Origin: Carboxylicivirga sediminis
Lineage (GTDB): Bacteria > Bacteroidota > Bacteroidia > Bacteroidales > Marinilabiliaceae
Assembly: GCF_018156225.1 (NCBI RefSeq)
Contig: NZ_JAGTAR010000033.1
Span: 1 to 60,684, forward strand
Reading direction: 5' to 3'
DNA length: 60,684 nt
In this document: positions 1 through 60,684 of the stretch, piece after piece
How the letters are laid out: the number at the start of each line of letters is the position of its first letter
How positions within the stretch are numbered: position 1 is the first letter of the stretch
The notes under the pieces: model-generated
Told to the model about the DNA's origin: nothing
Seen by the model: only the letters and a program-made list of their open reading frames with translations
Databases searched by the model: none
Translations under genes and position numbers: made by a program

Positions 1-640
1 AATGAAAGCAGTGATGAATTTACTATCACACCAGATGCCGGATACAAATTAACATCATTGCAGTTAGGCGGAGAGGAAGTGCAATGGGAAGACAACGCAG
101 GTGTTTTAACATATACGGTAACTACTGTTACAACTGATGTATCTTTAGTCGCAGCCTTTACACAATACTTTACAGTAAGTGCAACAGCAGGCACAGGAGG
201 TGCTATAACACCAGGCAGTTCAGAAGTTCTTATCAATGAAGATAGTGACGAATTTACCATTACGCCTGAAGCCGGATATAAATTAACGTCCTTACTGTTA
301 GACGGAGTGGAAGTGCAATGGGAAGACAATGCAGGTGTTTTAACTTATACGGTTTCTGCGGTTGCAGCTGATGCATCTTTAGTTGCTGGCTTTACACAAT
401 ACTTTACTGTAACGGTAAATGCTAATGATGGAGGTACAGTAGAAAATGAGGGTGCAAACGAAGTGTATATCAACGAACTTTTTGATATAGTAATAACGCC
501 TGACCAAGGATATACAATTACCTCAGTAACTATTAATGCTGGTGATAATGTTGTTGGCGAGTTAACCGAGGATAATGGCGTGTATTTTATGCAATTGACC
601 GATATAGCTGAAAATAAAAATGTTGAGGTGACTTTTGAAC
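1..640 (+). repeat. In-gene tandem repeats of 234 bp (78 aa)
   Basis: Bases 1 to about 190 and 235 to about 420 are highly similar at an exact offset of 234 bp. For example GAAGTGCAATGGGAAGACAA occurs near 76 and again near 310. A third, diverged unit follows from about 469 to 640. Differences are largely synonymous or conservative, so the repeats look like recent in-frame duplications within the surface protein. The array continues beyond the left edge. Confidence 0.85.
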
Positions 641-888
641 TGGCGAATTCGATTTCGAAGACTAGTGCTGCAAAGCATCGGGTATATCCGACAGTTACCA
701 ACGGATTAGTTAATGTAGAAGGTGACTATGAACGTATAGAAATCGTTAGTTTAACAGGTAACGTTGTTAAGCAGTTAAAGAACGATACAGGCGGTCAGCT
801 TGAATTGTATGATTTAAGTCCGGGCACTTATATTGTCGTTATTCACTCTAAATCCGGGCGAACGTTATCAAAAATCATTAAAAAATAA
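1..888 (+). CDS. Secreted repeat protein with type IX sorting domain (5' partial)
   Basis: The frame is open from base 1 to the TAA at 886-888, so the start lies outside the window. The first in-frame start-like codon (TTG at 58) is not a credible start. Residues 1 to about 215 are Thr/Val/Gly-rich beta repeats of about 78 residues, with motifs such as ITPEAGYKLTS and WEDNAGVLTYTV. They resemble InlB-type or 'bacterial repeat' domains of surface adhesins. The last 75 or so residues (YPTVTNGLVNV, then LYDLSPGTYIVVIHSKSGR and a Lys-rich end) match a Por secretion system C-terminal sorting domain. The protein is therefore probably exported by the type IX system and held at the cell surface. Its function cannot be read from this C-terminal fragment. 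It is followed by a good terminator, so it is separate from the polysaccharide locus. Confidence 0.85.
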   Translation, partial: NESSDEFTITPDAGYKLTSLQLGGEEVQWEDNAGVLTYTVTTVTTDVSLVAAFTQYFTVSATAGTGGAITPGSSEVLINEDSDEFTITPEAGYKLTSLLLDGVEVQWEDNAGVLTYTVSAVAADASLVAGFTQYFTVTVNANDGGTVENEGANEVYINELFDIVITPDQGYTITSVTINAGDNVVGELTEDNGVYFMQLTDIAENKNVEVTFELANSISKTSAAKHRVYPTVTNGLVNVEGDYERIEIVSLTGNVVKQLKNDTGGQLELYDLSPGTYIVVIHSKSGRTLSKIIKK

Positions 889-897
889 AGTTTAGCG

Positions 898-927
898 ATG
901 AGGGGTTTATCCCCTCATTGTGTTTTA
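898..927 (+). terminator. Rho-independent terminator after the type IX cargo gene
   Basis: A perfect 8-bp stem ATGAGGGG (898-905) / CCCCTCAT (911-918) has a 5-nt loop and is followed by TGTGTTTTA. It starts ten bases after the stop codon at 888 and ends just before the glycosyltransferase start at 938. Confidence 0.8.
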
Positions 928-937
928 CTATTAAAAT

Positions 938-2017
938 ATGAAGGTAGCTTTATTGATCCGTACTCTTCTATCAGGTGGGGCAGAGAAACAATGCGTAATT
1001 CTGGCTGAAGTATTGACTCCTTTACATGATGTTATCGTAATTGTGCAAAACGGGGAGCAAATAAATCCGCATTTCAGGGAACGGCTGGAACAGGTTGATG
1101 TACCGGTTTATGGGTTGGACTACGCCCGTTGGCACAATAAATTAATGAAGCTAAATGGTATTGTTAAGGCTGAAAAGGTTGATGTATTATTCTCTTACCT
1201 GACCAGTGATAATATTTTGGCCGGAGGGGTTCGAATGCTTAACAAGCGGCTTAAAGTCGTTGGGGGCATAAGAAATTGTAAGATGGATAAAGGACGGTTT
1301 ATGGTGAATAAACTGTTAAGTCGATACCTGCATGATAAGACCGTATTTAATAATTACTCAGGTTATCAGGAATTTATTCAAAGAGGATTTCGACCTGTTA
1401 AGTGCCAGGTTATTAGTAATAGTATTGATGACCTTAATGATGCCTTCATTGAGCGGAGCAGTAACCTGAGGGTTAATATATTGTCGGTTTGCAGATTTAT
1501 TGAACAAAAAGACTTACCAACCGCTTTCAATGTTATTAAGCAACTGGTTGAAAAGGAAGGAATTCAGATAAATTACCTTTTGGTGGGTTATGGTGAACTG
1601 GAGGAGTACCTAAGAGAATTAATAATTGAGATGAGATTGTCTGATAGTGTTGAGATGGTTATCAAACCTGATAACTTGCAAGATTATTATAAGATGGCTG
1701 ATATTTATTTGTGCACGTCCTTATTTGAGGGAACTTCCAACTCAATTATGGAGGCCTTGAGCTATAATTTGCCAGTTGTAACAACCAATGTTGGAGATAA
1801 TAATCAGCTTGTTGAAGAAGGAGAAAATGGCATGGTACTGGAAGTAGGTGATGTTGATGGTATGGTTAATCATTTAAAGCGCTTATGTACCAATGGTCAG
1901 TTAAGAAAAGACTATGGTGCGAGATCAAAAGAGATATTGGCAGAGAAGTTTTCCCGTTCAAGGTTTGAAGAAAACTATCAATTACTTATTAATGCATTAA
2001 ATGGGAATGAGCGATGA
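938..2017 (+). CDS. Glycosyltransferase family 4
   Basis: This 359-residue GT-B glycosyltransferase probably adds one sugar from a nucleotide-sugar donor to the lipid-linked polysaccharide precursor on the cytoplasmic side of the membrane. The N-terminus MKVALLIRTLLSGGAEKQ is the typical first strand and Gly loop of GT4 enzymes. The donor-binding C-terminal half carries FEGTSNSIMEALSYNLPVV, which holds the E-x7-E retaining-enzyme signature, followed by TNVGDN. No membrane segment is evident. It opens the polysaccharide locus and its stop overlaps the WbqC-family start by 4 bp (ATGA), so the two are translationally coupled. Donor and acceptor cannot be predicted. Confidence 0.9.
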   Translation: MKVALLIRTLLSGGAEKQCVILAEVLTPLHDVIVIVQNGEQINPHFRERLEQVDVPVYGLDYARWHNKLMKLNGIVKAEKVDVLFSYLTSDNILAGGVRMLNKRLKVVGGIRNCKMDKGRFMVNKLLSRYLHDKTVFNNYSGYQEFIQRGFRPVKCQVISNSIDDLNDAFIERSSNLRVNILSVCRFIEQKDLPTAFNVIKQLVEKEGIQINYLLVGYGELEEYLRELIIEMRLSDSVEMVIKPDNLQDYYKMADIYLCTSLFEGTSNSIMEALSYNLPVVTTNVGDNNQLVEEGENGMVLEVGDVDGMVNHLKRLCTNGQLRKDYGARSKEILAEKFSRSRFEENYQLLINALNGNER

Positions 2018-2691
2018 AAAAGGTGGCTTTACTGCAATCAAACTATATACCCTGGAAGGGCTATTTTAGTATTATTGCTAATGTTGATTTGTTTGTGTTT
2101 CATGATGATTTACAGTATACTAAGCAAGATTGGCGTAATAGAAATAAAATAAAAACGGATAAGGGGCTTGAGTGGCTCACTATCCCTTGTGGGAGCAATG
2201 AGCATATCAATATTTGTGATGTTCAGCTAAACGATAAAGGGTGGCAAAAGAAGCACTGGAACAAGATATATCAGCACTATCGTAAAGCAAAATATTTTAA
2301 GGACTATCAAGTTTTTTTTGAGGAAATCTATCTGGGTACTCAGTGGGATAAGTTATCAGATATGAATCAACTGTTAATAAAGCGCATTTCCACAGAGTTA
2401 TTGGGGCTTAATGCCCAATTTGATGATACCCGAAAATACAACCTGAAAGCCACAAAGTCAGATAGGGTTATTGAGCTTTTAAGAAAGGTTGAAGCAACTG
2501 ATTATTATTCAGGATCTGCGGCAAAGTCATATCTTGACGTAGTTAAGTGTCAGCAACATAATATTAATGTGCATTGGATGGATTACTCTAATTATAAGGT
2601 GTATCCGCAACTTTATAATGGATTTGAACATGCCGTTTCAATCATTGATTTGGTGTTTAACGTTGGCCCGGATGCCCGAAAATACTTATAA
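2014..2691 (+). CDS. WbqC-family protein
   Basis: This 225-residue protein begins MKKVALLQSNYIPWKGYF and continues with FHDDLQYTKQDWRNRNKIK and WLTIPC, the conserved pattern of the WbqC-like family. WbqC proteins occur in O-antigen and exopolysaccharide clusters next to aminotransferases and glycosyltransferases. Their biochemical role is poorly defined and is usually linked to modified amino sugars. The ATG overlaps the preceding stop by 4 bp. It is full length for the family, with no signal peptide or membrane segment. Its presence fits the WecE-type sugar aminotransferase found later in the locus. Confidence 0.85.
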   Translation: MKKVALLQSNYIPWKGYFSIIANVDLFVFHDDLQYTKQDWRNRNKIKTDKGLEWLTIPCGSNEHINICDVQLNDKGWQKKHWNKIYQHYRKAKYFKDYQVFFEEIYLGTQWDKLSDMNQLLIKRISTELLGLNAQFDDTRKYNLKATKSDRVIELLRKVEATDYYSGSAAKSYLDVVKCQQHNINVHWMDYSNYKVYPQLYNGFEHAVSIIDLVFNVGPDARKYL

Positions 2692-2704
2692 AATCTCTTA
2701 AGTT

Positions 2705-3541
2705 ATGAAGCACTTTAAATACATGTTACTGTTCATTTTGATGAACCTCTTTTTTGTAAACTGTAACCAAACAAACTCCAATATGAATACAGTTAAAGTT
2801 ATTTTTCTACACCATAGTCTAGGAAAGATTGTATGGACTGGCTCTACCTCTAAATGGGTTAAGGCTCAACATAAACTGGGATTAAAAACAGCGGTGCCTA
2901 AATGGTTCTCTAAATATAATAAGACCAGTGATTACAAATATGACCTGGAAGAGATTGACTTTCCCAAAAGAGATCCCTACGGATGGAAGAACTTCCCCTA
3001 TGATTATTATAACCTTTGGATTAATGAGGACACCAAAGGCAAATATCCGGATCCTACACTTGAAGAGTTGACTGCTAATTATGATGTGGTTATACTCAAG
3101 CACTGTTACCCTGTGAGCAAGATGGAAGGTGATACTCTGGCAGATATTAAGTCAAATCAAAAGACCCTTGCCAACTACAAGCTTCAGTACCAGGCATTGA
3201 AAGAGAAGTTTCATCAATATCCAAATACGAAATTCATTGTTTGGACCAGTGCCGCATTAAATAAAAATCGCACGAACGAAGAGGAAGGATTGAGAACCAG
3301 GGAATTTGTTGAGTGGGTGCGCGATGAATGGGATACACCTGAAGATAATGTTTACTTGTGGGATTTCTATGAGCTGGAGACACAGGGCGGATTATTTTTG
3401 AAGGATGAGTTTGCAGAAAGTGAACGTGATTCACATCCGAATACACAATTTGCTCAAATGGTATATCCTTTGTTTTGCCGAAGGATTGTTGATGTGGTTG
3501 AAAGCAATGGTACAACAACAGATTTAACAGGTAGAAAATGA
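2705..3541 (+). CDS. Lipoprotein, possible SGNH-like hydrolase
   Basis: This 278-residue protein has a short hydrophobic signal ending in LFFVNC, a Bacteroidota-type lipobox, so it is probably a lipoprotein with lipidated Cys20. The mature part starts with VIFLHHSLG, has a conserved-looking VVILKHCYP at about residue 125, and ends with DSHPNTQFAQMVYP. An early Ser after a hydrophobic strand and a late D-x-HPN block suggest an SGNH/GDSL-type esterase fold, but no classical GDSL box is present and the assignment is tentative. Such a protein in a polysaccharide operon could remove or transfer acyl groups on the polymer. It overlaps the following acyltransferase by 4 bp, consistent with a joint role in acylation. 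Confidence 0.6.
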   Translation: MKHFKYMLLFILMNLFFVNCNQTNSNMNTVKVIFLHHSLGKIVWTGSTSKWVKAQHKLGLKTAVPKWFSKYNKTSDYKYDLEEIDFPKRDPYGWKNFPYDYYNLWINEDTKGKYPDPTLEELTANYDVVILKHCYPVSKMEGDTLADIKSNQKTLANYKLQYQALKEKFHQYPNTKFIVWTSAALNKNRTNEEEGLRTREFVEWVRDEWDTPEDNVYLWDFYELETQGGLFLKDEFAESERDSHPNTQFAQMVYPLFCRRIVDVVESNGTTTDLTGRK

Positions 3542-4074
3542 GTATTGCGAGTAAAGTAAGAAATGGTGCATTTACCATATTAAACAGGCTATTATTTGGG
3601 CAGTTGAGAATTGCCCTATTGCGTGCATATGGAGTTAAAATTGGTGCTAAGTGCAATATTTACTATTCCCAATTTTCAACCGAGCATTATTTAATCGAAA
3701 TTGGTAATCATGTTGTAGTTTCAAAGGGGGTGCAGTTTTTAACACATGATGGTGCCGTTTGGATTTTTCGGGATAAATATCCTGATTTAGATCTGTTTGG
3801 GCCTATAAAAATTGGAAACAATACTTGTATTGGTCTCAACTGTATTATTTTACCAAATACGCATATTGGGGATAATTGTATTATATCAGCCGGCTCGGTA
3901 GTTAAAGGAAAAATCCCTGACAACTCCCTGGTGATGGGGAATCCGGCAAAGGTGGTGATGAAAACGAATATGCAGGAAAAGCTATACTTGCTATCGCCCA
4001 ATAAAATTCCAACGAAAAACTTAAGCTATAAAGCTAAGAAGCAAAAAATTAAAGCTCATTTTAAGACAGAATAA
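3538..4074 (+). CDS. Hexapeptide-repeat O-acyltransferase
   Basis: This 178-residue protein has imperfect [LIV]-G-x4 hexapeptide repeats: IGAKCN, IGNHVV, IGNNTCIGLNCIILPN, IGDNCIISAGSVVKG. It has the C-terminal signature DNSLVMGNPAKVV, typical of left-handed beta-helix acetyltransferases (CatB/WbbJ/LacA type). LTHDGAVWIF contains the catalytic-type His seen in sugar O-acetyltransferases. It probably acetylates a sugar of the repeat unit using acetyl-CoA in the cytoplasm. It overlaps the preceding lipoprotein by 4 bp (ATGA) and is the last gene before a 210-bp leader region. Confidence 0.85.
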   Translation: MSIASKVRNGAFTILNRLLFGQLRIALLRAYGVKIGAKCNIYYSQFSTEHYLIEIGNHVVVSKGVQFLTHDGAVWIFRDKYPDLDLFGPIKIGNNTCIGLNCIILPNTHIGDNCIISAGSVVKGKIPDNSLVMGNPAKVVMKTNMQEKLYLLSPNKIPTKNLSYKAKKQKIKAHFKTE

Positions 4075-4284
4075 GTAACTCGTTTGCCTTGGTGGGTGTA
4101 GAAAAATTAGTTTAGGGCAAAAGGGTGTTTATCCTTAAAAACGGTTAGTTGGTAAAAATAAAAAGAGGCGTAAGTCCAATTTGTTTACATTAGAGTAATT
4201 GTGTAATAAGGTAGCATTTGCAGGTGATCTTTAAATGCAGGTGTTGCCTTTGAACCAGATACTTTAAACTAAAATTTTAGCCAA
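4075..4284 (+). promoter_or_regulatory. Leader region upstream of the export genes
   Basis: These 210 non-coding bases separate the first four genes from the Wza-like gene and probably hold the promoter for the export and assembly operon. It contains GCATTT (4214-4219) and AAATGC (4233-4238), which could form a small stem, and a direct repeat GCAGGTG at 4220 and 4237. No good TTTG/TAnnTTTG Bacteroidota promoter pair with normal spacing could be identified, so the transcription start is not assigned. Confidence 0.35.
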
Positions 4285-5049
4285 ATGAGACTTGCCCTGC
4301 AATTTTGTCTTGTATGTATGGTGTTCGTAGCATGCGTTCCCCAAAAAGATGTCGTATATGTTCAAGGTGATGCGGATGATCAATATATGGATATCGAACA
4401 TTCAAGTCCCGAGGAAAAAACGACGATTGAACCTTATGATGAAATTTACATTGAGATCTTTAGCCTGGATCAGGATGAGGTGAATTTTCTTAATCGACGC
4501 CAGGGAGTTACCAATACAGCAGGCCCAGAGGGCTTTTCGCTAATTGCCCATCGAGTTGATGAGTTTGGTCGTATTAATCTACCAGTCATTGGAAAAATTA
4601 AATTATCAGGGTATACCCTTGAAGAAGCATCTGATTTGCTGGAAACAGAGCTTGCAGGTTACCTTAATAGTCCATCAGTTAAACTGAACTTTGTAAATAA
4701 AAATATTGCAGTGATGGGCTATGTTGCTCGTCCAGGAAGGTATTACTATTCAACTGATAAAATATCTATTTTTCAGGCATTAAGTATGGCTGGTGATATC
4801 CAGGAGTTTGGAAACCGAAAAAACGTGTGTGTGATTCGTAATGTGGAGGATAAGATTACCAAGCACTACATAAACCTCACCAACGAAGAGTTATTTACTT
4901 CACCGTACTATTATCTCCGCTCAAATGATATTGTATATGTGGAGCCATTGAGAAGAAGATGGTGGGGCTTAGATACCTTCCCATATGCGCTTGTATTATC
5001 CTCAATTACAACCTTTATTTTAGTGTTAGATTATGTTAATAGACAATGA
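4285..5049 (+). CDS. Wza-like polysaccharide export lipoprotein
   Basis: This 254-residue outer-membrane export protein forms the channel or periplasmic conduit for the polymer. The signal peptide ends in the lipobox VFVACVPQ. An N-terminal Poly_export domain (about 45-150) includes IEPYDEIYIEIFSLDQ, DEFGRINLPVIGKIKLSGYTL and YLNSPSVKLNF. It is followed by one SLBB-type segment (VMGYVARPGRYYY to NDIVYVEP). A hydrophobic stretch near the end (FPYALVLSSITTFILVLDYV) is a C-terminal helix, as in other Bacteroidota members, which are shorter than E. coli Wza. The last 17 bp overlap the co-polymerase gene, so the exporter and its periplasmic partner are co-translated. Confidence 0.92.
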   Translation: MRLALQFCLVCMVFVACVPQKDVVYVQGDADDQYMDIEHSSPEEKTTIEPYDEIYIEIFSLDQDEVNFLNRRQGVTNTAGPEGFSLIAHRVDEFGRINLPVIGKIKLSGYTLEEASDLLETELAGYLNSPSVKLNFVNKNIAVMGYVARPGRYYYSTDKISIFQALSMAGDIQEFGNRKNVCVIRNVEDKITKHYINLTNEELFTSPYYYLRSNDIVYVEPLRRRWWGLDTFPYALVLSSITTFILVLDYVNRQ

Positions 5050-7381
5050 TGTAAATCAGGGAGATCTGAAAGTTATTATTGCTAAAGTTCTTCGCTATTG
5101 GTATTTATACCCAATCTGTGTGTTGATGTTTACGGGTATGGGTATTGTATATCAAAAGTACTCACAGCCTGTTTATAGTGTAGGTGCCAAGATTGTTGTG
5201 CATCAGCAAGAACGAGGTACCATTGATCCAACTCGCTTTTTCAGTGGCTACGAACTATTTTCGGGACGTACAAATTTTGAGAATAGTTTAATAACGCTGC
5301 AGTCAAGACCTCTGCTCGAAAAAGTGTTTGAAAAACTGGACTTTAATGTGGCTTATTTTCGTCAGGAACTATTTTATGAACGTGAAATATTCAATAATGT
5401 ACCGTTTCAGGTAGTTTTGGATAAAAATACCCCACAATTAACAAACACTAAGTTCTCGCTGAAAATCCTTAACTCAAAAGAATATCAGTTGGAACTGGAA
5501 GAAGCCGAAGGAGAGATATATGACTTCTCTAAGCAATCCATAATTGAATCGGTTACAGGGCTTACGATTAGTAAGAAATACAGGTTTGGAGATGTGGTCG
5601 AAAGTGAGAACTATAAGTTTGTAGTTCTGCTCAAAGAAGGTATTGACGTTAAAAAGTCGATGAAGCATGATTTTAACTTTGAGGTGAAAAGCAACCAACA
5701 ACTTGCCAGAGATTATTATGGCCGTTTAAGCTTAACACCTACCAGTCGTGAAGCAAGTGCCATTAATGTGACCATGGTTACGTATAATATTAGAAAAGGA
5801 ATGGCTTTTCTGGATGCTTATCTGAAAACAGTAATAGAAGACAACCTTGATAATAAGAATCATATTGCCCAATCAACCGTTGCATACATCGACCAGCAGT
5901 TAACCGAGGTCTACGATTCGCTGGATTTAGCTGAGCGTTCATTGCAACAGTTTCAATCTAAGGAACAAGTATTGGATGTTAATATGAAAGCATCGCAGAT
6001 TTATGAAAGTATCCGTCAGATTGAAATTGAACGGAGTGCCAAAGAATCGCAAATTCAGTATTTACAGTTTTTGAACAACAGTTTTTCATCGGGTGATGAG
6101 GACACTGAATACTCTTTAACAACGGTGTCAGATTTGGGTAACCAGGTTTTGAATGACTTACTGAATGAGTACATTTCATTAACTGCCAGAAAAAGACAGT
6201 TGATTGAAAACAATCAGGGGAAAAGTCCGCGAATAAAGGATCTGGATTTTCAGATTAGGAACTTGCGAAATACCATTTTGGTTAATTTGGAGTATGCTTA
6301 TGACGCAGCAAACAATGAACTTTCCAGGATTAACAGAAGAATGAGTAGTCTTAATGCCCAGCTCAATACATTGCCTGAGACGCAAAGAAATCTGGTTGGC
6401 TATGAGCGAAATTTCCGTTTGCACGATGCCACCTACATTTATCTAATGGAAAAAAGGGCAGAGGCACAAATAGCCAAGATTGCCAACTTACCCGATTATG
6501 AAGTGTTCGATTATCCATCGTTTGCAGGTATTCAGTCACCCAAGCGCATGAGGATTCTGATGTTTACCATCTTTCTTGGGTTGATGATACCAACAATATT
6601 TATACTGATTTACGAAACCTTCTTTGAGAGGTTTAATGATGTTGACGATTTCCAGCTTGAATTTAACCTGCCGGTGATGGGACAGATATTCAAAGTGCCA
6701 GGTAATAAAAAGCAACTTTTTGAGGATAAAGATCTGATTATCTACCAGGAATCTTTCAGGAAATTAAGAAGTAATATTGACTTTTTTAACTGGAAACATG
6801 ATAAAGGCCGTGTATTGCTGGTAACTTCAACAATACCGGGTGAAGGTAAGTCGTTCTGCTCGTATAATTTAACTTCTGCCTTTGCAGCTTTAGGTAAAAA
6901 AACACTGTTATTGGATTTTGATCTAAGAAAAGGAGGCTTATCATTTGATTTCTTTAATGATAAAGAGAGAGGACATGGTATGACGGAGGTCATGTCAAAA
7001 CAAAAAGAGTTGAAAGATGTCATCAGGACCTCTGATAATGAACTCTCATTTGATTATATCACCTGCGGTGCTTTTCCGCCAAACCCTTCAGAGTTGATTG
7101 AGAATGAGAATACCGAAAAGCTGCTGGAAGACTTAAGAGAACAGTATGACTTTATTATCATTGATAGTGCCCCAGTTTCACTAACATCTGAGGGAAGTGT
7201 ATTAAGTAAGTTTTCGGATATGGTGCTGTATGTGCTCAGAATGAAGCACACCATGAAGAAGGACTTTAAGAATGGTATCAATGAACTGAAAGTAGAAGAT
7301 CATAAGACCAGTGTGGTACTGAATAATATAAAAGTCAATAGGCAGAAATATTATTACGGCAACTACTATTCTAAAAAATAG
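5033..7381 (+). CDS. Wzc-like polysaccharide co-polymerase and tyrosine autokinase
   Basis: This 782-residue inner-membrane protein controls chain length and export. After a short cytoplasmic end it has TM1 (YWYLYPICVLMFTGMGIVYQ), a Wzz-type periplasmic domain with long coiled coils (about 270-480), and TM2 near 508-525. A cytoplasmic BY-kinase domain follows: Walker A STIPGEGKS near residue 600, Walker A' LLLDFDLR near 627, and Walker B FIIIDSAP near 705. The tail has a tyrosine cluster (YYYGNYY), the usual autophosphorylation site. Fusion of Wzz and kinase in one chain is normal in Bacteroidota. Phosphorylation state would be expected to tune polymer length and assembly. It is followed after 6 bp by the polymerase gene. 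Confidence 0.93.
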   Translation: MLIDNDVNQGDLKVIIAKVLRYWYLYPICVLMFTGMGIVYQKYSQPVYSVGAKIVVHQQERGTIDPTRFFSGYELFSGRTNFENSLITLQSRPLLEKVFEKLDFNVAYFRQELFYEREIFNNVPFQVVLDKNTPQLTNTKFSLKILNSKEYQLELEEAEGEIYDFSKQSIIESVTGLTISKKYRFGDVVESENYKFVVLLKEGIDVKKSMKHDFNFEVKSNQQLARDYYGRLSLTPTSREASAINVTMVTYNIRKGMAFLDAYLKTVIEDNLDNKNHIAQSTVAYIDQQLTEVYDSLDLAERSLQQFQSKEQVLDVNMKASQIYESIRQIEIERSAKESQIQYLQFLNNSFSSGDEDTEYSLTTVSDLGNQVLNDLLNEYISLTARKRQLIENNQGKSPRIKDLDFQIRNLRNTILVNLEYAYDAANNELSRINRRMSSLNAQLNTLPETQRNLVGYERNFRLHDATYIYLMEKRAEAQIAKIANLPDYEVFDYPSFAGIQSPKRMRILMFTIFLGLMIPTIFILIYETFFERFNDVDDFQLEFNLPVMGQIFKVPGNKKQLFEDKDLIIYQESFRKLRSNIDFFNWKHDKGRVLLVTSTIPGEGKSFCSYNLTSAFAALGKKTLLLDFDLRKGGLSFDFFNDKERGHGMTEVMSKQKELKDVIRTSDNELSFDYITCGAFPPNPSELIENENTEKLLEDLREQYDFIIIDSAPVSLTSEGSVLSKFSDMVLYVLRMKHTMKKDFKNGINELKVEDHKTSVVLNNIKVNRQKYYYGNYYSKK

Positions 7382-7387
7382 CACTTT

Positions 7388-8644
7388 ATGAAGCAATTAT
7401 CATTTGTTGTTAATTGGTATTTTAAGTTGCTTCCTTTGGCACCTCTAATTTGTATGATTGATTATTATACAGTACATCAGGGGTTTAGGAAATTATATGG
7501 TACCAGTATAATGGCTGTTGCTATTGCTATTCTTTTAGTAAAGGGATTAAAAAATTCTAAGATACATTACCATATTTTCCTTGGTTTTCTGGTATATCTC
7601 TATTACATCATCTGGGACGTAATCAATCAGTTGGATACCTATCAGCGAAAAGGCTTTGTATACGATTTTATAACTAATCCTTATTTGCAGTTAATTTTCC
7701 TCCTCTTTGTAATCGATAACCTGATAATCTTTAAAAAGGATGTTGTTTTAATTGTGAAAATATTGAAAGGTGTAATGCTTGCAGCAGGAGTGGTTTCAAT
7801 TATTCAACTGGTCTCAGACCCATTTTTTCTTACACCATCGAGTATCAGTGAGTTTTCTGTTGGAGCAGGATTGCAGGAGAATGTTTTTGAAGTGCGGCGA
7901 GTATCTCTGTTTGGTTTTACCGGAAGAATGGACGTGAGTTTATCCATGATCCCGGTCTTAGCCATTATCGTTTCATTTGGTCTGAAAGAATATAATCGCA
8001 TAGAATACCTTTATCTAATAATTGGAGGCATTATTGCGTTTGCCACTAATTCGCGCTATGTACAGGTAGCCTATGTCTTTTGCTGGTTCCCGGTAATATT
8101 CAGCGGGAGATTTTCAGAAACCATTAAGCGGATGTTGCTCATTCCGGTTTTTGCCTTGTTGGCATATCTGGTCATCCAAATTGTTGGATTTGACTTACAC
8201 GGTTATATCGAAGAGCGAATACTCTCTGATTCAGCAAGTACACGCGTATTAGCTTATGAGATGTTAGTACGTTTTTTTCCTGATAATCCCTTATTTGGTA
8301 CTGGTTTTAATATGACAGATGAATTGGAAATTGCTATTGGAGGCCGGAGTTCCCAAATACATGTCGGTTATTTTGCGCACCTCTTTTCATACGGATTGGT
8401 CGGTAGTATACTGGCTTTTGGTTTCTGGTTTTCAATTCAGTACCGATTATACAGGCATGCCCTGAAAACACATTTCTGGGGTAGTTTCATTGGCTTTTTA
8501 ACATTTACATGGGCTAATGTAACTTTAGTTTATTACATCATTTTTACGTTTGGTATGGCTCTGGCCTTCTTATTTGATAAATACTATATCAGCGAGTACG
8601 AGAAACAATTGAAAGAGAAACAGGATGATGCAGAAGGTAATTAG
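7388..8644 (+). CDS. Wzy-like O-antigen polymerase/ligase family membrane protein
   Basis: This 418-residue polytopic membrane protein has roughly ten hydrophobic segments and a larger loop around 275-315, where RILSDSASTRVLAYEMLVRFFPDNPLFGTG occurs in parts. The pattern 'SRxxxy...f.dnPlfGtG' is the periplasmic loop typical of the Wzy_C/O-antigen ligase family. It probably polymerises the lipid-linked repeat units in the periplasm. Sequence conservation in this family is low, so the call rests on topology, the FGTG loop and the gene order Wza-Wzc-Wzy-Wzx. Its 3' end overlaps the flippase gene by 20 bp. Confidence 0.82.
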   Translation: MKQLSFVVNWYFKLLPLAPLICMIDYYTVHQGFRKLYGTSIMAVAIAILLVKGLKNSKIHYHIFLGFLVYLYYIIWDVINQLDTYQRKGFVYDFITNPYLQLIFLLFVIDNLIIFKKDVVLIVKILKGVMLAAGVVSIIQLVSDPFFLTPSSISEFSVGAGLQENVFEVRRVSLFGFTGRMDVSLSMIPVLAIIVSFGLKEYNRIEYLYLIIGGIIAFATNSRYVQVAYVFCWFPVIFSGRFSETIKRMLLIPVFALLAYLVIQIVGFDLHGYIEERILSDSASTRVLAYEMLVRFFPDNPLFGTGFNMTDELEIAIGGRSSQIHVGYFAHLFSYGLVGSILAFGFWFSIQYRLYRHALKTHFWGSFIGFLTFTWANVTLVYYIIFTFGMALAFLFDKYYISEYEKQLKEKQDDAEGN

Positions 8645-9998
8645 TCAGATACAACATAAAATATCTGGTAGAGGTTTATCTGTCAGAAGCAGAAAGCTTA
8701 GAAAGAATGTGTTAATATCAATGGGTGTTAAAGGTGGCAACATGCTCATTGGTTACATTAGGTTTCCTATAATATTGTCCTATTTGGGAGCTACATTTCA
8801 TGGTTTATGGCTTACACTTGGCAGCATGGTTCATTGGATGCGCTTTCTGAATATCGGGCTGGGAAATGGTCTGAAGAACAAACTGGCCGAAGCCATTGCT
8901 TTAGAGGATTTTGAAAGTGCCCGTAGATATGTCAGTACAACTTATGTGGCTATTGGTGCCATTAGTATGGGAACAATGATATTGGTTTTGCCATTTATCT
9001 TTCTAATAAACTGGACTGGCCTGCTAAATGTTGATACGCAATATGAGGATATCATACGCCTTACGATTGCGGTGATGGTAGGCTTTTTCTGTTTAAGATT
9101 GTTTTTTTCATTGATATACACCATCTTATCAGCTCATCAGTTGCCTGCCTATGCCGAAGCGATTAGTTTTCTGGCCTCCTTAACTTTTTTTGGTGGAGTG
9201 CTGCTGTTGTATTATTACGCTAAAAGTTCCATTGTTTATATTGCCCTGATAATTAACGGTATTCCATTATTGTATATGATCATTTTTAGCATCATATTAT
9301 TCAACGGGACCTACAAACACATTCGGCCATCGATAAAGTACTTCGACAGAAAAGTTTTTCCGGAGTTAACCTCTTTGGGATTAAAGTTTTTTGTAGTTCA
9401 AATTGCCGTTATCATCCTGTTTTCTACCGATAATTTCATCATATCCAATTTATTCGGACCGGAGGAGGTGGTGCCTTATGCTGTAGCACGCAAATATATG
9501 GGCGTATTGCAAATGGGCTTTGTTATATTAGTGAATCCTTATTGGGCTGCTTTTACTGATGCTTTTACAAAGAATGACAAACTCTGGATAAAACGCTCGA
9601 TAACCACCCTGCATAAGTTTTGGGCACTTCTGGTAGTAGGTATGTTGATTCTGTTTTTTATAGCTCCATTTGTTTATCATTTGTGGATTAAGGATAAAGT
9701 GACTGTGCCCTGGCAATTAACTATCCTTATGGGTGTTTTTGTCCTAATCAGGAGCTGGAACAGTATCTATTCGTATTTTCTCAACGGAGTTGGAAAAATT
9801 AAATTACAACTATACATCTCATTGACTTCAACAGTGTTTAATATCCCGCTATCGATTTTTTTTGGCAAGTATTTGGGTATGGGGCCGTCAGGAGTCATTT
9901 TAGCAACAATAGTTTGTTTACTGTCGGGTGCAGTGTTGCATCCAATTCAATATAATCGAATCATAAATGATACCGCCAAAGGTATATGGAGTAAATAA
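8625..9998 (+). CDS. Wzx-like polysaccharide flippase
   Basis: This 457-residue membrane protein of the MATE/MVF-like polysaccharide biosynthesis group flips the undecaprenyl-linked repeat unit across the inner membrane. It opens with a basic segment (SRKLRKNVLISMGVKGG). About 12 to 14 hydrophobic helices follow, including the typical first-helix pattern GYIRFPIILSYLGATFHGLW and LLSAHQLPAY-like mid-protein motifs. The ATG at 8625 overlaps the polymerase gene by 20 bp. A second ATG immediately follows and could also serve as start. Length and topology are normal for the family. Confidence 0.88.
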   Translation: MMQKVISQIQHKISGRGLSVRSRKLRKNVLISMGVKGGNMLIGYIRFPIILSYLGATFHGLWLTLGSMVHWMRFLNIGLGNGLKNKLAEAIALEDFESARRYVSTTYVAIGAISMGTMILVLPFIFLINWTGLLNVDTQYEDIIRLTIAVMVGFFCLRLFFSLIYTILSAHQLPAYAEAISFLASLTFFGGVLLLYYYAKSSIVYIALIINGIPLLYMIIFSIILFNGTYKHIRPSIKYFDRKVFPELTSLGLKFFVVQIAVIILFSTDNFIISNLFGPEEVVPYAVARKYMGVLQMGFVILVNPYWAAFTDAFTKNDKLWIKRSITTLHKFWALLVVGMLILFFIAPFVYHLWIKDKVTVPWQLTILMGVFVLIRSWNSIYSYFLNGVGKIKLQLYISLTSTVFNIPLSIFFGKYLGMGPSGVILATIVCLLSGAVLHPIQYNRIINDTAKGIWSK

Positions 9999-10004
9999 GT
10001 AACT

Positions 10005-11327
10005 ATGAAGGTATTATGTCTTACGGCCCACGGGCCATACAGAGCAGGAAAAGTGGCCTATGATTTACACTCGGCATTTAAAAATAACGGGTATGAATCG
10101 AAGCTGTTAACTATTTATGATGATTCAGATGATAAGGACGTTATATCGATCTACAATACTAAAGAATGGAACCGCTTACGGTTTAGAAAGAAGATTTTCA
10201 GAAAATTGAATAAGTGGTTTGGTGGTAAAAATCAGTCCCCCGCACAAAAGATAGATCGGAAGTATCAGTTTTTTGAACTGGATAACACTATCGAGTATTT
10301 CTCAACAGATATAATACTTCAGCGCCTGGGAGACTATCAACCTGATGTAATAATTATATTTTTTACCACGCAGTTTATTACAGCTAAAAATATTAAACAG
10401 CTGGCTCAGAAAACGAAAGCGACTGTATTGTGGCAGTTTCTTGATATGGCTCCGCTTACTGGAGGGTGTCATTATGCCTGGGAGTGTGAAGGTTACAAAA
10501 ATAACTGTGGCAATTGCCCGGCCTTATACTCATCTGATAATAATGATCAGTCAGCTATCAATCTTCGATTTAAACAGCAGAATGTGGAAGGTTATGACTT
10601 ACGGTTGATGATTGGCAGTAAATGGGATGAGCTAAATACCAAAGCCAGCAGCCTGTTTAAGAGTAAGAAGTTATACCGCACTTTTATGAGTGTCGAACCG
10701 GATATATTCACACCTTCAAGCAGGCAAGATGCGCACAGGGAGCTATCAATTGCTGATGATGAATTTGTGGTGTTCTTTGGTTCGGTACATTTTGGTGAGG
10801 AACGAAAAGGGATGGATCATCTGCTAAAGGCGCTGCATAAAGTTGAAGCGCATTTTAAAGAGCAGGCGACCAATAAAAATATTTCCTTATTAATAGCGGG
10901 TAGTACCAATAATTTTCCTGTTCACGAGTTACCATTCAGGTATCGAATGCTTGGCTATCTAAAAGAAGTAGATCAATTAGCACATGCCTATGCAGCAGCT
11001 GATATGTTTATTTGTCCATCCATTTACGACTCTGGTCCTGTTATGATCAATCAGGCCTTGATGACCGGTACGCCCGTTGTTTCATTTGAAATGGGGGTGG
11101 CACTTGATTTGGTTGAACATTATAAAACTGGGTATCTGGCTAAATGGGCTGATGCAGATGATTTGAGCGAAGGAATTAAGTATCTGGTAAATTTGTCAGA
11201 AGAAGCAAGAGCAGAGATGAGACAGCGATGCCGTGATAAGGCTATTCGGTTATATGCACCAGAGGCTGTTGTGGCTAATTATACAGCTGTGTTTGAGGAA
11301 ATAAAAATGGAAAAAACCTTATCTTAA
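10005..11327 (+). CDS. Glycosyltransferase family 4 with Cys-rich insert
   Basis: This 440-residue GT-B glycosyltransferase begins MKVLCLTAHGPYRAGKVAYDL. At about residues 150-175 it has a Cys-rich stretch (GGCHYAWECEGY, NNCGNCPALY), as found in some colanic-acid and O-antigen glycosyltransferases. The Cys may bind a metal or hold the acceptor domain. The donor domain carries the GT4 pattern CPSIYDSGPVMINQALMTGTP near residue 345. It lies 6 bp after the flippase gene and 10 bp before the aminotransferase gene. The sugar specificity is unknown. Confidence 0.88.
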   Translation: MKVLCLTAHGPYRAGKVAYDLHSAFKNNGYESKLLTIYDDSDDKDVISIYNTKEWNRLRFRKKIFRKLNKWFGGKNQSPAQKIDRKYQFFELDNTIEYFSTDIILQRLGDYQPDVIIIFFTTQFITAKNIKQLAQKTKATVLWQFLDMAPLTGGCHYAWECEGYKNNCGNCPALYSSDNNDQSAINLRFKQQNVEGYDLRLMIGSKWDELNTKASSLFKSKKLYRTFMSVEPDIFTPSSRQDAHRELSIADDEFVVFFGSVHFGEERKGMDHLLKALHKVEAHFKEQATNKNISLLIAGSTNNFPVHELPFRYRMLGYLKEVDQLAHAYAAADMFICPSIYDSGPVMINQALMTGTPVVSFEMGVALDLVEHYKTGYLAKWADADDLSEGIKYLVNLSEEARAEMRQRCRDKAIRLYAPEAVVANYTAVFEEIKMEKTLS

Positions 11328-11337
11328 ATAAAATAGT

Positions 11338-12486
11338 ATGGACCAAACGTATTCAATACCCTTTAATAAACCTTACATGTCTGGTAAGGAATTGCATTAT
11401 ATCTCGCAAGCAGTTCTGTCAGGTATGATTAAAGGTAATGGTAACTTCACCCATAAAGTTCACGAGCTTTTTAAGAAAAAGTTTGGTTTTGAAAACTGCC
11501 TGTTGACCACCAGTTGTACCGATGCTCTTGAGATGGCAGCCATGCTAATCGGTATCAAAGAAGGAGATGAAGTAATCATGCCATCATTCACTTTTGTGTC
11601 AACTGCTAATGCTTTTGTATTACGAGGTGCCAAAATTCTTTTTGCCGATAGTTTAGCTGATCATCCTAATATGGATGTAAGTAAACTGGAGGCATTGATA
11701 ACACCAAAAACGCGAGCTATTGTACCTGTACATTATGCTGGGGTGGCATGTGATATGGATAAAATCATGGAGTTGGCCAGTAAGTATAATTTGTATGTGA
11801 TAGAGGATGCTGCACAGGCAATTGATGCCTACTATAAAGAGCGTCCACTTGGTTCATTTGGCCATATGGCTACCTTTTCTTTTCACGAAACCAAGAATAT
11901 CATAGCAGGTGAAGGTGGGATGTTGGTCATCAATGATCAGCAATTCTTTGAACGTGCTGAGATACTCTGGGAAAAAGGTACAAACAGGGCGGCTTTTTTT
12001 AGAGGTGAGGTAAATAAATACGGTTGGGTAGATGCCGGTTCTTCTTTTTTACCATCTGATATTATCGCAGCTTTCCTTTATGCTCAGCTTGAAAACCTGG
12101 AGGATATTCAACGGCGCCGTGGCGAGATATGGCATTATTATAAAGAAAAGTTGCAGGTATTAGAAGATGAAGGATTTATAAAGTTGCCTGTTAATCAGAA
12201 CTGGACGACTAACAACTTTCACATGTTTTATATCGTTTGTCGTTCTTTGGATGACCGATCAGCATTGATAAATCACCTTAAAGCACATAATGTATTAGCT
12301 GTATTCCACTATCTTTCCTTACACAAGAGTGAGTTTTATCAAAACAAGCATGATGGTAGGGATTTACCCAACAGCGATTTCTTTACTGACCACTTGTTGA
12401 GGTTACCATTTTTTTATGAGATAACAGAGGAAGAATTGGAGTATGTCGTGAGTTTATTGTTTTCATTCTTTAAAGGCACTAACTAA
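11338..12486 (+). CDS. wecE: dTDP-4-amino-4,6-dideoxygalactose transaminase (WecE/RffA type)
   Basis: This 382-residue PLP enzyme of the DegT/DnrJ/EryC1 group resembles E. coli WecE along nearly its full length: IPFNKP at the start, GDEVIMPSFTFVSTANAFVLRGAKI, VPVHYAGVACDMDKIM, and a C-terminal AVFHYLSLH block. The PLP lysine is K186 in SFHETKN, and EDAAQ (156-160) supplies the cofactor-binding Asp. WecE converts dTDP-4-keto-6-deoxyglucose to dTDP-Fuc4N with glutamate as amino donor, so the polymer probably contains a 4-amino sugar (a 3-amino or related product cannot be excluded). The dTDP-sugar precursor genes are not in this window. The gene overlaps the next start by 1 bp. Confidence 0.9.
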   Translation: MDQTYSIPFNKPYMSGKELHYISQAVLSGMIKGNGNFTHKVHELFKKKFGFENCLLTTSCTDALEMAAMLIGIKEGDEVIMPSFTFVSTANAFVLRGAKILFADSLADHPNMDVSKLEALITPKTRAIVPVHYAGVACDMDKIMELASKYNLYVIEDAAQAIDAYYKERPLGSFGHMATFSFHETKNIIAGEGGMLVINDQQFFERAEILWEKGTNRAAFFRGEVNKYGWVDAGSSFLPSDIIAAFLYAQLENLEDIQRRRGEIWHYYKEKLQVLEDEGFIKLPVNQNWTTNNFHMFYIVCRSLDDRSALINHLKAHNVLAVFHYLSLHKSEFYQNKHDGRDLPNSDFFTDHLLRLPFFYEITEEELEYVVSLLFSFFKGTN

Positions 12487-13313
12487 TGGAGTATCCTAAA
12501 GTAACCATAGTAACACCCTCATATAATCAGGCAGAGTTTCTGGAGAAAACGATTCTCTCAGTTATTAATCAGGATTATCCCAACCTCGAGTACATTGTGA
12601 TTGATGGTGGTTCAACCGATAATAGTGTTGATATCATTAAAAAGTATCAGGATAAAATTGATTACTGGGTAAGTGAAAAAGATAATGGACAAAGTCATGC
12701 CATTAACAAAGGATTTGCCAAGGCAACCGGTCAGATTTTTAACTGGTTAAATTCGGATGATTTGCTGTTACCCGGAGCAATTCGTATTGCAGTTGATTAT
12801 TTAACACAAAATCCGGCTATCAAAATGGTATATGGTGACCGGATAGTAATTGGCACCGATGGCAGATTATTAAGAGCTGTTGAGAAACCCCGTTACCTTA
12901 AAAAGTATAGTTTTCTGAATGCCAGAATCCCGCAGGAAACAACCTTTTTTACGCGCGACCTGTATGAAAGTGTGGAGGGACTTAATGAGGATTTGCACCT
13001 TGTTATGGATACAGATTTATGGAAAAAATTTAAAAGCAAAACGGATTTTATCCATATCCCTTTTTACCTGGGAGCGTATCGTGAGCATATAACCTCTAAG
13101 TCAGTTGTAAGTTTAGGCCTCAATAGGGATTCAGATGCGGCTCGAAAAGAGTTAAAGTACCTTCGGGATAAATATGGAATTAGCTATATGAATAAAAGGT
13201 GGCTCTTGAAGTTGTTGTATTATTTTAACTACTTGAGGTTAGCCAGGGAGAAAAGCTCTAAAAAACGCCGAAAAGAGGTTGAAAGAATTCTATCACTGAT
13301 CTATAAGAGTTAA
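12486..13313 (+). CDS. Glycosyltransferase family 2
   Basis: This 275-residue GT-A enzyme has the classic GT2 N-terminus PKVTIVTPSYNQAEFLEKTI, LEYIVIDGGSTDNS for nucleotide binding, and WLNSDDLLLPGA supplying the DxD-like metal site. An ED/DxD-type region (VMDTDLWKKF) near residue 175 is also typical. It probably transfers one sugar with inversion. Its start overlaps the aminotransferase stop by one base (TAATG), implying coupled translation. The Lys/Arg-rich C-terminus could contact the membrane. Confidence 0.9.
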   Translation: MEYPKVTIVTPSYNQAEFLEKTILSVINQDYPNLEYIVIDGGSTDNSVDIIKKYQDKIDYWVSEKDNGQSHAINKGFAKATGQIFNWLNSDDLLLPGAIRIAVDYLTQNPAIKMVYGDRIVIGTDGRLLRAVEKPRYLKKYSFLNARIPQETTFFTRDLYESVEGLNEDLHLVMDTDLWKKFKSKTDFIHIPFYLGAYREHITSKSVVSLGLNRDSDAARKELKYLRDKYGISYMNKRWLLKLLYYFNYLRLAREKSSKKRRKEVERILSLIYKS

Positions 13314-13317
13314 AGCT

Positions 13318-14487
13318 ATGGGAGCAGGAATAAAATTAGTACACAATGGCTTTAGAGCCAGTCGGGTGCTTACCCGAAAACTTTTCTATCTGCAATACGA
13401 CTATTTTGCCAAAAAAGAGTATGATGCAATATGGAATGATATTGCTGATGGCCAACGGTTTTCTTCGGAAGAAGTTAAGCGATATAAAAACAGGTGGAAA
13501 TGGAGCCATGCTAATATTATTCCAACTAATCTTTATAAGGTATGTGCAACTATATCAGGTAAACGAAGTGCTGATTTTCTTCCTGACAATGTTTATAATC
13601 ACTCAATAGAGCCGGTAATTAATAACAAACAAGTAAGTCATGCTTATGCCGATAAAGCCTTATATGACCGCTTATTGGGCAGTCATAAAAAGCTGTTGCC
13701 GGTAACTCTGCTGAAAAATGTAAATGGTATTTTCTTTGATGGCCTGGGTAACCAGGTAGCAGACCCTGAAAAACAGATTCAGTCCTTCATTACAAATGAA
13801 GAGAAGTTGCTGGTAAAACCGTCCATTGATTCATGGGGAGGGCGTGATGTATATGTGTTCTACAAAAACAATGGCAGGTTCACGCTTAAGAATAAAGATA
13901 CAGAACTGACACTAAAATGGCTTCTGCGGAAATTTGAGAAGGATTTTGTTATTCAGCAAGTGCTAAAGCAGCATCCTTTTTACAGGCAGTTCAATGAGTC
14001 TTCATTCAATACTTTTAGGGTATTCACATATCGTTCTGTTGCCGATAATAAGCTGCACTTATTGCATGTGGCATTACGGATTGGTAAGCCAGATTCGGAA
14101 GTTGATAATATTAAAATGGGTGGAACAGCCATAGTGGTTAAACCCAGTGGTGAACTAAATGATTTTGCCCTTCTTAAGACTATGAGGAAGATAGAGCACG
14201 TACCCAATAAGCCCGAGTTAAAACTGAAGGAACTGGGTAAGTTGCATAAGATTGATGAAATTAAAGCCACAGCCCTGGAATTAGCCGAATATGTGCCTCA
14301 CTCACGATTGATTGGGTTTGATATGAGTATTGATGAGGACGATAACATTCGGCTGGTAGAAATCAATACAAGTAACATTGGTATCGGTGCCCAAATTATG
14401 ATTGGTCCTTTTTTCGGGGAATTTACCCAGGAAGTTATTGATTACTGCAAGAAAATGAAAAAGGTGGACATACTTAAAATCTATTAA
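13318..14487 (+). CDS. Sugar-transfer-associated ATP-grasp protein, copy 1
   Basis: This 389-residue protein resembles the 'sugar-transfer associated ATP-grasp' family. LLVKPSIDSWGGRDVYVF (about 160-180) is the ATP-grasp Lys/Gly loop, FVIQQVLKQHPFY the following strand, SFNTFRVFTYRSV the substrate region, and LIGFDMSIDEDDNIRLVEIN (about 322-345) the metal-binding E-x-N strand. ATP-grasp enzymes join a carboxylate to an amine, thiol or hydroxyl through an acyl-phosphate. Members sit in polysaccharide clusters, but their substrates are not established. It lies 3 bp before a paralogue of similar length, suggesting two related attachment reactions. Confidence 0.85.
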   Translation: MGAGIKLVHNGFRASRVLTRKLFYLQYDYFAKKEYDAIWNDIADGQRFSSEEVKRYKNRWKWSHANIIPTNLYKVCATISGKRSADFLPDNVYNHSIEPVINNKQVSHAYADKALYDRLLGSHKKLLPVTLLKNVNGIFFDGLGNQVADPEKQIQSFITNEEKLLVKPSIDSWGGRDVYVFYKNNGRFTLKNKDTELTLKWLLRKFEKDFVIQQVLKQHPFYRQFNESSFNTFRVFTYRSVADNKLHLLHVALRIGKPDSEVDNIKMGGTAIVVKPSGELNDFALLKTMRKIEHVPNKPELKLKELGKLHKIDEIKATALELAEYVPHSRLIGFDMSIDEDDNIRLVEINTSNIGIGAQIMIGPFFGEFTQEVIDYCKKMKKVDILKIY

Positions 14488-14490
14488 TTC

Positions 14491-15648
14491 GTGAAAACCG
14501 TAAAAAAAATAGCCGGATTTTTTTACCGGGTTACCAAAAAAGCAGCAAAGATTCAAAGTTGGTACCTTCATCACTTTGCATGTTATTTAAACGGGCGAAG
14601 GGTTTGGAAGCGTATTAAAAAGAAGCAAAAGCAAACCAATGTTGAAGCCGGTCTCATTTCTGCAAACAAAGCATACTGGAAACCACTTTGCTCGATGGTA
14701 CCTCAGGTTTTTATTAAAGAGTTTACGGCCTTAACGGGTATTAAGTCTGAGCTGTTTGTGCCTGAAAATATTTATTTCACAACCATTGAACCACTGCTGA
14801 ACAATGCCTCAATTTCTTCTGCTTATGAAGATAAAGCTATTATTGACTGGATGCATTCCGGCAATTATTTTCCTAAGATATTCATACGTAATATTCATGG
14901 CACCTACTATTCGGAGAAGGGCGAGGTAATACAGCCAGTGCTGGATTTTGGAAATGGAACCATTGAGAAAGTAGTTGTTAAGCCATCTGTCGGGTCTCAA
15001 GGCGGGAAAAATATCTACCTCTTTGAGAAGAATGGAAGTCAATGGATATGCGAAGAGGGGCACGTTCTGTCTATTGAGTTTATGGAAAGTCGTTTCGGGA
15101 TGAATTTCATTGTGCAGGAGTACATACATCAGCATCCTTTTTTCAGCCAGTTTAATCCTTCTTCAGTCAATACGCTGCGGGTAATGACTTATCGTTCTGT
15201 TAAAGATGAGCAGATACATGTTATTCAGGTGGTGTTGCGAGTTGGGAAGGACGGTAGTGTAGTAGATAATCAGAGCTCTGGCGGATATGTGTGTGGGATT
15301 GGGGCTGATGGATGCATTCGTAACTATGCCATTAATAAGAAAGGGGATGTGGTTAATAAGCTGGCTAAAGGATGTGTTAATTTGTTGGACAGGATGCCGG
15401 TGCATATGCTGGATGATGTCAAACAGGTAGCCGAACACATAGCCCAGCGTCATGTTCATTCAAGGCTATTGGGCTTTGATTTTTGTGTAGATAAGGACGA
15501 GCAAATCAAATTGATTGAAGTCAACAATATGGATTTGGCTATTGATTTTATTCAGCAGGTTAACGGCCCGTTATTTGGTGAATTTACTCAAGAAATAAGG
15601 GATTATTGTTTACAACACAAACACAGATTAAAGCACCGGATTATATGA
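14491..15648 (+). CDS. Sugar-transfer-associated ATP-grasp protein, copy 2
   Basis: This 385-residue paralogue of the preceding gene uses a GTG start, 3 bp after the previous stop. It keeps the same blocks: VVVKPSVGSQGGKNIYLF, FIVQEYIHQHPFFSQF, NTLRVMTYRSV, GGYVCGIG and LLGFDFCVDKDEQIKLIEVN. The two copies clearly align but are well diverged, so this is an old duplication with possible substrate divergence rather than a redundant pair. The first 60 residues are basic and may contact the membrane. The stop overlaps the next ATG by 4 bp. The likely role is ATP-dependent ligation of a carboxylate to a sugar or lipid-linked intermediate. This is inferred from the family only. Confidence 0.85.
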   Translation: MKTVKKIAGFFYRVTKKAAKIQSWYLHHFACYLNGRRVWKRIKKKQKQTNVEAGLISANKAYWKPLCSMVPQVFIKEFTALTGIKSELFVPENIYFTTIEPLLNNASISSAYEDKAIIDWMHSGNYFPKIFIRNIHGTYYSEKGEVIQPVLDFGNGTIEKVVVKPSVGSQGGKNIYLFEKNGSQWICEEGHVLSIEFMESRFGMNFIVQEYIHQHPFFSQFNPSSVNTLRVMTYRSVKDEQIHVIQVVLRVGKDGSVVDNQSSGGYVCGIGADGCIRNYAINKKGDVVNKLAKGCVNLLDRMPVHMLDDVKQVAEHIAQRHVHSRLLGFDFCVDKDEQIKLIEVNNMDLAIDFIQQVNGPLFGEFTQEIRDYCLQHKHRLKHRII

Positions 15649-17267
15649 TTATTGATGCTTTACATTTTGATCAACTGAAACCATTCTTTTTCAAAGGATT
15701 CTTATTTGGAAAAGCATATAAAGATGCATGTGCATTCGCAGAAGCAGGTATTAGAGCGAAGGGAAGTGATTTTATTAGTGAACTGAATGGCAGTTTTTGT
15801 GGCTATTACTTTGATAAGGAAAAGCAGCAAGTCATCGTGTTTAATGATCGCCTTGGTATGGCAGATCTTTACATGTATAATAGCGGAAATAGGGTTATTA
15901 TTGCCGATGATTATACTGCGGTATCTAAGCTTATTGACAATGCATCTATTGACATTGGGGCTTTAGGTGAGATGATTAAGTTCCAAACGCCATTGTTTCA
16001 TCGGACCTTTCATCCACACATCAAGCTTTGTGATAATGCATCCGTTATTACTATTAACACTATAACGAATGAAATTATAGAGTCGCGTTACTGGCGGTAC
16101 ACGGCTGAACCACAAGACCGTAGTCAAAAAAGCCTTAAGAGTGATTTTGTTGATATCTACATCAATGCAGTTGAACAGTGCTTTAATAAATCGGACGGGC
16201 GATATGTAATAGCCAACTCGGGAGGACTCGATTCCCGATGTAATATTCATATATCGAAGCAATTGGGTAAGGATTTTCAAACTTATACATATGGGCAGGA
16301 GCAATCAGATGCCTGCCACATTGCCAAAAGAATTGAGAAGAAGCTTAAGCTTCAACAGCAATACATCAACGTTGATGACGATTTTTTAAGCCGTTATAGT
16401 GAGTTACATCTCCAGAACAGGCCAATGATGCCGATTAATTATTGTTGGTATCAGTCGGCTTATAAGCATCTTGAACAGTTTGATATTAATATAACCGGGT
16501 TTGATGCTAATTTTCTGGAAGCTTTCACGCATATGGATCCGGCTGGTGGCTATAATGCCATAAAGAACGCGACTGAAGATAAGCAGTTGCTTTATAATTT
16601 CAATCTTCATTCGGTGTGTTCAGATGAGTTGTTTACCAAAATATTCAGGCAGCCGCAACGCATGCTTGACTACGACAGTTATGTTGCTGAGATGCAAAAG
16701 TTAAACTCAGCAGAAGTATTTGACAAGTTTGATGAATTTGAACAGATCAATCGACAGAGACGCCTTACTAAAGCTGAACCATGGATGAATTATTACGGTA
16801 AGATGGAGGCGCGTAGTCCGATAATTCATAACGAAATGGTGGACTTTAGTTTGTCATTACCACTATCGTATCGTTTGGACAGAATCCTTTATAAAGAAGC
16901 GATGACTGATTATCTGGGGGCAATCGGACGTATTCGTTTTGAGCGGATGCCTTGGGGACTAAACGAACCAAAAGGATTGAAGCGTACCGTATTGGAAACC
17001 GTTTGGAAGGCCGATCATAAATTGTATAAAAAATATGGAAGAGCCTTATGGTTCAAAGGTGCACATAAGAACATTAAGATGTGGCTAAGTAATTCAGCTA
17101 ATATCAAATTTATTGGGGATACCCTGCAAAGGCCCAACAGCTTGTTTGAAGAGTTATTTGAGCATCAGTATCTGCAAAGTAACTATCAAAAGCTTATTAA
17201 AACCAACTTTCTGGTTTTGTGCAGTATAGTAAGTATTAAAATGTATATGGATAAGCTAAACAAATGA
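15645..17267 (+). CDS. Asparagine-synthetase-like protein lacking the glutaminase Cys (1)
   Basis: The ATG at 15645 overlaps the previous stop by 4 bp and is preferred over an upstream TTG at 15606, giving 540 residues. The N-terminal part looks like a degenerate class II glutaminase fold (GSFCGYYFDKEKQQVIVFNDRLGMADLYMY) but the protein starts MIIDALHF, with no Cys2. The synthetase half has the PP-loop IANSGGLDSRCNIH near residue 190 and a late helical region resembling AsnB (MNYYGKMEARSPI). It probably activates a carboxylate by adenylation and joins it to an amine, using free ammonia or an amine substrate rather than glutamine. Such proteins occur in O-antigen and lasso-peptide-type clusters. 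The substrate here is unknown. Confidence 0.75.
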   Translation: MIIDALHFDQLKPFFFKGFLFGKAYKDACAFAEAGIRAKGSDFISELNGSFCGYYFDKEKQQVIVFNDRLGMADLYMYNSGNRVIIADDYTAVSKLIDNASIDIGALGEMIKFQTPLFHRTFHPHIKLCDNASVITINTITNEIIESRYWRYTAEPQDRSQKSLKSDFVDIYINAVEQCFNKSDGRYVIANSGGLDSRCNIHISKQLGKDFQTYTYGQEQSDACHIAKRIEKKLKLQQQYINVDDDFLSRYSELHLQNRPMMPINYCWYQSAYKHLEQFDINITGFDANFLEAFTHMDPAGGYNAIKNATEDKQLLYNFNLHSVCSDELFTKIFRQPQRMLDYDSYVAEMQKLNSAEVFDKFDEFEQINRQRRLTKAEPWMNYYGKMEARSPIIHNEMVDFSLSLPLSYRLDRILYKEAMTDYLGAIGRIRFERMPWGLNEPKGLKRTVLETVWKADHKLYKKYGRALWFKGAHKNIKMWLSNSANIKFIGDTLQRPNSLFEELFEHQYLQSNYQKLIKTNFLVLCSIVSIKMYMDKLNK

Positions 17268-17291
17268 GCATTAACCGTTGAGGTTAATGCT
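17267..17291 (+). terminator. Perfect 10-bp hairpin after the AsnB-like gene
   Basis: AGCATTAACC (17267-17276) and GGTTAATGCT (17282-17291) are exact reverse complements around a 5-nt loop, starting on the last base of the stop codon. No T-run follows, so it may be a weak terminator, an mRNA-stabilising 3' end or a processing site rather than a full stop to transcription. It also places the TTG at 17278 inside the loop, which argues against that codon as the next gene's start. Confidence 0.5.
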
Positions 17292-17337
17292 ATCATTAGC
17301 TAATGAATATAACCATAACCGTCTAAAACCTGATAGG

Positions 17338-18474
17338 ATGAAAATAGCCTATGTTATGGCATCACATGTGCCAAGTAAAAATGCCAATAGTGTTCATGTC
17401 ATGAAGATGTGTCAGAGTTTGGCAAAATTAGGGCATGAGGTGACTTTATATTCCATTTTTGTAGAAGGTATAGCAGAAAAAGGAGTTGATGATGTCTATG
17501 AGTTTTATGGGGTAGAGCCTAACTTTAAAATTGAGAGTATTTACTTTCCGGCTAATGCACGCTTGATGAAGTACCGTTTTGTTTACCTTGCTATTAGTAA
17601 ATTGATAAAATGGCAACCTGATTTGGTGTATTTCAGAGGGGTATTAGCAGCCTATTATCTTAATTTGCGTTCCCGGATTCCTTTTATACTTGAGTCGCAT
17701 GGCCCGGTTTTACAAAGTGGAAAGAAGCAAAATCAATGGATGTTGAAACGCCTGTTAAAGTCAAAGCAGCTGAAACAGTTTGTAGTAATAACAGAGGCGC
17801 TGAAAGATATATACCAAACAGATAAAACATTTACAAAGGCTAATGTTAACACCTTAATGCTGGCTGATGGTTCTGATAGAGTGCCTGATTTTGAAAAGAT
17901 AAATGATTTCGCTCTTCACAAAGATGCTTTACAGGTAGGTTATTTTGGACACCTTTACAAGGGACGAGGCATCGATATCATTTTAGCTGTAGCCAAAAAG
18001 CTCGAGCATTATGATTTTCATATAGTTGGAGGCAAGCAAAAAGATATTGAGTATTGGAAAGCCCAGGCTGAAGGCATTACCAATATTCGTTTTCATGGTC
18101 ATGTAAGTCCGGGTATGGTGTATAAATACCGTAATAGCTGTGATATTCTGCTGGCACCCTATCAGCAAAAGGTGTATGTGGCAGGAGGGCAACAGGAGTC
18201 TGCACAATATATGTCACCGCTAAAGGTATTTGAATACATGGCTTCACGTAAGGCTATAATCTGTTCCGATATGCCAGTGTTGCGCGAGGTATTATCAGAG
18301 AAGAATGCCTTGCTTGTTCAACCCGATTCGCCTGAGCAATGGAGCGATGCCATTGTTAAATTAGAAGATATTACATTGCGTAATCGTATTGCAGAGGAAG
18401 CCTATAAAGAGTTTAATGAGCATTATACCTGGGATAAACGTGCAGTATTAGCCCTTAACGGTATTAAACTATAG
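17338..18474 (+). CDS. Glycosyltransferase family 4
   Basis: The ATG at 17338 gives MKIAYVMASHVPSKNANSVHV, the expected first strand and loop of a GT4 enzyme. A longer version from a TTG at 17278 would run through a hairpin and is less likely. The protein is about 378 residues. The acceptor domain includes LESHGPV, and the donor domain starts near LQVGYFGHLYKGRG and ends with SPLKVFEYMASRKAIICSDMPVLREVL, the GT4 signature region. It probably adds one sugar of the repeat unit. It follows the AsnB-like gene after about 70 bp with a hairpin in between. Confidence 0.88.
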   Translation: MKIAYVMASHVPSKNANSVHVMKMCQSLAKLGHEVTLYSIFVEGIAEKGVDDVYEFYGVEPNFKIESIYFPANARLMKYRFVYLAISKLIKWQPDLVYFRGVLAAYYLNLRSRIPFILESHGPVLQSGKKQNQWMLKRLLKSKQLKQFVVITEALKDIYQTDKTFTKANVNTLMLADGSDRVPDFEKINDFALHKDALQVGYFGHLYKGRGIDIILAVAKKLEHYDFHIVGGKQKDIEYWKAQAEGITNIRFHGHVSPGMVYKYRNSCDILLAPYQQKVYVAGGQQESAQYMSPLKVFEYMASRKAIICSDMPVLREVLSEKNALLVQPDSPEQWSDAIVKLEDITLRNRIAEEAYKEFNEHYTWDKRAVLALNGIKL

Positions 18475-18488
18475 ATTGATTGGAGTGT

Positions 18489-19580
18489 ATGAAAGTTGTA
18501 ATGTTGATTGATAGCCTCAGAGACGGAGGGAAAGAGAGAAGAGCAACTGAGTTGCTGCAAGGACTGAGCAGGTACTCTGATGTTGATTGTAAAGTGATTT
18601 TATTGAAGGATAATATTCATTACAAAGAAGTTTTGGATTTGAACTTCGAAGTAATTGTGTTTAAGCGGGTTTACAAACGAGATATTAGTGTTTTCAAAAA
18701 AATATATGATGTAATAAAAAACTATCAACCCGATATTATTCATAGTTGGGGCTCTATGCCCTCAATTTTTTGTTTACCGGCTGTGCTGCTGCAAAAAAAG
18801 ACATTTATAAATGCCATGATATCTAATTCGGTTTGTCCGGTGATGTCTAAGAATTGGATTCGGTCAAAAATAACCTTTCCTTTTTCAGATGTTATACTGG
18901 CTAACTCCAATATTGGCATTAAATCATACCATGTGCCTCAGAGTAAGGCGATGGTCATTAGAAATGGATTCTGTATGAGCCGTGTTGAGAATTTGCCTGA
19001 TAGAGATAGTGTTATTGATGAGTTTGATTGGCATGATCGTAAAGACCATTTCTTCATTGGAATGGTGGCTTCCATCGATTACCGAAAAGATTTTCCATTA
19101 TTCATTGAGGCCGCTAACCAATTTCTGGGGAGCAATAGTAATGTTACCTTTTTGGTTATTGGGGATGGGCCTGATAAAAATGCTGTAGAGACTATGGTAG
19201 CACCTGGAAGTAAAGAGAATATTCTGTTTTTAGGCAAGCGAAGAGGCGTAGAGCGACTGGTTAATATGTTAGATATTGGTGTTCTTTGTACTCATGGCGA
19301 AGGAACTTCCAATGCCATTATGGAATACATGGCTTGTAAAAAGCCAGTGGTGGCCACAAACGTTCCGGGTAATGCCGAACTGCTAAAGGATGGTGAACTT
19401 GGAGTGCTTGTAGAACGTGGTAGTAGAATGGAGCTTATTGATGCTTGGCAGAAAATGAAAGATAACCAGTCATTTGCCCAGGAATTGGGGCAGAAAGCCT
19501 ATAATTACATTACAGAACATATGGATAATAAGGTGGTTGTACAGCAATACGTCGATTTATATCACCAGCTAACCCAATAA
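18489..19580 (+). CDS. Glycosyltransferase family 4
   Basis: The ATG at 18489 gives MKVVMLIDSLRDGGKERRA. A TTG three codons earlier is a less likely start, and GGAG at 18482-18485 could act as a ribosome-binding site for the ATG. The 363-residue protein has IHSWGSMPS in the acceptor half and the donor motif CTHGEGTSNAIMEYMACKKPVVATNVPGN with the E-x7-E spacing. It strongly resembles the first gene of the locus (938-2017) in its domain layout. The sugar is unknown. It lies 4 bp before the second AsnB-like gene. Confidence 0.88.
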   Translation: MKVVMLIDSLRDGGKERRATELLQGLSRYSDVDCKVILLKDNIHYKEVLDLNFEVIVFKRVYKRDISVFKKIYDVIKNYQPDIIHSWGSMPSIFCLPAVLLQKKTFINAMISNSVCPVMSKNWIRSKITFPFSDVILANSNIGIKSYHVPQSKAMVIRNGFCMSRVENLPDRDSVIDEFDWHDRKDHFFIGMVASIDYRKDFPLFIEAANQFLGSNSNVTFLVIGDGPDKNAVETMVAPGSKENILFLGKRRGVERLVNMLDIGVLCTHGEGTSNAIMEYMACKKPVVATNVPGNAELLKDGELGVLVERGSRMELIDAWQKMKDNQSFAQELGQKAYNYITEHMDNKVVVQQYVDLYHQLTQ

Positions 19581-19584
19581 TACT

Positions 19585-21288
19585 ATGTCAAGATTTCTTT
19601 TAACTGTAAAACGTTCAGGTGAGCAAAAACTTACTCCCGAGGTTGTTAAGTTAATTTCAGATACTATTCAGCCTGATAATATAAAGTACAATAATCCGGT
19701 GTTAATTGATAGCAAAGGAGTGCAGTATGCAGCTATTAATCCGGTTGCGTCTTTACGCTATTCCGAAAGCGGTATTTGTTTTGGGGGATTATCTCATCCG
19801 GGTGATGAATGGGACAGGGTAGGCTCCGAATTTAAACGGGGTGATATTGTTATCTGGCGTAATGACCAACAATGGCTCGAAGTATTATCGGATCCTGTAG
19901 CAGTCAGAACTCTTTGGTACTATCTAGATGATGAGCAGTTTATCATGTCAACCTCACAGCGTGCCATTTCTATGTTATTGGGCGACTTTGAGTTTAATAA
20001 GCAGGCTGTTCCCTGGATGTTACAGTGCGGCTCAATGGGGCCCAATGCCTGGGATAAACGGGTACATTATCTGCCCGGCAATAGTGTGCTTAAACTCAAC
20101 CGCTTGAACTGGTCGGTAGATATAGTAAGTGACCCCTTAAAAGCGAATGTGATTGAGCGCACTGAAGCAGAACAGATTGACATGCTTAAGGAGACTATTA
20201 ACGGTGCATTTAGCAATTTTGAATATAAGCCGGAAGAGTGGCAATTGGCTTTATCTGGAGGGTATGATAGCCGTACTTTATTGTGTTTTCTGCAACAGTT
20301 TGCCGAGCCTCATTGCTTGACCTGGGGCATAAAAGAGGCAGTTAATATGCCTGCAAATGATGCGTTTGTAGCTAAAAAGCTGGCAGATCATTTTAACCTG
20401 AAACATACTTATTACGAAACCAATGTGGCACCCGAACCTGTTGATACAATTTTTAAGCGATTTTTGATTTGCGGAGAGGGAAGAGTTGATCACATCTCGG
20501 GATATATGGATGGTTTTGCCATCTGGAAACGCCTATTTGAAAATGGTGTGCATGGAGTCATACGGGCCAATCAGGGATTTGGCCAACGGCATGTGAGCAG
20601 CGAGATGGATGTAAAACGTTGCGTTGGTATAAGGCTTAACTCTGAGTTGTTGTATACTAAGAAGTTTGATGAACTAAACTTGAGTGAAGATAATCTGCCG
20701 GAATGGGTGGCTCGTAAAAATAATGAGACACTTGAGGTTTGGCGCGACAGGTTGTACTATAATTTCAGAATACCTTTTATTCATGGCGGGCTAAATGAGC
20801 TGAAGGTAGCTTATACCGAAGTGGCTAATCCCTGGTATACCTACAATATCGTCAAAAAGGCGCATGAGCTGCCGGATGATTCACGAAGTCAGAAAACCAT
20901 GTTTAAAAAGGTACTTCATACGATTGGCCCCGATATTGACTTTGCTAAGTATCCGGCCATTGAGTTTGCTCACGAAATTCTGCATAAGCCCCAAATTAAA
21001 GACTTTTTAATAGGCTATCTGAAAGGGATTAAAAATAGCGAATTGTTGTCTGATGAGTTTGTCAATTATGTACTATCGCGTATTGATAAAGAGAAGGTGC
21101 GGCCAAAACGCTTTAGCAAGCGTGCCATTGCCATCTTTGTCAGGCAGCATCTGCCAGCTAAGTTAGTCAAGTTCTTACGAAAGGTTCCTGTAACCAGGGA
21201 TTTGGATGATTATACCCTGGCTTTTAGGATGTACCTTTTAGTGGAGATGGTTCAAATACTTAAAAAAGACAGCTCATTACTCAAATAG
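19585..21288 (+). CDS. Asparagine-synthetase-like protein lacking the glutaminase Cys (2)
   Basis: This 567-residue protein starts MSRFLLTVKRSG and so has no Cys2 for glutamine hydrolysis. Its N-terminal third is a degenerate glutaminase-like fold (VRTLWYYLDDEQFIMSTSQRAI, LPGNSVLKL). The PP-loop LALSGGYDSRTLLCF lies near residue 222, and an AsnB-like C-terminal half follows. Chemistry is expected to be carboxylate adenylation and amide (or ring) formation. It is the second Cys-less AsnB-like gene in the cluster and does not closely resemble the one at 15645, so the two probably act on different substrates. Its stop lies 4 bp from the stop of a convergent ATP-grasp gene. Confidence 0.75.
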   Translation: MSRFLLTVKRSGEQKLTPEVVKLISDTIQPDNIKYNNPVLIDSKGVQYAAINPVASLRYSESGICFGGLSHPGDEWDRVGSEFKRGDIVIWRNDQQWLEVLSDPVAVRTLWYYLDDEQFIMSTSQRAISMLLGDFEFNKQAVPWMLQCGSMGPNAWDKRVHYLPGNSVLKLNRLNWSVDIVSDPLKANVIERTEAEQIDMLKETINGAFSNFEYKPEEWQLALSGGYDSRTLLCFLQQFAEPHCLTWGIKEAVNMPANDAFVAKKLADHFNLKHTYYETNVAPEPVDTIFKRFLICGEGRVDHISGYMDGFAIWKRLFENGVHGVIRANQGFGQRHVSSEMDVKRCVGIRLNSELLYTKKFDELNLSEDNLPEWVARKNNETLEVWRDRLYYNFRIPFIHGGLNELKVAYTEVANPWYTYNIVKKAHELPDDSRSQKTMFKKVLHTIGPDIDFAKYPAIEFAHEILHKPQIKDFLIGYLKGIKNSELLSDEFVNYVLSRIDKEKVRPKRFSKRAIAIFVRQHLPAKLVKFLRKVPVTRDLDDYTLAFRMYLLVEMVQILKKDSSLLK

Positions 21289-21292
21289 CCAA

Positions 21293-22498
21293 TCAGGCTT
21301 TAGATGTTTTGCCTGTCATGTAGCGGAATAATTTGCTGGCGATGTATCGGCTAACTTTATAGAGAACTTTTCTGGTAACCACCGGATCATCGGTATTCAT
21401 ATAATGGAAATAGAGCTTGCCTTTATAGCTTTTAAGTAACTGTTTAGGCGTTTCATTTTTTGTAGATATTGAATGATAGGCACTTCGCATATCATACAGT
21501 TCATGGATATACGCAAAGTTATCATTGGGCTTTTCTTTAGGCACAATGTTTTGGTTGGTTACATCATTGTAATAGGCTAATGGCAGGTTAGCTCCGCCAA
21601 CAGTGCATACGAGGGTATTTAAGTCAAAACGTCCAACGGTAGGTTCAATCAGGTAAAACTTCCCATTATTAGGGTTTTGCTTGTATTCCATAGAGCCAAA
21701 ACCCTTGTAGTTAACCAGCTTAAAAAATTGAATGGTTTGCTCTAGTATTTCAGGATGGTTAAATGGTCTGATGCACGAACTGGTGCCTGTTAAAGAGCGC
21801 CACTGCCTTATCTTTTGACCAGTAAAAGATTGCACAAATTCACCCTTTTGGTTGAAATACACAAAACAAGCGTAGATGTCGTTAGCCCCGCCGGGGATAA
21901 ATTCCTGAACAATCAGTCTGTCTTCTATATTAAGAACGTCCGCTATATCCGCTTCATACTCTTCAAAAGTATCGTAAATGATTGCTTTGGGCCTTTCAGA
22001 GGCATACCAGGCTGCCGTTTTCACAAACGGTTTAACAATGATTGGAAAGTCAAGTGATTTGACTTTTTCGATGGCATCAGCAGACGTAATATTAACTGTT
22101 GCAGGTGCCTGAAGGTTGTTCTTCAGGGCAAAATTATTTAATTCTCTTTTGTCTAATAGCGTATTTAAGGTGTCAATGGAGGGGAAATTAACCAGGAAAT
22201 GTTCTTGAATAACGTCGTAGTGCTCCATAACGAACTCAAGGCGATGATCACTTGAAAGGTATAGCACCGGTTTAACCTTTAAGCGCTTGGACAGTGCGAT
22301 TAACTTTTCCAGTAAATCTTCCTGGGCATTATAATCAATAATCTCAGTAACCCGTTTCGTTTTATTTTCAATGCTGTTGGCCTTGTATGAAAACGCATAT
22401 AACGGAATTTTGTATTTATATAGGGAGCGAATAATATCGTATCCGGCTTGTGTAATATCCAATATGACTGCCGGGTGTAAGTGGTTGTTTGAATTCAT
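21293..22498 (-). CDS. ATP-grasp carboligase (COG3919-like)
   Basis: This 401-residue ATP-grasp protein is encoded against the direction of the locus. It has an N-terminal Rossmann-like part (PAVILDITQAGYDIIRSLYKYKIPLYAF), then the central ATP-grasp region (FPIIVKPFVKTAAW; DRLIVQEFIPGGANDIYACFVYF). A metal-binding end follows (YKGFGSMEYKQN, YLIEPTVGRFDLN). This pattern fits the predicted carboxylate-amine ligases of the COG3919 kind found in polysaccharide and surface-modification clusters. It probably attaches a carboxylate-bearing group, but the substrate is not known. It lies 10 bp downstream of the beta-helix lyase gene, so the two form a small opposing operon. Confidence 0.8.
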   Translation of the reverse strand: MNSNNHLHPAVILDITQAGYDIIRSLYKYKIPLYAFSYKANSIENKTKRVTEIIDYNAQEDLLEKLIALSKRLKVKPVLYLSSDHRLEFVMEHYDVIQEHFLVNFPSIDTLNTLLDKRELNNFALKNNLQAPATVNITSADAIEKVKSLDFPIIVKPFVKTAAWYASERPKAIIYDTFEEYEADIADVLNIEDRLIVQEFIPGGANDIYACFVYFNQKGEFVQSFTGQKIRQWRSLTGTSSCIRPFNHPEILEQTIQFFKLVNYKGFGSMEYKQNPNNGKFYLIEPTVGRFDLNTLVCTVGGANLPLAYYNDVTNQNIVPKEKPNDNFAYIHELYDMRSAYHSISTKNETPKQLLKSYKGKLYFHYMNTDDPVVTRKVLYKVSRYIASKLFRYMTGKTSKA

Positions 22499-22508
22499 CT
22501 TCGTAAAA

Positions 22509-23777
22509 TTACTTCGTGGTTTGATTATTAGTATATATTAACGAGTTTAGCCAATCTTCAATATTGGTAAAGCCATTATTGTTATCATCATCGTGTGGGT
22601 TATCTGGAATTATTAGTTTGTGACAGGCCGCCTGCTCAATGTAACCACCAACTTCATCCTCATGAAAAATCCATTTGCCCGTCATCTGGGTAACATCTTT
22701 AATTATTCGCTCATCAATGGCATCTCTATTCTGAGGAAATGCACCACAATGAGCCAGTACACGGTTTAATAAGCTATCAGTTGGAATTAAATCCATATGT
22801 GGATAATGGAACATAGGTGACGTTGCAATAATTTGCTCACCAGCCTGATTATATGTTATGCCTCTTTGCCATTGTGGCTTATTTTTACCTTTGACTTGAT
22901 TGCCGGATAAGTAGGCAACGGCATTTTCAGAGATGCGCTCACTGAATGTTATAATATTGGAGTTTCGGTTTTTAATGCCAGGTACGTAATAGTTATTCAA
23001 TGCTACAATCTGAAAAAGTGAATTACCGTTTTCCCTGTGCCCGAAGTAAATACAATGGGTATCACTGTTATATATAACGTTATTGTATACTAGCGTTTTG
23101 AGTGACTCACCTTTTACAAGGGGATTACGATCTGCATTATGAACGAATAGATTTTTCAGAACAGATAGCTCCCCATTATCATAGGCCAGCAAGCCATAGG
23201 CATTGCCTCCTTTTGTATCAATGGCTTCACTGATGATGCAATTACTGATAGTGATACCATATTGTGTGGCAGCTATGCCAATGTTTTCATCCATTCCCCA
23301 GCTTATAGAGCAATGATCGACAATAACATTATAGGATGAATCACGCACTGATGCGATAGTTAAGCAATCTTGCTTCCTGCTGTTAACACCGTACCTGAGT
23401 TTAATATTCTGGATAAGCACATCATGGGTGTGAACAAACAGTGTTGCGTTTGAAATGGTAACGCCCGGTTGTGGAGCCGATTGCCCGGCAATAAAAATAT
23501 AGGGATTGCGTATATACAAGTCGCGATATAGCTTAATTACACCAGAAACCTCAAAAATGATAATGCGAGGGTAGTTTTGATTAACGGCCCATCTGAGGCT
23601 TCCTATGCCTCCATCCTTAAGAGTTGTAACAGTCAATATTTTTGGCCGTACTTCTGTTTGGTAGGCATGCCGAGTATCTGAACCAAAACCTTCGGCTCCC
23701 GGAAAGGCATTTTGCGACATGCCTGCCGTAGTATATGTCAGAAATATTAATAGAAGAATAAATAGTCTTAATTTCAT
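22509..23777 (-). CDS. Secreted pectate-lyase-like parallel beta-helix protein
   Basis: The ATG at 23777 gives a clean signal peptide (MKLRLFILLLIFLTYTTAGMSQ). An ATG-like start seven codons earlier would spoil it. The mature 400 or so residues begin NAFPGAEGFGSDTRHAYQ, run through LKDGGIGSLRWAVNQ, and contain FIAGQSAPQPGVTI and VDHCSISWGMDENIG, the hallmarks of the polysaccharide lyase family 1 (pectate lyase) beta helix. A C-terminal DNPHDDDNNNGFTNIEDWLN segment resembles a Ca-binding dockerin-like or EF-type motif. Lyases in polysaccharide loci often trim or release the polymer, as AlgL does for alginate, and that is the likely role here. Confidence 0.82.
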   Translation of the reverse strand: MKLRLFILLLIFLTYTTAGMSQNAFPGAEGFGSDTRHAYQTEVRPKILTVTTLKDGGIGSLRWAVNQNYPRIIIFEVSGVIKLYRDLYIRNPYIFIAGQSAPQPGVTISNATLFVHTHDVLIQNIKLRYGVNSRKQDCLTIASVRDSSYNVIVDHCSISWGMDENIGIAATQYGITISNCIISEAIDTKGGNAYGLLAYDNGELSVLKNLFVHNADRNPLVKGESLKTLVYNNVIYNSDTHCIYFGHRENGNSLFQIVALNNYYVPGIKNRNSNIITFSERISENAVAYLSGNQVKGKNKPQWQRGITYNQAGEQIIATSPMFHYPHMDLIPTDSLLNRVLAHCGAFPQNRDAIDERIIKDVTQMTGKWIFHEDEVGGYIEQAACHKLIIPDNPHDDDNNNGFTNIEDWLNSLIYTNNQTTK

Positions 23778-24033
23778 ATTAAAGTCCGCCAAATCCAATA
23801 GTTGAGTTCACAAATCGTGGTAATTTAATTATTTAAGATTAATAAGTAAATACTAACCAGGTCAGAAGGTCGCAATATGAAGGCATATTGACTACAGAAA
23901 TGACTAGTTGGTCTCCATAATTAATTTAGTCATCTGTATTATTTGCGTATTCGTGTAATAAATAGCACCTGTAACCAAAATATAATAAATCGTAGTAAGC
24001 TTTTACCTAAATTGAAATTGCAATCAAAATCAT
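23778..24033. promoter_or_regulatory. Divergent intergenic region in the polysaccharide locus
   Basis: About 256 AT-rich bases separate the - strand lyase gene from the + strand glycosyltransferase, so promoters for both directions must lie here. No confident -33/-7 motif, operator or hairpin was identified. A short + strand ORF that starts at 23943 ends out of frame inside the glycosyltransferase and is not considered a gene. Confidence 0.4.
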
Positions 24034-25116
24034 ATGAGGAAAAAAGTTGGGGTTATAGGTGTAAAAGGATTACCTGCCATAGGAGGCACTGCCTACGTTG
24101 GTCAAAACCTGATTGCTCAGCTTAAAGAGCAATATGATTTTACCGTTTATGCCCTGAAAGATCGAATACCGGAAGGAAGTAAATGGGAGGATGGTAAACA
24201 GATAGCGTTTAATAATTTCTTCATAAAAAAACTGAATGTATTTATCTATTATTTAAAGTGCCTGTTTCATGCATTATTTGTGACTAAATATGATTTAATC
24301 CATTTGCATCAGATCGATGGCGCATTTATTTTGCCTATCCTTCGTATAAAATACAAGGTGATTGCAACGCATCATGGTAAAACTTATGAAGTTGAAAAGT
24401 GGAGCCCTGCCATACAACGGTTTTTTCTGTTTAATGAGAAAATTCTGATTCGTTCAGCAAATGTGGTTACAGCTGTATCAGAACCATTAAGTGACTATTT
24501 GAACAGTAGTTACAATGCTAGGGTTCGGTTTATTCCCAACGGAATTAATGTTGAACAAAGCGTTCAACCAATGGAGCGTTCTGGGTATTTGTTTTTTGCT
24601 GCTGCCCGCATAATCCCTTTAAAAGGCTTACATACATTGCTCGAAGCCATGAAAAAAGCCAATTATACAAGTCCATTAATTGTGGCTGGAGATATGGAGC
24701 AGATGCCCAGGTATGCCGAAGAAATAAGGTTGGCAGCCAAAGGGTTAAATGTTGATTTTATAGGATTGGTGACTGATAAGAGCCTGTTAATGGCTTATTT
24801 AGAAAATTCTGATGCATTTATTTTTCCTTCATTTAATGAAGCTATGTCGATGATGCTTCTGGAAGCCGCTTCGGTTAAGGCACGAATTATCTGCTCTGAT
24901 ATTGATGCTAATAAAGCTGTATTCAATGAAGAAGAAGTGTCATTTTTTAAAGTGGGAGATGCTGATTCTTTGAAGCAGCAACTGGAATTGTTGCAAAGCG
25001 GCTCTTCAAACTTTGATGAAAAAGCGGTAAAAGCTTATGACAAGTTAAGAACTCATTATTCGTGGAGTAGTATAGCCGAGCAATACATCAATAACTATGA
25101 AGAATTAATGAAATAA
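24034..25116 (+). CDS. Glycosyltransferase family 4
   Basis: This 360-residue GT-B enzyme begins MRKKVGVIGVKGLPAIGGTAY, an N-terminus like that of rhamnosyltransferase-type GT4 proteins. LIHLHQIDGAFILP is in the acceptor half. RIIPLKGLHTLLEAM and FPSFNEAMSMMLLEAASVKARIICSD in the donor half give the E-x7-E signature. It opens the right-hand segment of the locus from its own promoter region and is followed after 11 bp by an SGNH esterase gene. The donor sugar is unknown. Confidence 0.88.
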   Translation: MRKKVGVIGVKGLPAIGGTAYVGQNLIAQLKEQYDFTVYALKDRIPEGSKWEDGKQIAFNNFFIKKLNVFIYYLKCLFHALFVTKYDLIHLHQIDGAFILPILRIKYKVIATHHGKTYEVEKWSPAIQRFFLFNEKILIRSANVVTAVSEPLSDYLNSSYNARVRFIPNGINVEQSVQPMERSGYLFFAAARIIPLKGLHTLLEAMKKANYTSPLIVAGDMEQMPRYAEEIRLAAKGLNVDFIGLVTDKSLLMAYLENSDAFIFPSFNEAMSMMLLEAASVKARIICSDIDANKAVFNEEEVSFFKVGDADSLKQQLELLQSGSSNFDEKAVKAYDKLRTHYSWSSIAEQYINNYEELMK

Positions 25117-25127
25117 GATTTATTTGA

Positions 25128-25874
25128 ATGAATCAAACCCGCATCATATTTATTTTAGTAATACTAGTTATAGGCTTGGTAATATGTACTGTGTTTTTTG
25201 CCAATGGAATGTACAAGTACTATAAAGCCTACTTGGAGCGTGGCTTGTATCCCAATGGCAATGAACAAAGAGTCGAGTTGAAACTTGACAGCCTTCAGAC
25301 TGACATTATAATAATTGGTGATAGCCGAAGTAAACATTGGGATATATCCGATGACTGGTGGAATAGTTATGAAGTTCATAAAATGGCGCAATCTGGGTTT
25401 ACATCAGCTCAAGTTAGAGTGTTAGCAAATAATGCAAATATTGAAGGAGAGGTGAACTGTGTGATTCTATGTATGGGTATTAATGACCTGAAAGCAGGAT
25501 ACTTTTTTAAACAGCAGGAAAATGCAATTTCATCTACTGTTATAGATAATTACGAAAAGATAGCACAACAGTTTGCTGCCAACAACACAAAAATTGTTGT
25601 CTGCAATGTTTTTCCAGAGGGGCGGCATGGAGGAATCAGGCGTTTGATATGGCCATCTGGCATGCAGCGGCAAATCGAATCCGTTAACAAGAGCTTGCTT
25701 GAGCTTTGTAAGCAGAAGGGCTATCTGTATTTAGATGCCTATGGTACGCTAATGGATGGTCGAACTAAAACTCCGGCTAAAGCAAATTATTATAAGGACT
25801 TTTTACACCTCAATAATGAGGGCTATGAAGCACTGAATAAACAATTAAAAAAGTTATTAGATGGAGAGGCGTAG
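25128..25874 (+). CDS. Membrane-anchored SGNH/GDSL hydrolase
   Basis: This 248-residue protein has one N-terminal membrane helix (IIFILVILVIGLVICTVFF) and a periplasmic SGNH domain. Block I is IIIGDSRSKHW with the catalytic Ser in GDS. Block III is CMGINDLKAG with the oxyanion Asn. Block V is DFLHLNNEGY with the Asp-x-x-His pair. It is probably a carbohydrate esterase or acyltransferase that removes or moves acyl groups on the exported polymer. It overlaps the following acyltransferase by 14 bp, so acyl addition in the cytoplasm and removal in the periplasm may be balanced. Confidence 0.85.
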   Translation: MNQTRIIFILVILVIGLVICTVFFANGMYKYYKAYLERGLYPNGNEQRVELKLDSLQTDIIIIGDSRSKHWDISDDWWNSYEVHKMAQSGFTSAQVRVLANNANIEGEVNCVILCMGINDLKAGYFFKQQENAISSTVIDNYEKIAQQFAANNTKIVVCNVFPEGRHGGIRRLIWPSGMQRQIESVNKSLLELCKQKGYLYLDAYGTLMDGRTKTPAKANYYKDFLHLNNEGYEALNKQLKKLLDGEA

Positions 25875-26322
25875 TTATGCATTTGGTGAACTACCTACAG
25901 CTAGCAAGTACAAAAGAGCTATTAGGAATTTATTGCTTGTTCCGGCCTGGTTCTGCCCGGTTAAAAAATGGCGTGCTATGTTTCATCGTTGGCGAGGCGT
26001 TAAAATGGGCAAGAATGTGGAGATTGGTTACATGGTAATACTGGATAACAGAAGACCCGAATTAATCACAATTGGTGATAATGCCTTTGTCACAGCCATG
26101 AGCGTTGTACTAACGCATGATTTGTCACAAAAGAATATGGATGGTACTGAAACAGTGGGTGCTATTGAAATTGGTGAAGGGGCATTTATCGGGATGAATT
26201 GCACCATTATGCCAGGGGTTAAGATTGGTAAGAATTCAATTATAGGCAGTGGTGCTGTACTTACAAGAGATACTGAAGATAACTCTGTATATGCCGGAGT
26301 GCCGGCCAAAAGAATTAAATAA
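25861..26322 (+). CDS. Hexapeptide-repeat O-acyltransferase
   Basis: This 153-residue left-handed beta-helix acyltransferase has GKNVEIGYMVILDN, IGDNAFVTAMSVVLTHD (with the catalytic-type His), IGEGAFIGMNCTIMPGVKIGKNSIIGSGAVLTRD and the terminal SVYAGVPAKRIK. It is related to the LacA/Maa/WbbJ sugar O-acetyltransferases. It overlaps the SGNH hydrolase by 14 bp and is followed after 24 bp by the acyl carrier protein gene. The donor could be acetyl-CoA or, given the neighbour, an acyl-ACP. Confidence 0.87.
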   Translation: MERRSYAFGELPTASKYKRAIRNLLLVPAWFCPVKKWRAMFHRWRGVKMGKNVEIGYMVILDNRRPELITIGDNAFVTAMSVVLTHDLSQKNMDGTETVGAIEIGEGAFIGMNCTIMPGVKIGKNSIIGSGAVLTRDTEDNSVYAGVPAKRIK

Positions 26323-26346
26323 TTAACAAACATAACGACTAAAAAG

Positions 26347-26589
26347 ATGAAAGATCAAATCAAGACATTTATATCTGAAATTACCTTTATTGAAAAGGAT
26401 ACAATAGCAGATGACACATTGCTCTTTGAAGAAGGCATATTTGACTCAATGGGCTTGTTAAGTCTAATTACCTTTTTGGATGAAGAACTTGGTGTGAAAA
26501 CAGAGGACAGCGATTTAAATGAGGAAAATTTTCAGAGTATTAACTCGATAGTCGCCTTTCTGGAACGGAAAAAATCACTCGTAAACTAA
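26347..26589 (+). CDS. Acyl carrier protein
   Basis: This 80-residue acidic four-helix carrier protein has the phosphopantetheine site FDSMGLLSL, with Ser34 in D-S-M where D-S-L is usual. It is not the housekeeping AcpP, which would lie in a fatty-acid cluster and have the DSLD context. With the AMP-ligase (29572) and AsnB/NadE-like genes it forms a tight set resembling a dedicated carrier for an acyl or aminoacyl group. The expected route is that the AMP-ligase charges the 4'-phosphopantetheine arm and a downstream transferase uses the thioester. A phosphopantetheinyl transferase must be supplied from elsewhere. Confidence 0.88.
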   Translation: MKDQIKTFISEITFIEKDTIADDTLLFEEGIFDSMGLLSLITFLDEELGVKTEDSDLNEENFQSINSIVAFLERKKSLVN

Positions 26590-26595
26590 ACTGCT

Positions 26596-28566
26596 ATGTG
26601 TGGTATCGTCGGATTTACAGATAGTGGCTTAAGTGCCAAACAGCAAGAATACGTGCTCAATAAGATGTTGACACGTATTAATTATCGGGGGCCCGACGAG
26701 ACAGGTTTGTATATACAGCCCGATTGCGCTATGGGGAATGTCCGGCTAAGTATTGTTGATTTGAGTTCGGGTCAACAACCCTTGTGTAATCAGGATGGCA
26801 CCATGTGGATTGCCTACAATGGGGAAGTGTATAACCATATTGAGCTGCGCGAGCAACTGATAAAAAGAGGGCATAGATTCAGGACAAGCTGTGATACAGA
26901 GGTAGTTCTGCATATGTTTGAAGAGTATGGGCCGGACTGTTTAAATCAATTGAATGGTCAGTTTGCCTTTTCGATCTGGAATGAGAAAACTCAAACGCTT
27001 TTTATAGCCAGGGACCGCTTTGGTATCAGACCACTTTTTTATCGCCAGGTTAATAACCAGTTGGTTTATGCTTCGGAGATCAAGTGCTTGTTTGAACACC
27101 CTCAGGTTGATAAGCGGGTAAATTATTGTGGCCTGAAAGAATCGCTGATTTTTTGGGCACCTCTCTGTCCAAATACCTTTTTTGATGGCGTAAAAGAGCT
27201 TCCGCCAGGTCATTATATGATATATAATAAGGGGCAATGTACTGTTCACCCATACTGGAAACATCAGTATGCTGGCAAGAAGTTTGCCGGCACCATCCAT
27301 GAGGCTGCAGAAGAACTCTACGGTTTGTTGAAAAGTAGTGTTGATTTACGGTTGCGAGCCGATGTACAGGTGGCTGCCTATTTAAGTGGCGGTTTAGATT
27401 CAAGTGTAACAACGGCTCTTGTGAAAGAGGTGCAACCCAATGTGCTCAATACATTTTCAATTGGTTTTGATGAATTGGCTTTTGATGAATCAGACTATCA
27501 GAATGAAGTAGCTGCTTTCTTTAATACCAACCATAAAAGTATCTCTTGTAACAATTCAGATATTGCCAAATGGTTAACAAAGGCTGTTTATCATGCCGAA
27601 GCGCCTCTTTTAAGAACATCACCTATTCCGATGATGTTGCTGTCATCACTGGTGCGGGAAAACAATATTAAAGTTGTTTTAACAGGTGAAGGAGCTGATG
27701 AAATGCTTGGCGGATATAACATCTTCAAAGAAACAATTATACGCAATTTCTGGGCCAGGCAACCTCAATCAAAGTACAGGCCGTTGTTACTTAAGAAGCT
27801 TTACCCATATATTCCGCAGCTGGCAACAGCTTCACCTATGGTGTTGAAGATGTTTTTCGGTTATCAGCTCGACCAAACCAATTCACCTATTTACTCACAT
27901 ATGCTCAGGTGGAGAAATGGCCAACAACTGGCTAGTTTGCTATCAGAGGGGATTAGTAATGAACTGAATGGTTATGATCCGGTTGCTAACCTGGCTGAAG
28001 AGTTGGCAGGCGAAACAAGTGGATACAGCCTGCTGGAGAAAGCGCAATTGATAGAGTCGCGATTATTTATGTCAGGGTACCTATTGTCCTCTCAGGGTGA
28101 CAGAGTGGCCATGGCTAACTCAGTAGAAGGCCGGTATCCATTTTTGGATCATCGTGTGGCTGAGTTTTGTGCGTCTTTACCTGACCATTATAAGCTAAAT
28201 GGATTAAATGAGAAGGTATTGTTAAAGGTGATGATGAAAGATCAGCTTCCACAGTCCGTCATAAAAAGACCTAAGCAGGCCTACAGAGCACCAGTGGCCC
28301 AGTCATTGCTCAACGATAAAGCGCTATTGGATGAGTTTGTAAGTCCTTATGCGCTTAAAGACTCTGGCTTATTTAATCCTCGAAAGATTGAAGCTTTACT
28401 AACTAAGTTGAACCGAAGTAATATTAGTGAACAAGATAATATGGCCTTAATAGGCGTATTGTCTTCGCAAATATTGCATAAGCAATTCATTTCAGCTTAC
28501 CAGGAGATTGACGAACGGAATCTACTAAAAGGAGATATAAAAAATAAACAAATTGTAATTCGATAA
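26596..28566 (+). CDS. asnB: Asparagine synthetase, glutamine-hydrolysing
   Basis: This 656-residue protein starts MCGIVGF, so the Cys2 nucleophile is free after Met removal. NYRGPDETG and YNGEVYNHIELR complete the class II glutaminase domain. The synthetase domain carries the PP-loop YLSGGLDSSV near residue 265, SIGFDELAFDESDYQ, LTGEGADEMLGGY and the C-terminal SVEGRYPFLDHRV. It should form an amide from a carboxylate with glutamine nitrogen via an AMP-ester. In this setting it may amidate an activated acid or a sugar uronate rather than make bulk asparagine. It lies 7 bp after the carrier protein gene and 12 bp before the NadE-like gene. Confidence 0.9.
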   Translation: MCGIVGFTDSGLSAKQQEYVLNKMLTRINYRGPDETGLYIQPDCAMGNVRLSIVDLSSGQQPLCNQDGTMWIAYNGEVYNHIELREQLIKRGHRFRTSCDTEVVLHMFEEYGPDCLNQLNGQFAFSIWNEKTQTLFIARDRFGIRPLFYRQVNNQLVYASEIKCLFEHPQVDKRVNYCGLKESLIFWAPLCPNTFFDGVKELPPGHYMIYNKGQCTVHPYWKHQYAGKKFAGTIHEAAEELYGLLKSSVDLRLRADVQVAAYLSGGLDSSVTTALVKEVQPNVLNTFSIGFDELAFDESDYQNEVAAFFNTNHKSISCNNSDIAKWLTKAVYHAEAPLLRTSPIPMMLLSSLVRENNIKVVLTGEGADEMLGGYNIFKETIIRNFWARQPQSKYRPLLLKKLYPYIPQLATASPMVLKMFFGYQLDQTNSPIYSHMLRWRNGQQLASLLSEGISNELNGYDPVANLAEELAGETSGYSLLEKAQLIESRLFMSGYLLSSQGDRVAMANSVEGRYPFLDHRVAEFCASLPDHYKLNGLNEKVLLKVMMKDQLPQSVIKRPKQAYRAPVAQSLLNDKALLDEFVSPYALKDSGLFNPRKIEALLTKLNRSNISEQDNMALIGVLSSQILHKQFISAYQEIDERNLLKGDIKNKQIVIR

Positions 28567-28577
28567 ACTTTTAACCA

Positions 28578-29558
28578 ATGTCTGAACAAAAATTTACAAA
28601 AGAGATAATAAGACTATCTGATACACAGAACACAATTGATTCAATTGTTGCCAAACTAAAAGAAGATGTGATTAAAGTACTGCGCAGGCGCGGAGGAGTT
28701 GTAGGCATCAGTGGGGGTATTGATTCATCGGTTACTCTAGCTTTGGCTGTTAAGGCTTTTGGGGCTAAAAATGTACTCGGTGTGATGCTACCCGAAAAGG
28801 ATTCAAGTGATGATAGTAAAGCGTTGGCATTGAAACTTGCTGATAAATTCGGAGTTAGAGTAGTTGAAGAAAACATCAGCGGTGCCCTGGAAGGCTTTGG
28901 TTGTTATCAGCGTCGTGATGAAGCCGTTAAAAGGGTTATTCCTGAATATAATCCCCAGACTGATAAGATGAAAATCGGTATTCCGGTTGAGTTTTTGAAT
29001 TCCAATATGCCTCCTGTGTTCTATGTCACTGTTATTTTTGCCGATGGTACCGAAAAAAGTGAGCGCTTACCGATGAATGAGTATCTGCAGATTGTTGCCG
29101 CTTCTAACTTCAAGCAGCGCAGTCGTATGTCAATGCTTTATTATCATGCAGAAGCCTTGCACTACGCCGTAATAGGTACACCTAATAAGCATGAGGTACA
29201 ACAAGGTTTTTTTGTGAAGTATGGCGATGGCGGTGCTGATGTTATGCCTATTGGTAACTTGTTTAAGACGCAGGTATATGAGCTGGCCAGAGAATTGGGT
29301 GTTCCGCAAGAGATAATTGACCGGACACCTACAACAGATACCTACACGGCTGAGCAAACCCAGGAGGAGTTCTTTTATCAAATGCCTTTCGAAACCATGG
29401 ATTTACTCTGGTATGGCTGGGAAAATGGTTTCTCGCCCGAAGAGGTTGCAATGGGAATAGAGAAGGATGAACAGGAAATCAGTCGCATATTCAAAAACTT
29501 TGAGCGTAAAAAGAAAACAACAGATTATCTGCGAATGCCACCAATCCATAACTACTAA
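28578..29558 (+). CDS. NAD+ synthetase-like adenylating amide synthase
   Basis: This 326-residue N-type ATP pyrophosphatase has the P-loop GISGGIDSSVTLAL near residue 45. A KQRSRMSMLYYHAEALHYAVIGTPNKHE block and VKYGDGGADVMPIGNLFKTQVYELA follow, as in NadE. NadE adenylates the carboxylate of nicotinate adenine dinucleotide and adds ammonia. The C-terminal part (PTTDTYTAEQTQEEFFYQMPF) and an insert at about 140-170 differ from what I recall of housekeeping NadE. Lying between AsnB and an AMP-ligase in a polysaccharide locus, it may amidate another carboxylate. A second, conventional NadE elsewhere in the genome would support a specialised role. If none exists, this may simply be NadE. Confidence 0.75.
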   Translation: MSEQKFTKEIIRLSDTQNTIDSIVAKLKEDVIKVLRRRGGVVGISGGIDSSVTLALAVKAFGAKNVLGVMLPEKDSSDDSKALALKLADKFGVRVVEENISGALEGFGCYQRRDEAVKRVIPEYNPQTDKMKIGIPVEFLNSNMPPVFYVTVIFADGTEKSERLPMNEYLQIVAASNFKQRSRMSMLYYHAEALHYAVIGTPNKHEVQQGFFVKYGDGGADVMPIGNLFKTQVYELARELGVPQEIIDRTPTTDTYTAEQTQEEFFYQMPFETMDLLWYGWENGFSPEEVAMGIEKDEQEISRIFKNFERKKKTTDYLRMPPIHNY

Positions 29559-29571
29559 AAGAAGGTGAAAG

Positions 29572-31029
29572 ATGAACTGTGTTGACTTTTTACTGCAGGA
29601 GCATACGCATCGGCAAGGCGATTTTATTTTGGGACGTAATGGGGAATTAACATATAATTCCCTTATAGATAGGGTTAACCGGCTTGCTATTTGGTTAAAA
29701 CAAGCCATCGGTCAGGCGCAGAATGTTATGCTGATTATGCCCAATAGCCATTATTCGATTGTGGCTTACCTGGCTATTATGAAGTCCGGCAATGTTGTGG
29801 TTCCGCTTAATCCGGCGATTGAATTGGATGGATTTAATGAGCTTGTTAAGCGGTGTGGGTCAAACACAGTTTTTGCTTCTAACCAAGTAGTAAAGCGACT
29901 TAATCTGGAGATGACTAATGTGCTCAGTGAAGCAGCCATCGATACAGTTATTGAAGAGACACTTGTTAATGAATGGAGCAATTCAGAAACCCAGGATGAT
30001 GATTTAGCACAGATAATTTTCACATCCGGCTCCACAGCCAAGCCTAAAGGAGTAATGATTTCGCATCGGAATATCATTGCCAACACGTCTTCAATAATAG
30101 ACTATTTGCACTTGACGCAAGATGATGTAATCGAAATTGTATTGCCTTTTTTTTATTGTTATGGATTATCTCTTTTGCACACGCACCTTAAGGTTGGTGG
30201 TCAAATAGTTCTCAATAACACCTTCATCTTTTTAAATTCGGTGATTGATGATTTAAATAAGTATCAATGCACTGGATTTGCTGGTGTACCCAGTCACTTT
30301 CAGATACTGTTGCGTAAATCAGATACCTTTAGGCATAGTGATTTTCCTCATTTAAGATATGTAACACAGGCAGGAGGTAAGCTACATACAACCTTTATCA
30401 AAGAATTTTGTGACAGCTTTCCTGATACAAAATTCTATGTTATGTATGGCCAAACCGAAGCGACAGCACGTTTGTCTTATTTGCCACCCGAAAGGCTTGC
30501 TGATAAGTTAGGTTCACTGGGTAAAGGTATACCGGATGTTGAATTACGTGTAGTGGATGCTAATGGGGATGATGTGCAGCCTGGTGAAGTGGGTGAGATT
30601 ATTGCAAAAGGTGATAACATCATGTCAGGCTATTATCAGGAGCCAGAAGAAACAGCTACAACCATAAAAGGAGGTTGGTTGTATACTGGTGATTTGGCCA
30701 AAGTGGACGAAGATGGATTTATTTATCATGCAGCCCGCCGAAAGGAAATAATTAAAGTGGGAGGGAGACGTGTTAGTCCTAAAGAAATTGAAGAAGTAAT
30801 TGTTGGAATAGATGGCGTTATTGATTGCACAATTGAAGCTGTTACTGATGAAGTGTTAGGTGAAGCTATTAAGGCTATTCTGGTTGTTAACAAAAGACAT
30901 TCTGAAATCACAGAATCTTATATTAAGAAAATTTGTGCAGATAAATTATCTTCTTATAAAGTGCCTCAGACAATTGAATTTATTGAAAATGTAAAAGTTA
31001 ATGCAGCTGGTAAAAAGGTGAAAGCCTAA
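29572..31029 (+). CDS. AMP-dependent acyl/aminoacyl ligase
   Basis: This 485-residue adenylate-forming enzyme of the ANL group has IIFTSGSTAKPKGVMISHRN (A3 P-loop, near 148-167), YGQTEATARLSYLP (A5) and GWLYTGDLAKVDEDGFIYHAAR (A7, near 370). It also has KEIIKVGGRRVSPKEIEE (A8) and a terminal catalytic Lys in AAGKKVKA. The enzyme should activate a carboxylic acid with ATP and load it onto CoA or, more likely here, onto the carrier protein encoded 3 kb upstream in the same operon. A GAAGG Shine-Dalgarno-like site lies about 10 bp before the ATG. It is the last gene of the carrier cassette. The acid specificity cannot be read from the sequence. Confidence 0.87.
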   Translation: MNCVDFLLQEHTHRQGDFILGRNGELTYNSLIDRVNRLAIWLKQAIGQAQNVMLIMPNSHYSIVAYLAIMKSGNVVVPLNPAIELDGFNELVKRCGSNTVFASNQVVKRLNLEMTNVLSEAAIDTVIEETLVNEWSNSETQDDDLAQIIFTSGSTAKPKGVMISHRNIIANTSSIIDYLHLTQDDVIEIVLPFFYCYGLSLLHTHLKVGGQIVLNNTFIFLNSVIDDLNKYQCTGFAGVPSHFQILLRKSDTFRHSDFPHLRYVTQAGGKLHTTFIKEFCDSFPDTKFYVMYGQTEATARLSYLPPERLADKLGSLGKGIPDVELRVVDANGDDVQPGEVGEIIAKGDNIMSGYYQEPEETATTIKGGWLYTGDLAKVDEDGFIYHAARRKEIIKVGGRRVSPKEIEEVIVGIDGVIDCTIEAVTDEVLGEAIKAILVVNKRHSEITESYIKKICADKLSSYKVPQTIEFIENVKVNAAGKKVKA

Positions 31030-31269
31030 TTTTTTTGTTGAAATTTTGAATACGGTTATCCTGTTTTTTGGTTCATTCATAAAAATCAAACCTATAAACT
31101 TTGTTTTTGACTAAATGTATTATTCTTTAGGGGAAGGCAGAGATATAAGTGATAAGGGGTTATTGTTGATAGTTAGTTGGTTATGAATCGTGCTTTATTG
31201 GTCTAAAACTCCTGTACAATTGCCATTTATACTCGTAAATTGTTGCAGAATCGAGAAAAAAAATGTGGG
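31030..31269 (+). promoter_or_regulatory. Intergenic region before the sugar transferase gene
   Basis: This is a 240-bp AT-rich gap with runs of T just after the AMP-ligase stop. TTTG at 31067-31070 and TAAACTTTG at 31095-31103 loosely resemble a Bacteroidota -33/-7 promoter pair, but the downstream box has one extra base and the spacer is long, so this is weak. The region shows the sugar transferase is probably transcribed separately from the carrier cassette. Confidence 0.3.
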
Positions 31270-32421
31270 ATGAGAAGTGTTGAATCAATAAGTGCTATTG
31301 GTGTCAGTCATGAATTGGAAAGAACAACAGTTTCGGAGCTGGAGTTTGTTCCTGTTCAGAAAAAACGTGCAAATAAGAGCGAAGTTATTAAGGAACAATT
31401 GCTAAAAAAGTTGGACATAAAAGTGTACGACTATCTTACACAGCATGTTGTTCCGGAGCGAGATAGTGTGCGTATTCTTGATGTCAACCATCCAACTTAT
31501 CTTCATCAATCAGATTTTGCATCTGTTCGTTGCCTGATTAATGTACACCAGGTCAATAACGTGCGCTACATCAACAAATTTCTAAATAAAGTAAATGAAT
31601 GCTTGCCCGATGCTGGACTTTTTATTGGGTGCATTGAAACGATTAGAATTAGAAAGCACAAACTGTTTGCAGTTAATAATAACATATTCAAACACCTGTA
31701 CTGGTTTTTCTGCTTCTTCTTTCACCGGGTGATGCCTAAAATTAAGCATCTGCAGAAACTATACTATTTTATTACCGGGGCAAAATACCGTTGGCTAACC
31801 ATGGCAGAAATGCTGGGCAGGTTGGTTAGTTGTGGATTTGACATTATTGAATATAAAGAGCTCGATGGCAAGTTGTATTTCGTAGTCATGAAAACCCATA
31901 GTCCCGATCATAATCAGAAACCATCTTATGGTCCTGTTTTTCCAATGAAACGGGTGGGGAAAAATGGTAAAATCATCAAAGTGTATAAACTACGTACGAT
32001 GCATCCCTACTCTGAGTATCTGCAAGATTATGTGGTTAAGTTGAATGGCTATAATAAGGTAGGAAAACCAGCGAACGATTTCCGCCTGGCAGATTGGGGA
32101 CGTACTTTACGAAAGTATTGGCTGGATGAAATGCCTCAGATATTGAATGTGATTACAGGAAGTATGGCTATTGTCGGATTACGACCATTGAGCCAGACGC
32201 GCTTTAATGAATTGCCCAAAGACGTGCAGGAAAAGCGCATTAAGTTCAAACCGGGTTGTATACCTCCATATGTTGCCCTAAATATGCCTGATAGTAAAGA
32301 AAATATTGAAGCTGAGCGCATATATATGGCCGCTAAAGAAAAAGCACCTTTTTTAACCGATGTCAAGTACTTTGGTATGGCGCTTTTTAATATTCTGAGT
32401 GGTAAAATAAAGAGCTCCTGA
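31270..32421 (+). CDS. Polyprenyl-phosphate sugar transferase with an unusual N-terminal domain
   Basis: The ATG at 31270 is preferred to TTG codons at 31240/31243, giving 383 residues. The C-terminal half is a bacterial sugar transferase: GPVFPMKRVGKNGKIIKVYKLRTM, WGRTLRKYWLDEMPQILNV with the Asp-Glu catalytic dyad, and GSMAIVGLRPLSQTRF. It should start the repeat unit by moving a sugar-1-phosphate to undecaprenyl phosphate. The N-terminal 200 residues lack the usual transmembrane bundle. They resemble the second half of a class I methyltransferase (INKFLNKVNECLPDAGLFIG; MAEMLGRLVSCGFDIIEY) with only one hydrophobic patch (HLYWFFCFFFHRV) that might act as the membrane anchor. No SAM-binding Gly loop was seen. 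Confidence 0.82.
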   Translation: MRSVESISAIGVSHELERTTVSELEFVPVQKKRANKSEVIKEQLLKKLDIKVYDYLTQHVVPERDSVRILDVNHPTYLHQSDFASVRCLINVHQVNNVRYINKFLNKVNECLPDAGLFIGCIETIRIRKHKLFAVNNNIFKHLYWFFCFFFHRVMPKIKHLQKLYYFITGAKYRWLTMAEMLGRLVSCGFDIIEYKELDGKLYFVVMKTHSPDHNQKPSYGPVFPMKRVGKNGKIIKVYKLRTMHPYSEYLQDYVVKLNGYNKVGKPANDFRLADWGRTLRKYWLDEMPQILNVITGSMAIVGLRPLSQTRFNELPKDVQEKRIKFKPGCIPPYVALNMPDSKENIEAERIYMAAKEKAPFLTDVKYFGMALFNILSGKIKSS

Positions 32422-32433
32422 TGAGCTATTGAT

Positions 32434-32464
32434 TTTATGCTGCAGATAGCATAAATTTATTTTT
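32434..32464 (+). terminator. AT-rich terminator after the sugar transferase gene
   Basis: TTTATGCT (32434-32441) and AGCATAAA (32448-32455) form an 8-bp stem with a 6-nt loop, followed by TTTATTTTTATG. It ends directly at the ComEC start codon (32465). It marks the right end of the polysaccharide locus. Confidence 0.5.
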
Positions 32465-34543
32465 ATGTTATCTGATCTTAACCTCTTTTTTAAAAAATCT
32501 CCTTTTGTAAGGTTTGTATTGCCAGTAATGCTGGGGATTTTTTTGACGTTTCGGGTCATCTCATTTGCAGATGTCTATATCTATCTGGCTATATTTTTTG
32601 TTGTACTCTACTGTTTACTGATAGTATGGCAGAAACAAACAGCTATATACCGGTATCGCTTCCTAACAGGAATTACTGGGTTTGTTATGCTCCTGACTCT
32701 ATCTATTGTTTATGCCCAGTTACGACAACCATTAACCTTATCATCATATTCGGAAGCTCAGGTAAAACTGCATATTATTGAATCCATTGGCTCCACTGAA
32801 CAGAACCTCAAGTTCGAAACCTATTTCAGAGGTTGCAGTTCCGATAGCTTAAGCTACCTAGAAAAGCAGCGGGGCATTGTTTACGTGCCCAAATCAATTA
32901 TTAAGCATAAACCGGCCACCGATAGTTATATATTTGTAAAAGGCCGATTTATCCCATTTTCAGAGCCCAATAGTCAATTTGATTTCAACTATAGCAACTA
33001 TTTGCGCAATCAACGCATTGCCTTTCGTTTAATTGTGAGCGAATATCAACACATTGAAGAAGAAAGTGGCATACTTCATCCTGTTATATTGAGTGCCAGG
33101 CTGAAGACCTTCCTTCGGGATAAGTATCAGGAAGCTGGCCTTAATGAAACTCAACTGGCTATACTTAATGCATTGTTTTTGGGCGATAAAAGTTTGTTAA
33201 GTTATGAACAGAAAAGTGCTTTTTCAGATGCCGGTGCCATGCATTTATTGGCTGTGAGCGGATTGCATGTTGGTATCATATACATGCTGCTAATGAGCAT
33301 TGTATCTGTTTTCAGAGCAAGGAAATATAAACTGTTGACGGCACTGGTCGTTATCCTGTGTTTATGGTTTTATGCTGCTGTTACTGGTTTCTCACCATCA
33401 GTACTAAGGGCCAGTTTAATGTTTACTATTCTGGAATTTGGACGTATTTCAAAACGGCAGACCGGCATTTTTAATTTGCTGGGAGCGTCTATGTTTATCA
33501 TCATCATTATTGAGCCTCTTTCGATATTCAACATTGGTTTCTGGCTGAGCCACGTAGCCGTAGCTTCCATTGTTTCTTTCTATCCTAAAGTTAACAATTG
33601 GTTTCATTTCCGCTTTCCACCATTTAAATGGGGATGGTCAATCATTGCAGTATCAATAGCTGCTCAGTTAGGAACATTGCCCATCGCCATTTATGCTTTT
33701 CACGAATTTCCACTTTATTTCATTGTTACCAATATTGTAATGATACCTGTTGTCACGCCAATTCTGGTGATGGCCGTATTAGCGGCTCTTTGTTCCTTTT
33801 CGATGTTTATACTTCAGCTAATTGTGCCAGGCATGGGCAGTTTGCTGACTTTTATGGATGATACAGCACATTGGATTGATCAATTCCCGTATTCAACTAT
33901 TCAGCATTTATATATCGAAGGCTGGCAGCTGCCATTGTTATATGGTAGTTTGATTCTGCTGCTCGTTTATATTAATTATCGCTATTTTATATATTTAAAA
34001 TATTTGCTGGTACTTGGCATTTTTACCATAGTAACTATCCATGTGCGCAGTTATTTTTTGCCTGAAGAAGTGTTGTATGTAGCTAAAATAAATGGTAAAA
34101 GTGTTGTCAATCATTTGGATAAGCAGAGTAACACTATTTATACCAATGTGCCATTAAGTGAGAAAGAGATTGAGTTTGCGTTTAATGGTCTATGGGCCTA
34201 CTGTAATGCGCCTGTTTCATATACGGTCAGGCAGGTTGGTGATAAACCGAATGCTTCGCCAATTGTTAGTTTAATAGGAGCTAAGGCCTTGGTAATATTG
34301 CCCGAAGGAGCCCGATGGAGCTGTAAACTGGAACATCGCAAAGTTGATTACCTCGTTTTAATGGGAAAACCTGAGATTGACTTAAAGGAAGTAAGAAAGA
34401 CGATGCGGGTTGGGCAAGTGATTATACCGAGTGGTTGGAAATGGTACCAAAAGAAATGGTTCGATGGCTATGAGGAACATATTGAGAACCTGCATGATGT
34501 ATCGAAAAACGGCGTCTTTTTAGTGGCTTTTAGAAACGAATAG
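32465..34543 (+). CDS. comEC: ComEC/Rec2-family DNA uptake channel
   Basis: This 692-residue polytopic membrane protein has an N-terminal pair of helices and an OB-like soluble domain (about 95-200, DUF4131 type). The Competence domain follows, with GAMHLLAVSGLHVGIIYMLL near residue 265 and GFSPSVLRASLMFTILEFGRI. In naturally competent bacteria this channel carries single-stranded DNA across the inner membrane. The C-terminal metallo-beta-lactamase domain found in B. subtilis ComEC is absent. The last 150 residues form a short soluble part. This short form is my recollection of the norm in Bacteroidota. Other competence genes are not in this window. Confidence 0.88.
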   Translation: MLSDLNLFFKKSPFVRFVLPVMLGIFLTFRVISFADVYIYLAIFFVVLYCLLIVWQKQTAIYRYRFLTGITGFVMLLTLSIVYAQLRQPLTLSSYSEAQVKLHIIESIGSTEQNLKFETYFRGCSSDSLSYLEKQRGIVYVPKSIIKHKPATDSYIFVKGRFIPFSEPNSQFDFNYSNYLRNQRIAFRLIVSEYQHIEEESGILHPVILSARLKTFLRDKYQEAGLNETQLAILNALFLGDKSLLSYEQKSAFSDAGAMHLLAVSGLHVGIIYMLLMSIVSVFRARKYKLLTALVVILCLWFYAAVTGFSPSVLRASLMFTILEFGRISKRQTGIFNLLGASMFIIIIIEPLSIFNIGFWLSHVAVASIVSFYPKVNNWFHFRFPPFKWGWSIIAVSIAAQLGTLPIAIYAFHEFPLYFIVTNIVMIPVVTPILVMAVLAALCSFSMFILQLIVPGMGSLLTFMDDTAHWIDQFPYSTIQHLYIEGWQLPLLYGSLILLLVYINYRYFIYLKYLLVLGIFTIVTIHVRSYFLPEEVLYVAKINGKSVVNHLDKQSNTIYTNVPLSEKEIEFAFNGLWAYCNAPVSYTVRQVGDKPNASPIVSLIGAKALVILPEGARWSCKLEHRKVDYLVLMGKPEIDLKEVRKTMRVGQVIIPSGWKWYQKKWFDGYEEHIENLHDVSKNGVFLVAFRNE

Positions 34544-34640
34544 TCATTTATGTCCATTTTTATTTGGAGGATTAGTAGTATTATCTATTAATTTGCGGTG
34601 TTTTTGTCGAGCAAAAACGCGTATAAAAGAACGGGTACTT

Positions 34641-35981
34641 ATGAGAATTTTTATTGCAGGTGCAGGGGAAGTCGGAACACATTTGGCTAAAATGTTATGT
34701 TCTGCCAATCATGATGTTATATTGATGGATGAAGAAGAGGAGAAGCTCAAGCAAATTGATGCTCACTTCGACTTAATGACTATTGTAGGTAGTATCTCAT
34801 CCATTGAGGATCTGCGAGAAGCCAATGTAAAATCATGTGATTTGTTTATTGCTGTGCCGCCATATCAGGATATGAGTATTTTGTCTTGCATCTTGGCGAA
34901 GCAGCTTGGTGCCAAAACAACTGTGGCCCGTGTAAATAATCACGAGTACCTGATGGAGGAAAACAAGGAGTTCTTTGGTAAGTTGGGTATCGATGAGTTA
35001 ATCTATCCTGAACAGCTGGCTGCCAAAGAAGTGTTTGCTTCCCTTAAGCAGGTGGGAACACGTCAGTTGTATGAGTTTACTGGCAGCAAGTTGGTTATGT
35101 TTGCCTTAAAGGTGCGCGACAATGCCATTATCGTTAATAAAACGCTGGCTGAAATTTCTGCCATGTATGAAAAGCAGGAGTATAATATTGTGGCCATCAA
35201 CCGCGATGGTGATACAATTATTCCTCGCGGCAAAGAAACATTGCAGCACAACGACCTGGTGTATATCATTACCACCAAATCGGCTGTTAAGCAGGTAATG
35301 GAAGATGCCGGTAAGAAGCAGTTCGATATTAAGAACGTGATGATCCTTGGTGGTAGCCGGATAGGTAAGAAAGTGGCTCAAAAACTTGAAGGACAATATA
35401 GTATCAAGCTTATTGAAATAGATAAAGATAAGGCGGCACGACTGGCTGATGTATTGGCCGATACGCTGGTAATTAATGGTGATGGTCGTAACCTAGAGCT
35501 GCTAAAAGATGAGGGCATTAAAAAGATGGATGCTTTTGTGGCGGTGACGGGGAACTCAGAAGTAAACATTCTGGCTTGTCAGCTGGCTAAGAAAATGGGT
35601 GTTCGAAAAACTGTAGCCGAGGTGGAGAACATCGACTACATTGATTTGGCTGAGAATATTGGTATTGGTACTTTGGTCAATAAGAAACTGATAGCTGCCA
35701 GCCACATCTACCGCTATACCCTGCGCGCACATGTATCGCATGTAAAATGTCTGACAGCCACTGATGCTGAGGTTCTGGAATTGATTGCGCAGCCTGATTC
35801 GAAGATTACAAAAGGGCCATTACACAAATTAAGCTTGCCTAAGGATGTAAATATAGGTGGTGTAATAAGGGGTGAATCGGCTATAATTGCCAGTGGCGAA
35901 ACAGTGATTGAACCGCATGATAAAGTTGTGTTGTTTGCGATGCCATCGAGCTTTGCCAAAATTGAAAAAATGTTTAGCTAA
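34641..35981 (+). CDS. trkA: Trk potassium uptake regulatory protein TrkA
   Basis: The ATG at 34641 (MRIFIAGAGEVGTHLAKML) is the right start. An upstream ATG-like codon at 34593 adds only a Cys/Arg-rich tail. The 446-residue protein has two TrkA_N Rossmann domains (GAGEVG at 7-12; MILGGSRIGKKVAQKL near 235) and two TrkA_C domains, as in full-length TrkA. It binds NAD(H)/ATP and gates a TrkH/TrkG potassium channel at the inner membrane. No TrkH gene lies next to it here, although that is a common arrangement. It is followed at 11 bp by two small membrane-protein genes. Confidence 0.92.
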   Translation: MRIFIAGAGEVGTHLAKMLCSANHDVILMDEEEEKLKQIDAHFDLMTIVGSISSIEDLREANVKSCDLFIAVPPYQDMSILSCILAKQLGAKTTVARVNNHEYLMEENKEFFGKLGIDELIYPEQLAAKEVFASLKQVGTRQLYEFTGSKLVMFALKVRDNAIIVNKTLAEISAMYEKQEYNIVAINRDGDTIIPRGKETLQHNDLVYIITTKSAVKQVMEDAGKKQFDIKNVMILGGSRIGKKVAQKLEGQYSIKLIEIDKDKAARLADVLADTLVINGDGRNLELLKDEGIKKMDAFVAVTGNSEVNILACQLAKKMGVRKTVAEVENIDYIDLAENIGIGTLVNKKLIAASHIYRYTLRAHVSHVKCLTATDAEVLELIAQPDSKITKGPLHKLSLPKDVNIGGVIRGESAIIASGETVIEPHDKVVLFAMPSSFAKIEKMFS

Positions 35982-35992
35982 CTGCTGAAGAT

Positions 35993-36220
35993 ATGAACAA
36001 GGATATATTGTTTTACCTCATGATTGGTGTTGGAGCGCTTATTTTTATGGCTTCACTCACCAACTGGGAATGGTTTTTTAAACAAAGAAGGGCACAAACC
36101 ATCATTAAGCTGATGGGACGCAATGGCGCGCGCATCTTCTATGCCATTCTGGGAGCCTTTTTTGCGGCTTTTGGCTGGATGGTGCTGTCAGGAAGAATTG
36201 ATATTGGCTCTTTATTCTGA
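35993..36220 (+). CDS. Small two-helix membrane protein (Imm17-like)
   Basis: This 75-residue protein has two hydrophobic helices (LFYLMIGVGALIFMASL and IFYAILGAFFAAFGWMVLSG). They are joined by a basic WFFKQRRAQTIIKLMGRNGAR loop. The layout and the GRxGARIFY block recall the small 'immunity protein 17' family, but no toxin gene is nearby, so an immunity role is not supported. It sits 11 bp after trkA and may be co-transcribed with it. Function unknown. Confidence 0.65.
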   Translation: MNKDILFYLMIGVGALIFMASLTNWEWFFKQRRAQTIIKLMGRNGARIFYAILGAFFAAFGWMVLSGRIDIGSLF

Positions 36221-36291
36221 TTTTTTCCAAACAACTTGTAACCTTTCTTTTCTATCTTGTATCTCAGCAGAGAAACAAAATACAATTGATT

Positions 36292-36660
36292 ATGGAAGAT
36301 GTTACAATAATGTTTGGCTGGCTGGGCTTTTTTGCCGCTGCTTTTTTCTCATGGTATTATTATCTGCAGGCACGCACCAAAGAACGAACCCTGTTAATTG
36401 AAAAAGGGGCTGATGCCAGCAATTTCTATGCTAAGAAGCCTGAAAGAAGAGGTTTTCGATTTTCATTCCCTTGGCTGAAAATTGGTTTATTACTGGTTGG
36501 AATAGCTTTCGGCTTAATATTTGGTTTTGTACTTACTCATGCCATCTTTCCAAATTCTTTAGGACGCATTGATGAGCCGTTTGTTTTTGGTTCTACAGTG
36601 ATGTTTGGCGGATTAGGAATGATACTGGCACATTTTACTGAGAAAAAGAAAGACCAGTAG
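36292..36660 (+). CDS. Membrane protein of the DUF6249 type
   Basis: From the ATG at 36292 this is 122 residues, with an N-terminal helix (MFGWLGFFAAAFFSWYYYL), a basic linker (LQARTKERTLLIEKGADASNFY) and two more helices. The ERxxLIEKGxD linker is typical of a conserved Bacteroidota membrane-protein family that is usually encoded directly before an ECF sigma factor. That is the case here: its TAG stop overlaps the GTG of the sigma gene by one base. It may belong to the sigma/anti-sigma circuit, but its role is unknown. Confidence 0.75.
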   Translation: MEDVTIMFGWLGFFAAAFFSWYYYLQARTKERTLLIEKGADASNFYAKKPERRGFRFSFPWLKIGLLLVGIAFGLIFGFVLTHAIFPNSLGRIDEPFVFGSTVMFGGLGMILAHFTEKKKDQ

Positions 36661-37211
36661 TGGAAGAGCTTTACATCAAAAAAGTAATAGAAGGCGATGA
36701 GCAAGGATATCGTTATTTTATAAGGCGTTACCAGGACATGGCCTTCTCTATTGCTATTTCTGTTGTAAAAGATGAGTTCTTGGCTGAGGAGGTGGTGCAG
36801 GAGGCTTTTATGAAAGCCTTTGAAAAGATGCCGGCTTTTAAACAGCAATCGAAGTTTAGTACCTGGTTTTACCGCATCATTGTCAACAAAGCATTCAGGC
36901 AGCTGGATAAAGAAAAGAAGTGGAAGAACGAGCCCTTGGTGGCTGTTGAGGATGCCATTGAAACGATAGCGATTGACCAGTTGGAGAGTGATGAGCGCAA
37001 GTACTTTATTAATGAGACACTGAAAGTGATGGCGCCCAACGAGAGCCTTGCTCTTCGTTTGTTTTACCTGGAGGAGTTGTCGTTAAATGAGGTTGGCGAT
37101 ATTACCGGGTGGTCGGCTAGTAAGTTGAAAGTGGTTATACACCGCGCCAGAAAGAGTTTTTACTCTCATCTGAATGCCATACTGAAGAAGGAATCGAGAT
37201 TGATAATCTGA
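36660..37211 (+). CDS. ECF RNA polymerase sigma factor
   Basis: The start is GTG, overlapping the preceding stop by one base. The 183-residue protein has region 2 (YFIRRYQDMAFSIAISVVKDEFLAEEVVQEAFMKAFEKM) and region 2.4 (FSTWFYRIIVNKAFRQLDKEKK). Region 4 (NESLALRLFYLEELSLNEVGDITGWSASKLKVVIHRARKSFY) forms the promoter -35 binding helix-turn-helix. It should direct core polymerase to a stress- or envelope-linked regulon. The membrane protein encoded next is the likely regulator. Confidence 0.92.
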   Translation: MEELYIKKVIEGDEQGYRYFIRRYQDMAFSIAISVVKDEFLAEEVVQEAFMKAFEKMPAFKQQSKFSTWFYRIIVNKAFRQLDKEKKWKNEPLVAVEDAIETIAIDQLESDERKYFINETLKVMAPNESLALRLFYLEELSLNEVGDITGWSASKLKVVIHRARKSFYSHLNAILKKESRLII

Positions 37212-37227
37212 TAATACTTAAGATGTG

Positions 37228-37578
37228 ATGGAAGAGTTGAATGACCGTAAATTAAAATCACTGCTAAAAGATAGTCGGGTGGAAATGCCTTTTTCCGACT
37301 TTGAGAGTAAACTGATGACGCGTGTAAAAACTGAGTTGCATGGGCGTCGGTCTGTAGTAAAAAGTATTCGCCTTTCGTGGTTATTTTTTGTAATGGGTGC
37401 TTTCTTTGGGCTAGCTCTGAATATTCTGCTTCCGTGGATGCCATTTGAGCTGGCGGGTATCAGCCTTCATTTTATCAAATACCCCATATTGCTTATTACT
37501 TTGGTGGTTATTATCTGGCAACTGGATGAAATGATAAGACTCACACTAAGGCATAAAAGGCATAAACGCCTTAGTTAG
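37228..37578 (+). CDS. Small membrane protein, possible anti-sigma partner
   Basis: The ATG at 37228 (or GTG at 37225) gives about 116 residues. A 45-residue acidic/basic cytoplasmic head (ELNDRKLKSLLKDSRVEMPFSDFESKLM) precedes two hydrophobic helices near 50-70 and 80-100 and a basic tail (LRHKRHKRLS). There is no HxxxCxxC zinc anti-sigma motif. Its place directly after the ECF sigma gene (16 bp) suggests a membrane anti-sigma factor or regulator. This is inferred from position only. Its last 8 bp overlap the convergent histidine kinase gene. Confidence 0.65.
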   Translation: MEELNDRKLKSLLKDSRVEMPFSDFESKLMTRVKTELHGRRSVVKSIRLSWLFFVMGAFFGLALNILLPWMPFELAGISLHFIKYPILLITLVVIIWQLDEMIRLTLRHKRHKRLS

Positions 37579-40003
37579 TGTCATGTGGATGGGTAAAATA
37601 AAATTTTGATCCAACACCAGGTGTGCTTTCAACATGAATTTTGCCACCCAGAAGTTCAACTAAATTTTTGGCAATCGAAAGCCCCAGCCCTGTTCCGCCC
37701 AGGTTGGCCCCAAAGCGTTCTTCTTCTCTAAAAAATCGATCAAAAATCTGCAATACCCGTTCTTTCTTTATACCTACACCTGTATCTTTCACATAAAAGG
37801 TGAGTTCACTGTTATCGCTGCTATAAACCCCAAACTCGATGGTTCCGTCTTCGGTAAATTTAACGGCATTTTCAAGCAGGTTAGTCAGTATCTGCCGCAG
37901 GCGGGTTACATCTGTATTTATTACAAGCAGGCCTTCTTTCAGATTAGGTCCAATGCAATAGGTACAGTCCAGGTTTTCTTTGCCAAGGCGTTTAATTCGG
38001 AGTTGGAATATCTCCAGCAGGTGTTCAAACAGTTGTTTAATGCAAACTTCTGCCTTAACAATTTTCAGCTGCGAAGCCTCAATCTTTGAAATGTCAATAA
38101 TATCAGAGATAATGCGCAGAAGCTGTTGCGAATTTTCCTCAATAATATTCAGGTAGCGTTCCCTTTCATGAATATTGATAGACTGGTCCTTGAGTAAATC
38201 AGTGAATCCCACTATGCCATTCATCGGTGTTCTGATTTCGTGACTCATATTGGACAGAAACGCCGTTTTTAAGCGGTCACTCTCTTCGGCTTTAAACTTA
38301 GCTTTCTTTAATTCGTCATTAATGCCTTTTAATATCTCATTTTGCTGGCGCAGCAACACCTCTTTGTACCTGAGTTCGTCAGTTGTTCTTCTTAGGTCGG
38401 TTACATCAATCAGCGATACAATGATTTTACTCCATGATTGCTCATAGCCATACGGAATTTTAACGGTTACCGAAACGTGAATTTTATTCCCTTTAAATGT
38501 GATGTGTTCCGACTCTGTTTCGTATTGGTTTTTACCATTGTAAAAGGCGATAAGTTCTTCTGCAAAATCATCAAGGGCTTCATCGGCAAATACCTTATGG
38601 ATGTTGTTCAGAATAAAGTCTTTGTTGGCCGCCTCCATATACTGGACCGTGGCTTTATTGATATTATTTATTTTAACACTTAGTGAGCACTGGCGCACAA
38701 AATCCCGGTTTTCTCGTATGTATTTTTCAACATCCTTTACGCCACTTTTGTATAAATTATCCAACAGTTTTTTTGTCTCACTAAAGTCCTCCTCCCAAAG
38801 CGAGATGGGCGAATCTTCAAACAGTAGTTTGAATCGTTCTTCGCTTAAGGTTAGGTCGGTGTGCATCAATTGCCGGCGGCTTATCTCCTTTTTTAAATTC
38901 TCATTGGCATCTGACAGGTCGAGTGTACGCTGTAGCACGGCCTTTTTTAGTCGACGATTAAAGAGGAAGAACACCAGGAGGGTGAGTAGGGATATGATGA
39001 CGATGCCCAGCAGTATATACAGCACTTCTTTAATTCGACGGTTATTTAATATCTGGTAATCTTCATACAAAAAGCCGTCGATACTATAAAGAGGTTGCAG
39101 CAGGCCCATTTCAACAAAGGTATCGGCAATATAATTCCAGCGTTCGGGATTCATATGACCCGGTTCAATTAGCTTGGGCATCACCAGGTCTTCCATGGTG
39201 AGGGCTTCATAGTTCAGGAATTCCCTTGTAAGAGAAGGATTGTATTTGTTGATAATGATATCAATAAGTTCCTCTTTATTATCCATTGCATACACCCAAC
39301 CTTCCATTGATGCTTTCAGAAATCTATCGGTCAGGTCTTTATTATTTTCTACCATCGACTGGGTCGTGAACAGGATATCACCATACAAATCGATACCATA
39401 GGAGCGAGGCTTGAAAATTAAAGGTTCAACTCCCGCTTGCTCCAGAAAATAGGGAGCGTCGGTGATATAGGTGGATATGGCATCGGTATTGCCTTCAATT
39501 AAATCATTGATATATCCGATGGAACTGCCATAGATATAATTACTGTCAGGTACAGCTAGTTTATTTAATAAGGCTTTGGTAGAGGCTAAGCCATTTAAAC
39601 CGGATGATATCCGTTTTGTTTTAAGATCTTCTATAAAACGGATGCCTGTATCTTTTCGGCTCAATATTATTTCAGGCGAATGCTGAAAAATAGCGGCTAA
39701 AGCTACCACCGGAATATTGTTGTTGCGCGTTATGATTAACCGTGCCGATTCAAGTCCAAAATCGGCACGACCTGATATGACCTCATCCACAAAGTTAACA
39801 GAGGTGTTGCCTTCTTTAACAATGACTTCTAATCCTTCTTTCTGATAAAATCCCTTTTCAATGGCCGCATAAAAGCCGGCAAACTGAAACTGATGACGCC
39901 ATTTAAGCTGTAGCACAACGGTATCTGCCTGCTGAGAGGCAAATAGTGTGAGGTGCATCATTAAAAGCGGTATTACTGCAAAAAGCTTAAGGGCTCGTTT
40001 CAT
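37571..40003 (-). CDS. Histidine kinase with NMT1/THI5-type periplasmic sensor domain
   Basis: The ATG at 40003 starts a signal peptide (MKRALKLFAVIPLLMMHLTLF). The 810-residue protein then has a substrate-binding-like domain (about 30-325) opening with VVLQLKWRHQFQFAGFYAAIEKGFYQKEGL, the pattern of NMT1/THI5 proteins that bind thiamine pyrimidine precursors. A membrane helix follows (VLYILLGIVIISLLTLLVFFLF, about 335-355), then a coiled coil, a PAS domain (about 390-540), HisKA with phospho-His in SNMSHEIRTPMNG near 585, and HATPase_c with DTGVGI and GTGLGLSIAKNLVELLGG. It is probably a sensor kinase for a small ligand such as a pyrimidine or sulfonate. No response-regulator receiver is fused or adjacent. 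Confidence 0.9.
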   Translation of the reverse strand: MKRALKLFAVIPLLMMHLTLFASQQADTVVLQLKWRHQFQFAGFYAAIEKGFYQKEGLEVIVKEGNTSVNFVDEVISGRADFGLESARLIITRNNNIPVVALAAIFQHSPEIILSRKDTGIRFIEDLKTKRISSGLNGLASTKALLNKLAVPDSNYIYGSSIGYINDLIEGNTDAISTYITDAPYFLEQAGVEPLIFKPRSYGIDLYGDILFTTQSMVENNKDLTDRFLKASMEGWVYAMDNKEELIDIIINKYNPSLTREFLNYEALTMEDLVMPKLIEPGHMNPERWNYIADTFVEMGLLQPLYSIDGFLYEDYQILNNRRIKEVLYILLGIVIISLLTLLVFFLFNRRLKKAVLQRTLDLSDANENLKKEISRRQLMHTDLTLSEERFKLLFEDSPISLWEEDFSETKKLLDNLYKSGVKDVEKYIRENRDFVRQCSLSVKINNINKATVQYMEAANKDFILNNIHKVFADEALDDFAEELIAFYNGKNQYETESEHITFKGNKIHVSVTVKIPYGYEQSWSKIIVSLIDVTDLRRTTDELRYKEVLLRQQNEILKGINDELKKAKFKAEESDRLKTAFLSNMSHEIRTPMNGIVGFTDLLKDQSINIHERERYLNIIEENSQQLLRIISDIIDISKIEASQLKIVKAEVCIKQLFEHLLEIFQLRIKRLGKENLDCTYCIGPNLKEGLLVINTDVTRLRQILTNLLENAVKFTEDGTIEFGVYSSDNSELTFYVKDTGVGIKKERVLQIFDRFFREEERFGANLGGTGLGLSIAKNLVELLGGKIHVESTPGVGSKFYFTHPHDTN

Positions 40004-40097
40004 CAAAAAGAGACTGGTTATTCGACGTCTGAATATACAATCTTTTTTTGAGCCTTAAAAATATGCATTGATTGGCCGTAATACCGCAGGCGATTGA

Positions 40098-41942
40098 TTA
40101 GTTTATGGTTACTTCATCGATAAAGAGCCAGGCTTTGTTACCCTTTCCATTGTGCCATGCAGGGCATGTTTCAACGTTTTTAACCTTTACTTTGAAATAG
40201 CGGGCATTTATATCTTCCTGCTGAATGCTGAAGCGCTGTCGGGCATAGTTGTTACGTTGCTCTGGTTCTTTTACAGCTATTTTAACTGCTGGGGTGTATG
40301 TACTGCCATCATTTGACCAGCTCACTTCAATATATGATGGGAAGAAAATCCAGTTTTCAGGATTATGCATGGCACCTATAGTGATTTCGTTGGCTGTAAC
40401 GGCCGTTTCAAATTCAATCACCATCTCCGCATCGTTGCCTTCAAAGCCCAGCCAGTAACCATCGTTATGAAAGCGGTTACCTGCTTCGCCATCGATAAGC
40501 CCGGCGGCACCTTTACCTTTGTATTTTGGGTGTGGGGCTTTGGTCAGCTCTATCTTGTGGCCAATAGCTTTGTGTTTAAAGGTTTGACGTTTTACAGGGA
40601 TGTCATCAGCACTGGCATATTCCCATTTCAGATACTCAGCTTTTAGTTCTTCTACTTTCCCCGGATATTGCTTGGCCAGGTTCAGCATTTCTGTGCTGTC
40701 CGTTGTTAGGTTGACCAAAAACAGCATATCATTGTCGGGGTCGAGTACTCCTTTACCGCTCTGGTCCTGCGGATAACCAATCAGCTTCCAGTCGCCCTGG
40801 CGTATGGCCCAGCTGCCACCGCTTTTCCATATGAATTGTTCATGTTCACTGGCGCTATTCTTTTCGATGACCTTTCGCAGGCTTATACCTTCCACCTCGG
40901 CAGGCAGCGATTTGATTTGACAATAGTCGGCAATGGTAGGCAACCAATCAATGTTAAAGGCCATCTGATTGCGCTGTTGCTGCTGTTTAATTTTTTTTGG
41001 GTAGCTGATTATAGCGGGCACACGTATACCTCCTTCGAACAACGAGAATTTAGACCCTCTGTATGGACCGGCGCTTCCTCCGCCACCAAAAGTACGGGTT
41101 TCGTTACTGTGGCCATGGTCCGATTGCAAAATAACTATGGTATTATCTTTTAAGCCTTGCTCATCAAGTGTTTTGATGAGCTGGCCAATATATTCATCTA
41201 TGGTGGATACAAAGGCGGCATAGTCGCGGCGTGGCATATCCATATCCTTATAATACTCGCGCCACTGGCTTTTGGGTTGCAAGGGATAGTGAGGCATATT
41301 AATGGCGTAATACATAAAAAACGGTTGGTCTTTATGTGTGGTGATGTATTCACTGGCTTTTGCTGCCATCAGGTCACCAAAATACTCACCGTCATGCCAT
41401 ACCTCTTGACCGTTTTCCCATAAATCGTGGCGGTTAGGACCGTTCCAGTAAAAGAAGTGGGAGTAATTGTCGATGCAGCCTCCCATGTGCCCAAACGAAT
41501 AGTCGAAGCCCTGACCCAGAGGCCTGGTTTCGGGCGTGTAGCCAATGTGCCATTTGCCAATATGAGCCGTTTGATAACCATTAGCTTTCATTATTTCGGC
41601 GATGGTTACTTTTTCGCTGGGCATACCGCTATGGCCTGCCTGTGATGATGCATTGCCCGGTAAACCGGCCTTGTGCGGGTTTTGTCCGGTTAGCATTGAT
41701 GCCCTTGATGGCGAACAGACCGGTGCTGCCACATAAAACTGATTAAACTGAACCCCCGATTGTGCCAGGGCATCCATATGCGGGGTGTACAAATCCGTTG
41801 CCCCATAGCAGTTCATATCAACCGTGCCCTGATCGTCGGTAAGAATAATAATAACGTTGGGGCGTTTACCTTTACTGCCGGATGCATCAGCATTTATTAT
41901 TCCGGCAATCATCATCAGTGTAACAATGGCGTGTCGTATCAT
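40098..41942 (-). CDS. Secreted sulfatase with C-terminal discoidin-like domain
   Basis: The ATG at 41942 (MIRHAIVTLMMIAGIINADA) begins a signal peptide. A longer start nine codons upstream is possible but less likely. The family S1 sulfatase domain has RPNVIIILTDDQG (metal-binding Asp pair), the formylglycine site CSPSRASMLTG with Cys at residue 76, GKWHIGY, and HSNETRTFGGGGSAGPYRGSK. It hydrolyses sulfate esters, probably on marine sulfated polysaccharides. It needs anaerobic or aerobic formylglycine maturation, not encoded here. The last 150 residues (GYWLGFEGNDAEMVIEFE; WSNDGSTYTPAVKI; ARYFKVKVKNV) form a beta-sandwich like F5/8 type C carbohydrate-binding domains. It stands alone, with no SusCD pair nearby. 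Confidence 0.9.
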   Translation of the reverse strand: MIRHAIVTLMMIAGIINADASGSKGKRPNVIIILTDDQGTVDMNCYGATDLYTPHMDALAQSGVQFNQFYVAAPVCSPSRASMLTGQNPHKAGLPGNASSQAGHSGMPSEKVTIAEIMKANGYQTAHIGKWHIGYTPETRPLGQGFDYSFGHMGGCIDNYSHFFYWNGPNRHDLWENGQEVWHDGEYFGDLMAAKASEYITTHKDQPFFMYYAINMPHYPLQPKSQWREYYKDMDMPRRDYAAFVSTIDEYIGQLIKTLDEQGLKDNTIVILQSDHGHSNETRTFGGGGSAGPYRGSKFSLFEGGIRVPAIISYPKKIKQQQQRNQMAFNIDWLPTIADYCQIKSLPAEVEGISLRKVIEKNSASEHEQFIWKSGGSWAIRQGDWKLIGYPQDQSGKGVLDPDNDMLFLVNLTTDSTEMLNLAKQYPGKVEELKAEYLKWEYASADDIPVKRQTFKHKAIGHKIELTKAPHPKYKGKGAAGLIDGEAGNRFHNDGYWLGFEGNDAEMVIEFETAVTANEITIGAMHNPENWIFFPSYIEVSWSNDGSTYTPAVKIAVKEPEQRNNYARQRFSIQQEDINARYFKVKVKNVETCPAWHNGKGNKAWLFIDEVTIN

Positions 41943-42038
41943 ATCATTTGGCGTTTTGCTGCAGGACAAAAATACGCCGAAGCCACGGCAACGATGATTA
42001 TTGCTGGTTCAGAAAGAGGGAGAGATGTTCAGAAGCAT

Positions 42039-43079
42039 CTACTCTACATAAATAAGCTTGTCTTGCTGTTCGATGAGTTCACCAAAGCACACAGGAGCTA
42101 TATCATTTTGCTTTAACAATTGTTCCACCTCTTCAACCGCAAAGTCTTCAGCCGCTATCAGCAAGCCGCCGCTTGTTTGCGGGTCGCACAGTGTGTGTCG
42201 GTAGGTTTCATCTTTCAATACCACCTGATGGCCATAGCTCAGCCAGTTGCGGCCGGTACCTCCAGGCATGCAGTTTTGGTCAATATAATCTTGCAGCATT
42301 GGCAGCTTAGGCACCAGTTCGTATGCTAATTTAGCCGATAGCTGACTGCCTTCACACATCTCACTCAGATGGCCTATCAAGCTAAATCCCGTCACGTCTG
42401 TCATGGCTTTGACGCCGTCAATAGTTGCTAACTCAGCTCCCAGCTTATTGAGTTGACTCATGAGTGTTGGAGCTATGTGGGCATGCTCATCCTTCAAAAT
42501 ACCTTTTTTCTGAGCTGTAGACAGAATACCAACGCCAAGGGGCTTTGTCAGGTATAGTTTACAGCCTTTAGTGGCTGTATCGTTGCACTTGAGTTTAGCA
42601 ATATCAACGCGGCCGGTTACTGCCAGTCCGAAAATAGGTTCAGGACTGTCAATACTATGGCCACCTGCGAGCACGATGCCCGCTTCTTTGCAGGCTTGTC
42701 GTCCGCCATCCATCACTTGTGAAGCCACTTCGGGCGATAGTTTATTGATGGGCCAGCCCAATATAGCAATGGCCAGCAAAGGCTGACCACCCATGGCATA
42801 AATATCGCTAATGGCATTGGCGGCAGCAATCTTGCCAAAAGTAAATGCGTCATCAACTATGGGCATAAAAAAATCGGTGGTGCTAATGATGGCTGTGCCA
42901 TCGCCCATGTCGTATACCGCTGCATCATCACGACTGTCGTTGCCTACCAGCAACTTATTGTCGTGTATAGGGGTGATATTGCTTTTTAGGATATCAGTTA
43001 ATACCGAAGGGGCTATTTTACAACCGCATCCGGCACCATGACTATATTGTGTTAGCTTAACTTCTGATAAATTGCTCAT
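42039..43079 (-). CDS. selD: Selenide, water dikinase (selenophosphate synthetase)
   Basis: This 346-residue protein makes selenophosphate from selenide and [19 protein letters not shown] gives the catalytic Cys18 and Lys21, so it is the Cys and not the selenocysteine form. [34 protein letters not shown] (about 65-98) holds metal- and ATP-binding Asp residues, and SGGLLIAAE lies near the end. The start overlaps the mnmH gene by 23 bp, so the donor enzyme and its user are co-translated. With only MnmH alongside, the selenophosphate is probably used for tRNA 2-selenouridine. Selenoprotein genes (selA, selB, selC) are not seen in the window. Confidence 0.95.
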
Positions 43080-44130
43080 TGAATACTTCGATTAAGGTTT
43101 CTGCGTTTTTATGCGCATTGGTGTTTTGCATGGCAATAAAACGGATATCATCAGTCATCCGTTTCTCAATCCCTCTTTTGTAATATTTGTCGTAATAGCC
43201 AAGTGTAAGCAGGGCTACCTCGTAAAAATTATCATTAGCCAGGTACTCCAGCGCCTTTTTTGATACATCATTGCCCAGGCGCTTTGATATGCGACCAATT
43301 GCATTTTCAAGCTTGCTCTTATCACCTAAAGCATATTCGTCAACCAGTAAATGAGCTCTTTCTTCTTTACTGATTTCAACAAAAAACAAAGGTGATTGCC
43401 GCATCTTATGAAACAAGTGCATGGGGATATTAACATCGCCAATGTTAGGACTTTCATCCTCGACCCATATGGGGCGCGAAAAGTCAAACTGTCGCCATTG
43501 CCAGTACAGATTATTCTCAAACTGCTCGGTGGTTGGCTGCTTGTCCATTCCGATGTTTCCAAAAGCCGAACCTTTATGAGAAGCTAAGCCTTCGAGGTCG
43601 AGCACCTGGTGTCCCATTTCTTGTATTTGATGCAAAATGTGGGTTTTTCCGCTACCCGTGTACCCGCCCAATAACAGTAACTGGCCTTTGTCAAAGTTAT
43701 TTTGAGCCTCGCGACGGTAAGCTTTATATCCCTTGGTGATGACATAAACCTTGTTAAAGCCATTATCCTTGAGGTGCTGAGCAAAGGCATGACTGCGCAT
43801 ACCGCCCCGCCAGCAGTGAATCACTATATGCTTATCAGGTGCTGCATTGATTGATTCATCAATAAACCATTGTAGCTTAGGTGTAACATACTGGTAACCC
43901 AAAGCAACTGCGTCTTCCTGCGATTGCTGCTTATACACAGTGCCCACATGAGCTCTTTCCTCATTGCTAAAAAGAGGAATGTTAGTGGCGTTAGGAATAT
44001 GACCCTTTTCAAATTCGCCTGGCGAGCGTACATCCACTAATGGCAGGTGACTGAAGTTATTGAGGTATTCTGTTATGCTTATATCTTTTGGCATGGCGCA
44101 AAGGTAGTCATTTAGACTATACGTTGTCAT
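43057..44130 (-). CDS. mnmH: tRNA 2-selenouridine synthase
   Basis: This 357-residue protein (SelU/YbbB) has an N-terminal rhodanese domain ([23 protein letters not shown]; catalytic Cys106 in [10 protein letters not shown]) and a C-terminal P-loop domain (Walker [10 protein letters not shown] at 155-163; [21 protein letters not shown]). It converts 2-thiouridine at wobble position 34 to geranylated and then 2-selenouridine, using selenophosphate. The N-terminal 12 residues may be extra, since a second ATG at 44094 also fits the family. It forms a two-gene operon with selD, overlapping by 23 bp. Confidence 0.94.
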
Positions 44131-44265
44131 CGCTGTGATGAAGATGAAGATTTGATGTGCATGTAATGTGTTATATGCCTAACTTAGTTTTTTTTCAATT
44201 GGTAAACTTCTAAGGAGTAAGTTTTGCAATTGCTCCCGGAGTTTTTTACAACAAACGAATCAACA

Positions 44266-44703
44266 ATGGTAAACCCTAAAAACTTTTTTCTGGATAAAGA
44301 AAAGCTGCGTACTATAGATACAATTCGCATTATCTATTTGATGGTGTTTATGGTTTGCTTTGCATTAACCGAAGCAGGCAGGTATATATATCGTCCGTTT
44401 ATTTACGCCAATAACATTAATGACTTTGGTATTGCCGATTCTATGGGTAATTCAGGAGGCATTATTGTTCAAATATTTTTTGGTCTCATGCTTGTCAATC
44501 CAACAAAAACAAAGGGGTTGCGGCTTATTGGGTTTTTTGTGATAGGTTACGTTCTTTATGAAGTGGCTCAACTCATATTGCCTAAAGGAGTGTTTGATTG
44601 GAAAGATATTTATGCAACGCTGATTGGTGGTCTCATAGCTTTGGGATTATTTCTCTTGCTGAATAAACTTGTAAAAGGCAATAAGACTATTTATAAGTTT
44701 TAA
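44266..44703 (+). CDS. VanZ-like small membrane protein
   Basis: The ATG at 44266 gives 145 residues. After a charged N-terminus there are four hydrophobic segments (RIIYLMVFMVCFALTEAGRY; GIIVQIFFGLMLV; GLRLIGFFVIGYVLYEVAQLIL; IYATLIGGLIALGLFLLL). The acidic FDWKDIYATLIGGLIAL block near residue 115 resembles the D-x-x-x-N/T-x-x-G pattern of VanZ-family proteins. The function is unknown. It is the last + strand gene before a long run of - strand genes and ends at the repeat-rich intergenic region. Confidence 0.7.
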   Translation: MVNPKNFFLDKEKLRTIDTIRIIYLMVFMVCFALTEAGRYIYRPFIYANNINDFGIADSMGNSGGIIVQIFFGLMLVNPTKTKGLRLIGFFVIGYVLYEVAQLILPKGVFDWKDIYATLIGGLIALGLFLLLNKLVKGNKTIYKF

Positions 44704-44811
44704 AAATCGGATAAATAGGCTAATATCAGCATTCTGGGCTTGGGTAAAAAAAACGACTGGTGACACAGTTTATTGAACAGACCCTGAACAGCCCCCGAAG
44801 GAATCCATTTT

Positions 44812-44956
44812 TTACGCGTAGGAGCTAATGTTACGCCCGTAGGAGGGTACTTTACGACTGTAGGAGCTTATCTTACGCTCGTAGGAGCCTATTTTACGGT
44901 GGTAGGAGCCTATCTTACGCCTGTAGGAAAGCATCAAACGGTCAGAGGTGTGAAAA
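44812..44956. repeat. Tandem array A of 21-bp units
   Basis: Seven consecutive units start at 44812, 44831, 44852, 44873, 44894, 44915 and 44936. The first unit has 19 bp, the others exactly 21, and the last is degenerate. The shared core is TTACGnnnGTAGGAGCCTA, with a variable three-base position after TTACG. The period equals two turns of B-DNA. No start codon or ribosome site makes it a credible coding region. Confidence 0.85.
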
Positions 44957-45002
44957 AAGACTGATTTGCAGCTTCAAATTGAATGTCTACGCCAATTTCC
45001 GA

Positions 45003-45086
45003 CAATTGCTGGCGCATGTTTGCAATCCGTGCCTTTTATCTTCGTAGCACAGATTACAAATCTGCGCTAGCCATTGGATAAATTGA
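45003..45086. repeat. REP-like palindromic element, copy 1
   Basis: This 84-bp element matches a second copy at 45349-45433, with a few substitutions and a 1-bp difference. It contains the perfect palindrome CAGATTACAAATCTG (45050-45064). The partner palindrome at its left end is decayed here (GTTTGCAATCCG). The layout is two short palindromes about 20 bp apart, between GCTGGCGC and GCGCTAGC ends. It looks like a REP/BIME-type element spread by a RAYT transposase. No transposase is present in the window. Confidence 0.75.
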
Positions 45087-45100
45087 CTGACAGATCAGTG

Positions 45101-45349
45101 TTTCTCGACCTAAAGCATCGATTTCTTGACTTTCATACGCACTTTCTAGAACAGATCGGTGTTCTTCACATACAATATTGAATGATTGAGAAACAGTTCG
45201 ATGTTCATGACTTGTAGATGAGGTTTCTCGACTTGCAGCATCGGTTTCTCGACTTGCAGCATCGATTTCTTGACTTGCAGACGTGATTTCTTGGCTTACA
45301 GCATCGATTTCTTGACTAACAGATGAGATTTCTCGACTTACAACATCTC
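45101..45349. repeat. Tandem array B of 21-bp units
   Basis: Two units at 45101 and 45122, a degenerate middle (45143-45223), then six exact 21-bp units from 45224 to 45349. The core is TTTCTCGACTTGCAGCATCG plus one base. The sequence is unrelated to array A but has the same 21-bp period. The array lies precisely between the two REP-like copies. Confidence 0.85.
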
Positions 45350-45433
45350 AATTGCTGGCGCGGATTTACAATCCGTGCCTTTTATCTGGCGTAGCACAGA
45401 TTACAAATCTGCGCTAGCCATAGAATAAATTGA
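45349..45433. repeat. REP-like palindromic element, copy 2
   Basis: This is the better-preserved copy, with two perfect palindromes: CGGATTTACAATCCG (45361-45375) and CAGATTACAAATCTG (45397-45411). Each has 6-bp arms and a 3-nt centre, separated by a pyrimidine-rich spacer. The two halves are also imperfect inverted repeats of each other, giving a larger cruciform. It has the same orientation as copy 1 and shares its flanking bases out to AAATTGA. Confidence 0.8.
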
Positions 45434-45452
45434 TAAATAGGATTTGTGAAGG

Positions 45453-45491
45453 TCTTTAAACAAAACTCCCGATTGATAATCAACCGGGAGC
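45453..45491 (-). terminator. Terminator of the ATP-grasp/M20-like gene
   Basis: CTCCCG (45466-45471) pairs with CGGGAG (45485-45490), and the stem extends further as ATTGAT/ATCAAC with a mismatch. Read on the - strand it is followed by TTTTGTTT. It begins ten bases beyond the stop at 45500, a classic position for a Rho-independent terminator. Confidence 0.8.
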
Positions 45492-45499
45492 CTATTTCT

Positions 45500-47650
45500 T
45501 TACTTCGTATCCTTTAGCAACAGGGCCACCAATAAGGCACGTTCGATTAGGCTGTGCCGGATGATGCGCTCATTGTCTGATGGCAGGTATTCGCCCACTG
45601 GACCTAAACCATCAATAATGGGCATGTCTTTTTTGATGTGGCAGATATCTGCTGAGCTCCAGCGGTGTTCCTCTCCAATACGCACATCAATTTGCTTGGC
45701 CAGCTTACTTACTTTATTATACAGTTTTTTAGAAGTGTCAGATACGGACATGGCGGGACGTTTGAGCCCACCTTCAATCTTCACCTGATAGATTTTACTG
45801 CGTTTTTGGGTGGCCAATATCTTTTTAATCTTCTGTTCAATCTCGTCCAGCACTTCGGGCGAGTTATAGCGCACACTAATGCCGGCGGAGCCATAGGCAT
45901 ACTTCTTAAAAATGTTGCTCTTATACTGAATGTCAAATGGTGCAATGATGTTTTTATTATCGTTTTGCGATATATCACAAATAGCTGCCAGCGTTTTATT
46001 AAAATTCATGGCAGTGAGCGATACATTTTCGGGATTGTCCTTTTTCAGCATCTTTGTTTCGAGGCGGTACATGGCCGAACCCGAGCGCGACAGGATGAGG
46101 CCTCCTTTTTTTGAGGCGCCACTGAGTGAAATGACTGCTTTGGCCAACTCGGCTTTCTGCTGAATGATGGCTTTAGAGTAACGGCCATCAATGGATGAGT
46201 CGGTCACCAGCAGAATACCAATATTCAGTTTCTTCAGGTTGCGCGAGAACTTAAGTGCCTGAAGAGCGGATATTAAAATGGCCACACCACCTTTGCTCTC
46301 CCATACGCCGGTACCCTCGAGGTACTGCTCCTGCTCGTGGTAATTCTCGTGTTGTGCCAGTTTAATGCGGTTATCCAATGGTTGAATAATCAGGTAGTCG
46401 ACCTCCTGGTTAAATGAGTTGGAGAAATAAAGAATATTACCAACCTCCAGCTGCGGATATATTTCCTGGGTAAAACCCAACTGGCTTAACTCACTACTGA
46501 TTAGCCCCGAGCAGTAGTTAACCCCTTCTACATTCCTTACATAGGTGTCGGTATCCACCAGCTGCTGCAGTAACTTTTCGGTACGTTGCTGCCGTGTTTT
46601 AATAAAGGTGCGCATGCGCGAAGTCTGGGTCGTTCGCCCATTAGCCGGTTGGTTATCGGCTTGCGGCAAAGTATTGGTGAAATACCTGACCGATGCCACA
46701 TCCAACATCTTATTCACCAGCGACTCAAAATCGTAGCCTGCTACTTTAGCGGCAGTAGGATAGGAGCCTGTTTCGCCAAGGCTGGCCATGGAGTTTATCT
46801 CCAGCAGGTAGATGTTATCATCTTCGTCGAGGCGTATATCAACGCGCGAAAAATCCCTTAGGTTAAGTGATTTAAAGGCTTCAATACTCAGTTTCTGCAT
46901 TTTTTCAGCCAACTCATCCGAAATGTGAGCAGGACACACCTTCTTCTTGGGAGTGTGCTTTTTATCATCAACCGTTTGAATGGCATCGGGATCGCCTTCC
47001 AGGTCGATCTCCAACACCGGAAACGGCTCAACAGGCGAATTGCCGATTAAGCCGACGCAAAACTCACGTCCCCTGATGAATTGCTCCACCAGTGCCTGCT
47101 GACTAAATTCTGTTACAATAAAATGCACAGCTTCTCTAAGGTCATCCTGGTTGTATACCACCTTCAGGCCAAAGGACACACTTTCCATCTTAGGCTTCAC
47201 AATTACCGGAAACTTCACCGATGACATGTCTTCATCATGGTTGTTAAATACCCAGAAATCGGGTGTTGGCAGTCCGTTATTTTTCCAGATGATTTTAGTA
47301 AGCACTTTATCGAGAGCCAGTGCATGACCCGATGGGGAAGAGCCCACATAGGGCAAACCCAGCATCTCAAGCATGCTTGGGATGTGTGTATAGCGCGATT
47401 CGCCTTGTATGCCATAGGCCATATTGAATATCATACCCATCTGCTCACCCTGGTTAACGCGCGGCATAAAGTTTTCGAGGCGTTCAATAATCTGCTTATT
47501 GCCATCTAATACAGCCACGTTATGGCCGGCCTTCTCCAGACTCTCAGCGACTTTTTTAACGGTCTTTTCGTTGTAGAACTCTTTGTTCTGCATGCCAAAG
47601 GTGTTGATTACACCGCTGATGTCCTTATTGTATATCAGTGCTACTTTCAT
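45500..47650 (-). CDS. ATP-grasp ligase fused to a degenerate M20 peptidase-like domain
   Basis: This is a 716-residue protein. Residues 1-315 resemble D-Ala-D-Ala ligase: ALALDKVLTKIIWKNNGLPTP, FPVIVKPKMESVSFGLKVV, ALVEQFIRGREFCVGLIG and VDIRLDEDDNIYLLEINSMASLG with the metal-binding E-x-N. After a linker, residues 345-716 follow the M20 metallopeptidase plan (GTGVWESKGGVAILISAL; IDGLGPVGEYLPSDNERI). The zinc ligands look lost, with the HxD His replaced by Pro (QPLDN), the Glu pair by Ser-Ser (DSSIDG) and the late His by Leu. It is probably a peptide or amide ligase whose second domain binds rather than cleaves its substrate. The product is unknown. Confidence 0.8.
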   Translation of the reverse strand: MKVALIYNKDISGVINTFGMQNKEFYNEKTVKKVAESLEKAGHNVAVLDGNKQIIERLENFMPRVNQGEQMGMIFNMAYGIQGESRYTHIPSMLEMLGLPYVGSSPSGHALALDKVLTKIIWKNNGLPTPDFWVFNNHDEDMSSVKFPVIVKPKMESVSFGLKVVYNQDDLREAVHFIVTEFSQQALVEQFIRGREFCVGLIGNSPVEPFPVLEIDLEGDPDAIQTVDDKKHTPKKKVCPAHISDELAEKMQKLSIEAFKSLNLRDFSRVDIRLDEDDNIYLLEINSMASLGETGSYPTAAKVAGYDFESLVNKMLDVASVRYFTNTLPQADNQPANGRTTQTSRMRTFIKTRQQRTEKLLQQLVDTDTYVRNVEGVNYCSGLISSELSQLGFTQEIYPQLEVGNILYFSNSFNQEVDYLIIQPLDNRIKLAQHENYHEQEQYLEGTGVWESKGGVAILISALQALKFSRNLKKLNIGILLVTDSSIDGRYSKAIIQQKAELAKAVISLSGASKKGGLILSRSGSAMYRLETKMLKKDNPENVSLTAMNFNKTLAAICDISQNDNKNIIAPFDIQYKSNIFKKYAYGSAGISVRYNSPEVLDEIEQKIKKILATQKRSKIYQVKIEGGLKRPAMSVSDTSKKLYNKVSKLAKQIDVRIGEEHRWSSADICHIKKDMPIIDGLGPVGEYLPSDNERIIRHSLIERALLVALLLKDTK

Positions 47651-47751
47651 GTTTTAGTATAATTGTCTTCTGTATTTCTGTCAACTATCTTATTAGTGTT
47701 CAATTTATAATCTACTCCTAATTGATGTCAATGGTGCGCAGGTTACTGGGC

Positions 47752-48327
47752 TTAAATAATCTCACACATCTTGAGGAAATTTTTCACCATCAACATGCCT
47801 TCTGGTCCTGATACTTCGGGGTGCGACTGGAAACCATATATCGGTTTGGTTTTATGACGAATGATTTCGTTGCTGCAAGTATCGGATGTCGCCAGGCTTT
47901 CGAACGAGGCAGGCAGCTCCGATACATGAAAGGAGTGACGTTTCACCAGCGACACTTCTGTTTTAGACAGGCCGTCAAAAATAGGATCTTCTGGTTTGGT
48001 AATGGTAATCAGCTCCTTTTTGCCGTGGTATTCTGCCAGCTTCTTGATTCGTCCTCTGTAGCTAACTGCAATGATCTCATGGCCCAGACAGAAGCCCAGT
48101 ACAGGCACATCAAAATTCATTAATGCTACAAAATTAGATGTGAGGTTGAGTGGCTCCCAGGGATTGCCTTTGCCACCTGATAAGATAATGCCCTTTATCT
48201 GTGTTTTGGCAGATAAGGTGATGGGTTGATTATGGTCGAAAAACACGTAATCAAAATCCTGCTCCGAAAGAAACTGTCGTTTGAATTTCTTTATGAAGGC
48301 ACTTTGGTTGTCGATGATTAGCAGCAT
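47752..48327 (-). CDS. Class I glutamine amidotransferase domain protein
   Basis: This 191-residue stand-alone GATase1 domain has the oxyanion loop GIILSGGKGNPWEP, nucleophile Cys80 in GFCLGHE, and His169/Glu171 in GFQSHPEVSG, so the catalytic triad is complete. It is closest in look to the amidotransferase half of GMP synthetase. It should release ammonia from glutamine for a partner synthetase. The nearest candidates are the ATP-grasp protein 100 bp downstream or a separate GuaA synthetase subunit elsewhere. The neighbouring GMP reductase gene fits a purine connection, but this is only context. Confidence 0.85.
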   Translation of the reverse strand: MLLIIDNQSAFIKKFKRQFLSEQDFDYVFFDHNQPITLSAKTQIKGIILSGGKGNPWEPLNLTSNFVALMNFDVPVLGFCLGHEIIAVSYRGRIKKLAEYHGKKELITITKPEDPIFDGLSKTEVSLVKRHSFHVSELPASFESLATSDTCSNEIIRHKTKPIYGFQSHPEVSGPEGMLMVKNFLKMCEII

Positions 48328-48559
48328 ATTAAATCATTACTTATCACTAAATAGTAAACCATTTTGGCGCGATAATTCGCGTACCTAAAATACGGTAAAA
48401 AACTATACGATGCAGTCGCAGTATGAAAATATAATACAGGTGTTTACTGGCCTTTATTCAGTATTGCAACATCAATTAATGAGTTATCCATAAAATGCTA
48501 TGTTAGAAATATATGCGGTGGATGTAGATGAAGCGGAAGAGAGGGATCAGGACCTGACC

Positions 48560-48588
48560 AATAAAAAAAGCCGCACAAGGCGGCTTTT
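48560..48588 (-). terminator. Terminator of guaC
   Basis: A perfect 9-bp stem, AAAAGCCGC (48566-48574) with GCGGCTTTT (48580-48588), and a 5-nt loop. On the - strand it is followed by TTTTTTTAT. It lies 20 bp after the guaC stop codon. The gap from here to the next gene start (48327) is about 230 bp, and nothing else was recognised in it. Confidence 0.9.
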
Positions 48589-48608
48589 ATGTATAACAAA
48601 AATGTTTT

Positions 48609-49649
48609 TTACTTGGTATAAACACGGTTTTCCTGCTCGGCAACACGGATAAAAGTAGTACGCTTAGTTAGCTCTTTCAGCTGTGATGCGCCCACATAGG
48701 TACAGGTACTGCGCACACCTCCTAATATATCCTGAAGTGTGGCCTCAACCGGGCCTCTGTATTCTACTTCAACGGTTTTACCTTCGCTGGCACGGTATTC
48801 AGCAACACCCCCTGCATGCTTATCCATTGCTGTAGCTGAACTCATGCCATAAAACTGCTTGTATTTTTTGCCGTCGATATCAATCACCTGGCCGCCACTC
48901 TCATCGTGTCCGGCCAGCATACCACCCAGCATCACAAAGTCGGCTCCGGCACCAAAGGCCTTGGCCACATCGCCAGGTACTGCACAGCCTCCATCACTGA
49001 TGATCTGTCCGCCTAGGCCATGAGCCGCATCGGCACATTCAATAATGGCTGACAACTGAGGATAACCAACACCTGTTTTCACACGTGTGGTACAAACCGA
49101 ACCTGGTCCGATACCTACTTTTATAATATCAGCACCAGCCAGCAATAGCTCTTCCACCATTTCGCCGGTGACCACGTTACCTGCCATAATTACTTTATCA
49201 GGAAAGAGGGCACGTGCTTGCTTAACAAATCCTACAAAATGCTCGGAGTAGCCATTGGCCACATCAATACAAATAAACTTCAGCTTTGGGTTAGCCTTAA
49301 AGATGCTAACAACCTTATCTAAATCGTTGGCACCGGTACCTGTGCTCACTGCAATGTAGTTCTCAATACCTTCAGGAGCATCAGCCAGAAACTGGTTCCA
49401 TTGTTCCAGGGTATAGTGTTTATGAATAGCTGTGAAAAGCTCATTCTCGGCCAGTTTAACGGCCATCTCAAAGGTCCCCACTGTGTCCATGTTAGCAGCC
49501 ATAATTGGCACGCCTGTCCATTCAATGCTGGTGTGCATAAATTTAAAAGTGCGCTGCAGGTTTACCTGCGAACGGCTTTTTAGCGTTGAACGCTTAGGTC
49601 TGAACATGACGTCTTTGAATCCCAACTTAATGTCGTATTCTACTCTCAT
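48609..49649 (-). CDS. guaC: GMP reductase
   Basis: This 346-residue protein is collinear with E. coli GuaC, from [25 protein letters not shown] at the start to [25 protein letters not shown] at the end. [21 protein letters not shown] holds the catalytic Cys (about 185), and [31 protein letters not shown] the phosphate-binding loop. It reduces GMP to IMP with NADPH for purine salvage. IMP dehydrogenase is ruled out by the absence of CBS domains and the GuaC-specific N-terminus. It is a single gene with its own terminator. Confidence 0.96.
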
Positions 49650-49807
49650 CTTACTAATTCCTTTTTTTGATTACAGACAAAGATACATGAATATTCTCAA
49701 TAAAAGCAATGGCGCTTTTAACGAAGAAAAATAAAATGCGAATAAGTTCGAACCGAGAATCAGAAAGTGTTGATTTGTGAAGTTTTAAATGGTTGTGAAG
49801 AAGAGAT

Positions 49808-50008
49808 TTATGACTCTATTTCTTTAAGTGTTTTTTCTACTTCTTCTTCTGTTTTGTGCAGTTTGTCCTTACAGCTTTTTATAAGTGCACTCACCCGTTT
49901 AACCTTCGCCGACAGGTCATCCACATCCAGTTCTTCGTTTTCAATCTGTTGCAGTATGTCTTCAATTTCACTAACGGCCTCGTTGTATGTGAGCTTCTTT
50001 TTTGTCAT
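49808..50008 (-). CDS. xseB: Exodeoxyribonuclease VII small subunit
   Basis: This 66-residue acidic helical protein has LTYNEAVSEIEDILQQIENEELDVDDLSAKVKRVSALIKSC in outline, the standard XseB pattern (YEEAxxxLExIxxxLE...LDELxxxxxxG). It binds XseA to form the single-strand exonuclease used in mismatch and double-strand repair. It lies 5 bp after a histidine kinase gene that separates it from xseA, and the three are probably one transcript. Confidence 0.92.
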   Translation of the reverse strand: MTKKKLTYNEAVSEIEDILQQIENEELDVDDLSAKVKRVSALIKSCKDKLHKTEEEVEKTLKEIES

Positions 50009-50013
50009 TGCTA

Positions 50014-52257
50014 TTAGTTATTTTTAATCTGCAGTAAAGGTAGTGTAAAATAAAATGTGCTGCCTTTTTCCAGTTCACTTTCTGCCCAAATGGCCCCTTT
50101 GTTTATCTCAACAAACTCTTTACACAACACCAGGCCCAAACCGGTGCCTTTTTCATTCAGTGTGCCTTTGGTGCTGAATGTGGAATCAACCATAAAAAGC
50201 TTCTCCAGATTTTCCTGTCTGATACCAACGCCTGAGTCGGCTACCGACACTTCTATCATATCATTTTTAGCACTGGCAGCGACATATATAACACTGCCTA
50301 TGCGAGAGAATTTTATAGCGTTGCTAATCAGGTTTCTTAGTATAGTATTGTAGAGGTTTTCGTCGGCCCAGGCTACCAGGTTACGCTCTATTCTGGGACT
50401 GATAACGATATCTTTTTCTTCAGCATTTAAACGAAGCAGCGATACAATATTATGTGTCTGAATGGATATATCAAGCTGTGTGGGTTTGTACTCAGTGGTG
50501 CCCAACTGTGTGCGCGACCATTGCAAAAGGTTCTCTACCAGCCCCAGCAGACGCTTGGTGGAGTTATGAATAATCTGGGAGTACTCAACCACCTCTTTTG
50601 TGTTTTTCGACTCAGCATTGAGCGTCAGCATTTCGGCGAAGCCCATCAGTGAGCTAAAAGGACTTTTCAGGTCATGAGCAATAATGGAGAAGAACTTGTC
50701 TTTTGTGGCATTCAACTGCTGAAGTTCGTTGTTCTTTTCCTTCAGTAAACGCTCAGTTTTACGCCGGCTGCGGAAGCTTAAAAACAAAACCACCACCACC
50801 ATTAATAAAAAGCCTGTTATTATCAGGTAGGTTGTCCGGCCAGTTCGCACGGTTGCCAGGCTGGCAGATTTGTTGAGATTATCCTGTTCGAGTTTCGATA
50901 TTTGCTCCTCCTTATTTAAGAGTTTATAGACGGCTTCCATGCGGGCACTACTCAGCATGGCCTGCTCATCGGTTATGGCGTCTTTAAGTTCGGCATATTT
51001 CGTTTTGTAATCTAATGCATCTTTATAGTTGGCTTGCTGGCTGTGCCATGCCGACATACTATTGTAACAATCAGCCAACAGCGCTTTTTCATCCAACTCT
51101 TTGGCAAGTTTTGTGGCTTTCGTCAGATAGTCACTGGCCTGCTGATAGTGTTTATTGGTTAAAAGGGTTTGCCCCAGGTGTAAATACGTTTCGGCCTTCA
51201 ACGAAGGATCGTTAAAGGTAAGCATCAGTTTAAGTGCTTTCTCAAAATAGGAGATGGCTTTGCTGTATTGTTCTCCATTTTGGTGGGCACGCCCAATGTT
51301 AACATACGATACAGCAATTTTCGAACTGTCACCCTCTTGTATCAGTATGTTCAATGAGGTTTGATAGTTTTCAATAGCTTGGAGAATATTGCCCAGTTCG
51401 AGGTGTACCTCCCCCAAATTATTGTAACAGCTGCTTATACCGTCTTTATCATCAAGCTGACTGTATATCGCCAAGGCCTCCTGGTAGTTGCGAATAGCCG
51501 CTTCGTTATTGTTTAAAGCACCGTTGATGTTGCCAATGTTATTGAGCAGCACTGCACGACTTTTGGCATCGCTATCCAGCTGGTTTAACTCCAAGGCTCT
51601 TTCCAGACAAATCAGTGCTTCATTGTATTGGGCTAAGGTGTTTAGTACCACCCCTTTGTTGGTGAGTCCTTTCCTGATTAATACTGTGTTATCAATTTTC
51701 TCTCCCACCGTAAGCACCATGTCAAAGTACTCAAGCGCCTGGGCATAATTGCGCAGATACCAATACATGGCGCCCAGGCTGTTGTAGGTGTTACCTAACT
51801 TTTCGAGGTTATTAGTCGATGTAAAAATATCTTTTGCCCGGTTAAAGTGTTCAATGGCCAACTCATTCTGGTTGTTGGCATTCTCAATCCATCCCAGGTA
51901 TTCTTCTGTTATACCAACGTTATTTTTATCGGTGCTTGCAGCTTTGTAGGTGAGGGCATTATTGAGGTACTCCCTGGCTATATTGTATTGCTTGTGGTTA
52001 AAGAGTGCCAGGCCTGCTTTATGATAGACGTCAAATTTAACGGATGGGTTTGGCTCATTGGCAATGACAGATACTGATTGTTGGCACAGTGAAATGACTT
52101 CATCTTCTGCCTGAGCTTTTTCGGCTTGTTCAATATACTGAAAAGCTGTTTCTTTATTCTGCTGGCTATGGGCTGTAAATGAGCAGTTAAGGAATAAAAG
52201 TATGCAGCCTGTAATGGTGTAAAGTGACTTAAATAGTAGCTTGGTGGTCATCGACAT
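50014..52257 (-). CDS. TPR-repeat sensor histidine kinase
   Basis: This 747-residue protein has a signal peptide (about 1-31), about ten periplasmic TPR motifs (about 40-420, e.g. NTYNSLGAMYWYLRNYAQALEYFD), and a membrane helix (YLIITGFLLMVVVVLFLSF near 485). A short coiled coil leads to HisKA with phospho-His in FFSIIAHDLKSPFSSLMGF near 525, then HATPase_c with NLISNAIKFS, DSGVGI and GTGLGLVLCKEFVEIN. This TPR-HK layout is common in Bacteroidota and may sense peptides or partner proteins. No response regulator is adjacent. Its position between xseA and xseB is unusual, with gaps of 52 and 5 bp. Confidence 0.93.
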   Translation of the reverse strand: MSMTTKLLFKSLYTITGCILLFLNCSFTAHSQQNKETAFQYIEQAEKAQAEDEVISLCQQSVSVIANEPNPSVKFDVYHKAGLALFNHKQYNIAREYLNNALTYKAASTDKNNVGITEEYLGWIENANNQNELAIEHFNRAKDIFTSTNNLEKLGNTYNSLGAMYWYLRNYAQALEYFDMVLTVGEKIDNTVLIRKGLTNKGVVLNTLAQYNEALICLERALELNQLDSDAKSRAVLLNNIGNINGALNNNEAAIRNYQEALAIYSQLDDKDGISSCYNNLGEVHLELGNILQAIENYQTSLNILIQEGDSSKIAVSYVNIGRAHQNGEQYSKAISYFEKALKLMLTFNDPSLKAETYLHLGQTLLTNKHYQQASDYLTKATKLAKELDEKALLADCYNSMSAWHSQQANYKDALDYKTKYAELKDAITDEQAMLSSARMEAVYKLLNKEEQISKLEQDNLNKSASLATVRTGRTTYLIITGFLLMVVVVLFLSFRSRRKTERLLKEKNNELQQLNATKDKFFSIIAHDLKSPFSSLMGFAEMLTLNAESKNTKEVVEYSQIIHNSTKRLLGLVENLLQWSRTQLGTTEYKPTQLDISIQTHNIVSLLRLNAEEKDIVISPRIERNLVAWADENLYNTILRNLISNAIKFSRIGSVIYVAASAKNDMIEVSVADSGVGIRQENLEKLFMVDSTFSTKGTLNEKGTGLGLVLCKEFVEINKGAIWAESELEKGSTFYFTLPLLQIKNN

Positions 52258-52309
52258 GTGTTAAGGCAATAAAACAGCCTACAAAATATAAAAAGCGTAT
52301 AATAAAACG

Positions 52310-53695
52310 TTATTTTTTTTGAGTTATTTTTTCGATGCGACTGATGATTTTACCTTCGTGCAGTTGTGTTAATAGCTCGTCGCCAACGTTTAAGCTTTCC
52401 AGTTGCTTCACTAGTTCGTTACCCCGGTATGTTAGCGAATAACCTCTTTTAAGTATTTCATAAGGATCGCATAGTTCAAGAGTCCTTTCAGCCAGTTTAA
52501 GCCTTTGTTGCTGATTTTTGAAATAGGCATTTGTTTCAAGCTTTAAGCGTGTTGATTGAAACGCCAGTTTCTGATGACTGCCCCGCAGCTGTTTTTTGGT
52601 CAGGTAATGAGCCGATTCCTTTACATGCGAAAAGAAGGAGACCTGCTTGTCGAAGTAGCTCTTGACGGCAAATTCGAGGCGGTGAGCTGCATCTATCTGA
52701 AATTGCTTGCTGGCACTGATGGCTGTGTTAACAACCGGCTGAAAACGCTGTGCTGCCAACTCCAGTCGGTGCAACTCGTTAACGAGTAGTTGGGAGGTTT
52801 CGGCTACAAAATGCTCTTTTAGATCAGACAGGTAGGCATCAAATTGGGTAATCCGATCGATAATGAACTCGGCCACTGCTGTTGGTGTTTTCAGGCGTGT
52901 GTGTGCCACCATATCGGCAACAGATTCATCCCGTTCGTGGCCAATACCCGTTAAAACCGGCAAAGGAAACTGTGCAATATTAAGCGCCAGCATATAACTG
53001 TCGAAGCACATCAGATCGGAAGAGGAGCCACCACCACGTATGATAACTACCGCATCAAACGCGTGCTCATGCTCATAGATACGCTCAAGAGCTGCAATGA
53101 TTGATTGCTCGGCTTCATCACCCTGCATAATGGCCGGAAATAATTTGTGGTATATCTTATAGCCTTCCGGGTTATTGCTCAGCTGGTTGATGAAATCTTC
53201 GTAGCCGGCAGCGGTAGGCGACGAGATAACGGCCAGTACCTGTGGAACTTCTTCCAGGTCAACCTCCTTGTTCATATCCATCACACCATCTTCCTGAAGC
53301 TGTTGAATGACTTCCAGTTTCCGACGGGCAATATCACCCAGTGTGAATGTCGGGTCAATATCCTTAATGTTTAAACTGTATCCATACACCTCCTGAAATT
53401 CAATACTCACCTTCAGAAGCACCTTTAAACCTGCACTTAGCGTTTGCCTGGTGGTGGTTTCAAAGTATGGTTTCAGCATGCGATAGGTGAAGGCCCAGAT
53501 AGTGGCCCGGGCTTTCGCTTTGACCTGGTCCGAGTCGGTGTCTTTCTCAATGAGCTCCAGGTAGCAATGGCCGCTCCGGACTGTTCGTATTTCGCTGATT
53601 TCGGCTATTACCCAATAGGTTGAAGGAAAACTCTCTTTCAGCTGGTCCTTTATATTGGTGTTTAATTCAAATAAACTCAGTTGTTCGCGGGCCAT
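52310..53695 (-). CDS. xseA: Exodeoxyribonuclease VII large subunit
   Basis: This 461-residue protein has an N-terminal OB fold (STYWVIAEISEIRTVRSGHCYLELIE) and a catalytic Exonuc_VII_L domain with AVISSPTAAGYEDFINQL, VVIIRGGGSSSDLMCFD, LTGIGHERDESVADMVAHTRLKTPTAVAEF. A long coiled coil (about 270-400) and a terminal GYSLTYRGN segment follow. It degrades single-stranded DNA from both ends with XseB. It starts the - strand run xseA, TPR kinase, xseB, and lies 4 bp from the subtilase gene end. Confidence 0.95.
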   Translation of the reverse strand: MAREQLSLFELNTNIKDQLKESFPSTYWVIAEISEIRTVRSGHCYLELIEKDTDSDQVKAKARATIWAFTYRMLKPYFETTTRQTLSAGLKVLLKVSIEFQEVYGYSLNIKDIDPTFTLGDIARRKLEVIQQLQEDGVMDMNKEVDLEEVPQVLAVISSPTAAGYEDFINQLSNNPEGYKIYHKLFPAIMQGDEAEQSIIAALERIYEHEHAFDAVVIIRGGGSSSDLMCFDSYMLALNIAQFPLPVLTGIGHERDESVADMVAHTRLKTPTAVAEFIIDRITQFDAYLSDLKEHFVAETSQLLVNELHRLELAAQRFQPVVNTAISASKQFQIDAAHRLEFAVKSYFDKQVSFFSHVKESAHYLTKKQLRGSHQKLAFQSTRLKLETNAYFKNQQQRLKLAERTLELCDPYEILKRGYSLTYRGNELVKQLESLNVGDELLTQLHEGKIISRIEKITQKK

Positions 53696-53699
53696 TGTA

Positions 53700-55307
53700 T
53701 TAGCGGCTTTTTATCACTTTAACATGTTGCTTTGAGCGATTGTTTTCAATAATGACAATATAAATACCATTGGCAAATGCTGCCACTTCGTTAATAACAA
53801 TGTTCTTTTGATGCCTGTGCTCTTTGCGGTATTTAATATTGCCCAGTATATCAACAATTGTTACTGTAACGTTGGGTCCCGATGAGTTGAATAGCGTCAG
53901 GCGGCTGTTAAACGGATTGGGGCCAACCTTCCATTGGGTATTATAAGCTGGTGCACTTTCAATATCAACGCTATAGGCCTGGTTAAAATCAGGTATGCCA
54001 TATCCCAACTCGTTATTAGGCGTGTTATGCAGATGTGCACTACTCATTATCAGCTGGCGTATTTCTTCAGCTGTCTTATCGGGCATTGCCTGCCACAAAC
54101 AGGCGGCCAGACCGCTAATAACAGGAGCTGAAAAAGAGGTGCCATTCCCTTTACTGATGCCACCACTTGTGTTTTGTACCGCTACCGCTCCTCCTAATGC
54201 ACTTATTTCAGGTTTCACACGGCCATCACTCGACGGGCCAAAGGAAGAGAAAGAGGTTCGGGTGCTGTCGGCATTGACTGCACCAATGGCTAAGCAATGT
54301 TTGGCATCGGCCGGGGCGCCAATATGGAGCCAGCTGTTATTGCCTTCGTTGCCGGCGCTGGTAACCAGTAACATGCCTTTTGATGAAGCCATGTCGGATG
54401 CCCGGGATATTCTGCTTGTAGCATTCATGTCAGCATACGAATAACTCTGAGAAGGCGCATCAAACTCGTAATAACCCAATGATGTGTTGATGATATCAAC
54501 CCCGGCACTGTCTGCAAACTCGGCCGCACATATCCAGTAGTCCGGTTCAATGGGATGTTCCGAATGAACGTCTTCGGTGCGCAGCAGCCAGAAGGAGGCA
54601 TCGGTGGCAGTTCCCATGTATTGCTGGTTGAGCTTACCCCCAATAATCGATAGCACGTTCATGCCATGGTAATGCTCATTAAAAATATTGGAAGCCGGAT
54701 TAACAAAGTCTTTGGTGCCCATCACCTGACCATTATCCCAAAGGTGTTTGGTGAGAGGCAGTTCATTGGCCTTATAGAAACCTGCATCAATAACAGCGAT
54801 GAGCATGCCTGCTCCCTTTAATCCATTGTTGTGCAGATGATGGCCGTTGGCTGTACTAACCTGTAACCACGATTCGCCGTAGGGTGAGTCCAGCGCACTT
54901 TTGAGCAATGGCACAAGAGGCTCCAGTTTTTTGAAAGTGCCAGTGCTAATGACTGGTTTATTCAGTTCAACTGTATTGATAAAAGGCACACGCTCCAAGG
55001 TATCCATCAGGGCCTTATTGTTGCTGAAAACAATGGCGCCATTCATCCATTTGCTGGTGTGTTTAACATCAATGCCATATTTTATCAGGCTATCAATATA
55101 AGCCGGATTCACCGGCAAATCACTCTGGTCAACAGCGATGTTCTGTTTGGCTCGTCGCTGAATAGCTCTTATCGATAAGAACTCTTCAGGTCTGTCCAAT
55201 GAGTAAGGGGAGTTGTTTTTGTCAGTAAACGTTATGAAATAGCCATCCTGTGCCATACTTAGCGTAAGGCATAACCATAAAAGTAGTATGGATGAAAGGT
55301 ATTTCAT
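53700..55307 (-). CDS. Type IX-secreted subtilisin-like serine protease
   Basis: This 535-residue protein has a signal peptide (1-19) and an inhibitor-like propeptide with FLSIRAIQRRAKQNIAVDQSDLPV (about 44-70). The S8 catalytic domain has Asp in LIAVIDAGF, His in EHYHGMNVLSIIGG and Ser in GNGTSFSAPVISGLAACLW. The C-terminal 75 residues (WKVGPNPFNSRLTLFN, then ANGIYIVIIENN and a basic end) form a Por/type IX sorting domain. The protease is thus exported to the surface or medium, where it degrades proteins or processes partners. It is followed by xseA after 4 bp and preceded by a MORN-protein gene by 7 bp. Confidence 0.93.
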   Translation of the reverse strand: MKYLSSILLLWLCLTLSMAQDGYFITFTDKNNSPYSLDRPEEFLSIRAIQRRAKQNIAVDQSDLPVNPAYIDSLIKYGIDVKHTSKWMNGAIVFSNNKALMDTLERVPFINTVELNKPVISTGTFKKLEPLVPLLKSALDSPYGESWLQVSTANGHHLHNNGLKGAGMLIAVIDAGFYKANELPLTKHLWDNGQVMGTKDFVNPASNIFNEHYHGMNVLSIIGGKLNQQYMGTATDASFWLLRTEDVHSEHPIEPDYWICAAEFADSAGVDIINTSLGYYEFDAPSQSYSYADMNATSRISRASDMASSKGMLLVTSAGNEGNNSWLHIGAPADAKHCLAIGAVNADSTRTSFSSFGPSSDGRVKPEISALGGAVAVQNTSGGISKGNGTSFSAPVISGLAACLWQAMPDKTAEEIRQLIMSSAHLHNTPNNELGYGIPDFNQAYSVDIESAPAYNTQWKVGPNPFNSRLTLFNSSGPNVTVTIVDILGNIKYRKEHRHQKNIVINEVAAFANGIYIVIIENNRSKQHVKVIKSR

Positions 55308-55314
55308 AGGCCTG

Positions 55315-56169
55315 CTATCTCATAAATTGTTCGGGGTTGTTACCCATCTTTTCCGGGTCCTTCAAGGTGGCTCGCTTCTTTTCAAACTCGGCTTGTTCCT
55401 CGGCTCTTCTTTTTTCCAGCACTTCGGGGTTCATTAGTTGTCCGTTGCTGTATTTCAACTGGTAATTGATTTTTCCATCGGCATGATAGAATGTCCATTC
55501 ACCATCTTCTTTGTCGTGCTTGTAGGTGGCATCTATCTCCAGCTGACCATCCAGAAAATAATATAAATATTTACCATGCAACTCATCATTTACATATTGT
55601 GCCTTCAGCATGGGCGCTCCATTCTTAAAGAATTTTAGCCATTCACCTTCTTTCTTGCCGTTTTGCCAGTTAATGATTTCAGCAACAGCCCCGTCCTGGT
55701 AAAAAACTTTATACTGGCCATGCGATTGCCCATTAACAAATTCTTCAGTAGCCAGCACAGCCTCTTTTGCAGCGTAATAAGTCCAGGTACCAATTTTGTC
55801 TTTGCCCTGGTAATTACCTTTCGATGTAAGGTTGCCCTCTTCGTTAAATAAGCGCGCCTTTCCATATTCACCGTTCTCATCGTAGATAATCTCTAAACTC
55901 ATTTTACCATTGGGGTAATAACGCGTATAGCTTCCTACCGGTTTATTATTCTTAAAAGTGGCCTTGTATAGCACGGTGCCATCGGTATAGCGTTTTTCCC
56001 AGGGGCCTTGCTTCATGCCATTGGCATCCGTCTGGTTGTAATGTGCCGGAATAGGGGTGATGTTTTTCTTTTTAGTCGGAATTTTATTGCCAAACACATC
56101 GGTTTGACCGGTGGCTGTAGCTGCTGCTACCATTAAAGCTATCGAAAGAAGAAAGAACGTCAGTCTCAT
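55315..56169 (-). CDS. Secreted MORN-repeat protein
   Basis: This 284-residue protein has a signal peptide (MRLTFFLLSIALMVAAATATG) and seven or so MORN_2-type repeats of about 23 residues (GPWEKRYTDGTVLYKATFKNNKPVG; KIGTWTYYAAKEAVLATEEFVNGQSHG; GEWTFYHADGKINYQLKYSNGQ). The C-terminus is charged (EKRRAEEQAEFEKKRATLKD). Bacterial MORN_2 proteins are commonly labelled toxin-antitoxin YwqK-like, but there is no evidence of that here. It may be a periplasmic or surface scaffold. It lies 7 bp before the subtilase gene, so they may be co-expressed. Confidence 0.85.
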   Translation of the reverse strand: MRLTFFLLSIALMVAAATATGQTDVFGNKIPTKKKNITPIPAHYNQTDANGMKQGPWEKRYTDGTVLYKATFKNNKPVGSYTRYYPNGKMSLEIIYDENGEYGKARLFNEEGNLTSKGNYQGKDKIGTWTYYAAKEAVLATEEFVNGQSHGQYKVFYQDGAVAEIINWQNGKKEGEWLKFFKNGAPMLKAQYVNDELHGKYLYYFLDGQLEIDATYKHDKEDGEWTFYHADGKINYQLKYSNGQLMNPEVLEKRRAEEQAEFEKKRATLKDPEKMGNNPEQFMR

Positions 56170-56376
56170 GTTAAATTACTTTTATTAATGAAACAATCCT
56201 GAGTGAAAATACTCTTTAGTTGTTACTCAGATTTGAGAATCAGGTTTCAAAAATATATAAAAAAAGCAGAGCTGATTATTTACCGATTGACAATTGCATT
56301 TCGATTTCCTAATGTCTCAACTCTTTTTGCTGTAAACAAGTTTTGTGAAACGCTTGCCAGGCAATGGTTTTTACGC

Positions 56377-56520
56377 TTATGAAACAGGTAATTGTATGAG
56401 TTGACCAATCAGAAAAAACAGGATAGTGGCAAAACCAATAATGAAAAGAACAGCTGCAGTACTATTCTCAAGCCACTTTTTTCTCTTCGTTGTGTTCTTT
56501 ATTTTTTTCACAGTGTTCAT
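56377..56520 (-). CDS. Small single-helix membrane protein overlapping rdhC-like gene
   Basis: This is an ATG-started ORF of 47 residues whose first 53 bp overlap the 3' end of the RdhC-like gene in another frame. A basic head (KKIKNTTKRKKW) precedes one strongly hydrophobic helix (STAAVLFIIGFATILFFLIG) and a short tail. The positive-inside layout and continuation 91 bp beyond the upstream stop argue for a real gene. Overlaps like this are common in the window. It could be an extra subunit or anchor of the dehalogenase membrane complex. No homologue is recognised, and it may be spurious. Confidence 0.5.
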   Translation of the reverse strand: MNTVKKIKNTTKRKKWLENSTAAVLFIIGFATILFFLIGQLIQLPVS

Positions 56521-57649
56521 TCTTCTTGCTTTTGAATGTTATTATTGAGCGCCGCTGTTTTTGAATCCATTTAAAGGTTGTGCCAACCGGGCATAGGTAA
56601 TGACAGAAAAAATCGGAGATAAAAAGTGAACCTACTAATGCCGCTGGCAGAATATACCATTGTACACCATATCCTTCAAGAGAAAATAGCATGGCAAAGG
56701 GTTCGTAACCAGCCAGTGTTGGGTTGGATGAGAGCAAAATCATCAGCACCGAGAACCATAACAGAAATCCAGGTATCTTGCGAATAATGCGTGTGGCATT
56801 CATGGCAAATTTCAGGTTAATGCCTGACACTTTATTTAATAACATTTGTGTGGCATGAAATGGACATAGAGCATGGCAATACACATTTTTCCCCCAGATT
56901 ACAATACTGACCAATGAGCCTCCCATCAATACCCACCATACCAGGTGGTGATGTATATCTGGTAAATACCCCAAAAGAATTCGTCCGAAGTGAGACAAGG
57001 AAATGGAGGCATTGAATATGATTCCCATGAAGATCATTGACAATCCCAGGGTGATATATCGAAGTTGTTTCTTCCGCAAATAAGTAGCTATCACTCCCAA
57101 TATAAATATGGCCAGCACAATACCTTCTTTGGGTGTCAGACGCCACTGTTTTTTAATGGCGGGTGCCTCTTGATTCATGGCTGTTTCGAGAATGGCATAT
57201 GAAGCATCACGGGTGGCCTGCGCAATTGCTACAGAACTTATTGTTGCACCGGATGCCGCATTCACATCTTGATGCACCTGAAAGGTATCGGCCAGAGCTT
57301 TCTGCTTGTATTGTCGGAAATAATATTGAGCCCGCAGCTTTTCAATGAACGAAAAGGTTTCCACATGGCGCAGCAAGTCCATGTTTTGGATGTGTCCTGC
57401 TGTATCCGCAAGAACAGCTACCTCCAAAGGACCGCCATATCCCTGTGAACGACCACAGGAGAGATACCCGATTAAGGTATCTTCCCTGGTGGCTGTATAT
57501 ACTTCTCCCATTAAACCAATGCGCTTCAATTCCAGCCCTTCTGATATTTCCAGTGATTGCAGCCCATTGTTTTTTGAATTATTGAACTGGCCGATGGCAA
57601 AAGCAGCTATTAAACTGCCATATGCTAACCAGCGAACAACTTGTTTCAT
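56468..57649 (-). CDS. rdhC: RdhC/NosR-like FMN-binding membrane protein
   Basis: This 393-residue protein has an N-terminal helix (RWLAYGSLIAAFAIGQF) and a periplasmic FMN-binding domain with the flavinylation motif NAASGATISS, in which Thr136 is the expected covalent FMN site. About five membrane helices follow, with two cytoplasmic-side Cys motifs CHALCP (Cys258, Cys262) and CHYLCP (Cys349, Cys353). This is the plan of RdhC and NosR/NirI proteins. RdhC has been proposed to pass electrons from quinol to the dehalogenase or to aid its maturation. There is no C-terminal ferredoxin domain. It lies 38 bp after the RdhB-like gene in the same orientation. ApbE, which attaches the FMN, is not in the window. 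Confidence 0.82.
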   Translation of the reverse strand: MKQVVRWLAYGSLIAAFAIGQFNNSKNNGLQSLEISEGLELKRIGLMGEVYTATREDTLIGYLSCGRSQGYGGPLEVAVLADTAGHIQNMDLLRHVETFSFIEKLRAQYYFRQYKQKALADTFQVHQDVNAASGATISSVAIAQATRDASYAILETAMNQEAPAIKKQWRLTPKEGIVLAIFILGVIATYLRKKQLRYITLGLSMIFMGIIFNASISLSHFGRILLGYLPDIHHHLVWWVLMGGSLVSIVIWGKNVYCHALCPFHATQMLLNKVSGINLKFAMNATRIIRKIPGFLLWFSVLMILLSSNPTLAGYEPFAMLFSLEGYGVQWYILPAALVGSLFISDFFCHYLCPVGTTFKWIQKQRRSIITFKSKKNEHCEKNKEHNEEKKVA

Positions 57650-57687
57650 TGATATACAGGATTCTGTGGTAGTGATTATAAGATGGA

Positions 57688-57969
57688 TTAACTCTTTTTT
57701 AAAGCCATTCTTAATCCTAATGTCAATAGAATTAAAGCAGGCATGCCAAATACCACGATGCCCATACTGGCGGCACGTGGTTCTCCTTCAAGCACAGAGC
57801 TAACAGACCAGGCTATGCAAAACAACAAGAGGAATGCTCCCAGTCCAATGATGCTCCCTTTTTTCCAATCCAGGCGGCTTTTCATATTCAAGCTGATGAG
57901 ACCCAGCATTGCCAGGCAGGATATGAATCCCAGGATGAAAAACAGTAGTTCAATTCCAGAAAATATCAT
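57688..57969 (-). CDS. rdhB: RdhB-like reductive dehalogenase membrane anchor
   Basis: This 93-residue protein has three hydrophobic helices (LLFFILGFISCLAMLGLISL; IIGLGAFLLLFCIAWSV; GIVVFGMPALILLTLGLRMAL). The loop between helices 2 and 3 reads SSVLEGEPRAASMG, with paired Glu residues and a following MG, as in PceB-type anchors. RdhB proteins hold the Tat-exported RdhA on the outer face of the inner membrane. It follows the rdhA-like gene by 43 bp and precedes the RdhC-like gene by 38 bp. Size, topology and position all fit. The family is short and variable, so the name is an inference from context plus the loop. Confidence 0.8.
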   Translation of the reverse strand: MIFSGIELLFFILGFISCLAMLGLISLNMKSRLDWKKGSIIGLGAFLLLFCIAWSVSSVLEGEPRAASMGIVVFGMPALILLTLGLRMALKKS

Positions 57970-58012
57970 AGTAATATGTTTTTATAAATGTTATACATCC
58001 AAATTATTAACC

Positions 58013-59395
58013 CTAGTAGCCGTTGTATTCACGGTCTTTATCAGCCCAGAATTTCTTCACTGCTTTTTCGTCGAAGGTATCACCATAGCCAAATACAATG
58101 TCCATTTCGCGCATGAAGCTGTGAACCGGCCCTGGCATTAATGCCGAAACTTTATCGACCAGCTTATGGTGCCAGAAATCGGGTTTATTATAGGGGCAGG
58201 AAGTAATGCAGGAGGCACAGGAATTATTGCCTTCACACCAGTATTCAAAGCAGGTTTTGGCATTAATGTACCACTTCTCCACACCAGGATTATTGAACCA
58301 GGTTTCGCCACCATGAGTTGGTTTCATTGTGGGCTCCACATTTTTGGGGATGGATTTGGAAGGGCAGGCATCAGCGCAGCGTTGGCAGCGCTTACAAAAT
58401 TCACGCACTCCAAATTTAACCGGCTTATCATACTCCACAAAGTCCATATCGGTATATACCTTGGCAATGCGGAAGCGAGGCCCGTATTTGTAGTTGATGA
58501 GTAAGCCGTTGCGGCCGCCTTCTCCCAATCCGGCAGCAATGCCATATGGCACACTCATGCCCATGTCGTTTCCGGTTGCCACCGCTTTATAACCAAGGTT
58601 TTTAAGAAATACAGACAGCTGAAATGCCGTAACAGCCATTTGAGAATAGCCTTCGCCAATGGCTCCTTCAACCGTATAAGATGGTGCGGTTGCCATGTTT
58701 TCATAATCCATCTCCACACCAATTACAATCACTGATTTGGGCTTAAACGGAAACTCTTCCCAACCAATCTCCTGCCCATTCAATGCCACAAAATGTTTAT
58801 CGTAGTCCCACATTTTATTGCGTGGCGCAATACCAACTAAATCGGCTTTAAAGTGGCGCGCTGCCCGCTTAATGACTGCAGAGGCCTCCGCTTTAGTTGT
58901 AAACTCATGCCGTTCGTGGTTGACATAGTTTAAATCCAGAAAGTTCGTTCGCTGTTCAGGTAAATTTTGTTGCCAGCTATACCAGCCAGTATTAGGCATA
59001 CCAAATTTAGAACCTGGCGTTGCAGCGTGCTCAATAGCCCACGAGCCATGGTGCAGGGCCCAATCGATACGTGTGAATCCCGGGCGTGATTCATCTGTTT
59101 CGAATCGCTCAAAGGTGCGGGCCTTGGCAGCTAATGCAGGATCAATGCCGCCCACTGCACGGCTGAATACAGTATTGCGTTGTGAAAATCGTTTATAGTC
59201 GGGTGATATCTTTACCGGGAAGTCCTCCAAAGGTTTAATAACCGCTTTCTTGGTTTCTTTATCGAGCACTTCACCGGCTGCTTTATGTGGTATAGCAGCT
59301 ATGCCTGCAGCGCCCAAAACAGCTCCGGCTGAACCTATTTTCAGGAACTCTCTTCTACCAAAGGCCGCTTTTGTTTTATCCTTTTCTGTTGCCAT
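58013..59395 (-). CDS. rdhA: Reductive dehalogenase catalytic subunit RdhA
   Basis: This 460-residue protein has a twin-arginine signal (GRREFLKIG, Arg14-Arg15, then an Ala/Gly-rich helix). Its two ferredoxin-type clusters are CKRCQRCADACP (Cys334, 337, 340, 344) and CASCITSCP (Cys393, 396, 400, with Cys382 or Cys387 as a possible fourth ligand). Between lie the corrinoid-enzyme blocks IGEGYSQMAVTAFQ (Tyr250, the likely proton-donor position), ATGNDMGM, and GLGEGGRNGLLINYKYGPRFRI. This is the RdhA pattern. The enzyme removes halide from an organohalide with cob(I)alamin chemistry, outside the cytoplasm. Epoxyqueuosine reductase (QueG), a relative, lacks the Tat signal. The halogenated substrate cannot be predicted. 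It starts an operon with rdhB- and rdhC-like genes. Confidence 0.9.
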   Translation of the reverse strand: MATEKDKTKAAFGRREFLKIGSAGAVLGAAGIAAIPHKAAGEVLDKETKKAVIKPLEDFPVKISPDYKRFSQRNTVFSRAVGGIDPALAAKARTFERFETDESRPGFTRIDWALHHGSWAIEHAATPGSKFGMPNTGWYSWQQNLPEQRTNFLDLNYVNHERHEFTTKAEASAVIKRAARHFKADLVGIAPRNKMWDYDKHFVALNGQEIGWEEFPFKPKSVIVIGVEMDYENMATAPSYTVEGAIGEGYSQMAVTAFQLSVFLKNLGYKAVATGNDMGMSVPYGIAAGLGEGGRNGLLINYKYGPRFRIAKVYTDMDFVEYDKPVKFGVREFCKRCQRCADACPSKSIPKNVEPTMKPTHGGETWFNNPGVEKWYINAKTCFEYWCEGNNSCASCITSCPYNKPDFWHHKLVDKVSALMPGPVHSFMREMDIVFGYGDTFDEKAVKKFWADKDREYNGY

Positions 59396-59610
59396 AATTT
59401 TTAAGATTATAGTGAGCTAAATTCAATGATTACAACAAAGAAAGATTTCATCCGTATGGCAGTCGTTCCAAATCCTGATTCCGGCTGAATAGGACGTTCT
59501 TATCAGCGTTCTGAAACATGATTTGGTACTCTTACAGCCCTGAATGACAGGGTGAACGGAAAGAGTTTATAATAAAACTAAATAGGGGAGTGTTCTATCA
59601 AGCACTGGTA
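59396..59610 (-). promoter_or_regulatory. Probable promoter region of the rdh operon
   Basis: These 215 non-coding bases lie between the AraC-type regulator gene and rdhA, both on the - strand. They contain a short inverted repeat CCCTG-AATGA-CAGGG (59538-59552), which could be a weak terminator of the regulator gene or an operator. No TAnnTTTG-type box was found, and the promoter position is not assigned. Confidence 0.4.
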
Positions 59611-60684
59611 TTAGCTTGTAGCTTTTCGGTATTCTGAGGGTGTTTTGCCAGTGAACTTTTTAAATGCAGTATTGAATGTGGTTTTGGATTTAAATCCCGC
59701 TTCATAACCAAGCGCCAAAACGGTGTAATGGGCTTTTGATGCATCAGCACATAAGCGCTTATATTCTTCTATTCGGTAGTTATTGATATAATCATTGAAG
59801 TTTTGCCCAATTACATTGTTCACCACTTCTGAAATAATGCGCGCCGTTAATTTGACCTGTTCAGCCAGCTCCTGAACGCTCAGGTCGGGATTCAGGTAAG
59901 GACGGGCCAGTTCCATGTGTTTATTCAGTTTACTCATGTAATAGAGCGCTTCCTCTTTTTCAAGTGAAGTTCCCTCTTTCTTCTTTTTACCAGACAGGTT
60001 GAAAAGAGAAGTATCATAGTGCAACACAACCGGGTTAGAGATGAGTGAATAGGTAAATATCAGGCCAACTGCCGAGTATATAAGAACATTTCCAAATTCA
60101 AAATACTTCTGAAAAGAGGCATGATACAACCCCAGGTTTACTTCCAGTAAACGTGTAAGACCATGCACAATAAGCAGAATCGAAATCAGGCGGATATATC
60201 TAAAATGTGCAGACCATACAGGGTGTTCTTTTGCCAGTTCCATAAAGCCCTTCTTTTTGAGCCGGGTATACACAATAAAAGAATACACCACAAATTGTAT
60301 GCTTACAATTTCAGTTCCAATGAGCTGGTAATACTCAAAATAGCGATCCATCCAGGGATTGTGCCCAAAAGGCGTCTTATAAAAGATAAGCAGTGGAATG
60401 ACCAGCAATAGACTCAGGCCAAGAATGTATAGATGACTGAAAAACTTTAGGCTAAAATCGATCCGGCGCTTGGCCAGTTGCATAAAATACATGTAAAGGA
60501 AAGGGCCAAACAGCAGTTCATTAGGTACCCGTATAGCAAATAAGTAGGGGTAGGACTCGAACCATCCTATATTTTTAAAAAGTGTCAAAGAGTTAAATAT
60601 AGTGAGGTTAACCATTAAAATGGCAAATATCAGATTGGGCAGATTCCGGTGTTCCTTCTTGGCCAGAATCAGAATTAACCCAAT
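59611..60684 (-). CDS. Membrane-bound AraC-family transcriptional regulator (5' partial)
   Basis: The frame stays open through the right edge. The 23 codons upstream of the Met at 60615 continue a hydrophobic segment (GLILILAKKEHRN...LIFAIL), so the true start is outside the window. About 230 residues of membrane helices are followed by a charged linker (GKKKKEGTSLEKEEALYYM). A C-terminal AraC double helix-turn-helix follows (LSVQELAEQVKLTARIISEVVN; YTVLALGYEAGFKSKTTFNTAFKKFTGKTPSEYRK). This 7TM-AraC layout is common in Bacteroidota. It lies upstream of rdhA in the same direction and is a candidate regulator of the operon. Confidence 0.88.
   Translation of the reverse strand: MGLILILAKKEHRNLPNLIFAILMVNLTIFNSLTLFKNIGWFESYPYLFAIRVPNELLFGPFLYMYFMQLAKRRIDFSLKFFSHLYILGLSLLLVIPLLIFYKTPFGHNPWMDRYFEYYQLIGTEIVSIQFVVYSFIVYTRLKKKGFMELAKEHPVWSAHFRYIRLISILLIVHGLTRLLEVNLGLYHASFQKYFEFGNVLIYSAVGLIFTYSLISNPVVLHYDTSLFNLSGKKKKEGTSLEKEEALYYMSKLNKHMELARPYLNPDLSVQELAEQVKLTARIISEVVNNVIGQNFNDYINNYRIEEYKRLCADASKAHYTVLALGYEAGFKSKTTFNTAFKKFTGKTPSEYRKATS

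Follow-up and report, generated by a model that had tools for sequence, protein, structure and literature searches.

We analysed a stretch of 60,684 nt from Carboxylicivirga sediminis (the window), a complete contig (C60) from a genome of 5.81 Mb. Near its end four minus-strand genes form a tight set between positions 59395 and 56377, and every open reading frame was found where the initial annotation had placed it. The first, rdhA (58013..59395), encodes a Tat-exported reductive dehalogenase catalytic subunit of 460 aa. It is followed by rdhB (57688..57969), encoding a three-helix membrane subunit of 93 aa, and rdhC (56468..57649), encoding a membrane flavoprotein of 393 aa. The last gene (56377..56520) encodes a small single-span membrane protein of 47 aa, a conserved companion of rdhC, and its start overlaps the rdhC end by 53 nt. 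Also on the minus strand, upstream of rdhA, lie an intergenic region presumed from its position to be the control region (59396..59610) and a gene for an AraC-type regulator with a hydrophobic N-terminal part (59611..60684; HTH_18, 1e-16), which is truncated by the contig end. At 39-46%, the GC content of the operon is unremarkable beside the 38-49% found over positions 44000-60684.

RdhA scored 207.3 bits against TIGR02486 (cut-off 160.35), far beyond chance. Its top match by sequence as well as by fold was 8q4h, the Desulfitobacterium menaquinol:organohalide oxidoreductase, with chain 8q4h_A as the best PDB match by sequence (E 3.9e-69) and found by profile at E 9.7e-115. Foldseek with the AlphaFold2 model of RdhA (pLDDT 86.8) gave 8q4h_A at E 1.8e-34 and QueG only at 2.6e-7. 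A separate QueG is encoded elsewhere in the same genome, and in a tree rooted on it RdhA lay among RdhAs mostly with an adjoining rdhB. L073, which is the L037 contig, and rows shorter than 300 aa were left out of this tree; the RdhA part of L094 was kept, while what looked like a fusion of RdhA and RdhB in that locus was discarded because its reading frame crosses unknown bases. The possibility that RdhA is a QueG-like or other cobalamin enzyme without dehalogenation is thus negligible: the two share the cobalamin fold and the QueG equivalog model TIGR00276 gives RdhA 38.1 bits, but this is far under the cut-off of 200, the genome has its own QueG, a Tat signal, RdhB and RdhC accompany RdhA, and the fold match to PceA has an E value lower by 27 orders of magnitude. 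Both checks that the initial annotation had proposed, a phylogeny with QueG as outgroup and, as regards the fold, a structural model, agreed with its view of a respiratory enzyme that is neither QueG nor a cytoplasmic catabolic dehalogenase. On the careful tree the Bacteroidota RdhAs required two changes, and a single change, as one common origin would give, was found in 13% of 200 bootstrap trees, which leaves a common origin possible; this count used a 27-row group including the Ignavibacteriota row L053, treated the order-mates L037 and L038, placed elsewhere, as outside, and was made on a tree from which L039 is absent.

Two other types of reductive dehalogenase were rejected. Catabolic enzymes of the NpRdhA type are about 700 aa long, lack a Tat signal and an anchor, and carry an NAD(P)H-linked part. 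NpRdhA has a corrinoid and two 4Fe-4S clusters like RdhA (fold match E ~1e-18) and is described as cytoplasmic and NADPH-dependent, while RdhA has 460 aa and a Tat motif, and the match to 4ras begins only at 4ras residue 355. Hybrid enzymes with N-terminal membrane helices have been reported from Marinilabiliales isolates (PMC6797604). These have membrane helices fused to RdhA and neither a Tat signal nor rdhB, whereas the window has both a Tat motif and rdhB, and its RdhA falls in a separate clade of the tree.

Residue conservation was counted over 50 aligned rows, comprising the window RdhA and 49 relatives. The twin-arginine motif GRREFLK, identified by motif and hydropathy, occupies residues 13-19 with a hydrophobic stretch at 17-35, and its RR is present in 50/50 rows. 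All eight cysteines of the two ferredoxin-type clusters (C334/337/340/344 and C382/393/396/400) are likewise identical in 50/50 rows, in line with the annotation of an exported RdhA with two Cys clusters. Y250, N276, R309, K312 and H410 are invariant, and K404 and D432 (43/50 rows each) and Y437 (46/50) are largely kept. Tyr250, Asn276 and Arg295 had been named beforehand as the surroundings of a cobalamin cavity to be checked; the first two correspond to PceA active-site residues, but alignments and published numbering showed that R305 of S. multivorans PceA corresponds to Arg309 and not to Arg295. Most menaquinone-pocket residues are retained, with pocket R499 represented by K415. We also mapped the corrinoid-edge residues of DhPceA by sequence, using our own mapping with a chain offset of 48, in which six residues are named and N68 was left unmapped: K399 (K312) and N454 (N369) are retained, whereas H395 (F308), H461 (Y376) and S479 (A394) are changed.

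Neither Pfam nor NCBIfam gave a match to the window RdhB at E 0.001, and a profile of five RdhBs found the PceB chain 8q4h_C at E 1.1e-6. Hydropathy gave three hydrophobic stretches, and the loop carries E61-G-E63, as expected of the RdhB-like anchor that had been annotated. Among 24 Bacteroidota RdhBs, 19 have ExE and five have ExV. We then considered the 24 loci named Bacteroidota or Ignavibacteriota (L042-L061, L064, L067, L068 and L070), which include isolates of Marinifilum, Labilibacter, Puteibacter, Labilibaculum and Ancylomarina; on the examined DNA stretch, rdhB was present in 22 of them and rdhC in 21. The genome itself encodes TatC, an ApbE flavin transferase and MenD, together with a corrinoid cluster in which CbiL, CbiH, CbiE-CbiT, CbiF, CbiD and CbiM score above curated cut-offs and CbiC-, CbiG- and CbiJ-like domains fall under theirs.

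The AraC-type regulator contains five hydrophobic stretches. Of 27 further Bacteroidota-type loci examined, 17 have a homologue close to rdhA, in 14 cases at most 400 nt upstream and on the same strand. Sigma-70-type promoter matches over 55900-59700 were as frequent as in shuffled sequence (10 versus 9.4), and a search for a control element upstream of rdhA by alignment with the Marinilabiliaceae bacterium JC017, which has an 89% homologue, found little conserved and nothing beyond chance.

RdhC matched FMN_bind and Fer4_5 above the Pfam cut-offs. The published definition of RdhC comprises [S/T]G[A/S]TX[S/T], two CX3CP motifs and a genome with rdhA, and describes about six membrane helices with the FMN domain outside (PMC5928378). 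The motif part is present here, with SGATIS at 133, CHALCP at 258, CHYLCP at 349 and rdhA in the genome, which bears out the RdhC/NosR-like flavoprotein of the initial annotation. Hydropathy alone gives three membrane stretches, and the AlphaFold2 model (pLDDT 90.2), whose best fold matches are RnfG and NqrC, has more long helices. Both covalent-FMN and CX3CP motifs occur in 47 of 56 RdhCs. In five loci a whole RdhB domain is fused to RdhC; when the L073 fusion was aligned with unfused RdhBs, these were misplaced, and that alignment was set aside. Two further RdhCs, from L064 and L069, carry an extra C-terminal hydrophobic helix and have no separate small ORF. These tails resemble the small protein by eye, as the small-ORF profile gave the L069 tail only 5.2 bits and the L064 tail was absent from the best 75 rows listed. 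The long RdhC tail of L068 was left uncounted because its rdhC is frame-broken.

The overlapping 47-residue ORF was present as annotated, and we examined whether it is a gene by comparing loci. Under strict criteria a small ORF followed rdhC in 22 of the 25 Bacteroidota-type loci, counting the window, in 10 of 30 others, from which five rdhC genes too close to a contig end had been excluded, and after 1 of 125 control genes; under looser criteria the counts were 23/25 and 23/29, against 15/123 and 29/297 in controls. The control genes were the longest non-overlapping stop-to-stop frames of at least 200 aa and may include frames that are not genes. The strict scan missed L058 solely owing to a split in its rdhC frame, and the profile search finds its ORF; the strict match in L037 is unlike the small-ORF family. 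Over seven pairs, pooled pN was 0.21 and pS 0.66. A small-ORF profile run against 21,249 ORFs gave 15 untrained matches at E <=2, of which 14 are located after rdhC. It is very doubtful that the frame is merely a chance opening over rdhC. It is short, overlaps rdhC and has no database model, the pN/pS ratios of 0.57 and 0.69 against its two nearest homologues are a weak signal, and the strict count in other phyla is low, but the Bacteroidota-type loci against controls, the pooled pN below pS and the position of the profile matches all contradict it. We rejected the idea that a frameshift generally joins the small ORF to RdhC, since in Marinifilum loci the small ORF begins at a separate ATG, located between 7 nt before and 27 nt after the rdhC end. 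We conclude that rdhC is followed by a conserved small gene with a product of 31-48 aa, apparently undescribed as judged by a limited literature search.

The extra-helix forms of RdhC and the RdhB-RdhC fusions suggest at the sequence level that RdhC may contact RdhAB. Since a similar C-terminal helix in two loci, or a whole RdhB domain in five, is attached to RdhC, the small protein may be an unrecognised, widely conserved part of Gram-negative rdhABC systems that forms with RdhC a membrane module docked on RdhA-RdhB, a proposal to which we give even odds. If true, RdhC would be a physical, possibly transient member of the dehalogenase complex, unlike in the current PceA2B2-only picture. The conserved small protein and the fusions offer a handle on what RdhC does. 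A rival view, in which RdhC instead of RdhB passes menaquinol electrons to RdhA and the small protein is part of the bridge, could appeal to the covalent-FMN and CX3CP motifs, the RnfG/NqrC-like model and the five fusions. We consider it improbable. PceA2B2 binds menaquinone without PceC, and PceC is described as absent from the purified complex and about 50-fold less abundant. Moreover, 19 of 84 rdhA loci have rdhB without an rdhC match, and for 12 of these at least 3 kb was examined beyond every rdhB (one of the 12, L094, contains a run of unknown bases).

We propose, with a probability of roughly 0.85, that the locus is a canonical menaquinol-dependent rdhABC organohalide-respiration operon of a Marinilabiliaceae-like Bacteroidota. 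By its sequence the gene set is complete and fairly ordinary, in a Bacteroidota host with marine relatives. Folded RdhA, carrying a corrinoid and two 4Fe-4S clusters, would be exported by Tat and held by RdhB on the outer face of the inner membrane. Menaquinol would be oxidised at the RdhA-RdhB interface, outside the membrane, and electrons would travel via both clusters to the cobalt for halide removal, with Tyr250 and Arg309 acting as in PceA; protons might leave via E61/E63 of RdhB and H410, D432 and Y437 of RdhA. RdhC, with a predicted covalent FMN and two CX3CP motifs, may be an accessory partner in redox chemistry or maturation, with the 47-aa protein as its single-helix companion, and the AraC-type protein would activate the operon in the presence of substrate. 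The principal competing view is that the exported, membrane-bound enzyme serves detoxification or electron disposal, dehalogenating without growth benefit. The relatives include facultative or fermentative Bacteroidota, the genome shows RDH-like scores only for this operon and one hybrid enzyme (L002), and close RdhA relatives (E <1e-100) occur in 6 of 71 family genomes, its own included, as for an accessory trait. However, the glutamates of RdhB and most residues of the quinone pocket are retained, which would be superfluous for detoxification alone, and rdhB and rdhC are kept in most related loci; we regard this view as unlikely, though the most credible of those considered. For the respiratory operon, we infer that the substrates of RdhAB are most likely brominated aromatics of the bromophenol type, although substrate is described as not predictable from reductive dehalogenase sequence (PMC6797604).

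The closest known system is the PceA2B2/pceABCT of D. hafniense TCE1 (8q4h; PMC10624902). It shares the A-B-C gene order and a Tat-exported RdhA with the catalytic Tyr/Arg and the quinone-pocket Lys/His/Asp/Tyr; its PceB has three helices with E61/E63 at residue numbers identical to those of the window RdhB, and its PceC has FMN and CX3CP motifs. The window differs in having no adjoining trigger-factor gene, an extra single-span gene after rdhC, an AraC-type regulator, several changed corrinoid-edge residues, about 29% RdhA identity by fold alignment and a Bacteroidota host. The initial annotation had described cases from this phylum as few, a claim now dated because reductive dehalogenases of Marinifilum, Ancylomarina and other Bacteroidota are in print, as is the bromophenol induction of one of them; the operon's kind is already known there. 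That enzyme, from Marinifilaceae bin.4, was induced about 1,650-fold by 2,6-dibromophenol (PMC12908670). By primer fit it belongs to a Marinifilum/Labilibacter/Carboxylicivirga sister clade about 50% identical to the window RdhA: the published primers fit L070 best (5 mismatches over 40 positions, with the expected product of 131 bp), whereas at the homologous site of the window rdhA they have 9 and 7 mismatches, so that the induced enzyme is a cousin. With the window, a genome that encodes an upper corrinoid pathway of its own joins the mounting evidence that natural organobromines may be respired by marine Bacteroidota that can be cultured, which homologous operons in named Marinifilum, Labilibacter, Puteibacter and Labilibaculum isolates, among them Marinifilum flexuosum DSM 21950 and Labilibacter sediminis CG51, make directly testable. 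Outside the phylum, RdhA of Desulfoluna spongiiphila AA1 (L071, contig FMUX01000007) is 49% identical over 420 columns, has a small ORF after rdhC by the strict scan, and is probably RdhA1, judging only from contig and locus-tag numbering. The RdhA1 cluster keeps rdhA, rdhB and rdhC together as in the window and is induced by 1,4-dibromobenzene in a strain that debrominates aromatics but, unlike here, is a sulfate reducer with a sigma-54-dependent regulator (PMC7031245).

We recovered the four minus-strand ORFs described in the initial annotation, namely rdhA (59395-58013), rdhB (57969-57688) and rdhC (57649-56468), each read as an ORF on the DNA, and a small membrane ORF of 47 codons (56520-56377) which overlaps rdhC by 53 nt. 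Gaps of 43 nt and 38 nt lie between rdhA and rdhB and between rdhB and rdhC, respectively. Downstream, the operon is followed by genes for a MORN-repeat protein and for a subtilase that carries a T9SS sorting domain, and it is preceded on the same strand by the ORF of an AraC-type protein (60684-59611) whose start is lost where the contig ends. The window comprises contig C60 in full, within a 5.81 Mb genome of 133 contigs. AraC-type homologues were identified in 17 of the 27 other Bacteroidota-type loci examined; in 14 of these the homologue lies no more than 400 nt upstream of rdhA and in the same orientation, as measured to stop-to-stop frames, and the exceptions were a fragment (L043), an opposite orientation (L051) and a distance of 1.3 kb (L067). 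No AraC homologue was found in L037, L038, L044-L048, L050, which starts just before rdhA, L052 or L053.

RdhA is a reductive dehalogenase. It passed the reductive dehalogenase (RDH) model TIGR02486 with 207.3 bits (cut-off 160.35), whereas it failed the QueG model with 38.1 bits (cut-off 200), and the genome carries its own QueG as a separate gene on contig C56. The D. hafniense PCE dehalogenase chain 8q4h_A was the top PDB chain for RdhA both by phmmer (3.9e-69) and by profile search (9.7e-115). Foldseek with the AlphaFold model (mean pLDDT 86.8) also ranked 8q4h_A first at 1.8e-34, while the best QueG match reached 2.6e-7, so that a QueG-type assignment, the alternative raised in the initial annotation, fails by both sequence model and fold. 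The QueG-rooted tree proposed there, built here with 115 rows and the genome's own QueG by a quick method with long branches flagged, placed RdhA among RdhAs that mostly have an adjoining rdhB, and separate from the hybrid clade. A careful 57-row tree gave Marinilabiliaceae bacterium JC017 as the sister (100/100), and the forks joining this pair to other groups were weakly supported (80/49). Another RDase of this genome, on contig C40 (about 109.2-109.9 kb; L002:1444-2805), is a hybrid with membrane helices at its N-terminus; it scored 140.7 bits, under the RDH cut-off, and neither a Tat motif nor an rdhB-like ORF was found within the 3.6 kb examined.

Scanning of genome contigs for RDase homologues yielded 79 loci. 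The nearest RdhAs were those of JC017 (88%) and of Marinilabiliaceae MAG16, whose frame is broken and was compared over residues 1-268 (86%), followed at about 44-52% identity by Marinifilum, Labilibacter, Puteibacter, Labilibaculum, Ancylomarina and Carboxylicivirga, as well as several Flavobacteriaceae and Fulvivirga MAGs. On the stretches examined, the 24 named Bacteroidota/Ignavibacteriota loci (L042-L061, L064, L067, L068, L070) carried rdhB in 22 cases and rdhC in 21. Such an enzyme is a patchy, accessory trait in the window's family, since some RDase was detected at 1e-20 in 17/71 genomes and a close RdhA (E below 1e-100) in 6/71, the window's own genome included. Apart from that genome, only two in the family reached 85-89%; both belong to other genera, and they are probably the JC017 and MAG16 already named.

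Two tandem rdhA genes precede a single rdhB-rdhC in L044, L045, L047 and L048, from MAGs of Flavobacteriaceae and Fulvivirga, which are usually regarded as aerobes. In L038, near-identical ORFs that appear reverse transcriptase/maturase-like by eye (4711-6058 and 12423-13789) lie on both flanks of a TetR-rdhABC locus, an arrangement that points to a mobile unit. Broken rdhA frames occurred in two MAGs (L043:1452-2285 and L122; L058:5992-7497 and 7967-9145), and in L058 rdhA and rdhC are each split by an in-frame stop. The breaks in both MAGs reflect either assembly error or decay.

The reading as an organohalide-respiration operon describes a real finding and is correct in the main; its presentation as a rarity in Bacteroidota needs qualification, as the claim has already been published on comparable genomic and transcript evidence. 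Hybrid RDases were described in Marinilabiliales (Atashgahi 2019, PMC6797604), 'Bacteriodetes' were listed among RdhC holders (Buttet 2018, PMC5928378), 112 Bacteroidota genomes with RDase genes were reported together with expression in a PCE-dechlorinating culture (PMC12090745), and Marinifilum and Ancylomarina were named candidate organohalide respirers (PMC12908670). The last also reports that 2,6-dibromophenol induced, by 1.65e3-fold, a Marinifilaceae RDase that is accompanied by RdhB and a Btr-like regulator. The primers given there fit the Marinifilum/Labilibacter/Carboxylicivirga clade (best in L070, with 1 + 4 mismatches and the expected 131 bp product), but not the window's rdhA, where the homologous site differs from them by 9 + 7 mismatches. 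Desulfoluna spongiiphila L071, 49% identical to the window RdhA, is probably RdhA1 of that species, going by contig numbering, and RdhA1 is induced by 1,4-dibromobenzene according to PMC7031245. Because of these two RDases, brominated aromatics would be our best guess for the substrate, but no more than that.

The best fold matches of the RdhC model (pLDDT 90.2, AlphaFold) were the FMN-domain proteins RnfG (9.9e-5) and NqrC, with no NosR or other polytopic relative among the best 50 of 275 matches. Among 56 RdhCs, the FMN motif as defined was present in 49, two CX3CP motifs in 54 and both features in 47. The small ORF, as judged from its conservation, is a gene. Under strict criteria (an ATG start located between 60 nt before and 100 nt after the rdhC end, a length of 28-50 aa and a single hydrophobic stretch), such an ORF followed 22/25 Bacteroidota-type rdhC genes, the window counted, 10/30 others and 1/125 control genes; looser criteria gave 23/25, 23/29 and, for controls, 15/123 and 29/297. 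Seven pairs sharing no row showed pN 0.21 and pS 0.66, with a weaker signal between the window and its two nearest copies (ratios 0.57 and 0.69). When the 21,249 stop-to-stop ORFs from the loci were searched with a profile built from 20 Bacteroidota copies, 14 of 15 non-training matches at E 2 or less lay after rdhC, 13 of these overlapping it or within 100 nt and that of L038 at 361 nt, and the matches spanned Bacteroidota, Pseudomonadota and deltaproteobacterial lines. Among the RdhCs that lack a separate small ORF, two (L064 and L069) have an extra C-terminal hydrophobic helix, which resembles the small protein by eye only. No paper on the small protein was found in a literature search with limited coverage of subscription journals.

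In five deltaproteobacterial MAG loci, RdhC carries an entire N-terminal RdhB-like domain, including the Glu loop, beside a separate rdhB (L075:7196-9028, L077:4179-5681, L083:7358-9082, L088:1976-3532, L118:5864-7417). In L037:8657-10360 (L073 is the same contig), RdhB is fused in frame onto the RdhA N-terminus, with the twin-arginine motif mid-fusion. Since gene fusions of this kind often mark partner proteins, we propose a place for both RdhC and the small protein within or close to the RdhA-RdhB complex. What appears fresh here is the small membrane gene, with its conservation, together with the fusions that connect RdhC to this complex.

The genome encodes TatC, ApbE and MenD, and this ApbE could flavinylate RdhC. 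An upper corrinoid pathway cluster (L127, contig C111:29000-48900), with a cobalt transporter and the fused genes CbiH-C, CbiE-T, CbiG-F and CbiJ-D, exceeded curated cut-offs for CobA, CbiL, CbiH, CbiE-CbiT, CbiF, CbiD and CbiM, and gave best matches under them for CbiC, CbiG and CbiJ domains and a chelatase.

HMMER alignments matched S. multivorans PceA Y246, R305 and N272, the last of which we take to be catalytic, to Y250, R309 and N276 of the window RdhA. Of the residues named for the cavity in the initial annotation, Tyr250 and Asn276 thus have these PceA counterparts, while Arg295 aligns with R291 rather than R305. Y250, N276, R309, K312, H410 and the eight cluster cysteines were identical in 50/50 aligned rows, and K404, D432 and Y437 were kept in 43/50, 43/50 and 46/50, respectively. 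With numbering from PMC10624902, the menaquinone pocket of D. hafniense PceA (K489, H495, D515, Y520) corresponds to K404, H410, D432 and Y437, with R499 changed to K415. However, some residues at the corrinoid edge differ, with F308, Y376 and A394 in place of H395, H461 and S479, which counts against a PceA-like reading. RdhB E61 and E63 have the same residue numbers as in D. hafniense PceB; among 24 separate Bacteroidota RdhBs the loop is ExE in 19 and ExV in five, so that conservation of the second Glu is incomplete. As the D. hafniense structure has menaquinone between PceA and PceB and lacks PceC (PMC10624902), and PceC abundance is given as ~50-fold below PceA in PMC8905343, RdhA-RdhB would by analogy act as a menaquinol:organohalide oxidoreductase with RdhC as an auxiliary protein.
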